From Tetraselmis striata (lineage: Eukaryota; Chlorophyta; Chlorodendrophyceae; Chlorodendrales; Chlorodendraceae), in the NCBI GenBank assembly GCA_006384855.1, contig VCJN01000067.1, positions 27,861-91,860 on the forward strand: a stretch of DNA of 64,000 nucleotides. The letters are read 5' to 3'. The notes under the pieces were generated by a model that saw only the letters and a program-made list of their open reading frames with translations, had not been told where the DNA came from and did not search any database. The first letter of the stretch is position 1. Each line of letters starts with the position of its first letter. The position numbers and the translations under genes are program-made. Of this stretch, positions 1 through 64,000 are shown piece after piece.

Positions 1-330
1 GCAGTGGGAAATACTCGGGTGCGTAATTGTATCATAATGTGCAGCCCGGCCACAACCCCCGTAGGAACACCCACACCGCACTGTGGCAACGGGTTTAACG
101 AATAAGACGCCTGGACATATATACCCCATGTGTCGTTGTCTTTCGTAGCACCATCGTCCGCGCTTGCTGGGGAGCCTCCGTTCCTCAAGCTGTCTTCCCC
201 TGACCGCCCCGACCAGGGAGGGCATCCCACAGAATTCCCCCCCAGTGTCGTCCAGCATGCACTTGTGCCACAATTGCGCAAAGCGGTGGCGCCCCGGATG
301 AGTCCCCGCAGCACCGGGGGGCGGCGGCAC
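1..330. other. unassigned left edge, probably inside the minus-strand gene
   Basis: I see no confident exon here. On the minus strand the reading frame of the exon to its right stays open for some distance but becomes low-complexity and loses resemblance to any family. This stretch is therefore probably intron plus later exons of the MINDY-4-like gene, which continues beyond the window. Confidence 0.3.
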
Positions 331-1096
331 CTTGGGCGCAGGAGGCGACTTTGCGCCGCCGCTGCCGGCGGCCACCTTCTCCAGCTGGCTCTCCACCCAC
401 ATCTGCAGCGTCGTGGGCAGCGAGGCCTCCGGGTTCTGCTTCTTGAGCCTGCGCGGTGGCGCCAGCAGTGAGCACCCTCCCCCATCTGGAGCTGCATGAA
501 CAAAGCTGGCGGAGTCGCGGCGGGAGGAGGGGCGGCGGGGGGCAAGCGCACCTGGCGGCCAAGCGCTCTAAGCCCAGCGTCTTCCGCAGTACGTTGCGAC
601 TGGTGATGCTCTCTGCGTGCCGCGGCTGCGCAGCCCCACAAGCCAGTACCCAGCCGTCAGCACCTCGCCTCACCCCCATCCTCCGCTTCGCCCCCCTAAA
701 CGACCAGATCCCCCCCGCCCCCACAAAAGGGAAATAGAAATTAAGGGAAGGAAGGGGGGGGGGGGGGGGGGAGGGGGGGTGGGGCGGGGGGGCATTTCCG
801 CCACGTCGAGCAGAGCAAGGCAGAGCCGGCGGTGGCGCGGGGGGCAGCGGGGGGGGGGGGGGGGGGGGGGGGGATTCAGGGAGGCGCACCCGCTCCTCAT
901 CAAACACAGCCAGCGTGCGCTTGCAGCCCAGCTTGTGCAGGTACTCCCGGAGTAGGCCCTGCACCGTGTCCAGCCAGCCACGCTCCTCTCGTCAGTCCCA
1001 CTCGCCAGCGGCGGCCAAGTAAAAAGCCGGCGGAAGGGGGGAGGGCGGAGGGCGCACGTCGCTGACGTCTGCCGAGTATGAGGCGTCCACGCTCAT
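331..1096 (-). CDS. LisH-domain protein, MINDY-4-like N-terminus (partial)
   Basis: Four spliced exons can be read on the minus strand: 1096-1058, 985-890, 625-552 and 448 down to about 331, all with GT-AG borders and matching phases. Exon 1 starts at an ATG (MSVDASYSADVSD). Exon 2 carries a LisH motif (VQGLLREYLHKLGCKRTLAVF). Exons 3 and 4 read SITSRNVLRKTLGLERL and LKKQNPEASLPTTLQMWV. This order of LisH, then a short basic helix, then a second helical segment resembles the N-terminus of the MINDY-4 (FAM188B) deubiquitinases, which cleave Lys48-linked ubiquitin chains. The catalytic cysteine-protease domain would lie off the left edge, so the assignment rests on the N-terminus only. Two long C homopolymers in the sense strand (G runs at about 755-780 and 850-873) lie in the intron between exons 2 and 3. 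Another LisH protein is the main alternative. Confidence 0.55.
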
Positions 1097-1406
1097 CGCC
1101 GCCGCGCCCCAAAGCGCAGAATTGGCCAGCCGCGGGCGCGGGCCGAGGTGGGTACTGGGTTGTGGGTTGTGGGTTGTGGATGGACGGTGAAGCAGCGCCG
1201 GGGGCACGGTGGGGGGTCTGGCCTGAGTCTGGGATGGGATCGGAGCCTGGCTGGCCTGGTCTGGGATGAGTGCGGCCCACGACGCATCCCCTGTCGCTCG
1301 AGCACTGACTGTCGACAACTGCCATCAGCAGCAGCAGCAGCGCAAACAGCAGATGACGACGAAAAACAGGTAAAATTTGGTATCGTCGACCCACTCAATT
1401 ATTCTC
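1097..1406. other. intergenic / 5' flank of MINDY-4-like gene
   Basis: This is the upstream region of the minus-strand gene. It holds short GT-rich repeats (tgggttgtgggttgtgg near 1156) and a CAG-rich patch near 1325-1345. I see no gene. The first YR element begins at about 1407. Confidence 0.4.
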
Positions 1407-1703
1407 TTTAGAGCTGTGGCCTTTGGGTTTCCATCCCCCCCTCCCTTCACCCTACTCTAGGGTATGCGGGTATCGACACCGGCTGCCCGCGGCCTCTGCG
1501 CTACGCCAACCCCTGGCAGTTCTGGTGCTTCAGCACTTGGCGACTACAATGCCGAGTTGCGGCACTTTGCGTGCCGCCCTCACTTAGCGAAAACATCGGT
1601 CACCCTAGTACCCGTCGAATCTTATAAAACTATCGTCATCGTCCGGTATAGATAGGACGGACCACTCTCTTAGTTCTGTGCTGGCCTCTTGCCCGCGCAC
1701 AAC
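1407..1703 (+). repeat. A1 terminal repeat of YR element 1
   Basis: Near-copy of 4780-5062. Shared landmarks in order are tttagagct, ctagggtatgcggg, tcgacaccggctgc, catcggtcaccc, gaccactctcttagtt and gcccgc-cacaac. A third, solo copy lies at 39307-39575. Confidence 0.8.
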
Positions 1704-2281
1704 ACTAGCGGTTTCGGAACGTGCAAAGTGCTCAAGCCCCCGGAAATGATGGTACTAACCCTTCCACCCTCCGCTCTCGCGGCGGTTGCATGACCAGCTC
1801 AAACCGAGTAGGCTCTTTTATCCTCTCTTCTCCACGCGGCTCTCTCCCGGACGACCCCTTCGCTATGTCTGCTAGCGGCTCATCCACCGCCCCCAAGATG
1901 GTCGACGCTGGCAAGGCGGCGGCTGTCGAGGGTGTCGAGACGTCGGCAACTACGCAAGACCGTATATATAGGCGGCGCGTCGCGAGGCGAAAGATGCGAG
2001 AGTGAAGCAACTCATCCAGAAGGAGCTCTCCATATTCTTTGCTAGCCAAGAGACACCTATGCCGCCGGCTTCTGCCGGGCGGCGAAGAGGCCGCCCTTCC
2101 GCGCGGGAACGAGTCCCGCGCCGGTGGTCAGGACCATAACGTCCGTGCGCCCGTCGCTCCCTCAAGCGAGCCCCGCTACCTTGCTTGGAAAACCGCCCTC
2201 GCTTCTGCTCTGCCCGGGTTCGAGAACGGGATGTCTACCGAGTCAGCGACGCCCGGGACTCTTTTCCATCGCCCTCGACCA

Positions 2282-2760
2282 CATGCTCGAGTACATGCTT
2301 AATAACCCTCATCTTCTTCAGCCGGCAGCGGATGAGTGCTACCACGCCGCGTGCTACGGGGCATTCATCGCCGGCTCGGACGTCGAGTTGCGTAAGGTGC
2401 TGCCTGCGGCGTGCGTCACCGACGGGATTACGGCGGCCTTCGGACAGCGGCTCGAGGCCATAGGCCGTCCACATATGTGGAGGCCATCGACGACGGTCAT
2501 CGGTTCGCTTGACCTACCTCTGCATGCAATGGGACACTCATATGGACAACGTCGACACCTTCGCCCTCGACGTCGTGCGGAAGCGCTACCTCCGCCCCGG
2601 CATCGAGAACCTGGGGTCGCCTGAGTTCACCGAGTTATTGGAGCTCTACAAGGGCCGCGTCTATGGCGCGAACAGCATCGCAAGCGCTGCGAAGACGACA
2701 GCCCGCCAGCGCTTCGGCGGTGCCTCCCGACGCAACGACCGCACTGGGACGGCGGCGGCA
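2282..2760 (+). pseudogene. ORF1 (gag-like) remnant of YR element 1
   Basis: Two overlapping frames together give a helical, acidic segment. The first reads ALDHMLEYMLNNPHLL and ECYHAACYGAFIAGSDVEL; after a frameshift near 2500 it continues as LCMQWDTHMDNVDTFALD and IENLGSPEFTELLELYKG. The same succession occurs in ORF1 of elements 2-4 (DELLPYV..., RFRLACLRRLNEV..., DVMKDYERRVFEAA...). In those copies it ends in an RG-rich tail, which suggests a nucleic-acid-binding gag-like protein. Function is inferred from position and composition only. The sequence is broken by stops and shifts and is not a working gene. Confidence 0.45.
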
Positions 2761-3438
2761 GCAACCACGACAACTTCAAGATCGCGCTTCCGGTGCGCGA
2801 GGCGGCGGCGCCACGAGCCACCTTCACAAAGGACGTCACCAAGGACTCCGATTAGGGCAAGGCGAAGGCGGACGCCCCCGCAGCCGACAAGGCCGAATGA
2901 TGGTGACGGTGCTCCGCCGTGCCGAACCCATGCAGCTGCGTTTCGACGACACGGCTCCGGGCGCGCCTTCCAGCAAGCAACGCTTCACTGGAGTTGTCGG
3001 CATGAGCGGGACTCCCTCAGCACTGCCGCCCCTGTGCGAGTCGTCGTCCTTCCCCTACCTTCGCCGGGGTCAACTCCTCCGGTTGTGTTATGTCCTTCCA
3101 CATCACGAGTCTACACCGACTCCCCCTTTCTAGCGCGCCCGTCCCGACATGTCGCGCTAGCCCTCTTTGCATGTGGCTCGAGTTGCGGCCTTTCACGGGC
3201 GGCGCGACGGTCCAGATAATCGCGCGACGCCCGTTTCGAGATCAGCGGATGCAACACCCTACCTTCCTAACATCACCTTCCCGCTATATCTGGTCATGTC
3301 GTCACCGCCCGGCGAGCCCCGCCGTCGAGCCCGGTAGCAGCGTACGGCGCATTTCGGCGCGTCCGCCGAACGACGAAGGCCCTTGTGTATTTCATCGCCG
3401 ACGCCTAGGCAAAGGCCCCCTTTGCCTAGAGCGAGCTC

Positions 3439-4640
3439 ATGCGAGGCAGCATCAAAACACTCTACGGCACCGATGACTGGGGCGCCAAGGTGCTCCACCG
3501 ACTGACTACATCACTCGTGGGCAGCACCTACTTGAACCATCCTCAAACGGCCAGGACATCCTACGAAGGCGAGATTCGTCTCTTCGCAGAGTTATGCATC
3601 GGCAAGGAAGGCATCTCCCCCCTTGACTGTACCGAGTCTACATGCGTCCGCTTCCTCGCATGGATTGCGTAGCGCGGAACCATCGGCGCCGGCTTTCTGC
3701 ACCCATACCGGCCTACCTCGCGGCCATCAACACCTTCCTGCGGCATACCGGTCGGGATGACGCCCCGGCCACCGGCCCAATCATCGTCGACATGAAACGC
3801 GCGCTTCAAATCAGTCAGCTCAAGACCATCGAGGAGCTTCGGCGTCCCCCTATGCCGTGCTACGTCATCACCGACATCCTCGATGACCTTGCTACCCTTC
3901 CGACGACCACCACCGACTACGGCAATATCCTTCGCGACTGCGCAGCGGTGTGCTTGACGTTTATGTTCTACTCCCTTGGTGAGTCCAATGTCTCTTGCCG
4001 ACTCCGCGACATGGCTGTCGACGCCCACGACATCACCCTCTTCGTTAACCTCGAGAAGGGGGGACATCGCAAGCTCCGAGACGGGTTCAAGCCCCAACTT
4101 CAAATTCATGCCACCGCCGTGCGCACTTGGACTGCCCTCCTACGCCACTTCATCACCTACCGCGACACGGCGTTCCGTGCGGCCCCCTGAAATTGGAATT
4201 GGAATTGGAATTGATTACAACTGCTAGTCTGCTGCGTCCACTGGCCTAGACAGGGCTGTTCTTGTGCGGCCCCCTTCGCCAAGCAACATGCTGGCCGATT
4301 CTGGGCGCTCCCTGACGACGGGGCTACCCCGCCCCTTACGTGGAATGCATGCACCCTCGGCGACTGTCTCAAGCGGGCCGTCGGCCGCATCAATCCCCCC
4401 CCCCCCCCCCCCCCCCCACCGCCACCACCACCAAGGATTTGTGTGGCCCTCGCACTCCTTGCGAAAGGGCGCGGCGTCGCACTCCTTACGAAAGGGCGCG
4501 GCGTCTAACGCAAACGTTATTGGCGTGCCACCGGGACAAAATTCGCCAATGGGGCGGTTGGGCCCGCAATTAAAGGTGATAAACGACTACATCGATCCGA
4601 CTGCGCTTCATATCCGCACCGCCGCGTTGCTGTTTGGCTG
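3439..4640 (+). pseudogene. tyrosine recombinase of YR element 1
   Basis: Tyrosine recombinases cut and rejoin DNA through a covalent 3'-phosphotyrosine. The N-terminal core-binding region is at 3439-3672 (IRLFAELCIGKEGISPLD, VRFLAWIA), in a different frame from the catalytic part starting at about 3642. Box I arginine is in VSCRLRDMAVDAHDI (about 3992). The box II motif HSLRKGAAS is present twice in tandem (4453-4506). The nucleophile region reads DYIDP near 4590, so the tyrosine is kept. A 75-bp LINE insertion at 4189-4263 adds a stop codon. A C homopolymer at about 4397-4417 changes frame again. The Cre-like spacing of the C-terminal motif is clear from elements 2-4. Confidence 0.65.
4189..4263 (-). 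mobile_element. truncated LINE-B 3' end inserted in the recombinase
   Basis: The insert is 75 bp, flanked by a perfect 12-bp target duplication, gtgcggccccct, at 4177-4188 and 4264-4275. On the plus strand it begins with repeats of ggaatt and continues gattacaactgctagtctg. It is the 3' end, with microsatellite tail, of the family whose ends are also seen at 38375-38455 (plus), 24886 (minus) and 63327 (minus). Extreme 5' truncation plus a long target duplication is typical of target-primed reverse transcription. Confidence 0.8.
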
Positions 4641-4744
4641 CCTCTCCCCCACTATGGTTCTTCGCAGCCTTATTCTCGCTCGGCAGCGCCCCCGCTCCGT
4701 CGGGCGCCGCCCCGCCCCCGCCTCCGGCCTCTTGAAGACCGGGG

Positions 4745-5176
4745 TGGCTAATCTCCCTTACCTACCTCCCTTTGAACTGTTTAGAGCTATGTTCTTGGAG
4801 TTTTCTTTTTCCCCTTCCTTAACCCTAGGGTATGCGGGTGTCGACACCGGCTGCCTGCGGCGCTGCACCACGCCATTAATCAACCGCGGCGGGTAGTCTT
4901 GGTGCTTCAACATCGACATGCCGGGGTGCGACACTTTGCGTGGCGCCCTCCATCGGCGAAAAACATCGGTCACCCAAGTACCCATCGAATCTTGTAAAAC
5001 CATCATCGTCCGCTAGATGGGACCACTATCTTAGTTTTGTGCTGCCCTCTTGCCCGCACAACCCGCCCTCCCTCTTTTTGTGCCTCGTTATTGCCGCAAG
5101 TCCCTCGCTTTTTTCGTGTATTTAAGCTTGCGCAATTTTCGGCTATTGTCCCTTGCCTACCTTCTTTTGTTGAAAT
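4745..5176 (+). repeat. B1-A2-B2 block of YR element 1
   Basis: B1 (4745-4776, tggctaatctcccttacc...) is repeated as B2 (5140-5176, cggctattgtcccttgcc...), flanking A2 (4780-5062). The same A2-B2 pair occurs at 39307-39575 and 39667-39699. Confidence 0.7.
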
Positions 5177-5312
5177 CGCAATGACTTATTGTATCAACGC
5201 AACATCGGCCCGCTGGGGGCGGGGGAAAGCCCGAAGGCGCGCGCAGCATGATAGTTACGGTACAACATGTCGCCCCGAGGACCCCGTCCAACATATTATA
5301 TATTACAAATTT

Positions 5313-5514
5313 TGCTCAGACTACTAGTCTTGGGGTTTCGGAACCCCAAGCCAAACCGCATGCAAACCTGGGCCGCCCCGTGGCTACCCGGTCCGCGGTT
5401 TTCTATACGGGTTAGCATGTCAACTGCCCTTGGCTCCGGGTGCGCGGAGCGGACCATATAATTGACCCATCTCGCGGCAGCCTGCCATCTATCCAGTTTC
5501 GCTGCTTTGCAGCG
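5313..5514 (+). repeat. A1 terminal repeat of YR element 2
   Basis: Matches 8265-8490. Landmarks are tgctcaga, ggggtttcg-aaccc, aaccgcatgcaaacct, tccgcggttt, acgggttagc, tgtcaa-tgccc and gccatct-tccag. A2 contains an extra C homopolymer (about 8326-8352) absent from A1. Confidence 0.8.
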
Positions 5515-5607
5515 AGCTGTCGCGTACATGTACTTGTAGGGATGATCAAGTCTTCCACCCGATGAACCAAGTTCAACCCGTGAACCCCGCACCGACGCGC
5601 GTACGCG

Positions 5608-6620
5608 ATGTCTTCCCCCGATGAGCGCGATCACGACGAGGCAAGACCGGTTGGCGGTGGCAACCATGCAGAGGAGGTTGTTCCCATAGATGCCCTTACC
5701 GAGAGCAGTTTCGTGAACTTCGCGGCACTAGTGGCGGGCTCGCCGGGATGTTACAATTGTTGACACGGGGCGGCCACCCTACGAGACCCGGAGCAGATGC
5801 CGCGGGGTTGGCGCAACGGCTGCCGCAGCGCCGACAAGCGGAACAAGAGGCGGAGCCCCCCTGCCCGTACCCCTCGGCGTAAATCCTTCTCGGGAATCTG
5901 ACTATCCGGAGGTCGAGCGTTTCCTTACTTCGGCGGAGCCTGGTTACGAGGGCGCACGGCCGGTGTCTATTCAGCTTGGCCTCTTCCCTCTCCATGCCGA
6001 CTTCACCAACGAGTTCCTTCAGCACGACGACAAGCGCATCATGCACTTCGAGGAGTACGGTTTCGTGACCTGCTACGGAGCCTACGTCGCAGCATGTTAA
6101 GTCGCCCTCAAGGAGCTTCTCCCGTACGTCGAGCCGCACCCCACCATTCCGCCCTACGTTGCCCAGATGCGTTAACGCCATGCTGGAGGCGCTTGACCAA
6201 GCCTATCGCTTCCGCCGGGCGTTTCTGATCAACCTTCACGACTCTACCCGCAACAACAGCGACCGCGGAGCACTCGGCGAGCTTCGCCGTCTACAGTTGA
6301 GCTGTTGCGGGGGTCTCGGCAGTATGGCCAAGAAATGCGCCCCGGTGCAACGACCTCGTTCTCGCCGCGGCTCTCAGTAGACGCGCCAAGGCCGAGGCTA
6401 CTGCAAAAGTGCACGCGAGGCTTACATGGCGGGGCACGGAGCGTGGAGCCGGACGTGGTGGTCGTGGCAATGGAGCGACGGGAGGGCGTGGTCGCGTGGG
6501 CGTGGTCGCGGAGAGGCGGCTCCACAAGTCTGAGGGGTTGGGCCGGTGGTTGCATTGCCAGCTCGAGCGCTCGGCGGCCTCTCCTCCGTGTTTGCTTTCG
6601 CTCGTATTTCTTCCGGGCAG
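5608..6620 (+). pseudogene. ORF1 (gag-like) remnant of YR element 2
   Basis: A start at 5608 (MSSPDERDHDEARPVGG) opens an acidic N-terminus. Downstream pieces in other frames read EVERFLTSAEPGYEGARPVS, LFPLHADFTNEFLQHDDKR and VTCYGAYVAAC. These align with LLERAESGYEAVRPVS and LTNVYLKQDDRR in element 4 and define a family-specific motif: AE-GYE-RPVS, then TN-(Y/F)L-DD-R. In-frame stops occur after VAAC and twice more within 60 bp. The tail is arginine/glycine-rich in other frames. I do not recognise a named domain. Confidence 0.5.
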
Positions 6621-6825
6621 CGCCGCAACTCCCGGCCCATCTCCGGCCATGCCCGTCCTACACACCTAGCACCGTACCGTACTCAAGCCCCTCTCGCGGC
6701 GTAGTTCCGTCTGCGCCTACAATCACTCCACATTACAACTTGATGAACACATTAAAACCCGTATAGCTCTACTTATTTCCGCTAAACCGTACCAAGTTAC
6801 CCCCGCACTACCGCGGGGACTCACG

Positions 6826-8179
6826 ATGTTCGGCGGGCGCGTTACGCGCGCGACGCACCTTAGGAGCATACTGGGACTGCATATCGTCCCTTCTACTTGC
6901 AACTTCAATCCCGTACAACAGCTTCCTCAAACCCCGCCCCACCCTAAACCGTCGAGCCGACCCTTTCGGCAGTTGCTAGCCCAAGTCCCTTCCACCCTAT
7001 CTCGCACCATCACCTACCGCATCGTCGAGCCCGAGGTGGTCGCCCCTTGGGAGTCCTCGCTTCATGCTCGATTCGGCGACGTCTACGGCAACGACGGCCT
7101 CGGGCGTACGGCCATGGACATGCTTTCTTTATCTTTGTCTTCGCAGATCATCTTCTCCTCCTACAAGGGAAAGCTACATATGTTTACCGAGTTTTGTCAC
7201 GACAACGAGGGCATCAACCCTCTGGAGGCGACGACTACTACTTCGGTTCGGTACGTCGCATGGAGCGGGGAGCGTGGCAACATCGGCGCGCAGAGCCTCA
7301 AGCCCTAACTCTCGGCGATCAACACCTTCTTCTCGTTCCACGACCTCGTCCCGATTTCCAAGGATAGCGCCCATTACTACTGCGCGCCGGTAGTTTAAAA
7401 CTTTGGCAGCGCAAAATCGGTGACAGTGTACCCCGTCCCCCCCTAACCGCTGATGTTGCTTCCTAGTTTGTTACCTACGCCGAGCAGTTGGTGGCTGCGG
7501 GCGCGTAATTGGCCCGTCCAACCGATTTCCGTGCTTGCGTCGTGGTTGTCACCATCTACCTTTTCCGGCATCGCGGCCTCACCGGTGTGTCTTGTCGAAT
7601 GCGCGGCCTTCACATCGACGCCTACAACATCTCCCTGCAAATATACCGTGAGAAGAGCCGGGCTCGTCGGCAGGGCGACATCTTCCGCGTTCTCTACGTT
7701 CCGCGGTTGGCGCACCCCCGCATCGCTGCTGTGCTCGTCGACACCTTCACCACCATAGTCCGTTACTCCGTTCTACACCGACCAACAACCGAGCCGCCAG
7801 CAACTACTGGGCGATCAACTTCACCGCGCACCCTGCCTCGTGGACGGCCGCCACGATGTTTGCGTGTCAGGATCGCGCCGTTCTCCTAGTTGGAGCCCAG
7901 CCCCCGGTGATGGGCACCAATTGGACCTCACACAGCGTGCGCAAGAGCCCCGCCAGTGCCTCCATCAACATTGGCGTGCCCGTCACGCACATCAAGCACT
8001 TCGGCGGTTGGGCTCGCAATTTCGACGTCGTCCTAGACTACATCGACGCCAACGTCCTGCCCAACCCGGGGGGCTGGTTCTTCTACGGTTTCATCGCCCC
8101 CGTCAAAAGTCTACAACTCCTTCTAGCCGCCACCGTGCCGTCGCCCGCGCTACCGCCCGTCACCAGGATCTCCGTCTAA
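6826..8179 (+). pseudogene. tyrosine recombinase of YR element 2
   Basis: The N-terminal half is open from 6826 to 7308 and includes RIVEPEVVAPWESSLHARFG and LHMFTEFCHDNEGINPLEA, the core-binding domain. The catalytic half is split between frames: GVSCRMRGLHIDAYNISL (box I Arg) near 7586, YREKSRARR (hairpin Lys) near 7645, then at about 7925-8060 SHSVRKSPAS (box II His-x-x-Arg) and GGWARNFDVVLDYIDAN (Trp and nucleophile Tyr). All catalytic residues R-K-H-R-W-Y can be found, but stops near 7306 and 7395 and several shifts break the frame. At 7048-7050 this copy has TGG (Trp) where elements 3 and 4 have stop codons. Confidence 0.7.
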
Positions 8180-8230
8180 CTCCATCCGACCCCCCGCCGG
8201 GAGCCGTCAGCCACTCCCTACGGTCGCTTT

Positions 8231-8598
8231 TTTCCTGGCAAAACCATATTGCTCCTCCGTGAAATGCTCAGACCTCTAGCCTTATTGGGGTTTCGCAACC
8301 CTAGACCTAACCGCATGCACACCTCCCCCCCTCCCCCCCCCCCCCCCCCCCCCGTGGTGCCTAACCGCTCCGCGGTTTTTTTGTACGGGTTAGCCTGTCA
8401 ATTGCCCATGCCTCCGGATACGGGGCGGACTAAATAATTGAGCCACCTCGCAACAGCTTGCCATCTTTCCAGCTTCGCTGCTTCGCAGCGCCCACCCACC
8501 CAAATCTCTTTCGCTCTCCGCCTAGCCTTAAAAGCTTTGCGAAAACCTGTAAACAGGCCTGACAAACTCTTTTGGAAAACCCATACTCCTCCTCAGTG
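8231..8598 (+). repeat. B1-A2-B2 block of YR element 2
   Basis: B1 (8235-8261) and B2 (8573-8598) share ctggcaaaacc / ttggaaaaccc followed by cat-t-ctcctc. They flank A2. Confidence 0.75.
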
Positions 8599-8623
8599 TA
8601 TAAACTCGTACCTGTATTGCTCG

Positions 8624-8807
8624 AAACTCGTTTATGGGGTTTCCTCCCTTTCCCTAACCTCTTTTTGGCTACAGTGATGCTCCGTGGTACGGGAACTAGG
8701 CACCTGTCGTTGCGCCCTTTTTGGGGTGCTGCACGAGTAGACATACAAGTAGCCATCATAACAAATGAGCTTGCCATCTTCCAGTTTTCGATACGTCACA
8801 CGCAGCG
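8624..8807 (+). repeat. A1 terminal repeat of YR element 3
   Basis: Matches 11509-11690, 11958-12127 (inverted), 14904-15077 (inverted) and a solo copy at 39087-39262. Landmarks are tttatggggtttcctcc, cctgtcgttgcgccc, gcacgagtagacata and gccatcttccag. Confidence 0.85.
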
Positions 8808-8923
8808 ATGTTAAAACTTTCTCGTAGTAACATGTTGCGAGCAAGGTCACCCCAGGTTGTTCAAGGCAATACCCGGCTCACCACCTGTGTGTGATATTCT
8901 CATCCGTACGTCCGTGCGTTACC

Positions 8924-9860
8924 ATGTCAAATGGAGAAGAAGCCGTCGTTGAGCCGACGCTCGAATCGCTACAGCAAGCAAACGTGAAGGCCCAGTCTAC
9001 ATTGCTGCGCGAGCTTGCAACAGCGTTGGCTCAGTTGACGGCTCGTGACCGTGTTGTTTGTGGAGGTGGGGCACATGGCTTCGTCTCCGGGCAGCAGTGC
9101 ATCACGGGACAGCCGACAGGCAGCGGGGGAGCCGCAGTGTGCCCCGACTTCCCAGAGCCAGCCCAGAGCGGCCGTGTCGGAGCAAAATCCGTGAGTGACG
9201 AGGACGATTACCTCGCGGTGTCGGAACTATTGCAGCGAGCAGAGTCTGGTTACGAGGCCGTTCGACCGGTCAGCCGAGTGCCTTGACTCTCCCCCTTGAG
9301 CACCCACCTAACGAACGAGTACCTCAAGCAGGATGGCCGGCGTATGCTTCGTGGTTCGGCGCCCACATGGCCGCACTTTACGTAGCTCTCGACGAGCTAC
9401 TGCCCTACGTCCTTGCTGCAATAAATCAAAACTTCACCCCCTACGTCGCGCGTGCTCGGAATCACGCCGAAGCCATCGACAAGGCGTTTCGTTTTCGTTT
9501 GGCCTTCTTACGGAGGCTTAATGAGGTCAAGCGTGTGCACGGTGACTAAGGTGTTCTGGACGTGCTTCGAGCCCAGCACTTTCAGCATGCTTCTGAGCAT
9601 CGGGGTTCCGCGATTTTGGGGACCTCATGAAGGACTACGCACGAGCGTCGCGTTTTCAAGGCGACAATTGCCAGCAGCGCAAAAGCAACCGCTACTGCTC
9701 GAGTGGTGGCGGCGGCTGCATGACGCGGGCGTGGACGTGGGCGTGGTGGCGGGCCTGGGCGTGGCCGCGAAGGTGAGCACGAGTGATGGTTTGGCGCGTC
9801 TTTCGTCGGAGCTGCTGGCGCTTTGCGAGGCCACCTTTCGGTGACCGCCGCGAGGCGAAC
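8924..9860 (+). pseudogene. ORF1 (gag-like) of YR element 3
   Basis: It starts at ATG 8924 (MSNGEEAVVEPTLESL), followed by a predicted coiled-coil-like stretch (LLRELATALAQLTARDRVV). A stop follows SRVP near 9286. The continuation in other frames gives LSPLSTHLTNEYLKQDGRR, MAALYVALDELLPYVLAA, AIDKAFRFRLAFLRRLNEV and then a region aligned with DYERRVFEAAVAICAKATA of element 4. The family order of acidic N-terminus, helical core and RG-rich tail suggests a gag-like nucleic-acid-binding protein. No database family is recognised. Confidence 0.5.
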
Positions 9861-11400
9861 CTTAGCAGCTCAACGACGGGACGAGCGCTCTATGTCGGGA
9901 CCACACCCCCCCCCCCCCTCCGCCCCACCCACCGTACATGCTTCATTTAAACCTTCCCCGGTGCGACGCGTCTTACAGCCACAGCCGAGTGCGGCTCAAC
10001 CAACCGCCTCCCATACCATCTCATCGATGTGTCAGTCGGTTGTCACCCTGCGTGTTACAACTGGTTCGCAACGGCCAAGCTTCGCGCGTGTACGTTACGC
10101 GCGTGACAGGCGCTACGAGCGCGAAGAGCGTACGGGGCGGCCCTCCTACCTGAACCTAGCCCAGCAAACCCGTACTGGTGATGTTGTAAACCCGTCCAGC
10201 AACTACCAGCCAACCGCCGAAAACCTAACTGCTACCACCGAGTACTTTGCCAACATGAGCCGACCTTCTGTTACTCTGTCGGCCAAGCGCCGCACTTACG
10301 TAATTGACGAGCCCGAAGCTGTTGCCCCTTGAGCTGCTTCACTCCGGTCTCGGCTGCATGACGCGTTCGGCTCTGACGAGTTGGGGCAGCGGACCCTCGA
10401 TCTATTCTCGAGCTCCCTCATCGCTCAGACACTCAAGAGTAACGCCGGAAAATTGTCTCAGTTCGCGGAGTTCTGCCACGACTCTGAGAACATCAGCCCG
10501 TTGGAGGCGACTAGTGCTGTCGTCCAGTACGTTGCTTGGGTTGGTGAGCGTGGGCACAATGGGGCTAAGTCGTTGCAGCCCTACCCGTCCGCAATCAACA
10601 CGTTCTTCGAGCTACACAACCTCGACCCAAGGACAGCATGCACCTTACTACAGCTCGTCGTGGCCTGATGCTACGGCATCCCCGGCTAGACGCTGCCCCT
10701 TTGAGAGTCCCAATGCATGCTGATGTCGCTTACAGCTTCGTCGAGCAGGCAGAGTTGATTGTGACTGCTCCCATCCCAGAGTACCAGTACAACTTCCGAG
10801 CCCTCGTGGCCTCGTTTGTCAACTTCATGTTCTTTGCCAGGGGACTTACTGGCGTGTCCCGCCGAGTGCGGGTCATGCATGTCGACGGTTACAACATTAC
10901 CTTGCATGTGTACCGCGAGAAATGCCGCGCTAGTCGACGGGGCCCCGACGACCTGCGCGTGCTGCTTCTTCAAGTGTCAGAGCACCCCCGCATCGCGCGT
11001 CTCCTGCATCACTTCGCCGACCACGTACAGTCTGCCCCCTGGTTCCTGTTGCCTTGGGCAAAACTAACTTCTGGGCGATCACCCCGAGCGAGCAGTCCAA
11101 TTCTTGCCACAATATGTCGGAATGGCTCTCTGCGGATGTTCGTCTTGTCGGTGCTGCCCCTCCCGCCGGCACTTCCTCGAGCTCACACGGCCTTCGCAAG
11201 GGACCAGCGTTTGCCGCTAATGCTATCGGAACTCCACTGTCCCACATTCGCTACCAAGGCGGCTGGGCCACTAACTCCGACGTCGTTTTGGACTTCATCG
11301 ACCCCAACGTCCTTCCTTCGCCTAGCGTGTGGTTCTTCTTCGGTCACATCGCGCCCCTCCGCCACTTCCAAGTCCAACAAGACTCCGCAGCGGTAGGTGG
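9823..11400 (+). pseudogene. tyrosine recombinase of YR element 3 (Tyr to Phe)
   Basis: A proline-rich leader (9823-10332) ends at an in-frame TGA (10330-10332), after which the frame continues as AASLRSRLHDAFGSDELG. The core-binding domain is at 10381-10668 (LSQFAEFCHDSENISPLEA, YPSAINTFFELHNLDP). After a shift comes the catalytic domain: VSRRVRVMHVDGYNITLHVY (box I Arg, about 10857), YREKCRASRRG (Lys), SHGLRKGPAFAANAIG (box II, 11183), GGWATNSDVVLDFIDPN (11258). The spacing of GGW to the final motif is like Cre recombinase. The expected nucleophile Tyr is Phe (codon 11294-11296), which would abolish strand cleavage. Confidence 0.7.
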
Positions 11401-11476
11401 CCTTCCCGCTGCCCACTTCATGACTTGGCGCTACCCCTTCTCCGTCAATCCACCGCTCTCTCCGTTCGCTCATGAC

Positions 11477-11815
11477 TGGCAAAACCAGACTCAACTTGGA
11501 AATGATCTAAACTAGTTTATGGGGTTTCCTCCCTTGACCTAACCGCTTTTCAGCTACAAGTGCCGCTCAGTGGTACGGGAATTAGACACCTGTCGTTGCG
11601 CCCTTTTTTGGGTGCAGCACGAGTAGACATAAAAGCAGCCATAACAGCTGAGCCTGCCATCTTCCAGTTTTTGATGTATTACACGCAGCGCCCCCCCCCC
11701 CCCCCCCTGACTCCGTTTCCCCTCATCCACGCTTTCACTTAACCTTCCTGCCAGTTTCGGCTCTGGACCGCGTAAAACATTCTGTCCGACATTTTTGGCA
11801 ACACCAGACTCAACT
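11477..11815 (+). repeat. B1-A2-B2 block of YR element 3
   Basis: B1 (11477-11497, tggcaaaaccagactcaact) recurs as B2 (11796-11815, one mismatch) on either side of A2 (11509-11690) plus about 105 bp. A C homopolymer starts directly after A2. Confidence 0.8.
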
Positions 11816-11831
11816 GTCACAAAAGTTTCAA

Positions 11832-12172
11832 AGTTGAGTCTGATTTTGCCAAAAAAGGTCGCGCAGGCTGTTTTACACGGTCAAGAGCCGAAATTGGCAG
11901 GAAGGTAAAGTGAAATCGTGGAGGGAAAAACGGAGTCAGGGAGGGCGTTGCGTGGAACGCAGCGAAAACTGGAAGATGGCAGGCTCAGCTGTTATGGCTG
12001 CTTTTATGTCTACTCGTGCTGCACCCAAAAAAGGGCGCAACGACAGGTGCCTAATTCCCGTACCACTAAGCAGCACTTGTAGCTAAAAAGCGGTTAGGGC
12101 AAGGGAGGAAGCCCCATAAACTAGTTTAGATCATTTCAAAGTTTAAACTAGTTTTTGAGTCTGGTTTTGCCA
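11832..12172 (-). repeat. B1-A2-B2 block of YR element 4
   Basis: B1 (12155-12172) and B2 (11832-11851) both read tggcaaaa-c-agactcaac on the minus strand and flank A2 (11958-12127). Confidence 0.8.
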
Positions 12173-12199
12173 GTCATGAGCGAACGGAGAGAGCGGTGG

Positions 12200-13865
12200 A
12201 TTGACGGAGAAGGGGTAGCGCCAGGTCATGAAGTGGGCAGCGGGAAGGCCACCGCTGCGGAGTCATGTTCGACTTGGAAGTGGCGGAGGGGCGCGATGTG
12301 GCCAAAGAAGAACCATGCGCCAGGTAAAGGAAGAACGTTGGGGTCGATGTAGTCCAGAACGACGTCGGAGTTAGTGGCCCAGCCGCCTTGGTAGCGAATG
12401 TGGGACAATGGTACTCCGATGGCGTTGGCGGCAGACGCTGCTCCCTTGCGAAGGCTGCGTGAGGTCCGGGAAGTGCCGGCGGGAGGGGCAGCACCAACAA
12501 GACGGACGGATGCAAACAGCCCGTCCGACATTGTAGCGGCGGTCCAAGGTGTTAACTGCTCGCTTGGGGTGACCGCCCAGAAGTTTGATTCAGCCAAGGC
12601 AACAGAAACCAGGGTGACAGACTGTACGTGGTCGATGAAGTGGTGCAGGAGACGTGCAACCGGGGGTGTTCTGACACCGGAAGGAGAAGCACGCGTAGGT
12701 CGTCGGGGCCCCGTCGGCCAGCGCGACCTTTCTCGCGGTACACCTGCAGGGTAATGTTATAAACGTCGACATGCACATCCCGCACTCGGCATGAGACGCC
12801 ACTAGGTCCCATGGCGAAGAACATGAAGCTGACAACCGAGGCCACGAGGGCTTGGAAGTCGTACTGGTACTCTGGGATGGGAGCAGACACAATCAACTTG
12901 GCCCTCGCGACGAAGCGGTAAGCTACATCGGCAGGCAGAGGAACCCGCAAAGGGGCGGCTTCCAGACGTCGCTGCCGCAGCATTAGCCCACGCCTAGTTG
13001 CAATGAGGTGTAGGCTGTCTTTGGCGATTGGGTCGAAGTTGTGCAGCTCGAAGAACGTGTTGATTGCCGACATGTAGGGTTGCAATGACTTAGCTCCGAT
13101 GTGCCCTCGCTCACCAATCCAGGCAACGTACCGGACGACAGTAGCAGTGGTCCCTCCAGTGGGCTGATGTTCTCGGAGTCGTGGCAGAAGTCTGCGAACT
13201 GAGACAGCCTGCCGGCGTAACTCTTGAGTGTCTGAGCGGTGAGGAAGCTGGAGAGCAGGTCGAGCGTCCGCTGCCCTAACTCGTCTGAGCCGAAAGCATC
13301 ATGCAGCCGAGATCGCAGTGAAGCAGCCTAGGGAGCGACAGCTTCGGGCTCGTCAATTACGTAAGTGCGTCGTTTTACCGACAGAGTAGCAGGGGGGCGA
13401 CTAATGTTTGCAAAGTATTCGGCAGCAGCGGTTAGGTTTCCGGCGGTTGGCCGGTACGTAGTTGCTGGACGGGTTTGCAGTAGCACCAATACGGGTTTGC
13501 AGGGCTAGGTTTAGGTAAGAGGGCCGCCCCGCGCGCCCTTCGCGCTCGTAGCGCCTGTCACGCGTGTAACGTACACGCGCGAAGGTTGGTCGTTGCGAAC
13601 CAGTTGTTACACGCAGTGTGACAACCGACGGACGCAGTCCCGAAATGGTACGGGAGGCGCTTGGTTGAGCCGCCTTGCGCAGGTGTGCGGATGGTTGAGC
13701 CGCACTCGGCTGTAGCTGTAAGAAGCGCCGCACCGAGGAAGGTCTAAATGAAGTCTGTAACGTTGGGGGGGGGGGGGTGGGGTCAGGTCCTGACACAGGG
13801 CGCTCATCCCGTCGTTGAGCTGCAAGGGTGCGCTTTGCGGCGGTCACCGAAAGGTGGCCTCGCAA
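12200..13865 (-). pseudogene. tyrosine recombinase of YR element 4 (box II His to Arg)
   Basis: The leader at 13865-13401 contains a basic RYTRDRRYEREGRAGRPSYL segment. It is followed by YVIDEPEAVAP and a TAG stop (13328-13330), then AASLRSRLHDAFGSDELG. The core-binding and catalytic parts are at 13085-12552 (AINTFFELHNFDPIAKDSL, VSCRVRDVHVDVYNITLQVY, YREKGRAGRRGPDDLRVLLL). The C-terminal motifs are at 12597-12226: SRSLRKGAASAANAIG and GGWATNSDVVLDYIDPN. The box II His is Arg (codon 12457-12459), while the nucleophile Tyr is intact (12349-12351). Frameshifts occur near 13420, 13120 and 12590. Confidence 0.7.
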
Positions 13866-13879
13866 GGCTCCAGCAGCTC

Positions 13880-14778
13880 CGACGAAAGGCGCGCCTCACC
13901 GTCACTCGTGCTCACCTTCGCGGCCTCGCCCGTGTCCACCGCCACGTCCTCGTCCACGCCCGCGCCCTGCAGCTGCTGCCGTAACTCGAGCAATAGCGGT
14001 TGCTTTTGCGCAGATGGCAACTGCCGCCTCGAAAACGCGACGCTCGTAGTCCTTCATGACGTCCCCAAAATCGCGGAACCCAGATGCTCAGAAGCAGGCT
14101 GAAAGTGTTGGGCACGCAGCACGTCCAGAACACCTTGGTCACCGTGCACACGCTTGACCTCATTAAGCCTCCGTAAGCAGGCCAAACGAAAGCGAAACGC
14201 CTTGTCGATGGCTCCGGCGTGGTTCCGAGCTCTCGCGATGTAGGGAGTGAAGTCCTGACTTGCAGCAAGGACGTAGGGCAGCAGCTCGTCGAAAGCTACG
14301 TAAAGTGCGGCCATGTGGGCGCCGAAACACGACGTCCATAAATACTCCTCCTGGACGGCAGACGCCGGTCATCCTGCTTGAGGTACACGTTCGTTAGGTC
14401 GGTGCTCAAGGGGGAGAGCCCATGCACTCGGCTGACCGGTCGAACGGCCTCGTAACCGGACTCTGCTCGCTCTAGTAGCTCTTGCACCGCGAGGTAGTCA
14501 TCCTCGTCACTCACGGATTTTGCTCCGACACGGCCGCTCTGGGCTAGCTCTAGCAAGTCGGGGCGCACTGCGGCTCCCCCGCTGCCTGTCGGCTGACTTG
14601 CGATGCGCTGCCCGGAATAACCGGAGCCATGTGCCCCTTCTCCACCAACAACCCTCTCACGAGCCGTCAGCTGGGCGAATGCTGTCGCAAGCTCACGCAG
14701 TAATGTAGACTGGGCCTTCACGTTTGCGTGTAGCGACTCGAGCGTCGTCTCAACGACGGGTTCTTCTCCATCTGGCAT
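13880..14778 (-). pseudogene. ORF1 (gag-like) of YR element 4
   Basis: It starts at ATG 14778 (MPDGEEPVVETTLESLHANV) and is open through LLERAESGYEAVRPVS and LTNVYLKQDDRRL. It then shifts frame at about 14350 into MAALYVAFDELLPYVLAA and AIDKAFRFRLACLRRLNEV. A last shift gives DVMKDYERRVFEAAVAICAK and a glycine/arginine tail (AGRGRGRGRGGGHGRGREG). This is the most complete ORF1 of the family, about 300 residues. An acidic start, helical middle and RG tail fit a gag-like RNA/DNA-binding protein; no named domain is recognised. Confidence 0.55.
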
Positions 14779-14903
14779 GGTAACTCACGGACGTACGGAT
14801 GAGAATATCACACTCGGGTGGTGAGCCGGGTGTTGTCTTGAACAACCTGGGGTGACCTTGCTCGCAAAAGGTTACGAGACAGTTTTTACATCGCTGCGTG
14901 GAA

Positions 14904-15077
14904 CGCAGCGAAAACTGGAAGATGGCAGCCTCGGCTGTTATGGCTGCTTTTATGTCTACTCGTGCTGCACCCAAAAGGGCGCAACGATAGGTGCCTAGTT
15001 CCCGTACCACTGACGAGCAGCACTTGTAGCTGAAAAGCGGTTAGGTCAAGGGAGGAAATAACCCCATAAACTAGTTT
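14904..15077 (-). repeat. A1 terminal repeat of YR element 4
   Basis: Inverted match of 8624-8807 and direct match of 11958-12127. It ends at ccccataaactagttt. Confidence 0.85.
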
Positions 15078-15089
15078 AGATCATTACAT

Positions 15090-15300
15090 TAACTATATCT
15101 GCAAATGGCGATTAGGAAATCACCCGAAAAGGCAATATAGGAAACGTCCCACAGCAGCAATTGTTGCGAGGTGGAAACAACACTATAAGTAGAGGGTGCG
15201 GAATGAGCACGGGCATACGCATCAGACTTGCTTGGCCGTCGACACTCCGGCAGCGAGAATACCGCCAAGGTACCGCCATGCACGCAAGCAGTGACACATA
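15090..15300 (-). mobile_element. LINE-C 3' end fragment
   Basis: Reverse complement of about 41385-41590. Shared pieces, read on the minus strand, include tggcggtattctcgctgccg, tgcgtatgcccgtgctcatt, ggacgtttcctatattgcc and cgccatttgcag. It is a 5'-truncated copy of the LINE whose C-terminal coding part lies at 40674. Confidence 0.65.
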
Positions 15301-15519
15301 ATACATTTACTGCTGTACTACTCCTGCTAACACAGCATACCCAGCCCCTGCGAAAGGGGGCTTTACTGTTTGTGCTGACCTGGGGGCGCCGCTCCGCCAG
15401 CGCGCATGCGCGCCACTGTACTCCGCGCGCCAACACAACCTGCTGTTGGACTTCACGCCAGGAACGATACAGGTATAGTAATGCTACCTGACCTACCTAC
15501 GGTAGGTACCCTGTATGAT
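15301..15519. other. spacer between LINE end and tandem repeat
   Basis: No gene is seen. It holds a palindrome gcgcgcatgcgcgc near 15397 and the motif cctgacctacctacggtagg (15488), which recurs in part at about 19503 and 19783 beside other LINE ends. Confidence 0.4.
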
Positions 15520-15917
15520 TTTTCTCGTTCGCGGCAGTTTGTTTCGACTGCTACGCGGCTTGCATGCGGCGGGCAGCTGCGACTACGGCGCGGCGGGCGG
15601 CTCCAAGAGCGGCGGCATCGCGGCGGTACGCGGTATTTTCTCGTTCGCGGCAGTTAGTTACGACTGCTACGCAGCTTGCCTGCGGCGGGCAGCTGCGACT
15701 ACGGCGCGGCGGGCGGCTCCAGGAGCGGCGGCATCGCGGCGGCACCCGGTATTTTCTCGTTCGCGGCAGTTAGTTACGACTGCTGCGCGGCTTGCCTGCG
15801 GCGGGCAGCTGCGACAACGGCGCGGCGGGCGGCTCCAGGAGCGGCGGCATCGCGGCGGCACCCGGTATTTTCTCGTTCGCGGCAGTTAGTTACGACTGCT
15901 ACGCGGCTTGACTGCGG
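15520..15917 (+). repeat. 116-bp tandem repeat, about 3.4 copies
   Basis: The phrase ttctcgttcgcggcagt recurs with an exact spacing of 116 bp (anchor C at 15524, 15640, 15756, 15872). Each unit continues with a GC-rich part ending in gcggcatcgcggcgg. Because 116 is not a multiple of three, the long open frames across it are not evidence of coding. It abuts the 5' side of the LINE-A remnant, so it may be a LINE promoter-like 5' repeat. Confidence 0.85.
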
Positions 15918-18900
15918 CGCCTGGCCCGTGCCCCCGGTGTTTCCGTCTGCCGAGGAGGTGGGCCAGGCGGCCCGCTTTCTATGGCCGACGACATGCAGAC
16001 GACATACGGTGTGGCGGGGAGTCGGGGCGCACCCTAGGTGGCCTACGTCATGTCGGCGCAAACTTCCACCGAGACATGGGGGCGCTGGGGCTCCACATCG
16101 AGGCGAGGGAAAAGCAAGAGATTCAGCGGGCGACTGCGGCGACTCCGCGCGACGGGAAGCACAAGAAGCGGGCGAAGCGACACCGTCCATCTTGACCTTT
16201 GCTTGCATGTTCTTTGTGTGTTTGCCTTACTATGTGTTGCGCGAGGCTTCGTGTAAGTGTGTGCTCCCTAACTATGCTTTGAACCTTGCCCTCTACCCAG
16301 GTTTAACCCCTTCTTTCGAGACCTCGGGGACCCGTGGGCGGTGCTGGGGGCCGCACCGGATCCTGGCCAGTGGAATCGCGCGCCACCCTCCCCACGCAGG
16401 GAGTAGGGTTGCGTGTCCGATATGGCCTAAGCTGGTTTACATCCCCCAGCTTGCAACCAAGGGTGCACCCCTCCCATCGCGGCAGGCGGCTTGCCCGGTG
16501 TGCGGCAGTGGGTGCGGCTGTGCGTCGGGGTCAAACCTTGCCGTCAAGTCCACTTAGCTCGAATCCCTGATGGAGCTGTTTTCCCAGGGCCAGGCTCTCA
16601 AATTGCGAGGAAGCCCCTTGCGAGGTTGAGCAACTCGGGTATGGGCACAACGCGGGAGAGGGGCACGGAGATACACTTTTGTGCAGCGCCTGGTTCCTCA
16701 ATTACCAGCGCCACCCCAGGATCGGGCCACACGCAGCCAAGTCCCTCCACCTAGCTACGGCTGAGTGTAGAGCCGTGCCTGGCTATGATACGCAATATGC
16801 TCGGAGGGGAAGGTTCAGAGACTAGACGGGAGCCGGTGCGGCGGGGCACCGCCGTGCTCAAGATATAGTCCCTCACCAGCTGAGAGGGTGCCTGTAGTGA
16901 GCTCCCCAGGGAGGGGTGAGCCACAGGGGCTGGGCCGTTCCCAGCTATGTGAGATCGTATAATATGGAGCTAGTATGGGAGTGAGCTCCGCGGCTCGGGG
17001 GTTGGTGGAACGGCATGCCACCCTCGTGACTGCCCATGTTTGTAAAAATATGATCTCGAGGCACCATCATCCAGCGCCACATCGATTGCTCTCCACTACA
17101 CCTTGTTATCCCTGCGCTCCTAGCCTCCCTCTCCACGAATTTGTATCTGATCGTGGACGACCGGTCCGCCCCTCTGCGGTCGGAGGACGGCGTGCAACAG
17201 GGCGCACCTTTGGCCACGACTTCCTTTTGCGTCGCGATTCACCCCGAGGTGCAGCAGTGTGATACCACGTTGGAGGTCAATGACGGGGCGGCGCGCTTCA
17301 ACGCCGACGATGGATTTTTGGTGGGCCTTCCGGAGCACGTTCGGCCGGCTCTCCACGCCTTCCGCACGTCCATCAAGGCGTCCGTGGGGCTTGGGGTGCG
17401 CTTCGACAAGATGCAGGCGTACAGCGCAGCCATGGAGGCCGCGCGGCGTGAGGCTCCGGCCGACATCGAGTGGCCCGAGCTAGATGGCCATCACGGCATC
17501 GCGGTCCTGAACGTGCCGCTCGGATCACCAGAGTATGTGCAGGCGTACATGCGCGGCAAGGCGGAGGAGCTACGAGAGGAGGTGGACGCTAGCCTGAGCA
17601 AGCTTTTGTCTGCCAAGCCCAGCCGTCGGTACACCCACGCCTTGCATCACCACGCATGGGCCCTGCTCAAGCATTGCATGCAACACAAGGCGGGGTATTG
17701 GCTCCGCAATTGTCTTCCGTCCGAGGTGGAGGCCTTTGCAGAGGCGGTGGATGTCACCATCCTCGCGGCGGTCCAACGGGTGCTAGGGGTCTCTTTTGAT
17801 CCCTCCACGTACGGCACCGACACCAATCCGGTGGTCACCGATTTCTTGGGGGAGCTTTTGCACGACCCCGACCCCATGCCAGCGGAGGTGGCTACCTTGA
17901 GCGAGGATGCAGTGGCCAGGGCGCGCATCAGGCTTCACCTCCCCACTCGATTGAAGGGAGCTGGCATCCGCCGCATGGCTACCGTTCGTGATGCCGCCTT
18001 CATCGGCTGCATGAATGCCATCCTCCCAAGGTTCTTGACAACTCCGGCACCAACACCCCCACCCCTGGTTTCTTCGACCCACAGCTCGGGTCCGTACTTG
18101 GACGAGGCAGCTTCAACGCAACTTCTTCCGCCCGCCAGTATGACCACTTCCTCAACGATGCTCATGGGTCGGACAGCTACGCCGCGGAGATGCGCGAGGC
18201 GTGGGGCCGCCTCCAAGCGGCTTCTGCTGGCCATCTCGGCGACGCAGACGCACGCCATATGGAGCGGGAAGTGGAGGCTGCGTCGGGCTCGCAAAAGGAG
18301 CTGGCAGCATTTCTAGACCAGGCCAACAACTCTCGGCTTCGAAATGAGGTGTGCGCTCTCCCTGCCACATGTAGGGAACGGATCTTGTTCAACCAGCTCG
18401 ACACGGCGTCAGGCATGTGGACAGTGGCCATCCCCACCGCGCGGACAGCCATGAATCCGCATGAGCTGCGGGAGGTCGCTGCCGGGTACTTCTTTCTGCC
18501 TAGCCCGTGCTTGGCCCCGGTGGTTGGGTGCCAGATCATTCTGCCCTCGACGGAGCACAACCCCGTCACTGTCGACCTATACGGCGACGCGCTCATGAAC
18601 CTCCCGGCGCCTGGAGACGCTCACTGGCGTGTACAGCACGACGCTATCGCAGATGCCTTCCGCGATCACTATGTTCACGACCTAGGTATTGCGGTACGGC
18701 GGGAGGTGGATGACTTGTTCCAGCAGGCAGTGCCTCTCGGCAACACCGTACCCAGGGATGAACTCAAGGACCTAGTGCCGGACGCAGAGCTCTCCCTTCC
18801 GGCGTTCAACGTCGTGACCGGGAGTTATGATCCCCGGAGCTTGAAGTCCACGCACGCTGCTGGAGTTCAAGACTATGCGGTACGGGCGGGGTCAAGTACA

Positions 18901-19330
18901 CTTCAGTGCCCCGGGCCACGGCTGTGGATCGGTTTGAGCGCTCCCTGTTGGGCGACATACAACGGGGGTTGGCTGCGCGGGATGCGGCGTGGCACAAAAC
19001 AGAGCCCGGACAGAAGGGTCCTCTTCGAGACATCCTGGATATGTCGGAGTACACGCACGGGCATGGTCTTCGGCACAGTGGGTGAGGTGAGCAAGGGGGT
19101 GCACCGCACAGTGCGTGGTATCGCGCATGCTTGGCTGCGGATCGGCGGGGTGCCCTCTCATCGCGGGGCACTCGGTGCATCACCCGGGCTCATCAGGAGG
19201 CCTTGCTCGCAAGAAATTTCCTCGGGGTCCTGAGCTTGGTGGCCGCTCGAGAGCGCGCTCGCTGCCTCATCAGACGGCGCAGATTCGTCTGCCATCCCGT
19301 TGCTGAAGCTGCACAGCACGTCCGAGGATC
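15918..19330 (+). pseudogene. LINE-A non-LTR retrotransposon remnant with reverse transcriptase
   Basis: An upstream ORF fragment (to 16195) has a basic end (GKHKKRAKRHRPS). The reverse transcriptase is recognised by VRQWVRLCVG (about 16500), then, after the group I intron, NMISR/GTIIQ, EDGVQQGAPLATTSFCVAIH (17177, the GxxxQGxxLx motif) and FNADDGFLVG (17299, the catalytic (F/Y)-x-D-D). The connection region continues to about 18030, where a frameshift moves the frame into SGTNTPTPGFFDPQLGS and then 18190-18840. The C-terminal part has VDLYGDALMNLP, WRVQHDAIADAFRDH and, after another shift, VPRATAVDRFERSLLGDI. It would copy its own RNA at the target site. At least four shifts make it inactive. 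Confidence 0.75.
16555..17042 (+). ncRNA. group I intron (IC1-like core) inside the LINE-A reverse transcriptase
   Basis: All conserved core elements are present in order: P3 ggctc (16593-16597), P4 tgcg (16604-16607), P5 gccc/gggc (16613/16724), P4' cgca (16732, within acgcagccaagtcc), P6 ccctcc/ggagggg (16743/16803). The R element ggttcagagactagacgg (16812) and S element aagatatagtcc (16860-16871) form P7. P3' is gagcc (16830), P8 cggtgc/gcaccg (16834/16846), P9 ccctc/gaggg (16870/16884). P and Q elements resemble the Tetrahymena rRNA intron. Borders are inferred: a U at 16554-16555 and a terminal G at 17038 or 17042. Either pairing restores an in-frame ...HF(C)KNMISR junction. No homing endonuclease ORF is seen. 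Group I introns splice themselves out of RNA using guanosine. Confidence 0.85.
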
Positions 19331-19371
19331 ACCCACACACACACGTGCTCGCGTGGCCCGGACTCTGAACC

Positions 19372-19776
19372 GTGTGTGCATCACTCATCCATCCCGCCTT
19401 ATGCGGGATGCGGGCCGCTTTTAGGCGGCTTGCTGTGTTGATTTTCTAATTATGGGGAACTGCCCTTTTTGTAATTCACACAGGTACCCTGTATATAATA
19501 TTGCCTGACCTACCTGGTGTGAATTACAAAAAGGGCAGTAATAAATCCACCTACTACTAAAGTAGTATACTACTAAAGTAGTATAATCCACCCCGCAGTC
19601 GATGTAGATTGTAGAGGACCTTTCTGATTGCCTTTTATTTTGGTGATTTCCGATATCGCCTTCTGCTGCTAGCTCATGTAATTACTAAAGTAGTATACTG
19701 AAAAAATCAACAGGGCAAGCCGCCTAAAAGTGGCCCGCATCCCCCATGAGGATGAGCGATAAATGAGTGATGCCTG
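19372..19776. repeat. inverted LINE-A 3' ends enclosing a small palindromic cluster
   Basis: 19372-19448 (gcatcactcat ... gcgggccgcttttaggcggc ... gttgatttt) is repeated inverted at about 19702-19776. Each arm has the hairpin gccgcttttaggcggc. Between them sit the 81-bp terminal-inverted-repeat element (19459-19539), a palindromic tactactaaagtagtata stretch (19551-19586) and a LINE-C-like 3' tail (19608-19692, gccttctgctgctagctcat). Confidence 0.65.
19459..19539. mobile_element. 81-bp element with perfect 23-bp terminal inverted repeats
   Basis: 19459-19481 and 19517-19539 are exact reverse complements (actgccctttttgtaattca... and its mate), separated by 35 bp that include tatataatatt. It could be a miniature inverted-repeat element or a foldback hairpin. 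No target duplication is obvious. Confidence 0.6.
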
Positions 19777-20268
19777 AACTACCTACCTACCTACTTATAC
19801 GGTAGGTAGCTAAAATAATGGCTGAAAAATGCGATCAGGAAATCACACGCAACGATACTACTACCAAACCCATCAACAATACAACGTCCACCAACGACCT
19901 TGTCGCAGAGGGGGTCTCGCCTTCACACCCGCGACGCCCGCGCACCCGTCAGCGGGGACCGCCTGCACACAACAGGCTGCCCCTGGAGGACGGGAAAGTT
20001 GCACCTGCGCCTTCAGCAGGGGTGGGCAGGGGGGTGCCTTTGGCGGAGTACGAACAGCGTGCGCGCGTGGCATTCACCTCGTGCCAGTCCCGCACCGCAA
20101 CGATACGCCGGAGACGGCGCGGCGCGGGGCAGTAGATCCACACCCTACACCGCTCCATCAGCCCAGGCGGCAGGTGCATTCCCTTCGGGTGCGGTGGCCT
20201 CCGCCGAACGCTCGGAGGTCGGCGCACGCAGCGCCGTGCAGTGACCGGAGGGGGGTGTCCGTGCGGAG
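19777..20268. other. upstream region of HRD1
   Basis: Short open frames here are proline/arginine-rich in all frames and are not convincing. The segment probably holds promoter and 5' UTR of HRD1. No TATA box is clear close to the start. Confidence 0.35.
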
Positions 20269-20928
20269 ATGATGATCGGGCTCGGCAAGTACACGGGCCT
20301 CAGCGCGGTGGCCGCTAGCGCGGTGGTGTACCATGCCTTCGCCACGCGGGAGCAGTGCGCGCCCCCCCCCCCCCCCCCCCCCCCCCCCCTTCCTCCTCCC
20401 AGCCAGCACCGCCCTCTCCCCGGGGCGGAAAAAGGCCAAACTCTGCCCTCAGCCCTCGCCCCCGCGTCGCTTATCGCCACCCTCGCCACCACTGAGCCCC
20501 GCCCGTTCGGTCCCGGCGCGCAGGTTCTACCCCTCGATGCAGTACCTCACCTCGTCAAAGCTGTCTATCGCGGTCATGGGAAACCTGGCGTTTGCGCTAT
20601 CGCTCTGCATGTACCGTCTCCTTATCCAGATGTTCCTGGGCACGCTGCGCGAGGCAGAGGTGGAGCGCATAAACGAGCGCATCAGCCAGGCGGTCATGGA
20701 GACCTGCCTAGCGATGACCATATTCCGGGAGGAGTTCAACATTGCCTTCATCGCCATGTTTGCCTCCCTCACCTTCGTCAAGGTATTCCACTGGTTGGTG
20801 CAAGACCGCGTGGATTACATCGAGACCACGCCCACTGTGAGCCTTGGCCAACATGTCAAGATCGTATCCCTCATGGGCCTGCTCCTGGTGCCCCCCCCCC
20901 CGCCCCCCCCCCCCCAAAAAAAAAAAAA

Positions 20929-20982
<54 letters not shown>

Positions 20983-23696
20983 GAAGCTCCTCCTTCTCTG
21001 GCGCTGCCATGTCCCCATGCTGACAGCCTTCATCCGTGCTGGCAGATGGTGGACGCGCTGTTCCTTCAGTACACCATCTCGGCCACGCTGGCGCGCGGCC
21101 CGTCCGTGCTGCTGCTGTTTGCCTTTGAGTACGTCATCCAGGCGTCCTTGGTGGTGAGCACCTTCCTCAAGTATGGCTTTATCGGCGTGGACATGATGCT
21201 GGAGGGGCGCTGGGAGAGCAAGGGCGTGTACGTCTTCTACCTCGAGCTCATCACCGACATGTTGCACCTCTTTGTGTACCTCATCTTCTTCATCATCGTG
21301 TTCACCTACTACGGCCTACCCCTGCATCTGGTACGCGACCTGCGCCATGCACAAGCGTGCAGGCGGGCATCCCGACGCCCACCCCGCTGCTGCAGCTGCC
21401 TTGTACTCGCTGCCCCTCCCCTAACCCCCTGCCTGCATTGGCCTGCAGGTGCGCGACCTGTACTGGACCTTCCGCAACTTCCGGCAGCGCGTGTCGGACT
21501 TCTTGCGCTACCGCCGCGTGACGGCCAACATGAATGAGCGCTTCCCCGATGCCAGCGCAGAGGACCTGGCGCGCTGCGACGGCACGTGCATCATCTGCCG
21601 CGAGGAGATGTCGCCCACAACCGCCAACAAGAAGCTGCCATGCGGGCATGTGTTCCACCTCACGTGCCTCCGCTCCTGGCTCGAGCGCCAGCAGAACTGC
21701 CCCACCTGCCGCGCCAACGTGCTGGGCTCCCGCCCTGCTGATGCCCCCGCAGCCGAGCCGCAGGTGCCAGAGGGCGAGCGCCCCGCAGCCGCTCCCAGAG
21801 AGGGCCAGGTCAGAATGCCCCCCCCCCCCCCCCCCCCCCCCTTCCTCCTTCACTCACCCTCCCGCCAGTCACCGATTGGATGGCACGCAGCTGGGCACAA
21901 TCTGCAGCCTGCGCTACCCATTGCGCGGAAATCCCATGCCAGCCTCTGTCAAGGGGCAAGATTCTGTAAAAGTACGGAGGTGCAGATACTCGGTTTCCAG
22001 AGCAAGGCACATACATGCCGGGGCAGAGAGACGATGCAGACACTCAACCATAGGATGTGTACATTGCTGTTAAGTCCATATCAGCAATCATTTGGGCAAC
22101 TGCCCACAGCTGCAGTGACACTGATCCCCCCCCCCCCCCCCCCCCCGGGCCCCTCCTGCCTCACTAGGCGGCTGTTATCCAGGGCAACGGTGCCGGGCCC
22201 GCAGCTCGGCAGCCAGCTGATGCGCAGCAGCCAGCCGCGGTCGCTGCTCCCCAGCCTGCCGCAGGCCCAGCGCCGCAAGCTCCTCCTGCTCCCACGCACC
22301 AGGCGCGCGCCGCGGCTCAAGCACCGGCCGCCGCGCCAGCCAGCCAACCAGCAACGGTTCAGGTGCGCCCGTGACGCCCCTTGCCGACATAACACATTAT
22401 GCCCCGGAATTATACGGGTCGCTCAAACGACCATCGGATATCATGCACCCCTTGCTGTGCCCGCCACTTGCTATGTTGCGCTGCTGCTTTGAGCGCGCTT
22501 GCGTTAGTATTGTGGAAGTGCGCACTGACAGCTCGACTGGCTACCTGGACTGTGCGGAAGCGCCATCAGGACGCCGCCCCAAGGCCCTCCCAGGGCACTG
22601 TGCGTCGGCGCCATCCGCCCTCCGACAATGGCGCAGCCTCCGCCTCCACCGATACGACGTCCACGGCCCCTCCGGCGCAGCCGCAGCCGGCGCATGGCTG
22701 GCACTTTTACAGCTCCCCCATGGGCATGTTCCCCGGCATGATCCCCATGCAGTATGCGGGCCAGCAGCCAGCTGTGCCACCCGCATCGGCGGAGCAGGCG
22801 GCTGCGTACATGCTGCCCAGGATGAGTGTGCCCATGGTACCAATGTCCATGCTGCTGCCGCAGCCCACGTACGCCATGCCTGCCACCAGCAGCGGCGCCA
22901 CGCCCGAGCAGCACCAGGCCGCGGCCGCGGCCGCTGCCGCCGCCACCGCTGCCCTGTTCAACCCCTGGAGCAGCCTGGCCATGATGCCGCCTGCTATGCC
23001 GCAGCCTGAGTACGGCGCCGCAAACTCGCAGCATCATGCCGCTAGCGCCAGCGCGGCTGCAGCTCTGGCGAGCGCTGCGGCGGCTGCCGCGGTGATCTCC
23101 TCCAGCTCCCAGGCGCCTGCCACCGCAACGCAGGTGCTCCAGAACCACATCAACTTCTTGCAGGCAAGCCTCCCCCCCCCCCCCCCCCCCACCCCTTCCC
23201 TCTCCCCCTAGATCATTGGGCAGCTGTGGACGTTGGCTCTATGTGCAAGAGCTTACCACCGCGCCCTGCTGGCTATGGTGCCACTGACACTTCTCCGTGC
23301 TTGCGCCCGTGCCCGCAGTCCCACATGCAACAGCTTGAGGGCGCTGCCCCGCCATCTGTGCCCTCCGCCAAGGGCAAGGAGAAAGTGGATGAGGCCATGA
23401 GCAGCTCTGCGGCCTCTCAGGAGAGCGCAGCCACGGCCAAGGCGGAGACGCCCCCCACCCAGCCGGAGCCTCCGCAAGAAGAGACGACCGCTGGTGCCCA
23501 AGACACAGCAGAGGTCAGTGAACTGCTGGGATCCCGATGGTGTGATGCAATTGAGTGGGAGGGCTGGTGCGGGAGGCCATCAACTCCACACATTTGTAGT
23601 GGTCTAATTGCCCGCAACGGATCTGCTCTGCAGGGATCCACCACTGGTGATGAAGAGGAGAAACTGCGCCAGGTGCGCCTGCAGGGGTTTCAGTAG
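20269..23696 (+). CDS. HRD1: HRD1/synoviolin-type ER membrane RING E3 ubiquitin ligase
   Basis: Exons: 20269-20354, 20524-20887, 21046-21330, 21449-21808, 22183-22362, about 22594-23163, 23319-23513, 23634-23696; about 700 residues. All phases agree; the start of exon 6 is the least certain. HRD1 ubiquitinates misfolded proteins exported from the ER (ERAD). The N-terminal ~250 residues are multi-spanning (GLGKYTGLSAVAASAVVYHA; FALSLCMYRLLI; YLELITDMLHLFVYLIFFII). RYRRVTANMNERFPDA precedes the RING-H2 at residues ~292-333, CIICREEM ... LPCGHVFHLTCLRSWLERQQ ... CPTC, with all eight zinc ligands. The C-terminal half is disordered, rich in Ala, Pro, Gln and Met, as in algal and plant homologues. 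The start is the first ATG of the MMIGLGKYTG context. The intron after exon 6 begins with GC (caggcaagcc). Many introns contain C homopolymers near the donor. Confidence 0.93.
20930..20982 (+). repeat. (AC)n microsatellite in HRD1 intron 2
   Basis: About 25 AC units follow a C homopolymer and an A homopolymer. It lies wholly inside the intron 20888-21045. Confidence 0.95.
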
Positions 23697-23754
23697 ATGA
23701 GGAGCGCTCTGCTTGCACGGTGCCTCTGTGCTGGAGTCGGATATTGCTCCCCGG

Positions 23755-23790
23755 GTTTCATTAGTGGTGCAACCTGTGCACTAATGAAAC
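23755..23790 (+). other. perfect 12-bp stem-loop in the HRD1 3' UTR
   Basis: gtttcattagtg (23755-23766) pairs exactly with cactaatgaaac (23779-23790) across a 12-nt loop. It starts 59 nt after the stop codon. It could be an mRNA 3' structural element or a tiny foldback element. Confidence 0.7.
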
Positions 23791-23882
23791 CTGCGGAGCT
23801 GCGTTTCAAACCCCCGCTGGACGTGAGTCAAACTTGCCAAGCCGTCTGCTAAAACATTACACGCAAAACAAGAATCAATCTG

Positions 23883-23887
23883 TGTAA
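23883..23887 (+). terminator. candidate TGTAA poly(A) signal of HRD1
   Basis: TGTAA is the usual polyadenylation signal of chlorophyte algae. This one lies 187 nt after the HRD1 stop. Position and motif only. Confidence 0.4.
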
Positions 23888-24439
23888 GCACTTCCATCAT
23901 GGAGCATTTTGCACACGACACGAGCATGGAAAGTGATAACAGAATTAGGGAACAGCAACATCTCTCTCGCTTCTGGCCCGAGCAATAGGTAGGTCTGCCT
24001 GTGCATCTGGACATATACATGGAGTAGAAACGTTCAGAGATTATCGGATCGTTTTGTCAACAAACTTGCAAAGGATCAGCAGAACAGTGCGTGCTTTGCA
24101 GGAGTGCCTGGACAATGTCGAAATATGCAGCAACGCTGTGAAAAAAATTCGCAAGATTGCCATTATGCTGGCAAAGCGCTCGGGAGCTCGAATTTGGCGC
24201 TTGGCTGAATACTGGCAAAGACAAAGACAACTTTCATTGAGTTTCTGCTTATGCCCTACTTCAGGCCTCTTTAATTTGCCTTCATCGTCGGCGGGACTGT
24301 GATGACTGTGATCACGCGCGTGCCGAGGATACACGGTTGATACACGTACCATGGCATGCGGACAAGTACCGCCCTTATATACTGATTTTTTCAATACGTA
24401 GTTTAAACAGCAGGGTTGTACCGGTAGTAGTTCTCTCTA
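23888..24439. other. intergenic, no gene seen
   Basis: Less GC-rich than its surroundings. A minus-strand 117-codon frame (24394-24041) is open but has no recognisable domain or family resemblance, so I leave it uncalled. Confidence 0.4.
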
Positions 24440-24458
24440 ATGCAACCTACCGTTACAC

Positions 24459-24497
24459 TAGTATCGCCTTCTGCTGCTAGCTCATGTAGTTACACTA
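24459..24497 (+). mobile_element. LINE-C-like 3' tail fragment
   Basis: gccttctgctgctagctcat followed by gtagttac matches 19660-19690 and, less well, 41555-41585. Confidence 0.45.
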
Positions 24498-24619
24498 CCA
24501 CACTACCTGCACCGGTCACCGTACCACTACGTTTATATTTCGAGCGATTGCCACAGAACTCTGTACCCGTACTGTATGTATACTCGTACAATTATATTCA
24601 TGTTTACTATTATGATTAC

Positions 24620-25960
24620 AGGTAGTTGGGGTTTCTCTTCCCTTATCCACTTTCAAATATTAGCACGCGCGATACGGCACCATATTACGGTGCTAGTATG
24701 TCAACGTGGCATGCCCGTACCGCCCGAGGAGCTGCATCAACTAGCAGCACCTTGGCATTTTTATTACCGTCCGCGGCGGAAGTTGCCGTACGCATATATG
24801 CACGGCGCCACCCCAAGCGCGGTTACCCGACGCAGCCATCCTGGGCAGCGCTCTTCCCACATGTTGCTTCGTCGTGTGCTTAAAAATTGAAATTGATTAC
24901 AACATGCTAGCATGCTGCTCTCCACCGCCCTGACTGAGTTGCTCTTAGGGCCTGCCATCTCCAACCATAGTAGGGACACATGTGTGTATTACAGCTCAGG
25001 CTACCGGCCATCCTCTTCCTTGTCCGTCCCCGCCTCCTTCCGTCGCAGCGTTGGGCCGCCCCTCATGTCTGCTGTCTCGGACTTCCGCGGCCAACTCATT
25101 ACAGAGCCATGGGCATCTCTGGGTGTTTGGCCTCTATGTGCAACTTCGACCGTCCCGTTGCTCGGGTAGGCGGCTAGCTAGGGCGGCGCCATGTTACATT
25201 TTGTCCACCAATTGCTACCGCCCATTATCATTGGTGGGATATGTCCCGCAGAGGAAGTGCGGGCGGACTGAGGCAGCCGAGGCGTCCCGCTATGCCCCGC
25301 GCCCCATACAGGGGTCTCCGCCACCAATAGAGATGCCGTCTCAAGCCTGTGGTAGTGGTGGTTGTGATTTGGGGGAATATGGCAGATAACGCGAAGCCAT
25401 CGGAGGTTGCGATTGGCGCTTCGTTGGGCGGGCGCATGGGGTTTTTTGTGTGGGCAGGCGGGGCTCAGAGGCTTTCCCCGTCTGCGTCCATGTAGTCTTC
25501 TTCTTCGACCAAGTCGTCGAGCTCGGCGCCTGAGTCTGGTTCTTCGTCGGTCATCCACTCGTCATCACTGGGGAGAGCGGGTGAGAGAGATGGAGTGGGG
25601 GAGTGGAGCGGGCCGCCTGTGCTGAAGGAGGCAATTCTTTTATTTTGCGATTCGGATGCGTCTGCGGGGGGAGCTGCGGTCCGTTCGGTCGACCGCTTCT
25701 TGAACGAGGAGGGTGCGGCAGACAGCCTCTAGGGATAAATCTCTGGTGGTGAGGTCTTCCGGGAGGCGGGGTCTGGCCCGCGGGGAGCTTCCGGAGTGGG
25801 GGGAGGGCAAGACTGGAGTCGACCGGGCGGGGGGGGAGGGTGTGTTTATGCGCCCCGCGTCTCTCCCGGGGTGTGCGTAAAAGCACGAAGGGCTTATCTG
25901 TCCCCATCGATCTTAATTTGTCGCGGCGCACTCACCATGGGATCGCACCGCGACAGAGCT
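24620..25960 (+). repeat. dispersed repeat R, copy 1, split by a LINE
   Basis: 24620-24885 plus 25871-25960 together match the unbroken copy at 38585-38910 in the same orientation. Landmarks: gtgctagtatgtc, gtggcatgccc, ggcggaagttgccgtacg, gggcagcgct, then gcacgaagggcttatctgtc and caccatggg. The copy was cut by the 985-bp insertion at 24886-25870. R may be a terminal repeat of a further YR element family, since it begins with a gggtttc-cttccc motif like the A repeats. Confidence 0.65.
24886..25870 (-). mobile_element. LINE-B 3' end, 985 bp, inserted in repeat R
   Basis: The insert is flanked by near-identical 12-bp duplications (gtgtgcttaaaa at 24874-24885; gtgtgcgtaaaa at 25871-25882). Its plus-strand start, attgaaattgattacaacat, is the LINE-B tail read backwards. 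The inner part matches 63400-63660 (ggctaccggcc, gtcccgcagag, aggc-gcc-gcgtcccgc). No RT motif is found in the 985 bp, so this is a 5'-truncated copy. Confidence 0.7.
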
Positions 25961-25974
25961 CGTGTCTTCTTGAC

Positions 25975-26400
25975 ATGCAGCCCTCATGCCCGGAGCGTTC
26001 CTCGCCATGCGAGCCACCGGACGCCCAATCTACACCCTCACCCCGCAGCTGACCGCCCACCACCACAGCATCATCGGTGGCACCCGCGGCACCGACATAA
26101 CATAGCAGGGGCGCAAGAGAGTGTCAACAGCGTGCGAGAAGATCAAGGCCGCGCCAGCTCCGGCACCAACCGAGAGGCGCCCTGCCGACACATCGCTAGC
26201 CCCACCATCTGCGGGCCCAAACCAACTGCCACCTCCAGCGACCCGAGCAGCCCCGACCACACCCCAAGTCCGCGACGCTCCCCCCCCTGGGTTCGAGCAC
26301 GTAACACCGAGGCGAGGAGCGGTTGCAGACGCAGTATATGCCGCCACTGCAACCATGTGCCCCGGTCGGGTCCGCGCTCCGGGCACGTAGCTGGTCATTG
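25975..26400 (+). pseudogene. ORF1-like fragment of a retroelement, copy 1
   Basis: 25984-26335 is a close direct copy of about 36880-37220: cgagccaccggacgcccaat, caccacagcatcatcggtgg, aagatcaaggccgcgccagc and ggttcgagcac are shared. The longest frame is Pro/Ala/Arg-rich with the phrase KAAPAPAPTERRPADTS, which looks like a disordered ORF1 linker. It ends where the minisatellite begins. I do not recognise the family. Confidence 0.45.
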
Positions 26401-26469
26401 GCGCCATCATGCCGCCAGTGCACCCTGTGGGTGGGTTGACCATGGTGGTGGTAGTCATTCCGAGGAAAC

Positions 26470-26870
26470 CGCACTCCGCCGGCCTATCCATAGGGCTTTC
26501 CAACAAAGGAATAAAGTACTACTCTTCTAACACCGTAGAAAGCTGCGGAGAAGTATGAAATTTGTAAGTTCAGTAAAATGTTCAGATCACAGTGCTGCAA
26601 TCACAAGTGCATACCTTAGCACGGTAGGCTTGTGCTATGCTTGTATTGATAAGCGAAGCATACCTACAACACATGTAAGCTTGTGTGCTTTTGTTTATTA
26701 CATGTACAATACCTGTTGTCCATAAGTCTCGTCAGCACCAGCGGACAACCACCCGCGCGTTGAAGAACGGCACCAACTGCTTGCCGTCGACAGTGTTGTA
26801 ATTGGTGTCGACAGCGATCTCCTCGTCGCCTCGATGCTGGTGTTGATGCGCAAGTTGACGTCCTCTCCGC
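26470..26870. other. AT-richer spacer inside the minisatellite region
   Basis: No gene seen. It contains short repeats of acatgtaagcttgtg type near 26670 and lacks the 70-bp unit. Confidence 0.35.
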
Positions 26871-27329
26871 CTGGGCTCCACACGACGGATGCGCCCACCA
26901 GCGTACCGCCATGTGCCCCGGTCGCTGTCGCGGCACGGGCAGACAGATGGTTGGCGCACACGGGATTTCATTGCTCCGTGCGCCCCGGTCGCTCTCGCGG
27001 CCCGGGCACGCAGCTGGTCAACGCCAACGGGCCGTCGCTTCACGTCGTTGGAGCCCCGGCTGCTCTCGCAGTTCGGGTACCCAGTCGATCGGCGCCATCG
27101 GGCCGCCACTGCACCATGCGCCCTCGGTGCCCATCGGCTTCTGCGGTCATGGCAAGCATCAGTTGGTCGCCGCCAACGGGCCGTCACTATGCCACGTGCC
27201 ACGTCGCTTCCGCTGCCCGAGCACGCAGTTAGTCGGCGCCCTTAGCCCGCTAGTGCACCTTCGTGTCCTGGCCGCTTCCGCGCTCCGGGCACACAGCTGC
27301 TGGTCGGCGCCAACGGGCCGCCGCTGTCA

Positions 27330-27760
27330 GTTGTACTCGTAGCGATACTCGGTTGCCCGTGATCGATACGCGCACAACGCGATATACCGGTACTCGGCTG
27401 CCCGTGTACCGGATATACATGGCTATATCCATATATGCGGTTGCCCGCAGATATATGAAATGCTCTGATCTTTTGTATTGCTTTCACCGCCAATTTCTCG
27501 GAGACTTGGCTGCGATGCAAGAGGTCACTTGTTCGATTCCCTTATCACATGGAAATCGGATTAGTCGTAATAGGTCCATGGATGGGACTACGGGATGGAA
27601 TGTTAGTTGTACTCGAAAACCCGGTTATTGCCCGTGATTGGTACTACTCGTACATCAAGACATACCGGTCCTCCGCTGTTTGTGTACCAGAAATATGGCT
27701 GTACATGCGGCTACCCGCAGATGTATGACATGCGCGATCTTTTGTGTTGCTTTCGACCGC
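27330..27760 (+). repeat. ~155-bp direct duplication interrupting the minisatellite
   Basis: 27330-27485 and 27603-27755 are diverged direct copies: agttgtactcg, ggtt-ttgcccgtgat, acataccggt/atataccggt, tatatggct/atatggctgt, cggctacccgcag/cggttgcccgcag, gatcttttgt-ttgctttc. Between them lies a short stretch with cacttgttcgattccc, a B-box-like sequence without a matching A box. Confidence 0.55.
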
Positions 27761-29186
27761 TGCACCATGCTATGTGCCACGGTTGTTTTCGCAACCCGGG
27801 CACTCAGTACCCGGTTGGCGCCGTCGGGCCAACATTGTACCTTACATGTGCCCCGGTGGCTTTCCCGGCCCGAGCACGCAGGTGGTCAACGCCAACGGGC
27901 CGTCGTTGCACGTTGGGGCCTCAGCTGCTCTCGCAGTCCGGACACGCAGCCGGTCGGCGCCATGATGCCGCCACTGCATCATGTGCCCCCGGTCGCTTCG
28001 GCGGCTGGGGCACGCAGCTGGTGGGCGCCAATGGGCCGCCGCTGCACGCCTCTGCCCCGGGTTTTTCACAGCCCGGGCACGCAGATGGTGGGCGCCGCCA
28101 TAACGCCACTGCATCTTGTGCCCCGGTCGCTATTGCGGCCATGGGAGGGAGCTGGTAGGCGCAAACGGGCGCCGCTGCACGTGGTGCACCGGTTGCTTTC
28201 GCAACCCGCGCACGCCGCCGGTTGACGCCATCACGAGGCCGCCACTTCACCCTTTTCCCCAGGCGCCCTCGCGGCTCCGGCAGCAGGCGGTTGGCTAGCG
28301 CCCATAACGGGCCAACACTCGATGTGGTGCACCGGTTGCTTTCGCACGCCGGGCACTCAGTTGGCCGGCCCCATCAGGCCGCCACTGCGCCTTTTGCCCC
28401 GGTTGCCCTCGCGGCTTCGCCGGCATGCAATTGGTTGGCGCCAACGGGACGCCGTTGCACGTTGTTCCCGGTTGCTTTCGCCAGACCGGGCACGCAATTG
28501 GTTGATCCCATCGTGCGGCCACTGCATGCAGCTGGTCGGCGCCAACGGGCTGCCGGTGCACGTGGTGCATCGGTCGCTTCGCAGCCCGGGCACGGAGTTG
28601 GCCCGCGACATGAGGCCGCCACTGCACGCACGTGGTCGCCGCCGACAGGCCGCCGCTGCACGTTGTGCCCCGGTTGCTTCGCAGCCCCGGACACGCATCT
28701 GGTCGGCACCATCGGGCGGCCACGCACCGTGTGCCCCGTTCGCTTCAATCTGCGGCCCGGCCACGCAACTGGTCGACATCACCAACGCGCCGCCGCTGCA
28801 CGTTGTGCCCCGGTTGCCTCGCAGCCCCGGGCACGCAAGTGGTCGGCTCCGACGGGCCGCCGCTGCACGTTGTGCCCCCGGCTGCTTTCGAAGCCCTAGG
28901 CACGCAGCTCGTCGGCACCATCGGGCCGTCGCTGCACGCTTGCCTCGTTGGGCTGCCCCTGCTGCATCCCCAACCCTGCGAACAGCAGGCTATGGACTTC
29001 ATCAAGCAGCTATACCCCCCGACCGCCTGTCGTACGCCCCGACGTGCAACGGTAGTCGGCCGTTTTTTCTCCGTATATGTCTCACTTTCCAGCCGGCCCT
29101 TAACACCGGGCGAAGTACTGCGTATGTACTAAATCCTGGCGAGCCAGTGCGGCTACTGGTACTTAGCGTGATCCTCCTGCGAAACG

Positions 29187-30155
29187 GTGGACCGTCCGAC
29201 GACCGGACGCCCCACCACCAGGCCAACAGCCGGCATGCGCCGACAGTGGCGTGAAGAGCAGGCCTTCCAGGAGGACACCACCACAGCCAGCATGGACACA
29301 GACGGATATGAGGAGCAACAAAACGCCGGGGTCGGCACCTTTCTGGCCGCGCTACGAGGCGGCAGAGTGCAACAGCCAGCGATCCGCACGGTCGTAACTG
29401 CAAAAAATTCGCAAGCACCCAACTCCCACCAGCAACCCGCCGCCACATACGTGTGCTGCAACGCCCATCTCACCTGCTTCTAACTAACCTCCCCGCCGGC
29501 ACGGACGATGCCACTCATGTGGCCCTACTGCTCGGCGATCAAGTGGCCCAGCACCAAGCCATGGACGAGGAGTCCCGCGGCCGGAGTGTGACGAACATGA
29601 TCCGCACCCTCAGCCCCAAAATCGGCATTCAAATACTACCAACAGACGTCAGAGTGGTAACTCGCCGCCTCCCTAAGCTCGCCGCCGCCGACCCCACTGG
29701 ATCGAATGGCACAAGGCTCCCCACCACCACGCACCGGGTCCGTCATCCTACGACTGGCCCGCAGAGAAACCGTTGCGAGCGTTCTATAGACCCAATGGAC
29801 ATGAGAGGGCACAACGATCCTCGACCGCCAGGGCCGCCGCTGCTCCACATGCCTGCTCGGAGCGCCACACCTCGACAACATCGAGCGACCGGTACACAAG
29901 ATGTGGCTCCGCTCCCCCTCGTTCATAGGCCTCACTGAGGCCGACACGTGGCTCCACATGGCGGAGGGCCTCCTCCCAACGTACGACCAACCCCAACCAA
30001 GCGAAGCGGCGAAAGATCAACCGGCGACGACACCAGCAGACGTCCTGGCACTCGCTGGAGTGAGAGTCTGGGCCGAGTACGAGGCCGACACAGACGCAGA
30101 CGACGCCGTCATCTGCCCCCCGACCCGCACACTACTAGCCCTCATGGAGGTCCGC
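29187..30155 (+). pseudogene. retroelement ORF1-like remnant, 5' part, cut by the gypsy element
   Basis: Three frames successively give MDTDGYEEQQNAGVGTFLA, LLTNLPAGTDDATHVALLLG, MIRTLSPKIGIQILPTDVRV, then MWLRSPSFIGLTEADTWLHM and LALAGVRVWAEYEADTDADD. The last frame runs to the gypsy insertion point (CPPTRTLLALMEVR) and resumes after it at 36123 as DIWKARRSADSVRLELLDPD, in frame once the element and one 5-bp duplication are removed. This shows the gypsy element landed in a once-coding sequence. The predicted protein has an RRM-like feel but I cannot name it. Confidence 0.5.
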
Positions 30156-30522
30156 TGTAAGTACTCGTGGCAGTACTTAGTGAAACATGGCTCTTACTAG
30201 TAGCGTTTGGCGAATTGAGTTAGTTGCAGAATGTAATCTCTTACAACATGCCGGTGGCATTGGATATTTATCCTATAGCGGTCCGACTCGGCACCGCGGA
30301 CAGGCAACTAGTAGCGCTATCCTGATGATTTAGGAGTTCTAGCGCGTACTGTATTTATGTTACAAGGAATATTACTGGTGTCTCGTTGTGGAAGTACCAG
30401 TAAATAATACGCGTGCTGACATATAAGTACAGCAGTACATGCGCGTGCTGAATACTTGGCCATAATCTCGGCGTCACTGGTTTATGGTGGTATTCGGGTA
30501 GTCGCTAGGCGCAACCCTAACA
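30156..30522 (-). repeat. 3' LTR of the gypsy element
   Basis: 367 bp. Differs from the other LTR at only a few positions (for example tactagtagc versus tactattagc, ggcaccgcgg versus ggcactgcgg, tattcgggta versus tattagggta). Confidence 0.95.
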
Positions 30523-30636
30523 TTCCCACCCCTCTGATAAATGACGAACTGGAAAGTGTCTGTCCGCGTCGCCGAAGGCCTGGCGCAGATGTCGGTTGGC
30601 GGTGGAAGCGTGATATAGCAACAGCAGCAAGACGTG

Positions 30637-31470
30637 TCAACGCTCCGGGATGGACTCTGGAAAACGCGACGGGTGGCACGCTCGCAGGTTGGCGTATTCC
30701 TTTGAGCGTAGCGTGTCTTGCAGATGTCGGCTCGCCCTTGCGAAATCGTGTAGCGCCTCGAGACGTCGCAGCGCGCTGTATGGCTCCCAGTTGTCGTGAC
30801 TTGAGTCGTAGTTCAGCCAACGCACCAGAAAGACGAGGCAGAGTCCTCGCTTGAACAGATCCTCGCGGCGCTCGATAGAGAAGTCGAGCACGCGTTCAAC
30901 GACGAACTCGTCGACAGGGGGCTCCACACTGGACGGAATTGTATCGGGCTGTGCGTTTGGATGGCGCACTGGCGCAGTCGACTGATGTGAAACACATTGT
31001 GGCAGTCGAACGTTGGTGGCAGGCGCAGACGATACGCTTGGCTGGAGATCTTGGCCGTGACCGGGTAGGGGCCGATGTAGCGCTGTCGGAACTTGCGCGC
31101 CGGTTGGTTGCGTAGAAGCAAAAGCTCCGTTGAGAGCCAGACTTTGTCTCCTTCTGCGAACTCAACAGGGCTGGTTTTGCGGTCGGCATAGACCTTTTGA
31201 TATTCATCAGCAAGCTTCAGTTGCTCAGTAATCAACATGTGAATATCTTGAATATTTGCAACTGTTTGGCGTGCATCTCGGTTGGCAGTAGCAATCAGAT
31301 TAGGTGGTGTCAGTGGCATCATGCCATAAATTGCGTCAAAAGGGGCACAATGTGTTGCTGAATTGACTGAATTGTTGTAAGAAAATTCAGCAAGAGCCAA
31401 GCAAATGACGTAACCAAGAGTCATGTTGCTTGTGTACAAACGCACGTAATATTTGCTCAATAGTTATGTA
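30637..31470 (-). pseudogene. gypsy integrase C-terminus and chromodomain
   Basis: 31460-30970 gives LALAEFSYNNSVNSATHCAP, EGDKVWLSTELLLLRNQPAR, FRQRYIGPYPVTAKISSQAY and NVFHISRLR, the GPY/F-type integrase C-terminus. A shift then leads into a chromodomain at 30900-30720: FVVERVLDFSIERRED, LVRWLNYDSSHDNWEPYSAL. Chromodomains guide chromovirus integration to marked chromatin. The catalytic Glu region (AYHPQTDGQSERT) sits upstream in yet another frame near 31490. Confidence 0.85.
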
Positions 31471-31479
31471 GGTGCGTTC

Positions 31480-33707
31480 ACTTTGACCGTCAGTTTGCGG
31501 GTGATAAGCGCTGGAAATATTTAGCTTAGTATGCGAGCTGTAAACAATGATTTCCAGAACACTGAAGTGAACTTGGGATCTCTGTCAGAGATGATACATC
31601 TGCTGAGAACATGATGTCGGTAAATATTGTCCAAATATAATCTGGCCAACTGTGTCGCATCAATCTTAATATTGCATGGCACAAAATGTGACTGTTTGGT
31701 GAATGTATCAACAAACGTAGCAATAGCATCATAGCCATCCACCTCAGGTAAGTTGGTTATAAAATTCATAGAGATGATCTCCCAAGGCTTGGTTGCCTTT
31801 GGCAAGGGAAATAAAGAACCATAAGGCTTCGTGGTAGCTGCTTTGATTCTAACGCAAGTATCACAGTGTTTGCAGTAATGCTTAACTGTGGTATTCATGC
31901 GTGGCCACCAAAACATACTTAGTATGTTGGCAAGAGTGCGGGTATGGTTGGGGTGTCCATTACCAACATGATACTCCTCAATGATGAGTTTTCTCAGTTC
32001 AGTATCATTGGGTATACAGACCTTATCTGCGATGTAATAGAGATCATCAGTCTCATCTTGTCGCACACCGTTTGGGGTGCGTCCATGACTGTAGGCAACA
32101 TCAGTGATGTAGGCAGCTTTGATCTTGTTTATTAGCTTGCTGTCAATCTGCAAGGCGGACATTGCTGACAAATAGTCCTGCATTTGTTCGAGGTCAGCTT
32201 CGACCAACTGGTTTTCATATTCAGTCAATGCATAATGCAAGTCAGGGCGGCGAGAGAGAGCATCAGCCTCATTGTCAGCGCCTTTGCGATATAATATCTG
32301 CAACACAGGTTCATTAGTCTGTGGGTTGACTGCCATGTATGGTGAAGTTTCATGTAACCATAGGGCATGGCGTCTGCCTAGTCCTTCCTGTGTAGGCAAA
32401 TGCCTCAATGTGGCATGGTCAGTTATAACTGTAATACGGCGACTGCCTTCCAAATAGCAGCGCCATTCTTTCAGAGCACATACCACACCCAAGAGCTCTT
32501 GGTCATAGGTGGGATAATTTGTCTGTGCAGCCTGCAATGTCTTTGCATAATAGCTGCAGGGGTGTAAGTGGCCATCGAATTGACCATAGACAGTTTTGAA
32601 CGCTGTCTTAGGAACATCAAGTGGATTAATCCGGAGTTGGAGATAACTTAAGGCGAGATCAAGAGCTGAATAGACAGTAGCACCAGATAGCATATCAAGT
32701 AATGCATCAGCAGGTGGAACAAGGAACTCAACCTTTTTTGTGTACTTATTCAATTGACGGTAGTCAATGCACATGCGTAGTCCACCATTAGCCTTGCGGG
32801 CGAAGAGAACGGGAGCTGCATATGGAGAGAAGAGCTCCTGTATAAACTGTTTCTCAAGAAAAGAATTCAGTTGTGTTCTTAGTTCCTCTAATTCTGCAGG
32901 TGATAATCTGTATATTTTTCCTGCAGGAACTTGAGCATCAGGAACAAGAGGGATCTCATGATCAAGACCAGAGCGTAATTGTGGAAGATTGTCAAGCGGA
33001 GAGCATATTGGTTTATGCTTTCGCAATAAGTCTCTGATCTGAGCGGTATAAGCTGCAGACTGGTCAGTGTCAATTGTATTTATCTCATCATCAATATCGA
33101 GCTCATCACTCTCTTTGGTGGCATTGTATTGTTTAACAATGGCGCAGAAATAAACTGTGTCAGGGTCATGCTTGGCCATTTCTCTGGCCATGGCATTAGC
33201 ATGAACCATTCTGACATTAGCCTGGCGAGGCTCTGTTTGGCATTGGACTTTCAGTCCTGTGGAAAATGTCATCCGACCAGATTCCCAATCAACATGTGGG
33301 TTGTGTTGTTTCAGGAATTGCATCCCTAAAACCAGATTGAAATTGTTTTGTAACGGTGTGACTATGAAATCAATGGGTATTGTGTAATTGTTGATATTTA
33401 ATTCAAGGGTGATTTTCTGTGAAGCGAGAACCATTCTACCATCAGCAAGAATAACTCTTACTTTATTTTGAAGTGGTGTAGTTGGTATATTATTTTCTTT
33501 GACATACTTGGTGCTGGCAAAGTTCAAAGTAGCACCGTTGTCAACCAGTACGGAAGGTGTTATATTAAATTCAGCACATGTGGGGTGGAGCAGCAATAAG
33601 TCATGATCAGACTTGCTGGTAACATAACATTTTTCTGTCATCGTACGTGACTGATGGGACTTTGTGCCTTTTGGTTTATATTCCTTACCTTGCTGTTCAG
33701 CCAGCAT
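31480..33707 (-). pseudogene. gypsy pol with in-frame loss of the RT catalytic centre
   Basis: From 33707: an aspartic protease (LVDNGATLNFAS, the D-x-G-A motif), the RT finger (LFARKANGGLRMCIDYRQLN; SALDLALSYLQLRINP; TAFKTVYGQFD), then RNase H (HPCSYYAKTLQAAQTNYPTY, DQELLGVVCALKEWRCYLEG). Integrase follows with an HHCC zinc finger (HVGNGHPNHTRTL ... CKHCDTC) and the two catalytic Asp (FVDTFTKQSHF; ISDRDPKFTSVFW). Normally about 150 residues with the Y-x-D-D palm motif lie between VYGQF and the RNase H. Here GQFD joins directly to GHLHPC at about 32575. The frame is preserved, so a 705-residue-long fusion without an RT active site remains. The frame breaks at 31525 before the integrase Glu. 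Confidence 0.9.
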
Positions 33708-34093
33708 GGTTTTGAGTTCCTCAGTGGTAATGACGTCATTAATTGCCTGGGCTGAACGTTCCTCAACAGTATAGTCAGCCAGGTAGACATCAACATACCA
33801 CTCAGTGGGTCCTAAAGGTTCAGTATCAGTCGTTGAATCGGGTGTGTGAAACAGATATGTTCCAGGCGGGTAGCTGTGATTTTTTTATATTTTGAAAGCA
33901 GCGGTTTCCAGGATTGTCCTAATTGTGAGGACCATATGGGCATAACAATAATACCTCTTGTCTTTTCATCTCAAAATGCTGCAAGATAGGCAGGGCTGTG
34001 TCATCATACACTGGATTGATGGACACAGTTTTACCTTTTATATCTTGTTGCAGAAATGGTTTTTCAGCACTGCAATAATCTGAACATACAGCA

Positions 34094-34561
34094 TCATATG
34101 CTGAGACACAGGTATGAAAAGTGACTGGACCATAGGCATAATTCAGTCTTGAATTCTGCTTGGTCAACCACAACAGAGTCAGTTGGACATGCATTTGGTT
34201 TTGCATATTTGTCAATTTCAGTGTCATTCTTTTGATTATTGTTTTTGGTACGCATTCTGCGCACTCGAGATCTCTTTTGCATGATAGTCAGTTTGGCATG
34301 CAGTTTAGCATGCGTCTTTTTGTCTTTGACATTTTTGTCGACATTTTCTCTGCACCCTGTCTCGTCCTCGATGTCGGCAATGAGGTGTGAATGAGCACAG
34401 GAACACCCATGAGCTTCATGCTCAGGTTGTGAGTCGGAGGGGTTCAGTGCCGCGGGAGCGCAATGCTCAACCATATCGACATATGTATCCTCGATCTCAT
34501 GCAGGGGCTGAGCAGGCGGTTTAGTAGTGCATGCATGTTTGTTTCTTTGCATGGACTTCAT
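34094..34561 (-). pseudogene. gypsy gag-pol linker ORF
   Basis: 155 codons (MKSMQRNKHACTTKPPAQPL ...) with a His/Cys-rich stretch EHEAHGCSCAHSHLIADIED and a basic segment KRSRVRRMRTKNNN. It overlaps the end of the zinc-knuckle frame and precedes pol. No named domain; it is probably the C-terminal part of gag before the protease. Confidence 0.5.
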
Positions 34562-35601
34562 CTGAGTCGATTTTTCCGACTTGGTTGGCTAGCTTGTTAG
34601 CTGCCACTTTGGCTTTGAACTGTTCTTTGTCATATTCAGACGCATGGCGGCATTCATAAATTGAGTGGCCTTTTTTGCCGCATTTGGCGCACTCACCAGA
34701 GAAGCGACTCTTTTTTGGTGGGTGATTGACTCGGGCAGACCTGGTTGATGCTTCGTTGTTGCGTGACCACGGGTTTGTGGAGGTCGGCATGACATTGTGG
34801 CAACGACCTGAATACTCCTCGTAGCGACGCTTGTGTTTCTTGATGTTGGCGTGCCTCCTTTGGGCAATCTCGACAGCGAGGCGGTTCTCCTCGTCGATAG
34901 CCGAGAGATGTCTGAAAGTACTTCATGCGTCGAGACAGCCTCGTTGGCGTGGCTAGCCATCTTTTGCACCTCGGCTCTCTCGTGCTTGGGAATCGCCTTC
35001 AAAATACATTGCACTTGCAAATACTCAGGCACAGCGAAAGGTTCATGCATCAAAGCAAATGCAGCTTGTAGCTTGCGCTGCAAGTCGACACAGCAAGTAG
35101 CCATCTTGGGGTCGCTCGGCTTGATGCAGATGTCACGCGTAAAGTCTCCGACGGTTGTCTGAATGCCGTTGGGGAAAGCGGCCTTGAAAAAAGCTTGTTT
35201 CCAGACTTGATAGTTGACAAAGTGAGTCAGGACCTCATAGCCCATAACAATGTGAACCTGAAGCTCATGGCTGTGGAGCACAAGTTGGTGGGTGTGAGCC
35301 GCGATAGAATCGGTCTTGAATTGGCGACCGAGCCATGCCTCCGTCTCAGGAACCCAAAGCTTATTGCGGTCGGAAATCTCCTTGTCGACATTCTTGGACA
35401 AAATCTCCTTGTCGACATTCTTGGAAAGGCCTTGACTGATGGGAAGTCATGAACGTCGGCGAGCTTGTGAGAGATGTTCTGGGTTGGCGCCACAACGCGG
35501 GCTTCCAGCATCTTCTTCTCGACAATTTGACGCATAGACTGCTCGGCGGATGGACCACCGGGAGGGTATCCGGCTTTACGGGCGCTCCGGTGCGATGCCA
35601 T
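34521..35601 (-). pseudogene. gypsy gag with CCHC zinc knuckle, frameshifted
   Basis: The start is at 35601 (MASHRSARKAGYPPGGPSAE). The capsid-like body is in another frame (35401-34900): LQVHIVMGYEVLTHFVNYQV, RKLQAAFALMHEPFAVPEYL, VQCILKAIPKHERAEVQKMA. The third frame (34790-34521) has CAKCGKKGHSIYEC, a CX2CX4HX4C knuckle at 34691-34650. Gag packages the element RNA. A 27-nt tandem duplication at 35376-35429 repeats nine codons near the first frameshift. Confidence 0.85.
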
Positions 35602-35755
35602 GGCGACAAGCGACTCGGATAAAGGTTGAAGGGTACAGAATCGTTACCAAGGATCGGCAGGACCAGCGAAATCGCGAATGTATCGTCGTGCGTGCGAGAG
35701 CAGATCGTGGTGGGTCGGCAGGTGGAGATGGATCGTAACAGGAAGCCGAAACCAG

Positions 35756-36122
35756 TGTAAGTACTCGTGGCAGTACTTAGTGAAACATGGCTCTTACTAT
35801 TAGCGTTTGGCGAATTGAGTTAGTTGCAGAATGTAATCTCTTACAACATGCCGGTGGCATTGGATATTTATCCTATAGCGGTCCGACTCGGCACTGCGGA
35901 CAGGCAACTAGTAGCGCTATCCTGATGATTTAGGAGTTCTAGCGCGTACTGTATTTATGTTACAAGGAATATTACTGGTGTCTCGTTGTGGAAGTACCAG
36001 TAAATAATACGCGTGCTGACATATAAGTACAGCAGTACATGCGCGTGCTGAATACTTGGCCATAATCTCGGCGTCACTGGTTTATGGTGGTATTAGGGTA
36101 GTCGCTAGGCGCAACCCTAACA
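35756..36122 (-). repeat. 5' LTR of the gypsy element
   Basis: 367 bp, the upstream LTR on the coding strand. It is followed (minus strand) by the primer-binding site starting at 35754. Confidence 0.95.
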
Positions 36123-37324
36123 TCCGCGATATATGGAAAGCCCGCCGCTCAGCCGACTCGGTGCGCCTCGAACTCCTTGATCCTGATGCGGCGCGCTTAC
36201 TACGGGACGTGTGCCGCGACGCAGTACCGGCGCTGCCGTTTGGCGACCAGTCGCAGGGCCGAGCAGTGATCCAAGTCACAGTAGAACACAGCGAGGACCG
36301 AGAGGACCAGCCAACCACCGCGTTCTCATGAGTACTGCCCCCGGCACTATCCAAACAGTTCTTCCGATGCGCACTTACGGCCAAAGCGATTTGCACCGGC
36401 CCCTTGGCCAACCCGGAGCTGGCGACGGTGGAGCAGCTAGCGGAGGCCATTGCAGCTACCATCAGCCGGCGCATCAACACATCTCTAGAGCTGCAGCACG
36501 CGCAATGGCTGACGGACACCATGACATCTGCTGGCGTCGAGATGTACCACCACCACACCGAGCCGACACTGCTGCGCGTGGGAGATGACAACCTCTGCGC
36601 CGTCTCCCTCGGCCAAGAAGACGAGGAGTTCGCGGACACCTTGCGCCTGGCAGTGGCCCTCACTTCCCCTGTCGCACTACTGCGGGCGATACGCCTCAGT
36701 CCGCAGCATCGTCATCTACCTCACGGAGTCCGAGTTCGACCCCTCGGAGCTGCTCATCCACCCCTTCAGCCGGACGGTCCGGGAGGCGGGAAGATGGGAG
36801 GCGACACTGGCCACAACCAGATCCGACGCGTAGCGATAGGCCTCCGTAAGAAGGCCCGGAAGACCGCCGCAGCGTCCCTCGCCATGCGAGCCACCGGACG
36901 CCCAATCTACACCCTCACCCTGCAGCTGACCGCCCACCACCATAGCATCATCGGTGGCACCCGCGGCACCGACAGAACAGAACAGGGGCGCAAGAGAGTG
37001 TCAACAACGTGCGGGAAGATCAAGGCCGCGCCAGCTCCGGCACCAACCGAGAGGCGCCCTGCCGACACATCGCCAGCCCCACCACCTGCAGGCCCAAAAC
37101 CAACTGCCGCCACCTCCAGCGACCCGAGCAGCCCCGACCACACCCCAAGTCCGCGACGCTCCCCCCCTGGGTTCGAGCACATAACACCGAGGCGAGGAGC
37201 GGTTGCAGACGCAGTAGTGGCAACCATCGACCAGCGCGGAGCAGCAACGGAGCGCGCCCCCGGAAAAGCCCCCCCCAGCCCATGCGCCTACAACCACAGC
37301 CTAAGCGGCAACCGCCATGCCTAG
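36123..37324 (+). pseudogene. retroelement ORF1-like remnant, 3' part, and Pro-rich ORF
   Basis: 36123-36331 continues the reading frame cut by the gypsy element (DIWKARRSADSVRLELLDPD, QSQGRAVIQVTVEHSEDRED). 36404-37324 is a 306-codon frame: MANPELATVEQLAEAIAATI, VEMYHHHTEPTLLRVGDDNL, EDEEFADTLRLAVALTSPVA, then a basic, Pro/Ala-rich half. The first part looks like a folded domain (phage-coat-like or RRM-like cannot be decided); the second half duplicates 25984-26335. A frameshift is likely near 36690. I do not recognise the protein. The context, a LINE-B tail 1 kb downstream on the same strand, suggests LINE-B ORF1. Confidence 0.4.
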
Positions 37325-37841
37325 AGCGCAGGCGGACGACGAGGAGGAACTCGAACTCAACTACGAGGACAACGACGGCGCCATGGACGTGGACACCGAC
37401 CATCGTTCGTTAGCAGAGACACCTGGTCCGGCTGACATATCCCTCGATTTCCCCCAACGCTCAACAGTGCACCTCACATTCCGGGAGGGCACACCCAATG
37501 GCACCACAGAACGCTTGGCAGAACTTCACAACATCACCACCGCAACCACGGAGCTGCTTGCACAATCCTACCTATCCTGCCAGCCAACCCGCAATAGCCG
37601 CCGAGCTGGCCAGCCTCACAGTGGAGTCACACAAGCTGCGCAACCCACAACGCCTCTCCATCCAGCCCACCCCAGCCAGCCCACCCCAGGAGGCAAGGGC
37701 ACGGCAGCCACAAAAGCCAAACTTAAGAAGAAGCAGCCTAGGGGCTGTAGCCGCTCGGACGGCGCCACCCGCAACCGCAGCAGGAGCAAGCCACGCCTCT
37801 GTGGCACCCGCGGCTCAGATAGCGAGTGGGAAGGACGATAA
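37317..37841 (+). CDS. acidic then basic ORF of the same retroelement, function unknown
   Basis: 174 codons overlapping the previous frame by eight bases (start within cgccatgcc). It opens MPRAQADDEEELELNYEDND and DVDTDHRSLAETPGPADISL, comparable in composition to MDTDGYEEQQNAG at 29276. It ends basic (KAKLKKKQPRGCSRSDG). The acidic-to-basic polarity suggests a nucleic-acid-associated retroelement protein. No domain recognised; it may be a relic. Confidence 0.3.
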   Translation: MPRAQADDEEELELNYEDNDGAMDVDTDHRSLAETPGPADISLDFPQRSTVHLTFREGTPNGTTERLAELHNITTATTELLAQSYLSCQPTRNSRRAGQPHSGVTQAAQPTTPLHPAHPSQPTPGGKGTAATKAKLKKKQPRGCSRSDGATRNRSRSKPRLCGTRGSDSEWEGR

Positions 37842-38374
37842 GCCCACCCGTCTAGCAACTCGCACCAGTAAGTTGCTGAGCGAGCCACCGCAGCCACAAC
37901 CAAGGCAGCTGACTCAAGAACAGCGCCCACCACTAACCTTGTGCCCGGTGCAAGTCATACACCAACACGCACCCAGAAACTCACCACACTACACACACAA
38001 CACACACCGCTGATTCCCACAACCACAACAAGCAACACCTATCCAACTACATGTCGGAGGGCATCGCAGCCCCCACCAATCATACTAGCCGGCTCATCGG
38101 TGGATAAATACTAAGCACCACATAGCTATTCCGGTCAGCCCCTTTCCCCTATCTCACCTTGGTAGCTGCAGGCGGGACGCTTCGGCTGCTTAAGCTTGCC
38201 TAATGAGCTCTGAATGGGATAGGCCCGACTTGTATTAGATAGGGATATAAGGGGGGCGCTGCTGTCTTGGCTTCAGCCCACTGGAAGGAGGAGGGGCTTG
38301 GGCACACTGGAGGAAGGCCGTTAGCTTCAGCTGTAATTACACCTAGTGTTCCCTACCATGGTCAGAGACAATAG
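37842..38374. other. 3' part of LINE-B-like element, non-coding
   Basis: CA-rich stretch (cacaacacacacc near 37990), then unique sequence. No ORF of note. Confidence 0.3.
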
Positions 38375-38460
38375 CTCCTAAGAACAACTTAGTCTGGGCC
38401 AGTGGATGCAGCAGACTAGCAGTTGTAATCAATTTCAATTTAAATTCCATTTTTTTCTCG
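38375..38460 (+). mobile_element. LINE-B 3' terminus, plus orientation
   Basis: aagaacaacttagtctgggc ... cagcagactagcagttgtaa, then aatcaatttcaatttaaatt, the reverse complement of the insert at 4189-4263. It marks the 3' end of the plus-strand element that probably includes the ORFs at 29187-37841. Confidence 0.7.
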
Positions 38461-38584
38461 TGGCGGTCGTTGCACTCCCACCCGGCCGCCACGCTGCGGC
38501 CAGCGCGCCCAAGATTTTCCGGCATTAGCGCCTATGCACGCGCTCTCTCGCTCCCTCCCTTGAAATGTTTACTATTAGTAGTGG

Positions 38585-38910
38585 GGTAGTTTCCCTTCCC
38601 TTGCGCTTGTCTACTTATTAGCAGGCGCGGTACGGCACAATATTACTGTGCTAGTATGTCCACATGGCATGCCCATATCCCCCGACGAGCAGCATCAACA
38701 AGCAGCACCTCGGTATTTTCATCGTCCGGCGGAAGTTGCCGTACGCTCGTACGGCACCACCCCGTGCAGCCACGTATTACCCGACGCATCCATCCCGGGC
38801 AGCGCTCCTCCCGCATGTTGTTTTTTCGTGTGCTTAAAAGCACTAGGGGCTTGTCCGTCCCCATCTCTTTCTCGCGGCACACCCACCATGGGGTTACGCC
38901 GCGACAGCCA
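38585..38910 (+). repeat. dispersed repeat R, copy 2 (uninterrupted)
   Basis: Matches 24620-24885 plus 25871-25960. It shows the pre-insertion sequence of that locus. Confidence 0.7.
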
Positions 38911-38925
38911 CTCGCTCCCACTCTT

Positions 38926-39066
38926 CACTTCGTTCTCCAAATCTTCGCGGGTCAGCCCTTATGGCTTTCTGGCCCCTCCCAAAAGCTTGCAAATGTACCA
39001 AAGCACATTATCGGCAATATGCCTGCACCCCCTCCCTCCAACCTTGAAATATGAAATCTATCCCTC
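38926..39066 (+). pseudogene. YR C-terminal fragment
   Basis: The frame reads PYGFLAPPKSLQMYQ, comparable to WFFYGFIAPVKSLQLLL downstream of the nucleophile in YR element 2. It is followed 20 bp later by an A repeat of the element 3/4 family, as expected for the 3' end of a YR element. Confidence 0.5.
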
Positions 39067-39086
39067 AGCACCTGTAGTTATGATCT

Positions 39087-39300
39087 AAACTAGTTTATGG
39101 GGTTTCCTCCTTTCCTAACCCCTTTTCTAGCTACCTTTGGTGCTAAGTGGCACGGGTTACTACTAGTTATTCACCCGTCGTTGCGCCCTTCTATGTGCAG
39201 CACGAGTTGACATACAAGCAACCGCAACATTTGGGCACGCCATCTTCCAGTGCCGTTGTGTTACACCCCCCCCCCCCCCCTGACTCCGTTTTCCCTCCAT
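39087..39300 (+). repeat. solo A repeat of the YR element 3/4 family
   Basis: aaactagtttatggggtttc, cccgtcgttgcgccc, gcacgagttgacata, gccatcttccag, then a C homopolymer and tgactccgttttccctcca, the same succession as 11509-11725. Confidence 0.75.
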
Positions 39301-39306
39301 GTTTTG

Positions 39307-39699
39307 TTTAGAGCTGTGTTCTTGGGGTTTCCTTTTTAGCTCCATCCCTGCATCTAGGGTATGCGGGGGTCGACACCAGTATTGATGTTTTAGCACCGGT
39401 GCTTCGGCATTGGTGCTTTAATTAGAACTGAGAAGCAAAGCCGATGCACGGCACTTTACGTGCCGCCCACGGTGAGAACTATAGCCGTCACCCCCGTACC
39501 CATCAAATGTTATAAAACCATCATCGTCCGCTAGACTGGACCACTCTCTTAGTTTTGTGCCGGCCTCATGCACAACCCTCCCTCCCTCCCTCCCTCCCTC
39601 CATGTTATGTGGCTCTTTGCAACAAGTATACCACGCCCTTCGGTGTAACTATGCCTGCGACATATTTGGCTAATCTTCCCTGCCTACCTCCCTTCGAAA
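39307..39699 (+). repeat. solo A2-B2 of the YR element 1 family
   Basis: 39307-39575 matches A1/A2 of element 1 (tttagagctgtg, ctagggtatgcggg, gaccactctcttagttttgt). B2 follows at 39667-39699 (tggctaatcttccctgccta). It is a deletion remnant or recombination product. Confidence 0.7.
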
Positions 39700-39703
39700 T
39701 CAC

Positions 39704-40547
39704 TAGCAAAGCAGGGGGCTCACAGTTTTGCCAAATAGTGTCATATCTTTTACAACGTTTGGCACAGGGGCTCATGCCCCATCGCACGCACGAAAGGGTT
39801 GGAAAGGGTGGGATGCGCTAGCTGGAAGGGGGAGACGCCGCCACGTCGCGGGGCGTCATATAGGGGTGAGGGATGGTCAAGCAAGAAGTTGTTTTGTCCG
39901 CTGCCAGCATGCCGACAACATCAGGGAGCTGCTACACTACTTTGATGCCGCCCGTCAGGTGCGCGTGTTCGCCGGCGGATGCGTGCCAACGGCACGATGG
40001 GCCATCAACCAGCGTGAGGGGTAGACAAAACGGACGGCGGACACCCTCACCAGCTGGCTACAATTGGTGCCGACAGCCGTGCAAGAGCACCCCCCCCCCC
40101 CCCCCCACCCCTGCCCCTCCCCCCCCCCCCCCCCCTCCCCGGCAGGGTCCGCGTGGACATCCCACTCCCTCCGGAAGGGGGGCACTACAGCCGCGTACGT
40201 GATCGGTGTGACTCACGATGCAGAGGATCAAGTACTTCGGCGGCTGGGCGATGGAGTCCAGCGTGGTACTCGACTGCGCTATCCGGCAACATGGCACCTT
40301 TTTGGCTGGATGACCCCCTGCTGCGGCGGTGAACCAGGCATGCTGCCACGCCAAGTGGCGACATGATGGCAAAACTGCGAGCCCCCTGCTTTGCTAATGG
40401 ACATATTGAGAATTATAGTAGAGGTTTGAATTACACAGGGGTAACTACGACGGGTGTAACCCGACATACTTATATCGCATATATTATATGACAACACCTT
40501 TTAGAAATCACACCTCTTTGGAAAAACTGCGGGCCCTGTGCTTTGCT
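39704..40547 (+). pseudogene. YR element 5 fragment with B1-A2-B2
   Basis: 39874-40340 carries recombinase pieces: RELLHYFDAARQVRVFAGG, then TSHSLRKGGTTAAYVIGV (box II) and, one frame over, IKYFGGWAMESSVVLDCAIR, where the nucleophile position is Cys. B1 (40367-40395, tggcaaaactgcgagccccc) and B2 (40518-40547, ttggaaaaactgcgggccct) flank about 120 bp of A2-like DNA. An inverted copy of the B sequence lies at 39704-39732. C homopolymers interrupt the coding part. Confidence 0.6.
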
Positions 40548-40673
40548 TACCCATGGTACTAGTCGCGACGCTTTTCCAGTCGGATCACGAGTCAGCCCGC
40601 AAGATTCCCCATGCTGCTAATTCGGCCGCCGCTTCGCGGGTGCTAAGCCTTCGCCCGCGCAGGGGTTCCGCGC

Positions 40674-41327
40674 TTGTCACATGCTCTTGCCCCACGTGTG
40701 GTATTGACCCCTTGCTTGTGGCTTCGCTCTACGGATGGCTCGAACCGGAACGCCACGGATTTCGTCGTGGATCATCTGCCCATCTGCCCCGTCGCGAACT
40801 ACAAGCACCGCATGCATACCGCTTTGAAAAATCTGCGGGCTTCCGTGGCGATTGAAGCGGGGGCGGTGCTCGACCGGGACCGCTCGGGAGTCGGCGAAAT
40901 GACCCTTGAGACGAGTGGGCTGCAGCGCCCAGCGGACCCCTCGCGGCCGTCATATTTGACGCTGGCGGCGGGGTGGGGAGGGGGGGCGTGCGATTTCGCG
41001 TGCATGTCCTCCACGACCCCCACTTGGCGCAACGACCCCCGGTGGTGCACCCTGGGGATCGTGGCGACCGAGGCGGAGCGCAACAAGCTAGTTGCGGACC
41101 GGGCCGCGTCTTCCGCCCCGGTGCAGGGTGTTCACCGGTACTACCCTTTTGTGGTTGAGGATCGCGGCCGCCTCGGAAAATCCGCTTTAACGGCGGTCTA
41201 CATCTTCACGGTGCTACTTGTTGTGCGCAACTTCCCCGGCGGTCCTTTCGCCCCGACTTCATGCTTCATTCGTGGTCAGGCCGTCCAGTCAGGCTCTTCG
41301 AAACGTTGTTGCCAGCCACCCCGCTGA
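40674..41327 (+). pseudogene. LINE-C C-terminal fragment
   Basis: The frame includes STDGSNRNATDFVVDHLPI, YKHRMHTALKNLRASVAIEA, LQRPADPSR and HRYYPFVVEDRGRLGKSAL. The RPAD segment and the final PFVVE-GR-G signature are typical of the C-terminal regions of algal and oomycete non-LTR retrotransposon proteins, after the reverse transcriptase. The RT itself is missing, so the copy is 5'-truncated near 40640. It is followed by the matching 3' UTR. Confidence 0.55.
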
Positions 41328-41384
41328 GTTCCACCATCACATGTCACGCACGCAGCGGGGGTTGTTGCAGCGAGTCTAAGCTTG

Positions 41385-41590
41385 CGTGCATGCCTGGTAC
41401 ATTGGGCGGCATTCTCTCGGCCGGAGTGCAGACGGCCAAGTCTGATGCGTCTGCCCGTGCTCATTCCGCACCCTCTTCTGGTGCTGTTTCCTAGTGCAAT
41501 TGTTGTATTGGACGTTTCCTATAATATTGGCTTTTGGGATGGTTTCCTGATCGCCTTTTGCAGTTAGCTCATGTAACTACGGGTATACTA
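41385..41590 (+). mobile_element. LINE-C 3' UTR
   Basis: Direct counterpart of the inverted fragment at 15090-15300, ending gcagttagctcatgtaac. Confidence 0.6.
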
Positions 41591-41602
41591 CTAGGTACAT
41601 AT

Positions 41603-41870
41603 CTTGTCCGCTCGGTTGAGCGGTCGTCTCGCACGCGAGACGTCCCGGGTTCGATTCATGGCCGATGCATTTTCGGCAATATCTATCATCCCGGCATGTC
41701 CTGCGTTTCCCCGGTTGATGCATTAGTCCTTCGGGGCTCGACTGAGGCAATGGTCTACGGGCTATGCCAGACCTACGACTGCAGTTGGCGCAAGAGGTCA
41801 AGTACCGGGGCGGCTTCGGCCGATGTCCCGGGGCGAACTTAACTTTTACTTTTACTACTACCGTACCCGG
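41603..41870 (+). mobile_element. tRNA-like SINE candidate
   Basis: 41603-41671 looks like a decayed tRNA: D-arm gctcggttgagcggtcg (A-box-like, 41611-41627), anticodon-arm palindrome gtctcgcacgcgagac, and B box gggttcgattc (41647-41657). The T stem pairs poorly, so it is not a working tRNA. About 200 bp of body follow, ending in aacttttacttttactacta. Polymerase III boxes plus an oligo tail suggest a SINE. Confidence 0.4.
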
Positions 41871-42387
41871 TACCTGGGAGTCTGCTCGACGGCGCGTTAG
41901 CATCATCCCGTGATGTACATTTGGCGCTGTACCTGTAGTAGGTCCCTGCGGCTTGATGAAATATATTCAGCAATCATGCGAATGCAAACCGAAAACTATG
42001 GTGCATATCCAAGTATTCCACACGCCGTTGGGCCGCGGGTGTAGCTGGCACGCTACTCGCAGGCTACCGAGCGAGCGAAAAGATGGGGTCCACGGTGAGC
42101 AGGACGGGCAGCCTTGCGCGCGCCGCGCGGTGCCGAGATAGTGCAGCCGCGGCAAAACTGCCACAGACACACCCGCCGCTCCTCCCGAGAGCGCCCGCAC
42201 CGACTGCAATCCATCCTTTGCCGGGTGTGCAAGCTGCGACGCAACACCTGCCGCTGGAACACTGGACGAAGACATTCATCAGAGAAGACCTCTCACTACC
42301 AGCCGAAGCGCGCGGGAGGCGGGGCTTTGTGCCGCCGCCGCCGCTTAACGCTACTAGATAAGGCCTGTCGGCGTCGAGTGCCTCGAC
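41871..42387. other. upstream region of the giant secreted-protein gene
   Basis: No supported coding sequence. A frame at 42083-42361 is open but low-complexity. A weak TATA-like aatatattc lies at about 41959, over 400 bp before the start codon. Confidence 0.35.
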
Positions 42388-45300
42388 ATGGCGAAGCCCA
42401 GCCGGCAGGCGCAGGGCCGCGGCCCCGCCGCGCTGTCCCTCGCCCTGGCTGTGCTCCTGGCAGCCTCAAGCGTCGTTGACGGTGAGCACCCTCCGCCCCA
42501 TCTTCCGCTTCCACTGTGCCTACCCCCTCTTCGCCCCGCGGCCGGCGCGGCCCCGGGAAGGGTTTCCTAAATCAGGATGCAGCGCCCACGCATGTCGTTA
42601 CAGTACTTAGTGCCTGATTGTACGCATCGTCGGCGCCGGGGGCGTGCGATCTGCAACTTTTGTACACGTAGTAAGTAGCCCGGGGAGACGCCGTGTCGAT
42701 GCTACCGGGTTGGCACATGCCGACGCACCGATGATGCTCCCAACATACTTTCGGCCAGGCCGCGCGGCGCGGGGCACCACGTCGGCAGGATTTACTTAAA
42801 GCGTTGCCGATCGGACCGGCCGGTTGCGGAGTCTTCCGCCCGTGCCCCTTGGGCCGTCGAGTGGTCCGCATGCCGGGCGGCTGCGGGCGCACACACGGGG
42901 CCTTCCATCTCCCGTAGTTAACACAGAGTATGAAGATATGTAGTCCTTCGGCCCAGGGCTCGACAGAGCGCGGACGCGGCAGATGCGGGTAGTTGCAGCC
43001 CAGCATGGCCTCCGTGTCACCGCGCAGTAGTGCTTACAGAAACCAGCTGAAACCTGAGACACGATCCGCGCGGCCGTTGCTCGCTCGAGTCGTCCGATCT
43101 CAGCGACCTGCCCCGAACCACGTGCGTGGCGTCGCTTCCCGTGGGTGGGCTGCTTGCCGGCCTGCCGTTTGCCTTGGCTCCTCGCCGCATCAACAGCGCG
43201 AGTGACTGTAGTTTCCGCCTGTTCAAATAACCTGCACCGCTTAAACACTGCCCTGCGGAACGGCCCATCGGCCGGCAGGTAAAAGCGGCGGGAGGGACGG
43301 CGCCCCGGTTGGGGGGGGGGGGGGGGGGGCGGGGGGCGGGGGGCGGGGCGGGGGGAGCAGCGGCCTCACGGCCATAACTGGGCCTTAATATACACACCAC
43401 CACTCGGCTGCCGTCACCCCGCGGCTGCATGCACCGGCTGCTGCTTGTGTGTCGCCTTCTGCTGGGCGTCATTGTGATTTTCATACAGTACGGGTACGTA
43501 TCCAGAAAATTATTGTGTATCCCGTCTGCTCGGCGCGCCGGCGGGGCCGCGACTCCCCCCCCCCCCCCCTTTTCGGCGTGGCGAGAAAGTCGGCGCAAGC
43601 TTCACACGGTTGCGATGTCACCCCTTCACAAGGTCTTCGCATTCTCGCTTGCTGCTGACCGCTGTAACCCCCCCCCCCCCCTCTTCAGCGACACACTTCC
43701 GCTACGGCACCATATCGTGGGTGCCGCGCTCGTGCGGAGCCGGCAACACGCACGACGTCAGCCAGCCCTCGGACGAGAGCAACTGCAGCCCCTCAATCTC
43801 TGGCGGCGTGGTCGTCGAGTTCAACGTGAAGCTCGCCTTCCGCCGCGACTACACTTGGGGCGAGTTCTTCGGCGAGGAGTGGTCGAACCAGGTCGACATC
43901 AGTAACAACCCGAGCTACCGCGCCAGGGATGGCAGCGGCCTCTTCCAGCAGTTTTCGCTGCCGGCCGGCCAGCCCGTCACCTACTTCCAGACCCAGTTTG
44001 ACCAGGGCCTGTGGCGCATCCGGTTCCCCTCCGGCTATGGATCTACCTACCAGCCGATGCCTGCCAGCTCTGTCACCACCAGCTTCGTCGCCGGTGCCCC
44101 CCCCCCCCTTCTCCTTCTCCACGACATAAAACCCTGGAGAGTTCTCACCCAATTTTATCCAGTTGTTTTCCCCATGCATTTATGAATATATACCAAGGAG
44201 ACCGCATGTTTCTGAAAGTCGTCCTTCCTTTAGCCACACTGACACGCATCTGCAACCTCTCCAGGTCTATCCGATGGAAGCGGCCGGCTGTGCGCCAACC
44301 CATACGATGACGGCCTGCTCCCGCAGTGCAACGGCACGACATCGGTGGCCACAGGGACGGACATTGACCCGCGTACTGGCGGCCAGATTGCGTACTTGCC
44401 CTACCTGGTGGGCGTTACCGGCCCTTCCGGCACAGTACCTGCAGGAATGGGTGCCACATGCACATGCAGCGCTGCTGAGCTTGCCGCGAACTTCGGCTCG
44501 TGCCCCAGCGGCACGTGCACCGTGGACTGCACCACCACTGCGCAGAGCCCCGCGTACCTGGGAGGTGCCAGCATCTGCGCTCCCTGGGCATACTCATTTG
44601 GCTTTTTCACCGGCATCGAGGGCACCGTCGCCAACGGCAGTCCCGACTACTCAAAGACCCTGGAGATTGAGCTGAACGAGATCAACATGAACACCGCCTC
44701 CAAGATTGGCAACTTCATTGCCGGCGAGGGCAATGTGCAGGTGCAGTATCCGACGGCCGTGGACGGGGAAGACCCCTGGGTGGCGTTCTTCACCGGTGGC
44801 GACCGCATTGGCCGCGCAAGTGGACAGCTTCAGAACAACTATGGTGGCCGCTTCCGCCTGGAGATCAGCGTCAACCTCGAGTGCCACACCGCAAATCGCT
44901 GCTGGCAAAAAAGCCCGCGCGCGACGTCTATTCCCGTGGTCCCCATCCCATACACGGAGCGCAACGGCAACAGCCTGTATGATGTCAACTTTGCCACCAT
45001 TCGTATTGCGGCGTACGACCCTGACATCGGCGACGTGGTCTACTACTTCCATGCCAGCAACCGCAAGTATGGTGTGCTCGTGGGTCATGGCATCCCTGAG
45101 GGCGACTACCCAAACAACCCCACGCCCGCGGAGTACAACGCTGCGCGCAATTCCGTTCTCGACCAGGAGTGCAACAACGACTGCACGCAGTGCCCCAGCC
45201 CTCTCTTGCTCACCGGCCCCGGCAACACCGTGGAGTCCATCGAGAACTTCTGCGAGCAGTATCCTGTTTGGACGACCGCCAACGTGGGCCAGCACACCGC

Positions 45301-48300
45301 AGGCCCGCCGGAGCGCATGATGATCGACCCCTTCACTGGTGTGGTGCACTGGCAGACTGGCAGGAGCCCCTTCCTGGATGACACCCCCAACCCGGCGCTC
45401 GGCACCGGAGGCTACACCGTGCCCGACTACCCTGTGGACTGGGAGGCACCTGGCGGCACAGGCACGCCCTACTACTGGGAGCAAAAGGGCGGGATGTATG
45501 ATGGCTATGTCTATGACAAGAAGAACTTTGAGTACAAGAAGTACAGCGAGTACAGCAAGTGCGAGTCCACAGCCGGCGCCGAATACAGCGGACTGACCTG
45601 CACCACCCCCAGCCTGACCCCCGGCTTCTACAACCTGGTGCTCGACATCCGCAGCCAGAGTGGCGACTCGTGCCTGTTCCGGGACCTCACGGTCCCCGTG
45701 AACGAGCGCTGCATGAGCCTGGAGGACATCATCAGCGAGAGCAACAACCCCCTGAGGGTGGAGATGACCGACCCGCTGCGTGGTATCTACACTCCCTCGC
45801 CCGGCCAGGTGCCCACCATGCAGAGCAGCCAGCGCGGCTACAACACCATCCCGCTGGACTTCCTGATCTACCTGTACCCCAGCATGGCGATGTGCCACAA
45901 CTGCAACGGCAGCGACACCGCCGCAGGCGCCTACGTGGGCGACGGCATTGTGACCTACCGCGACTCAACCGGCACCTACGGCCATGACGTGACACAGAGC
46001 ACGGTCGCCCCCCCCAACGTGGACAAGTACCACCACAAGCCGCTGTACCAGGGCACTGGCCGCTGCATCATCTGCGGCGGCAGCGAGACCAACAGCAGCC
46101 AGATCTTTGATCCCAACGTCTGCAACAACTGCCTCGAGCCCAACATCGCCACCTGCGTGTACAACACCCGCCCCTTCTGGATCAACAAGGACTACTCGCT
46201 CAACAACGACCCCTACACGCCTGCACCTGTGGGCTGGGGGCCCAGCGACACCTACCCCTCGGGCAACCCTGCCGATGGTCTCACAGCTTGGGGTAACCTG
46301 GCGCCTGCCCAGGTCACCGCCTTCAAGGGCGCTGTCGTGGAGTTTGATCTTGTGGCTGGCGATGAGGATGAGTGTGTGGAGCTGTTTATCTATGACACCG
46401 GCTTGTACAGAGCCCAGGAACTGGACTTCTGCAACCCCAACGTCAACCCCAGCGGCTCAAACGCCGACGCATGCGCCGTGCTGGACCCGGGCGGCCGCCC
46501 CGGCATTCTGGATGACCTGCCATCAGACATTGATGCCAGCCTTGACATGTTTGACATGTACCTGGGCCCCCACCAGGCTGCGTATGTGCCCGGCTTCAAT
46601 GACACCACCAAGCCTGCTGTTCTGGGCGAGCCCGGCAAGACTGTGCGCCGCAGCTTCCGCTGGCCTGCCGTCACTGCGTGGCCTGCCAACATCGAGTCCG
46701 ATTACGACCCGCGCCCGGTGGACAGCACCGTCTGCTTTGTCGCGTTCGACGGCTACCTGTTTTCCGATTTCCGCTGTGTCCGCATCACGCTCAACACCCA
46801 GCAGCAGATCTACTGGAGCGACCGCCGCCCTGGCCTGGACCCCGCCAACGTGTGGAACGTGGTGCAGGACCAGCCCGGCTTCAACACCGGAACCTACACG
46901 GACGTGGTGGACGGCGTCTCCGTCAACATCACCGCGCCGGTGACGTACGCCAACCAGACCCGCATGGTCGTCAACGTGGGCGACATGATCACCTTTGACG
47001 TGCAGGCCAAGCAGGCAAGTGGCTACGACCCGCTGGACATTTTTGTGAGCCAGGGTGTGCTCCCCGAGGGCTCAACCTTTGAGAAGAGTGCCACCATCGA
47101 CAACGACCCCGTGCGCTACACCTTCAGCTGGCGCCCCACCAAGGGCCAGGAGTGCGAGTACCGCATCTGCTTCCTCGCTTCCAACATCCGCGGCATGGAG
47201 TATCCCATGGTGGTGGGCTACGGTGACCTCGTCACCCGCGGCGGCCCGAGCGCACCCAGCGTGAGAGAGTACAGGCCCAGTGATTCGACCTCCGCAACCG
47301 CGCCGTTCGTGGATGAGCGATGCTACACCATTGAGGTCACCGACTCTTCCGCCTACCTTGCGGACGGTGCCTACATTGATGTCGACAGCGGCGCCGATGC
47401 GGTGGTGTCGGCGCTTGACAGCGACTGCGGCTATTCCATCGGCGGCTGGTTCTTCCCAGAGGAGGTCACCAACGACATGGCGATCTTCACCCTGGGCCAT
47501 GACACCGCCGGCGCGCTGACCCCCGTGCACCAGCTGCGCTGGATCAACGACCTGCTGAGCGACGACATCATGGTCGGCACTGACTCTGTGCCCACGGTCA
47601 ACACTGGCACCCTCTACCGCTCGCTCGCCTTCTACGAAAACGGTGCTCGCATCCTGAGCACGCCTCCCGTGGCGTGCGACGGGGAGTGGCATTACTTCTA
47701 CGCCACCGTTGGCGATGACAACATGCTGACCCTCTACCTTGACGGCGTCCAGCTCATGCTGGCGGCTGCTGGCGACCGCCACGAGTTTGCTGACCCCCCG
47801 ATGGCAATGGGCGCCGTGACAGCCTTTGGCAACGTGGTGCCTGCAGGCGCCGCCCCGGTGCTGCGCTTCGGCGCAGACAGCCTCGGTGTGGAGTACGACG
47901 GATGGCTCAACGATGTGCGCGTGTACAGCCGCGCATTGACGTCTGCTGAGGTGGGCGCCCAGATGTACGCCACGTGCAGCAACGATGACGCCGCCCGCGA
48001 TATGGGTGCGTGCCTGGCCCTGGAGGACCCCGCGATGGCGGCTGCCGCCCGCGAGGGCCTCGAGCTCTGGCTCAACTTCAACGATGCCAACAACGCCAAC
48101 CCCACCCGCACTGCCAGCGCTGATGGCCACGTCCACGGCAGCACCCTCACCGACGGCCTCCCCGCGGACTCGTCCTACAGCGTGTACCTGTCGTGCAGCA
48201 CCACGCGCGACACCCGCGACCTGGTTGACTTTGGCGGCGTCTACGAGTATTGTAACGACTACCAGTCGCTCATGGGAAGCCGCACCGACTACCAGCCCGA

Positions 48301-51300
48301 CATGTACAGCGAGGCCTTCCGCACGACCAACCTGCCACAGTGCCCGGAGCACATGTGCTATGCCAAGGAGGGCCCCGCCGCGGGCGCCGGCCTGTCGCTT
48401 GCCGCTGGCAGCGAGCTGGTCTGCAGCTACCAGTGCTCCGACACGGACAACAGCTTCCACGGCGCCGGCTTCTCGACCACCCTCCCGGTGCAGCTGGGCC
48501 TCGCAACGCAGACCGCCCCTTTCGTGAGCAGCGAGATCACCACCGGCAACTGGCAGGTGGTCGGCAGCCTGCTGGAGATGGACAGCCCCTACGGCCCGTA
48601 CCGCGGCGAGATGAGCATGGCCGGCGTCGCCATGTCTGACAAGAGCGGCAAGGTTGGGCGCACCGCCTCGGCTGTCATCCCGCCTGGCGCCACCGCCACC
48701 GTGGAGTACAAGGTGTCGCCGCAGTTTGGGGCATGCCCCGCGACCCCCGTGCCCAACGTGGTGCACGTGGACGGTGGCCAGCAGGTCGTGATCCGCGGCT
48801 CCAACTTTGCCGAGAGCGCCACGCTTGCCTGCCACTGGGGCGGCATGGGCTCCACCCCCGCCCGCGTTGTGGAGTACGACAGCCGCGGCAGTTTGCGCCG
48901 CCCGTCTGCCGTGGCGTGTACCGCGCCCGGCGGCTACGGCGCGGCCACTGCCGCCGCCCTGGAGGTCTCAAACAACGGCGCAGACTTCAGCGACTTTGGC
49001 ATCCCCGTGTACTTCACCGAGTCAGCCGCCTACTTTGACGGGACCGAGCTTGTGGAGGTGGACCCCACCGGCGCCGCGTGGCTGGACGGCGGCCTCTCGC
49101 TGGGCGCGTGGTTCAACATGCACGAGCCGCCGCCGACCCGCTTTAACGGCCTGCCGTTGGTCAAGCCCGTGACGCTGTTTGCGCTCGAGTGGGACGACGG
49201 CGGCGCCAACGACGAGCACCTCGCGGTCGGCTACAATGTCAACGGCCTCAACGGCCACCAGCTGGAGGTGCTCCGCAACGGCGCCGTGGCAATGGCGCCC
49301 GTCGAGGGGCAGCTGTCCATCGAGCAGGGCACCAGCGGCTGGCACCACGTGATGGTCACGCTGACGCCTGAGGGCGAGCTGACCCTGTTTCTGGACGGTG
49401 CCGCCTCGGGTAGCGTCAACGTCACCATGCCTGATGCCGCGTCTGCCAAGCTCTGGGTCGGCGGACGCGTGGGCGACAACCCCACGCAGTCCGGCACCAC
49501 CATGGCCCAGTACTCTGAGTTTGTGGGCTACATGGACAAGCTTGCCATGTTTGGCCGCCCCCTCGCGGCCTGCGAGGTCGGCGCCTTCATGTGGGGAAAT
49601 GCCACGCGCAGCTACGGCTGCCCCGGCGGCTCGACCGAGGCACCCATGGCCGCCAGCTACATGCCACTGCCCGGCGGCCTGATCGCGCACTTTGGCTTCG
49701 ATGGCCGCTACTATGAGCACGGATCCAAGCTGACCACGCCCGGCGGGTTCGACGTGTACGCGTGGGACCCCGTGTCTGCGCGCTACTCCACCCAGGTCTC
49801 GGTGGGCGAGGGCTGGATGGAGCCCGTCGGCGACGGCGTGCTGCTCGGCAGCATGGGCATGAGCGACGGCAACCTCGTGGGCGACACGCTGCAGTACGGA
49901 GGCATGCTTGACGTCACCGTTAACGCCACCACGCTGCCCGGCCTCGGCTTTGTGACGACGCCCTACCTGCCGCCCAGCTTCAACGCCGCGCGCCGCAAGG
50001 TGTGCGGCAACGTGCGCATTGCCGTCGGCAGCCGCCTGGAGGCGACTGACACCGCCGCGCAGTCGCTCAGCCAGGTCGGCAACTTCATGTATGCGGATGT
50101 CAACGGCATGGACCTCGACGCCACCGGCTACTCCGGCACCACCCTGCCCGAGGTCGTCGCGGAGCCGGCCCCGGTGCCCAATCGCTGCGAGCAGCACCAC
50201 CCCTTCCTGAGCACCCGCATGGTGCCGGTGGAGGGCCTGGCCTTGCCGGAGCCCTACGTTGCCCCGGTGGAGAGCTGCGTGGAGCAGGGCGCCACCGTCT
50301 TTGGCTTTGGCTTTGCCAAGTCCAAGTGGCTGCGCTGCATGCAGGGCGATGCGGAGGGCGAGCTGTCCCCCACGGCGGCCCACTTCATCAATGCGGCTGA
50401 GGTGCGCTGCTCGACGGCGCCCACCGACCTGCCCTACCACTACAAGTTTGCGGTGTCCAACAACTACGTGGCGGACTCTGGCTGTGAGGACGCCCCCGAG
50501 CCGGTGGCGGCCGAGACGCCCGAGCACCTGTACACCAAGGACGCCAGCCTCTTCTTTGACGGCGAGCACACCTACGTGGTCAACAACAACGGCCTGAGCG
50601 ACGGCCTGAATAACACCGGCGTCACCTTTGGTGCCTGGTTCTTCCCAACGCGCGCGCTGGTGCCCCCAGGCAATGCCGAGGAGCAGGAGCCCGTGGTCGC
50701 ATTCAGCACCGAGTGCGGCAGCGTGGTGCCCGTGTTCAACAGTGCGGACGGCGCCCCGCCCACCGCCGTCGTGGTGGGCGCCACTTATGTCAACGGCCGA
50801 GTGTGCCTCACCTCGGACCTGCCCTACTACTCGCAGCACGACATCCCCGCTCACCCCGAGCTCGACCTGCCCACCAAGTGGGACGCGACGTACGGCCTGC
50901 TGGACAGCGCTAACGCGAGCCTGTGCCTGCCTGCCGACCCCGGCATGTGGCACTACGTGGAGGTGTCGGTCGCGCCCAAGGAGATTCTGATGGATATCCC
51001 CAGCGACGAGCCCAAGGTAAGCTACATCGCCACCCTTAAGGTGGACGGCCTCAAGCTCGGCGTCGGCCCCAACGGCGCCGGCGACGCCAGCCTGCGCGTG
51101 CCCGCGCTGCCTGTGGACGACGGCGCGTTCTTCGTGGGCGGCGTGCACTGCCCCAGCTCGAGCGCCAGCCCCAGCACCGCCAACCAGAACGCCTGGGAGG
51201 GCCTCGGCACCATGCCGGACCACCACCTTCGCTACTTCCGCGGCATGATCGACGAGGTGCGCGTCTACGCCGGCGTGCAGGGCGAGCTGGACTGGATGGC

Positions 51301-54300
51301 CAAGGCGGCGCCCGCGCCCGAGCTGCTCGCGTACTACACCTTTGCCGTCACCCGCGGCGACAACCAGCGCCGCCAGACGCCGCACTGCGACGAGTTTGTC
51401 GGCGTGGATGCGCCCGCGGACTGCATCGTGGGCGGCGCCTATTTTGCGCGCGCGGTGGAGGAGCACTGGATGACGCAGCCACCCGGGCTGCGCTACAGCG
51501 CGGAGAACCTCGCCACCTTCCCGCGCCCCACCGGCTACCACCCTGTCGCGCGCGGCAGCCCGCTGGCTCCCGCCGTCTACCCCGACCTGGTCACCCATAC
51601 AATCTTTGGCGGCGCCGAGACGTGCGCGACGCCCACCATCAGCGACGCCAGCTACGCCGGCACCAGCGTGAGCCACCAGAACCTGCTGGACGACCCGGCC
51701 AGCTTTCCGCTGGACTACAGCACTGCCACCAAGCACCCGTACGCGCAGCGCGGCCCCACCCGCTTCAACCACTTCCTGCCCAGCGAGCCCGGCGTGGTCA
51801 ACTATCGCCAGGGCCCTGGCGCCGCGTTTGCGGCCGCGGATGCCACCATCTACAAGGGCGCCACGCCCTGTGCCGCGCCGGACTTCCGCTACATGGAGGT
51901 GCCCTGGCACGCCGCGACCCTGGAGGGCGTGGACACCGACGCCTCACCGCTCGACGGCGGCAAGAAGGGTGGCAGTCACTGGCTACAACATCGCGCCCAG
52001 CAAGTGGCTCGCCTGCAAGTGGCGCGGCCTGAAGTACGAGGACATGGAGTTTAGCCTGGATGAGGCCTTTGCGCGCTACGAGTATGTGATTGGCACCGGT
52101 GGGTGGGAGGCGGACATGCCTGGCACCGTGATGTGCGACCTGCCCGGCACCTCCGCCCCTGGCAGCGACTGGCTCAAGGTGCCCGGCGTGGTCGGCCTGC
52201 AGCTGGTCAGCCCCAAGGCGCGCGGCGCGGAGATGGTGATGTTCAAGGAGATGGCGCTGTCCGCGGGCGGCGGCATGCCCACCACCACCGTCGTCGAGTA
52301 TGGTAGCGAGAACTTTCACCACGCGCTGAACCTCGCGTGCCCCGACGGCCTGCGCTTTGACGAGGTGCTCTTTGCCAGCTACGGCCGCCCGGCCCACCGC
52401 TGCAACAAGCAGCGCGTGCGCCAGTGCAACGGCGCCATTGAGACGGTCGGCTGCGACTGGGCCGCCTGGAAGGCCACCAGCGGCTGCGACAGCGACGCGC
52501 GTGCGCACCCCGGCTTCACCGCCGGCATCGTCGCCAGCTACTGCGCCGGCAAGGCCGAGTGCTCCATCCCCGCCAAGGATGAGGTCTTTGGCGACCCCTG
52601 CAGCAGCAAGAACAAGTGGCTGGCGGTCGCGATGACGTGCACGGACCGCTGGGCCGCCAAGGACTACGCGCGTCTGTCGGGCGTGGACGCCAACGCAATG
52701 GGCGCGCTGCTCAACCCGGCCGCCGGCGAGCGCGGGGAGTACAGCTTCAGCGCGTGGGTGAAGCCCGGCAACAAGGTCGGCCGCCAGGCGGTGGCCTCCT
52801 TTGGCTGCACGGACTGCGCCAAAATGAACCGAGGCCTGCTGCAGTGGGTCGGCCTGGAGGAGAACGTGGGCCAGTTTCACTACTACGACGACTACATCAA
52901 CGACGTCGCCATGAAGCGTGAGGACGGCAGCGATATCCTGCTGGCTGCTGGCCAGTGGTACATGGTCACCTGGACCATCATGGCCAACAATGACGGCGCA
53001 CTGTACCTCAACGGCCACAAGGTCGCCAGCTTCTGCACCGCCGCACGCCCGCTTGGCGGCCCCGGCGTCGCGCAGACCGCCACCTTCACGCTCGGCATGG
53101 ACCTCAACGACCACCTCATGCCCGCGGAGTACTTCGCGGGCCTGATCGACGAGGTGCGCGTCTTCAACCGCTCGCTCACCGCCGAGGAGGTCTTTGCCAG
53201 TGCGTACTGGACGCCCGACATGGGCGCCGCGCCGCTCGTGCCATTTGTCGCTGCCTACTGGAAGTTCAACAACCTGGCCGAGCCGAACGCCGCCCTGGCG
53301 ACCGACGAGAGCGGCAACGGCTTCCACCTGATGCTGCCCAGCAGCAGCGTGGACGTGTGGGACCCCGCAAGCCTGGCCTTTGTGGCGCCCGCGCCCGGCG
53401 CGGACGCGCCCAAGCATGTCGAGTACGAGTACCACGGCGGCGCCTGGTTCCCTGCCACCAACGTGGAGCTGGAGCTCGCTGACAGCGCGCCCGCACCGCT
53501 GGGCGGCGAGCTGGCCGAGATGACCCTGTCGGGCGTGAACTACGTCAAGGGCATGAGCCGTGTGTACTACGACGGCGCAGACGTGAGCTCGGACATCCTG
53601 GAGGTCACCTGCGACGCAATCACCATGTTTGTGCCTGCGGCGACCTGCGGCGGCGACGGCGACGCCGCCGTGTCGGCCACCAACGTGGCCGGCGGCCCCG
53701 CGGTGTCGGTGCCGGAGGAGACGGTGGCGCAGGAGGCGACCGTGCCGGACCTGCAGGCCGGCCTCACCTGCTACCTGCCCTTCCTCGGCTCCCCCATGGA
53801 CTGGAGCGGACGCGGCAACGACGCGGAGCTGGTCGACGGCGCGACGCTGACGGCCGACCGCAATGGGCGCGCCGAGGCGGCGTACGCCTTTGACGGTGAC
53901 GACTCGATCGCGGTGCCTGCCTGCGCGCCCGCGGCGCTCAGCGGCAAGACCATCGCCACCGTGGCCATGTGGGTGCGCTACGCCGACGTCGCCTTCCCCG
54001 ACTGCCAGGCGTGCTCGGAGTTTCCCAGCTACGAGGCCGAGATCGGCTTCCGCGGGTGCGTGATGGAGCCGCACGCCATCATGACCAACGCCTGGAAGCT
54101 CATCGCGGGTGTGGCTGCCCCCGATGGCGCCGTCACCGTGTACGTCAACGGCGTGGAGCTGCCCGCCGTGGACGGCCGCCTGCCGGAGTACCTCGACCTG
54201 CTGGCGCGCGTGATGTTGGACACCACTGTCGGGGGCAACGGCTTTGTGGGCGAGATCGACGAGGTGTGGACCTACAGCCGCCCACTGTGCGCCGCCGAGC

Positions 54301-57300
54301 TGCGCAAGTTGTTTGAGGTGGAGAGCTACGCGCTGGAGATGGACGGCACAGGCGCCGGCGCGGTCGCGCCCGTCATGGCCGCCGCCGCGCTGGGCTCGCC
54401 CGGCATGGACGTCATGATCGTGCCGCCCACCGGCGCGCCCACCCGCCTGGTGGTGGACTTTGCCGACTACGCGACGGACGACGTGCTGGTGCACTTTGAC
54501 GGCGCCAGCGGCGCGCTGGACGCGGAGCCCACAGTGGCGGTACCGCCGGTGACGGCGGCGGACGGCTACAGCCTCATCGCGTCAGCCTCCATCTACGCGC
54601 CCCACACCGACACGTACTACCTGCAGGTGACGGTCGTGGACGAGGTGAGGTGCACGCTGACGGCCGACGGCGGCGCAACACTAATGAGCGTAGACAGCGG
54701 GCAGCCGGGCGTGCTTCGCAATCACGAGCGCCACGCGCACCTGATGGCCGGCCAGTGGTACGCCCTGCGCTGCGCCTTCACCAAGCTGCCCACCGGTGCA
54801 AGCGCGCAGCCGTTTGGCCATCTCGCGCTCAAGTGGCGCAGCGCCAACCGCGCCGTTGGCCCCGCCTTCCGCGGCCCGCACATCCGCACCGGAGGGCTCA
54901 GTGAGCTGGTGGCCGCCGCGTGGGTGCACCCCTACTCGACGGAGGGCCGCGTGGGGCTGATGGCGCTCATGGGTGACGAGCCCACGGCCGATGACGCCGA
55001 CGTCGCGCGCTTCGGGCTGTCGGTTGTAGACGGCGCGCTCAGCGCCGCGCTCTTCACCGGCAAGCCGGCCGGCAAGCTGTGCGACGCAGCTGCGTACCGC
55101 GAGCACCGCAGCTGGAAGACACCCATCGCGGCGGGCGAGTGGAGCCACGTGGTGGTCGTCTACGACGGCATGCGCCTGAGCTTCTTCCTCAACGGCGTGC
55201 TGACGGAGGAGGTGGACTTCCCCACCTGGGGCTTCCTGCACCTTGGCTCGGAGGCGCACTTTGTGCTGGGCGCCGACGCCGCCGCCGCGCCTCTCGCCGG
55301 CCAAGTCATGAGCGCCGCGCTGTGGAACAAGGTGCCCGCCGGCATCGCCGCCGCCGCCGCTTCGTGGTGGCAGTGCCCCGTCGCGCAGGCCAGCAGCCCC
55401 GACCTCATCCTCAACCTGCACCTCGATGAGGGCGTCGGCCCGGTCGCCAAGGACTTCTCCGCCGGCGTCGCCGGCGCCGGCATGCGCCTCTTCGGCGACG
55501 CCGCGCTCGCGCCCGCGGCGCGCTGGGTGGACGCCACCTGCGGCACGCACGCCACCTCCCCCGTGTCGAGCACCTACGCCGGCCAGGCCCTGCACGAGGG
55601 GCTGGCGGGGCAGTGCATGACCTTCGCCATCACCGCGGCCGACATGTGCGGCAAGCGCCGCCACTCCGGCGGCGACGGCTTCACCGTTGAGGTCGTCGGC
55701 CCGCTGCACCTGCACAGCGAGATATACGAGCTCACGCCGGGCGACGGCCTGGTGGACATGGACGATGGCACCTACCTCGCGCACTTTACGCGCATGATCA
55801 GCGGCTACTACCTCGTGTACGTCAAGCTGGATGGTGTGATCGTGCCCGCGCCCGACGGCGCCGACGCGGCCAAGACGTACGTGCACCCCTACGTCACCGA
55901 CGCGGATGCCAGCTACATGTACGACGAGGAGGACATGCTCGGGCTGGACGAGCTGCGCGAGAGCTGCGCTGGCGTGCCCGTCGGCTTTGTGATCCAGACC
56001 GTGGACGCGTACAACAACCTGCGCACCAAGTCGTGCGACACGGACGCCTTCACCGTCGCCTTTACCGGCCCCTACGACATGGCGGGTGCCGTCACCGATG
56101 GCGAGGACGGCACCTTTGCTGTCGCCTACAACGCGGAGGTCGCTGGCCCCTGGCAGATGCGCGTGACGGCCACGGTCGCGACCCTTGACGGCACCGCCAC
56201 GGCGCCCGTGTACCACCACGGCGGCCGCACCTGCGCGGGCTGGGGGCAGAGCGAGCTCGAGTACTGCACGCTGGGCGACGAGCCCCAGCTGGCAGAGGCC
56301 GGCGCGGACCGCCCGTTGTGCATCGCCGTGCACGAGTGCGGCTCGCTGCGCACCAGCGCCGCCAGCACATATGCCAGCTTCCCTGACACGGACGACCTCG
56401 ACCTGGAGGGCCCCTTCACCATGGCGGCCTGGGTCAAACCCGCGCCTGAGGCTGGCCAGGCCTCGCGCCAGTACATCCTGTCCAAGCAGAGCGAGTACAG
56501 CGGCAAGGGCTACTGGCTCGCGCTGCTGCCCGGCGCCACCAGCGGCGCGTACACCCTCGAGCTCGGCATATACGTCGGCAGCGAGAACTACCGCATTGTC
56601 AAGGAGATGGCGGCCGTCCCGGAGATGGAGTGGAGCCGCGTGGGCGCCGTCTACGACGGCACCAAGGCCTGGCTCTTTGTCAACGGCGCACTGCTAACCA
56701 GCGCGTCATGGACGGACGAGGCGGCGCTGTACCAGCGCCGCAACGCGCAGCCGCTGCGCGTGGGCAAGGCTTTCAGCGGCCACATCGACGACGTGATGCT
56801 CTGGAACGTCGCGGAGCCCGCCGCGCTCGCGGCGCCCGCCGCCGGCATGTGCCCCATCATGATGGCTGACGCCGGTGAGGCGCTGGTCGCGTACTACCGC
56901 TTCAACGAGGGCGCCGTGCGCGGCGCGGACGGCGCGCTGGGCCCGCAGTTTAACGCGTGGGCCACCAAGGACAGCAGCACCCGCGGCAACGACGGCTTTG
57001 TCGGCCTGTTCAGCGACGAGACGGCGCAAAACAAGGAGATGACCATCCGCTGCCCGCCCGGCTACGTCATCGGCGAGGTGCTCTTTGCCAACTACGGCTC
57101 GTCCAAGGGCGGCTACGGCACGTACGAGGTCGATGAGTGCGGCGCGGAAAACAGCCTGAGCTACGTCGAGAACCGCTGCCTGGGGCTCAACACCTGCAAG
57201 GTCCTCGCCGCCTACACCGTCTTCGGCAACCCCTGCAAGCACGCCTCCAAGAGCCTCGCCGTCAACGCCATCTGCATGCTCGGCAGCGCCGACCCCGCGC

Positions 57301-60299
57301 GCGCCAGCTGGGCCATCGGCGACCCCGCGCCCACCCACGTCGGCGTGCCCGCGCCCCCCGCGCTGGAGTGCCCCTACGACATGCTGGCCGACCTGCCCGC
57401 CGAATTCGCCGACGCGCTGCCCGCCGGGGCGTCGTGCGACGACTGGAGCCTTGCCGACGCGGTGGCCGGCGTGCCGGAGCACTTTGTCATGCGCCTGCGC
57501 GACGAGTGCGGCTACGTGAACCGCTACCCGCAGAAGGTGGACAGCTGGGTGAAGCTGGTGTCGCCGGAGACGCCCGTCCTGGGCGGCGCCGACCCGCACG
57601 AGCCTGTGTTTGCCGCCGCCGCCGCGAGCGGCGAGCTGTCGTACCCGCACGCCTGGATGGCGCCCGCACTGGACACATGCGCCATCGCGTCGGCGCCCGA
57701 GCACGCTGCCCTCCCCGTGGACTTTCTGTGGGGCGGCGCCGCGGCCGGGTACCCCATGTACTGCCGTCGCCACGCGGACAAGTACCTGGGCACCTTCACC
57801 CCCGCCGCCGCGCACGCCGGCGCCACGCTCACGCTCAACCTGGGCCGCGTGGACGGCGCGGAGTTTACGTCAATGGCGGTGGACGTCGCGCCCGCGCCCA
57901 TCTCGGCCGCCGCGAGCACCACGTGCGGCCCCAGCGAGGCCGGCCCCGATTGCGACGGCGCGACCTGCCCCGACCTCGCCGCCGAGGCGGGCGTGGAGGC
58001 GATGTTTGAGTTTGTGGCCAAGGACGGCCTGGGCAACCAGCTGCGCGGCTGGGACGAGCTGGCCGCCATCAGCGTGGCGGTGTCGGGCGGCCAGGCTGCC
58101 ATCCACACCGTGATGCCTGGCGCCGTGGGCGGCCTGTACGAGGTGTACGTCACCTTTCCGCACGCCGGCAACTTCACCGTCACCACCAAGGTCGGCGACG
58201 CCACGGGCTGCACCTTCACCGCGGCCGTGGCGCCCGCGCGCGTGCACGCCGCCGTCGTCTACGGCGACGCCCCGGCCGGCCGCTTTGAGCACACCATGGT
58301 TGCCTCGGGCGCAGACCTCTTCCTCTTTGGCGGCGCTGACAAGGCCAAGATGTACCTCTCGGAGACTTGGAAGCTGTCCACCGGGTACGCCACCTTTGGC
58401 CAGGGCTTTCACTACCGCCGCCCGGTCGCCGTCACCGGCCTGGGCGCCGCCGGCGGGCTGCTGCCCGTCAGCGTGCCCACCGCCGCCTGGCAGGCCGCCG
58501 GCCGCCTGCGCGGCGACTGCGGCGACGTGCTCTTCCTCAGCGCCGATGGCGAGCGCCTGGACTACTGGGGCGAGCCCGCCGGCGCCCCCGCTGGCTGCGG
58601 CGCGGCGGCGACCACCTTCTGGGTGGAGGTTCCCGCTGGCACGGACGCCTTCCACCTCTACTACGGCAACAAGGGCTTCGCCGCGTATGGCAGCCCCGCC
58701 GTGTTTGGCAAGGACGGCGCCGGCATGTTTGAGGACTTTGAGTTTGACGGCAGCCCGATGGACAACGGCTGGGCGCTGGACGGCATGGAGCACGACACCT
58801 GCACCCCTCTGGAGCCCGGTAAGATGGGCGACGCCGCCGCGTTTGCCACGGTGACGGACGTCGCGCTCAGCGGGTCGCGCTCGCTATCAGTGGACGCGCT
58901 GTCCATGATGGGCGGCTCCATCAAGCGCGCCTCGGCCGGCACCCCCATGGGCCGGACCTTCCTGCTCAAGGGCTACTTTTACGACACGATGTGCGACGGC
59001 TACCACTACCTCTCGCCCGATTACGACGCCTGCATGCCCGTGCCCAACGGCAAGAGCATGCTGCCGCTGAAGAACGCCATCGGCGTGTACACCGACTCGA
59101 AGATGGACCAGTATTGCCACACCTACCCCTGGATCAAGAGTGGCGTAGGCCGCGAGTCCGGCTGGCACAGCTTTGCCTTTGTCGGCACCGCGGAGGAGCT
59201 GCGCCTCTACGTGGACGAGCAGCATGTCGCGACCGACGTGCCTACCGACTTCAGCTCGATGTTCATCGCCGGCGGCGCGTTTGTGGACGAGGTCACCGGC
59301 GGCGGCAAGGCCTACTGGGACGCGCTCATGGCGACGCCGCACACCGACGGCGCGGCCGCGGTGCTAGCGGGCGAGGAGGCGGTGTTCTTCGATGAGGCGC
59401 ACGCCTGGACGCGCGTGGGGCTGGTTGACCCGCCGCCCGCGCGCCAGGCGCACACCGCGGTCGTCTTCGACGGCGCCATGTACATCTTCGGCGGCGAGCG
59501 CAGCGCGTACTACTACTCGGACATCTGGAAGTACGACTTTTCGGATGACGAGTGGTCCTTCGTGGCGCCCCGCAACAGCAGCGCCGCGCTCGGCCGCCAC
59601 GACCACAGCGCCGTGGTGTATGGCGGCGTGATGTACGTCTACGGCGGTCGCTCGCCCGGCGCGCTCGGTGACTTCTGGGCGTACGACATTGCAGCTGGCA
59701 CCTGGACGGCGATGCCCAGCAGCCCCGGCATGGCGCCGCGCTTCGGGCACGGCGCCGCGGTGTCGGGCGGCGCGATGTACGTCTACGGCGGCTACGTGGC
59801 CGGCGCCGGCGGCATGCCCGGCCGCCTCACCGATGATGTCTGGGCCTTCCGCTTTGCCACCCGCAGCTGGGTCAAGGTCGGCCCGCGCATGGACAACTTC
59901 ATGGAGGGCATGGACAAGGCCTGGATCGCCGACCCCGCCGACGCCATGGCCTTTCCGCAGGAGCTGCCCGCCTCGCGCTTCAGCGCCGTAATGCTGGGCC
60001 GCGCGGACCGCGCCGGCTTTTACGTCGTCGGCGGCGCCGGCGGCCCCAACATGATGGGCGTCCTCGCGGACGTTGCAGGCTTCCACGCCACTGGCCGTGT
60101 GTGGTCCTACGCCAACGACGGCTACCGCGCGCTGGAGGGCCTCGCGCGCTACGACGCCGCCGGCGTGCTGGTCGACGACATGTGGGCCTGCGTGCACGGC
60201 GGCATAGGTGGCGGCGAGTTCCTCAGCTCAATGTCGTGCGTCTTTGTGGGCGACTTTGGGCTCGGGGACGAGGTGCCTGAGATGCCCATGGTGATGTAG
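42388..60299 (+). CDS. giant secreted multidomain LamG/IPT/lectin/Kelch protein
   Basis: Exons 42388-42481, 43689-44093, 44265-60299; about 5,510 residues if one extra G at 51967-51969 is discounted. Exon 1 is a signal peptide (basic start, then ALSLALAVLLAASSVV). Approximate domains by residue: LamG-like 1200-1400, 1755-1945, 2260-2525, 2968-3150, 3370-3520, 3705-3870, 4190-4365; IPT/TIG 1660-1750, 2165-2250, 3245-3318; SUEL-type galactose lectin 2850-2958 (FASYGRPAHRC ... FGDPC) and 4423-4508 (FANYGSS ... FGNPC); PA14-like 3588-3700; filamin-like 3945-4155 and 4742-4820; Kelch 4828-4875 and 5218-5510 around a DUF2341-like module (4875-4978). The N-terminal 1,100 residues are Cys-rich with FRYGTISW and PLDFLIYLYPSM motifs. 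No C-terminal membrane anchor is seen. Such folds bind glycans, so a cell-wall, extracellular-matrix or adhesion role is inferred. Intron 2 begins gtgcccccccc. Confidence 0.85.
42482..43688 (+). other. first intron of the giant gene
   Basis: gtgagc ... ctcttcag, 1,207 bp. It holds a G-run cluster (about 43312-43350) and two C homopolymers near 43553-43568 and 43668-43681, the last just before the acceptor. No nested gene is supported. Confidence 0.75.
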
Positions 60300-60902
60300 G
60301 CGACTGCGTCACTTCCACTCCTCTGTATTCACTCCCTTTTCATCCGCCATCCCCTATAAGTTGGACCTTAAGAGCGCGCCGGCCTGCCGCTCGCTGGCGC
60401 CGATCCCTATTGGCTCTAGCTTGAGCGCGGCTGTGCCTGCCAACATCCCCCCCCCCCCCCCCCCCTCTCTACCATGCACCGCATCTGGTGCCGGGGTGGC
60501 CGCCCAACAACCACAGTGGCGGCAGCCAGCAAATGGCTTGACTCTGATGACTGTAAGAGACACCCAATGGATCACTCCCTACAGCACCCCGTTTCTGCGC
60601 TGGCCTCCGCATCTTGTGGCATTGCCTGATCGCCTCAGCGCTTGACCTTCCATTTGTGCATGAGCGCGGCATGCATGCGACGTCATGCAGCAGCGCACTG
60701 CAGAGGGGAATCCACCTCCCCTCAGCACTCAATCTCCCATGTGGGGATCGCGCAAGGGGGGGGGCGGGGGGGGGCATCTGGTAGGGCGGGCGGTAATTCA
60801 TAGCACTGCGCTACCCCTGCGTGTTGAATTTACATCAGCAGCGCCAGCAATACGTGCGCGGACCTCTAGATCAACATTTGCGTCCCTATTCCTGCTCCCA
60901 TA
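60300..60902 (+). other. 3' UTR and downstream flank of the giant gene
   Basis: A candidate TGTAA poly(A) signal lies at 60552-60556, 253 nt after the stop. A C homopolymer sits at about 60448-60465 and a G-rich run at about 60758-60775. No gene seen. Confidence 0.4.
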
Positions 60903-61442
60903 TTACAACGCAACCGCACCTGCCGTGCATGTCGCCGAATGTCGCCGCGTAAAGACTGCGTTGCCGGCCGGGAGTTTCGCCATCCAAGCGCTGATGCCGT
61001 GATATGACACTGCTTTTTCGCGAGGTCGTCGGCGAAGTGGCACCGCCCTGCACCGCGTCGCGGTTGGGATGAAAAAGGCTGCGTGCTTGCGGCGCGACTT
61101 TCCGAGTTTCCATGCTGCTTCCACTCCGAAACCAGTCCGTGGGACAGCTCGCCCCGATCGTGTCGCTGGACCTCGCCGCACGGCGGTAGGTAACGACAAA
61201 GTCTTCCGATTCCCGTTCTTGCAGCAGACGAACGTTGTGGATAGGCTATCCGTAGTCGGCTTTGCCCCGGAGAAGCGGTCCCGCGCGCTGCGCAGCTGCG
61301 ACAGCATCTGTCGTCGGCGCGCGTCGCCGGCTTTCGAGTTGTCGTGCTTGTATCGGTCCGACACCGCCGCGTACACAGTCAGGCGAAAGCGCCGCGTTCG
61401 TGCCGATAGGTCAGCTGCGTGGCCGGCCGAAACTGTCAACAA
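60903..61442 (-). CDS. basic hypothetical ORF, first of a duplicated pair
   Basis: 179 codons, rich in Arg and Lys, no stop or obvious low-complexity run. It reads FRLTVYAAVSDRYKHDNSKA and RTGFGVEAAWKLGKSRRKHA. The DNA of its second half is duplicated at 61688-61870, where another minus-strand frame reads SRGFGAEAARTTLGGKKSSS. No family is recognised. It could be a small lineage-specific gene or a repeat with chance coding capacity. Confidence 0.2.
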   Translation of the reverse strand: MLTVSAGHAADLSARTRRFRLTVYAAVSDRYKHDNSKAGDARRRQMLSQLRSARDRFSGAKPTTDSLSTTFVCCKNGNRKTLSLPTAVRRGPATRSGRAVPRTGFGVEAAWKLGKSRRKHAAFFIPTATRCRAVPLRRRPREKAVSYHGISAWMAKLPAGNAVFTRRHSATCTAGAVAL

Positions 61443-61870
61443 ATGAGGACGTCTATTATGACAACCGTACTCGCTGCCGGGTTGGGGGTTTGACGAAGCT
61501 GCGGCGCGTCCTCGCTGCTTCCCAAAGTTCAGTGCCTGTACGGCTCTGAAACCACAGCAACGAACAGAGGACTCCGCGGCGGCATCCCCGCAGTACTCGC
61601 CGGCTCGCCGCCCTGCACTACGGCGGCTTAATCACCGGAGCGCCTTCCCAGCTGACATATGATGCCCCCGCTTGCTGTAGGCTTGGGATCGGGAAAGTGA
61701 CGCCGCCTACCTGCGGCGCGACGCGGTTGGCGGGAGGCAGCATGCTGCTCGACTTCTTTCCGCCGAGTGTCGTCCGTGCCGCTTCCGCTCCGAAACCACG
61801 GCTCGTCGAAAACAGCCGACAGCGCCGCCGCGTCTGTGCGACCGTGTCGCCGCACGGCGCCACACGGTGC
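61022..61870 (-). repeat. diverged ~150-bp duplication (61022-61170 and 61688-61870)
   Basis: Shared landmarks: aagtg-c-ccgcc, gcg-cgcggttgg, ccgagt-t, tgc-gcttcc-ctccgaaacca and gtgtcgc-g. Both copies are in the same orientation. Confidence 0.5.
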
Positions 61871-61902
61871 GCGCGGCGGCTATACGACATGGCCGCCCAC
61901 AT

Positions 61903-62735
61903 CGCGTATGTATTTATTCCATCAGCCGACCGCGGGTACCTTAACCCATCTCTTCTGCTATGTACTCATATGATAGTGGGGGCGAAACTGCATGCTACTA
62001 GAGAGTCAGAGTGCATGATGTTTGTCTTCCTACCTGCTGCTCATCATTATTTACGATGCGCTTCGACGGTAGGCGATCGCACTCGCACTCGCATTCCAAT
62101 CGAAATCGAAGTTCGGAAAAATCACAGCCACTTAAATATTTAGTTAGTATACTAAATATTGAATACTAAACATATATGATAATATATAATGAGTAAATGA
62201 AATATAGCGCGCAGCGCCTACATACGCGCATATGGTCCTATACAATACATCACAGAAATGAAACAGCAGCATGTAGATCCCCGTGACGAAAATGCGCAAA
62301 TGGCAGTAAACTGATTGCCATTGATGTGACAAAACACCGCTTGCTGCAAGGCGCATAATAGTTGTAACGTATTCATGATAATGCTCCTACTTGGTGTAGC
62401 AAGGATGGCATTAGTACTCGAATTGTAAGGAATATATACCTCTAGACTATATATAATTTTCTGACGATATCATGATAGCGTGGTATATGTAATTACTTGC
62501 CGCAGCAGTAGTGCAACGTAATCGTTTCCAGTAACCAAGGATATTCACACGTCATCACCAGTTTCAATAATGCGGGCCAGCACTGATGTTGCTGCTAGAT
62601 CAAGGTATATAGCAGCGGGCAATGGTTTATTGTGAGCAATTGCGTTCAGCAGTTCATGCTAGTATATGAAGTAACGTGACAGTTGAATCAGCGATGCGTC
62701 GATTTTATAGAAAATTTTAAAAGAACGGGTTCTAT
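61903..62735. other. AT-rich island, no gene seen
   Basis: From about 62120 the sequence turns strongly AT-rich (atttagttagtatactaaat, gatatcatgatagcgtgg) with several short palindromes. It contrasts with the GC-rich flanks. No coding potential. It may be a replication, matrix-attachment or mobile-element derived segment. Confidence 0.4.
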
Positions 62736-62754
62736 ATCACTGGCCTACAGTTCC

Positions 62755-63000
62755 ATTAATTGCATTGCCATCGCTTTGAAGTACCAGCAGCGAGCGTTTG
62801 CATTGCCAGCGCTTTGAAGTACCCGAGTTTGTTTTTCCATTTACCAGCATCAAGCAGCGAATACCAGTACCAATACCAGCAGTACCAGCAGCGAGTGCCG
62901 AGAACCAGTACCAACAGCGAGCGTTCGCATTGCCACCGCTTTGAAGTACAGGTACCAGAGTTTTTTTTTCCATTACCAGCAGCGAGTATCGAGTACGAGT
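62755..63000 (+). repeat. imperfect ~128-bp repeat with taccagcagcgag motif
   Basis: gcattgcca-cgctttgaagtac followed by gagttt-tttttcca-ttacc-agca recurs at about 62800 and 62928, with a third partial start at 62761. The submotif taccagca is repeated many times, as in a decaying minisatellite. Confidence 0.6.
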
Positions 63001-63326
63001 ACTCATAACCTCCCAACCGTGAGATCGTAATCGGACGGCTGTGTAATTAAGAACTGTGGGCGGGCGGGTGGGCGGGTGGGTGGGTGGGTGGATTATAGTA
63101 CTTAGTAGTACATTCCAGTAGATAAGCGCTTTAGTCATGCACCTATAGGCCCGATCCGCTGCACTATACATACGGGTACCCGTACGGCAATAAAGGTCAC
63201 CGCCGAAAAATCGACGCTTCGCTTGATTATCAGCATGTTGTTGCTTTCTGCTACTTCTACTTGAGAGAGGGAGGGGGGGAGGACGATATATAGAGAGAGA
63301 GGGGGGAGAGAGAATTCTACATGGAG
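63001..63326. other. simple-sequence rich spacer
   Basis: Holds a gggtgggcgggtgggtgggt tract (about 63060-63090) that could form a G-quadruplex, and a GA-rich tract at 63265-63315. No gene. Confidence 0.4.
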
Positions 63327-64000
63327 GTGAAATTTGAAATTGAAATTTGAAATTTATTTACGACATGCCAGTCCGCTGCCCTCCGCTTCCCGGACAAGGT
63401 TGTTCTCAGGGCATGCCCTCTCTAACCGCGATGGGAGTACTAGGTGTATTATAGCAGGCTACCGGCCTCTTCTGTTTCCATCCCCTCCTCCATCCATTAT
63501 AGCCTTATTCTGCCTTGCAAGTCTACTATCTTTGACCCGCTGCTAAGGCTAGGCGTCGAGCTAGGACGGTGCCATGTTACCGTCCATTCCGTCTAAGGTC
63601 AGAGTGTCCCGCAGAGTAGGCTCAATTGGACTAAGGCTGCCTGAGCGTCCCGCCCGCGTTAAGTCTCGTAAAAGGGTCCCCATCCGGAAGCAGGCGCCAT
63701 CGAGGCCCTTGTAGGTGGGGGGGATTGCGTCTCGGGGGAAGTGCTACTATGCTATTTTTTGGCGAGTGGGGAGCACTTGGTGCTCGACGAGAAATTATTA
63801 CATGGTAGTGGTGGGGACTAAGCGCCCTTCGCGGCGCCACTGTGAGTGGTGCGGCTGGTGGGGGCGGTTTTGTTGGCATCGATGGAGTAACTTGTGGTAT
63901 GGGTTAGATAAGTGGAGGCGGAGGGGGGGGGGGGGGGGGGGGGAGGGGGGGGGGCGTGAACGCGTCGGGGTGATCCCCAGGATCGGGGTAAAATGTTCCA
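63327..64000 (-). mobile_element. LINE-B 3' end, minus orientation, runs off the window
   Basis: Starts with repeats of gaaattt (the tail) and continues with gcataccagtccgctgcc-like sequence. Pieces match 24950-25290: ggctaccggcc, gacggtgccatgttac, tgtcccgcagag and gcgtcccgc. A poly-G stretch lies at about 63925-63955. No coding motif seen. Confidence 0.6.

Follow-up and report, generated by a model that had tools for sequence, protein, structure and literature searches.

The window analysed here is the whole 64,000-nt stretch (C51:27861-91860 in the 224-Mb Tetraselmis assembly). Its plus strand carries a chimeric element in which a group I ribozyme, ending in a fixed G, directly adjoins a 5'-truncated LINE fragment:

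15504-15516: 5' target-site duplication of 13 bp, identical to 19482-19494
15517-16543, plus strand: upstream part of the ribozyme-carrying transcript, common to other copies at variable 5' lengths
15520-15919, plus strand: 3.4 copies of a 116-bp monomer, opening the upstream part
16540-16543, plus strand: GCCG, the putative own 5' boundary motif directly before the ribozyme (CCG^U); the units of the L031 array and the 5' end of L036 begin right behind GCCG
16544-17061, plus strand: group I ribozyme with terminal fixed G, from RF00028 and comparison of copies
17062-19481, plus strand: LINE-A fragment, 5'-truncated just past reverse transcriptase (RT) motif A and extending to the LINE 3' end (96.9% identity over 2,424 nt to the LINE-A reference)
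19482-19494: 3' target-site duplication of 13 bp, identical to 15504-15516

An Rfam scan of the whole window returned a single RF00028 match at 16522-16892 on the plus strand (52.0 bits, E 2.5e-10; gathering cut-off 50 bits), which bears out the group I core proposed in a preliminary description of this DNA; the intron span given there (16555-17042) is replaced by the unit 16544-17061 that comparison of copies delimits. The R element lies at 16813-16824 and the S element at 16860-16871, and the window copy lacks ~40 nt found in other copies. In a genome-wide RF00028 search (27 of 2694 candidates scored, 20 listed, the window copy absent from those 20), two other family copies among the matches listed, at 53.6 and 52.8 bits, exceeded the cut-off, which 14 further listed copies at 31-40 bits did not reach. 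Four short (~205 nt) matches scored 78-84 bits in the same genome (C780:21111, C1557:7838, C2317:7301 and C1674:20571) and are perhaps an organellar tRNA intron.

The P3, P4, P6, P7 and P8 pairings previously drawn by hand were upheld across 18 copies: standard pairs filled 94.4% of the cells, and sliding the pairing partners as a control reduced this to 36.5-56.4%. The covariation claimed for the same stems was not seen in the 18 copies, where two-sided change occurred in 0 of 26 pairs and shuffles equalled the data. The stem arms are complementary, and no more than that. RNAalifold, a method that cannot represent pseudoknots, drew no pseudoknotted core for the family. A search with an 18-nt core pattern retrieved six viral and two genome contigs, seven of which were scanned with RF00028. 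Their identity to the core spans 22 nt, 18 of which had served to retrieve them, and outside the core they are dissimilar to the window ribozyme. At the core-pattern site, RF00028 introns were present in five of the seven (L097, L098, L100, L103 and L104), with the identical 22 nt inside them in four (L097, L098, L100 and L104); at that site in L099 and L101 no RF00028 intron reached the cut-off. L103 (BQJP01000067.1) is a bacterial MAG contig with eukaryotic rDNA carrying three group I introns; the eukaryotic rDNA on it is probably MAG contamination.

LINE-A is of non-LTR type, as judged by 5' truncation, variable-length duplications and a lack of LTRs seen by inspection only. Evidence for its putative RT domain is a weak PF00078 (RVT_1) hit to a homologous copy at 24.7 bits (E 2.2e-5), under the cut-off of 29.6; PF00078 was present in 4 of 120 LINE-A homologues listed, and the FNADD motif was seen by eye. 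A PDB sequence search with a LINE-A homologue gave two matches (E 0.031 and 0.76), neither of them an RT. LINE-A is far more numerous than the ribozyme (2,424 first-look candidates, 40 scored). A fragment of LINE-C, a second LINE-like family, lies at 40569-41600 of the window with no ribozyme ahead of it (~82% identity to the LINE-C reference).

With 40 of 156 candidates scored, the genome yielded 46 matches to the ribozyme DNA; the motif of the ribozyme 3' end had 108 at one mismatch or fewer, versus 0 for a reversed control. When aligned, the copies have in common variable lengths of upstream sequence and diverge directly behind one fixed final G. A placement was obtained for 69 of the 77 junctions read, each being a ribozyme unit of variable 5' length followed by a 5'-truncated LINE, another retroelement or the element's own RNA; the continuations comprise LINE-A and LINE-C at differing cut positions, at least one further repeat, and own RNA (in L027, L028, L031, L032, L033 and L051). 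L031 consists of five head-to-tail ribozyme units, and L046 and L047 are broken within the ribozyme. The partner in L091 and L019 is a further repeat, not LINE-A or LINE-C as referenced, with relatives in L029, L031 and L033. Some copies are 99.8% identical over 900 nt.

Among 60 matches to the ribozyme 5' end, 55 carry the element's own upstream sequence, four lie in one tandem array and one is L036, which begins exactly at the first ribozyme base behind a target-site duplication and two bases; none of the 60 has LINE sequence on both sides of the ribozyme. Likewise, all 53 matches to the upstream exon end retain the ribozyme, with no spliced, ribozyme-less copy among them: 49 were counted via the exon-ribozyme joint, including five ribozyme bases, C975 and C1576 via a downstream ribozyme 3' end, C1727 via a ribozyme DNA match and C2132 by reading its sequence. 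The earlier idea that splicing renders the ribozyme invisible to the LINE is not supported by these copies. Since all 53 retain it, and since no constant 3' exon follows it at the 77 junctions, the element is filed as a group I ribozyme rather than as a proven intron.

In the window, the 13-bp duplication encloses the upstream part, the ribozyme and the LINE fragment together. Duplications of 10-17 nt surround whole chimeras both for LINE-A (window, L021, L024, L026, L030, L033, L034, L036 and, found by eye, L025) and for LINE-C (L023, L035 and L040); several have ACCAGT in common, so that the shortest (L033 and L034) are weaker than their length implies. L032, in which only 9 nt adjoin the unit, was left out of the count, the repeat of L038 is not adjacent to its unit, and no flanking duplication was found for L022, L027, L028 and L031. 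The arrangement is that of MINE-type chimeras: the 3' end of an RNA fused to a 5'-truncated LINE, with duplications enclosing all. On this evidence each chimera is most simply read as one insertion event.

The source of the chimeras was RNA, because L024 precisely lacks a 500-nt GT-AG segment that L030 retains; one source RNA was thus spliced by the spliceosome. Across ten loci, the unspliced joint of this intron was present in L027, L029, L030 and L033, the spliced one in L024, and neither in five. Five of the longest units (window, L024, L029, L030 and L032) have their 5' ends at nearly one position of a 113-116-bp monomer, unlike L033; the tandem 5' monomers may act as promoter. An upstream ORF (L030 4697-5488, 263 aa) matched no Pfam family and had one protein match at 14% coverage; no claim of coding is made for it, its ATG sitting in the 500-nt spliceosomal intron.

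What precedes each joint in an unbroken partner was established by taking the bases upstream of the joint from copies uncut there. From 87 raw matches to the 3'-end motif, 13 non-ribozyme ends were removed by hand, leaving 74 junctions; L001-L020 were outside this count, and L018-L020, not read elsewhere, were added later to reach 77. The joints read GAG|G in nearly all copies. An uninterrupted relative was available for 66 of the 74 junctions, and in 54 of these 66 the joint nucleotide was directly preceded by CC; the three added junctions all read CC[G]C. Eight of the 77 had no relative, among them L056 and L073, which deviate from GAG|G and on visual inspection suggest joining of a 3'-shortened ribozyme through short homology.

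Statistics were counted by site, because the ribozyme and LINE parts of same-site copies diverge alike (ribozyme/LINE identities of 95.5/97.6, 93.4/93.9, 95.7/95.2, 99.5/99.7 and 88.1/88.6%). For the same reason repeated use of a site was rejected as proof of independent events: copies at one site may stem from a single joining. By site, CC was found in 33/42, CCG in 29/42 and YCG^Y in 32/42, over backgrounds of 0.091, 0.029 and 0.0257 respectively (8,784 positions of LINE-A, LINE-C and upstream sequence), giving log10 P of -26.0, -34.4 and -41.8. Two of the 42 site keys (L057 and L084) are one site; with it counted once and two new sites included, YCG^Y stands at 33/43, and without self-targets and poor relatives at 28/35. 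The signal is confined to four positions (C 35/T 6, C 38, G 38, then C 27/T 13 of 42); YCG^Y was itself defined on these data, and no other nearby position deviates as strongly.

This lost motif resembles the CCG^U before the ribozyme, which we infer to be the element's own 5' splice site. Junction microhomology cannot account for the CC, because those nucleotides are absent from the chimera. At three sites, represented by four joints, the base after CC in the relative is A (L036/L053), C (L038) or T (L027) and in the chimera it is G, which suggests that the joint G is the last G of the ribozyme itself. CC also stands ahead of the self-RNA joints of L027, L028, L031, L032 and L033, though not of L051. 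The best relative lacks CC at 12 of the 66 junctions: four of these are one site whose relative is merely 75-79% identical, L021 and L075 have CC in other relatives, and the remaining exceptions are L051 (two), L030, L031, L037 and L052. These remaining exceptions all have a pyrimidine before the G.

As a control, we used 5' ends of LINE truncations free of ribozyme, whose positions as given by BLAST are uncertain by a few bases. The first set, from LINE-A, comprised 14 starts, after start 105 (chimera L026) and start 840 (an inner piece of a copy on C1326 that starts at 166) had been dropped from an original 16; CC preceded 1/14 (start 660 on C1567, read and ribozyme-free) and YCG^Y fitted 1/14 (start 80 on C956, likewise read and ribozyme-free), and for the other 12 the absence of ribozyme was judged from 100 listed places of 3'-end matches. 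The second set, 12 rows minus the chimera L048, includes some short pieces and L021, which lies at the reference edge; both CC and YCG^Y were found in 0/11. Altogether CC preceded 1/25 controls versus 33/42 chimera sites (Fisher P 8e-10), and YCG^Y 1/25 versus 32/42 (P 3e-9). The truncation on C956 falls at the exact site of chimera L030, and its fit to YCG^Y is by BLAST end; it has two bases in common with its ACCAGT target, and the window copy reads TTG at that site. The 5' ends of the ribozyme units themselves were preceded by CC in 4/12 (nominal P 0.02), which hints at a mild RT preference, and none of the 12 fits CCG^Y save L036, the exact ribozyme start.

Starting from the core, the fixed 3' end, the lost motif, the duplications around whole chimeras and the spliceosomally spliced source RNA, all read directly from the DNA, we consider the likeliest account (probability about 0.64) to be half a reverse-splicing reaction, in which the terminal G of the ribozyme would attack LINE RNA at CCG^Y and the LINE machinery would copy the hybrid into the genome. 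In outline: i) a transcript with the group I ribozyme at its 3' end would be produced, probably driven from the tandem 5' monomers; ii) once the ribozyme 3' end is released, its terminal guanosine (omega-G) could attack LINE RNA or the element's own RNA; iii) the attack would fall at CCG^Y sites resembling the own 5' boundary CCG^U, on RNA paired to the guide; iv) this first half of reverse splicing would free the upstream RNA and attach the downstream portion of the LINE RNA to the ribozyme; v) since the hybrid retains the LINE 3' end, the LINE machinery could reverse-transcribe and insert it by target-primed reverse transcription. Tandem units and self-joints would be products of the same reaction on the element's own RNA. 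From the preliminary description this account keeps the route, reverse splicing into RNA of the LINE with target-primed copying to follow, which is the simplest way to couple the ribozyme to a LINE. It departs from that description in the arrangement: the LINE is not interrupted by the ribozyme, which instead forms the 3' tail of a separate transcript, its last G joined to a LINE fragment with nothing of the LINE upstream. The promoter, the catalysis, the order of the steps, the guide pairing and the enzyme are conjectured here.

Several observations weigh against half reverse splicing: i) most joined units keep their own upstream sequence, an expected competitor for the guide; ii) the 53 upstream-exon matches include no ribozyme-less spliced copy; iii) of the two candidate guides (IGS), AUGG at +27 (25/27 copies) pairs three target bases only, and GCGG at -29 (26/27 copies), which could pair all four, falls upstream of the ribozyme 5' boundary as we place it; iv) a similar motif in a fungus has been ascribed to RT pausing, according to the available part of that report (PMC2104539); v) some junctions lack CC in the best relative or have no relative, the ribozyme-free truncation on C956 coincides with a chimera site, and same-site copies may go back to a single joining.

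The strongest competitor, though distinctly less probable, is template jumping: the LINE RT would pause before CC on LINE RNA and switch to an abundant ribozyme RNA at its 3' end, the joint G reflecting one-base pairing with the acceptor's last G. Such an architecture is known from U6-L1 chimeras (PMC13174262, as far as available), and the lost GCC^A/U of Magnaporthe has been explained in this way by the authors who described MINE (PMC2104539). The units of L032 and L033 resemble successive jumps, and the CC at 4/12 unit 5' ends and the ribozyme-free truncation of C956 at a chimera site fit as well; owing to C956, our estimate for half reverse splicing was slightly lowered (from 0.66 to 0.64) and that for jumping raised. 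However, ribozyme-free LINE truncations show no CC preference, and the 1/25 in controls makes it less likely that the RT generally stops at CC in this alga, with the proviso that RT stops leading to jumps could differ in kind from those ending insertions. Moreover, the CC is not copied and is hence unexplained by pairing of the cDNA, the four joints at three sites with A, C or T in the relative drop that base, and no unit 5' end other than the exact ribozyme start of L036 fits CCG^Y.

Less probable again, to the point of being unlikely, is guanosine-dependent cleavage of LINE RNA at CCG^Y by the ribozyme, after which the RT would run off the new 5' end and jump to the ribozyme 3' end. Run-off jumping is a property of R2-type RTs, and this route would account for both the motif and the joint G without covalent joining of RNAs. 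Against it, it takes two steps where one suffices and predicts frequent CCG^Y in ribozyme-free truncations, where the 1/25 found is ambiguous.

An ordinary group I intron inserted in the LINE RT gene is highly improbable. It was the preliminary description that placed the ribozyme inside a reverse TRANSCRIPTASE, and the ribozyme does adjoin RT sequence at 17061/17062; the left flank, however, is the element's own upstream region, which recurs in other copies before other LINE positions, and only the right flank is RT. Four LINE-A copies (L041-L044) run continuously across the point, with motif A just upstream, so that insertion into the RT is refuted for the window copy. Elsewhere the ribozyme adjoins other LINE positions and other retroelement families, and the duplications enclose the whole. 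Equally improbable is repeated nesting, with later LINEs inserting site-specifically behind the ribozyme element, which would suit the head-to-tail arrangement but not the duplications beside the units, which enclose unit plus LINE and never the LINE alone.

Half reverse splicing gains a point of comparison in the MINE elements of Magnaporthe. As described in the available part of PMC2104539, WEIRD RNA is fused there to a 5'-truncated MGL LINE in 33 chimeras at 28 sites, the joint motif is GCC^A/U with the GCC lost, and six sites are used by two chimeras each; the authors infer RT template switching and leave unexplained why the RT dissociates exactly before GCC. The Tetraselmis chimeras, compared here with that published description, share a non-coding RNA for which no solo copy was found and whose 3' end is fused to 5'-truncated LINEs at numerous points, duplications enclosing the entire chimera, a lost motif just upstream of the joint, shared sites and the tripartite form of MINE. 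They differ in that the partner is a group I ribozyme, of which the available text makes no mention for WEIRD, and in that ribozyme-free truncations can serve as a control. The likeness of the two motifs might reflect either a habit common to the RTs or similarly guided ribozymes in the two systems. The ribozyme reading would also supply a mechanism for the loss of GCC in MINE, for which none has been given.

For LINE-1, RNA ligation versus template switching is debated as the origin of U6-L1 and other chimeras (PMC13174262, in its available part). These resemble the present ones in that the RNA, mostly sense-oriented, is fused to the LINE and duplications are present; unlike here, neither a lost upstream motif nor a ribozyme is mentioned in the available text. 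Nuclear group I introns all interrupt rRNA genes as far as known, according to the accessible part of a 2013 review (PMC3679873). The Tetraselmis ribozyme has in common with them the conserved core, P7, the R and S elements and, probably, the terminal G; it differs in that its 77 junctions are dispersed fusions, to LINEs or other retroelements where placed, without a constant 3' exon. Among open-licence PMC titles and abstract openings we found no group I ribozyme joined to a LINE. Were half reverse splicing correct, the chimeras would be a natural record of a reverse-splicing pathway in which the LINE machinery supplies the last two steps. We see an even chance that this is a mobile element multiplying by ribozyme chemistry, a stowaway group I RNA forming covalent joints with LINE transcripts at CCGY, and that the chimeras are genomic fossils of nuclear reverse splicing and integration, with MINE/WEIRD maybe a second case.

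The remainder of the window holds further features. A very large imperfect inverted repeat at 8757-14942 has ~3-kb arms that are 83-99% complementary in pieces, with 241 nt between the innermost arms. A partial synoviolin/HRD1-like E3 ligase gene (PF25563, E 5.9e-32) lies at 20269-21537, and a 67-nt repeat in seventeen diverged copies at 26356-28939. At 30156-36055 there is a probable LTR retrotransposon, whose 300-bp direct repeats (30156-30455 and 35756-36055, 99% identical) enclose a minus-strand pol ORF at 31521-33707 with RT_RNaseH, Integrase_H2C2 and RVP_2.
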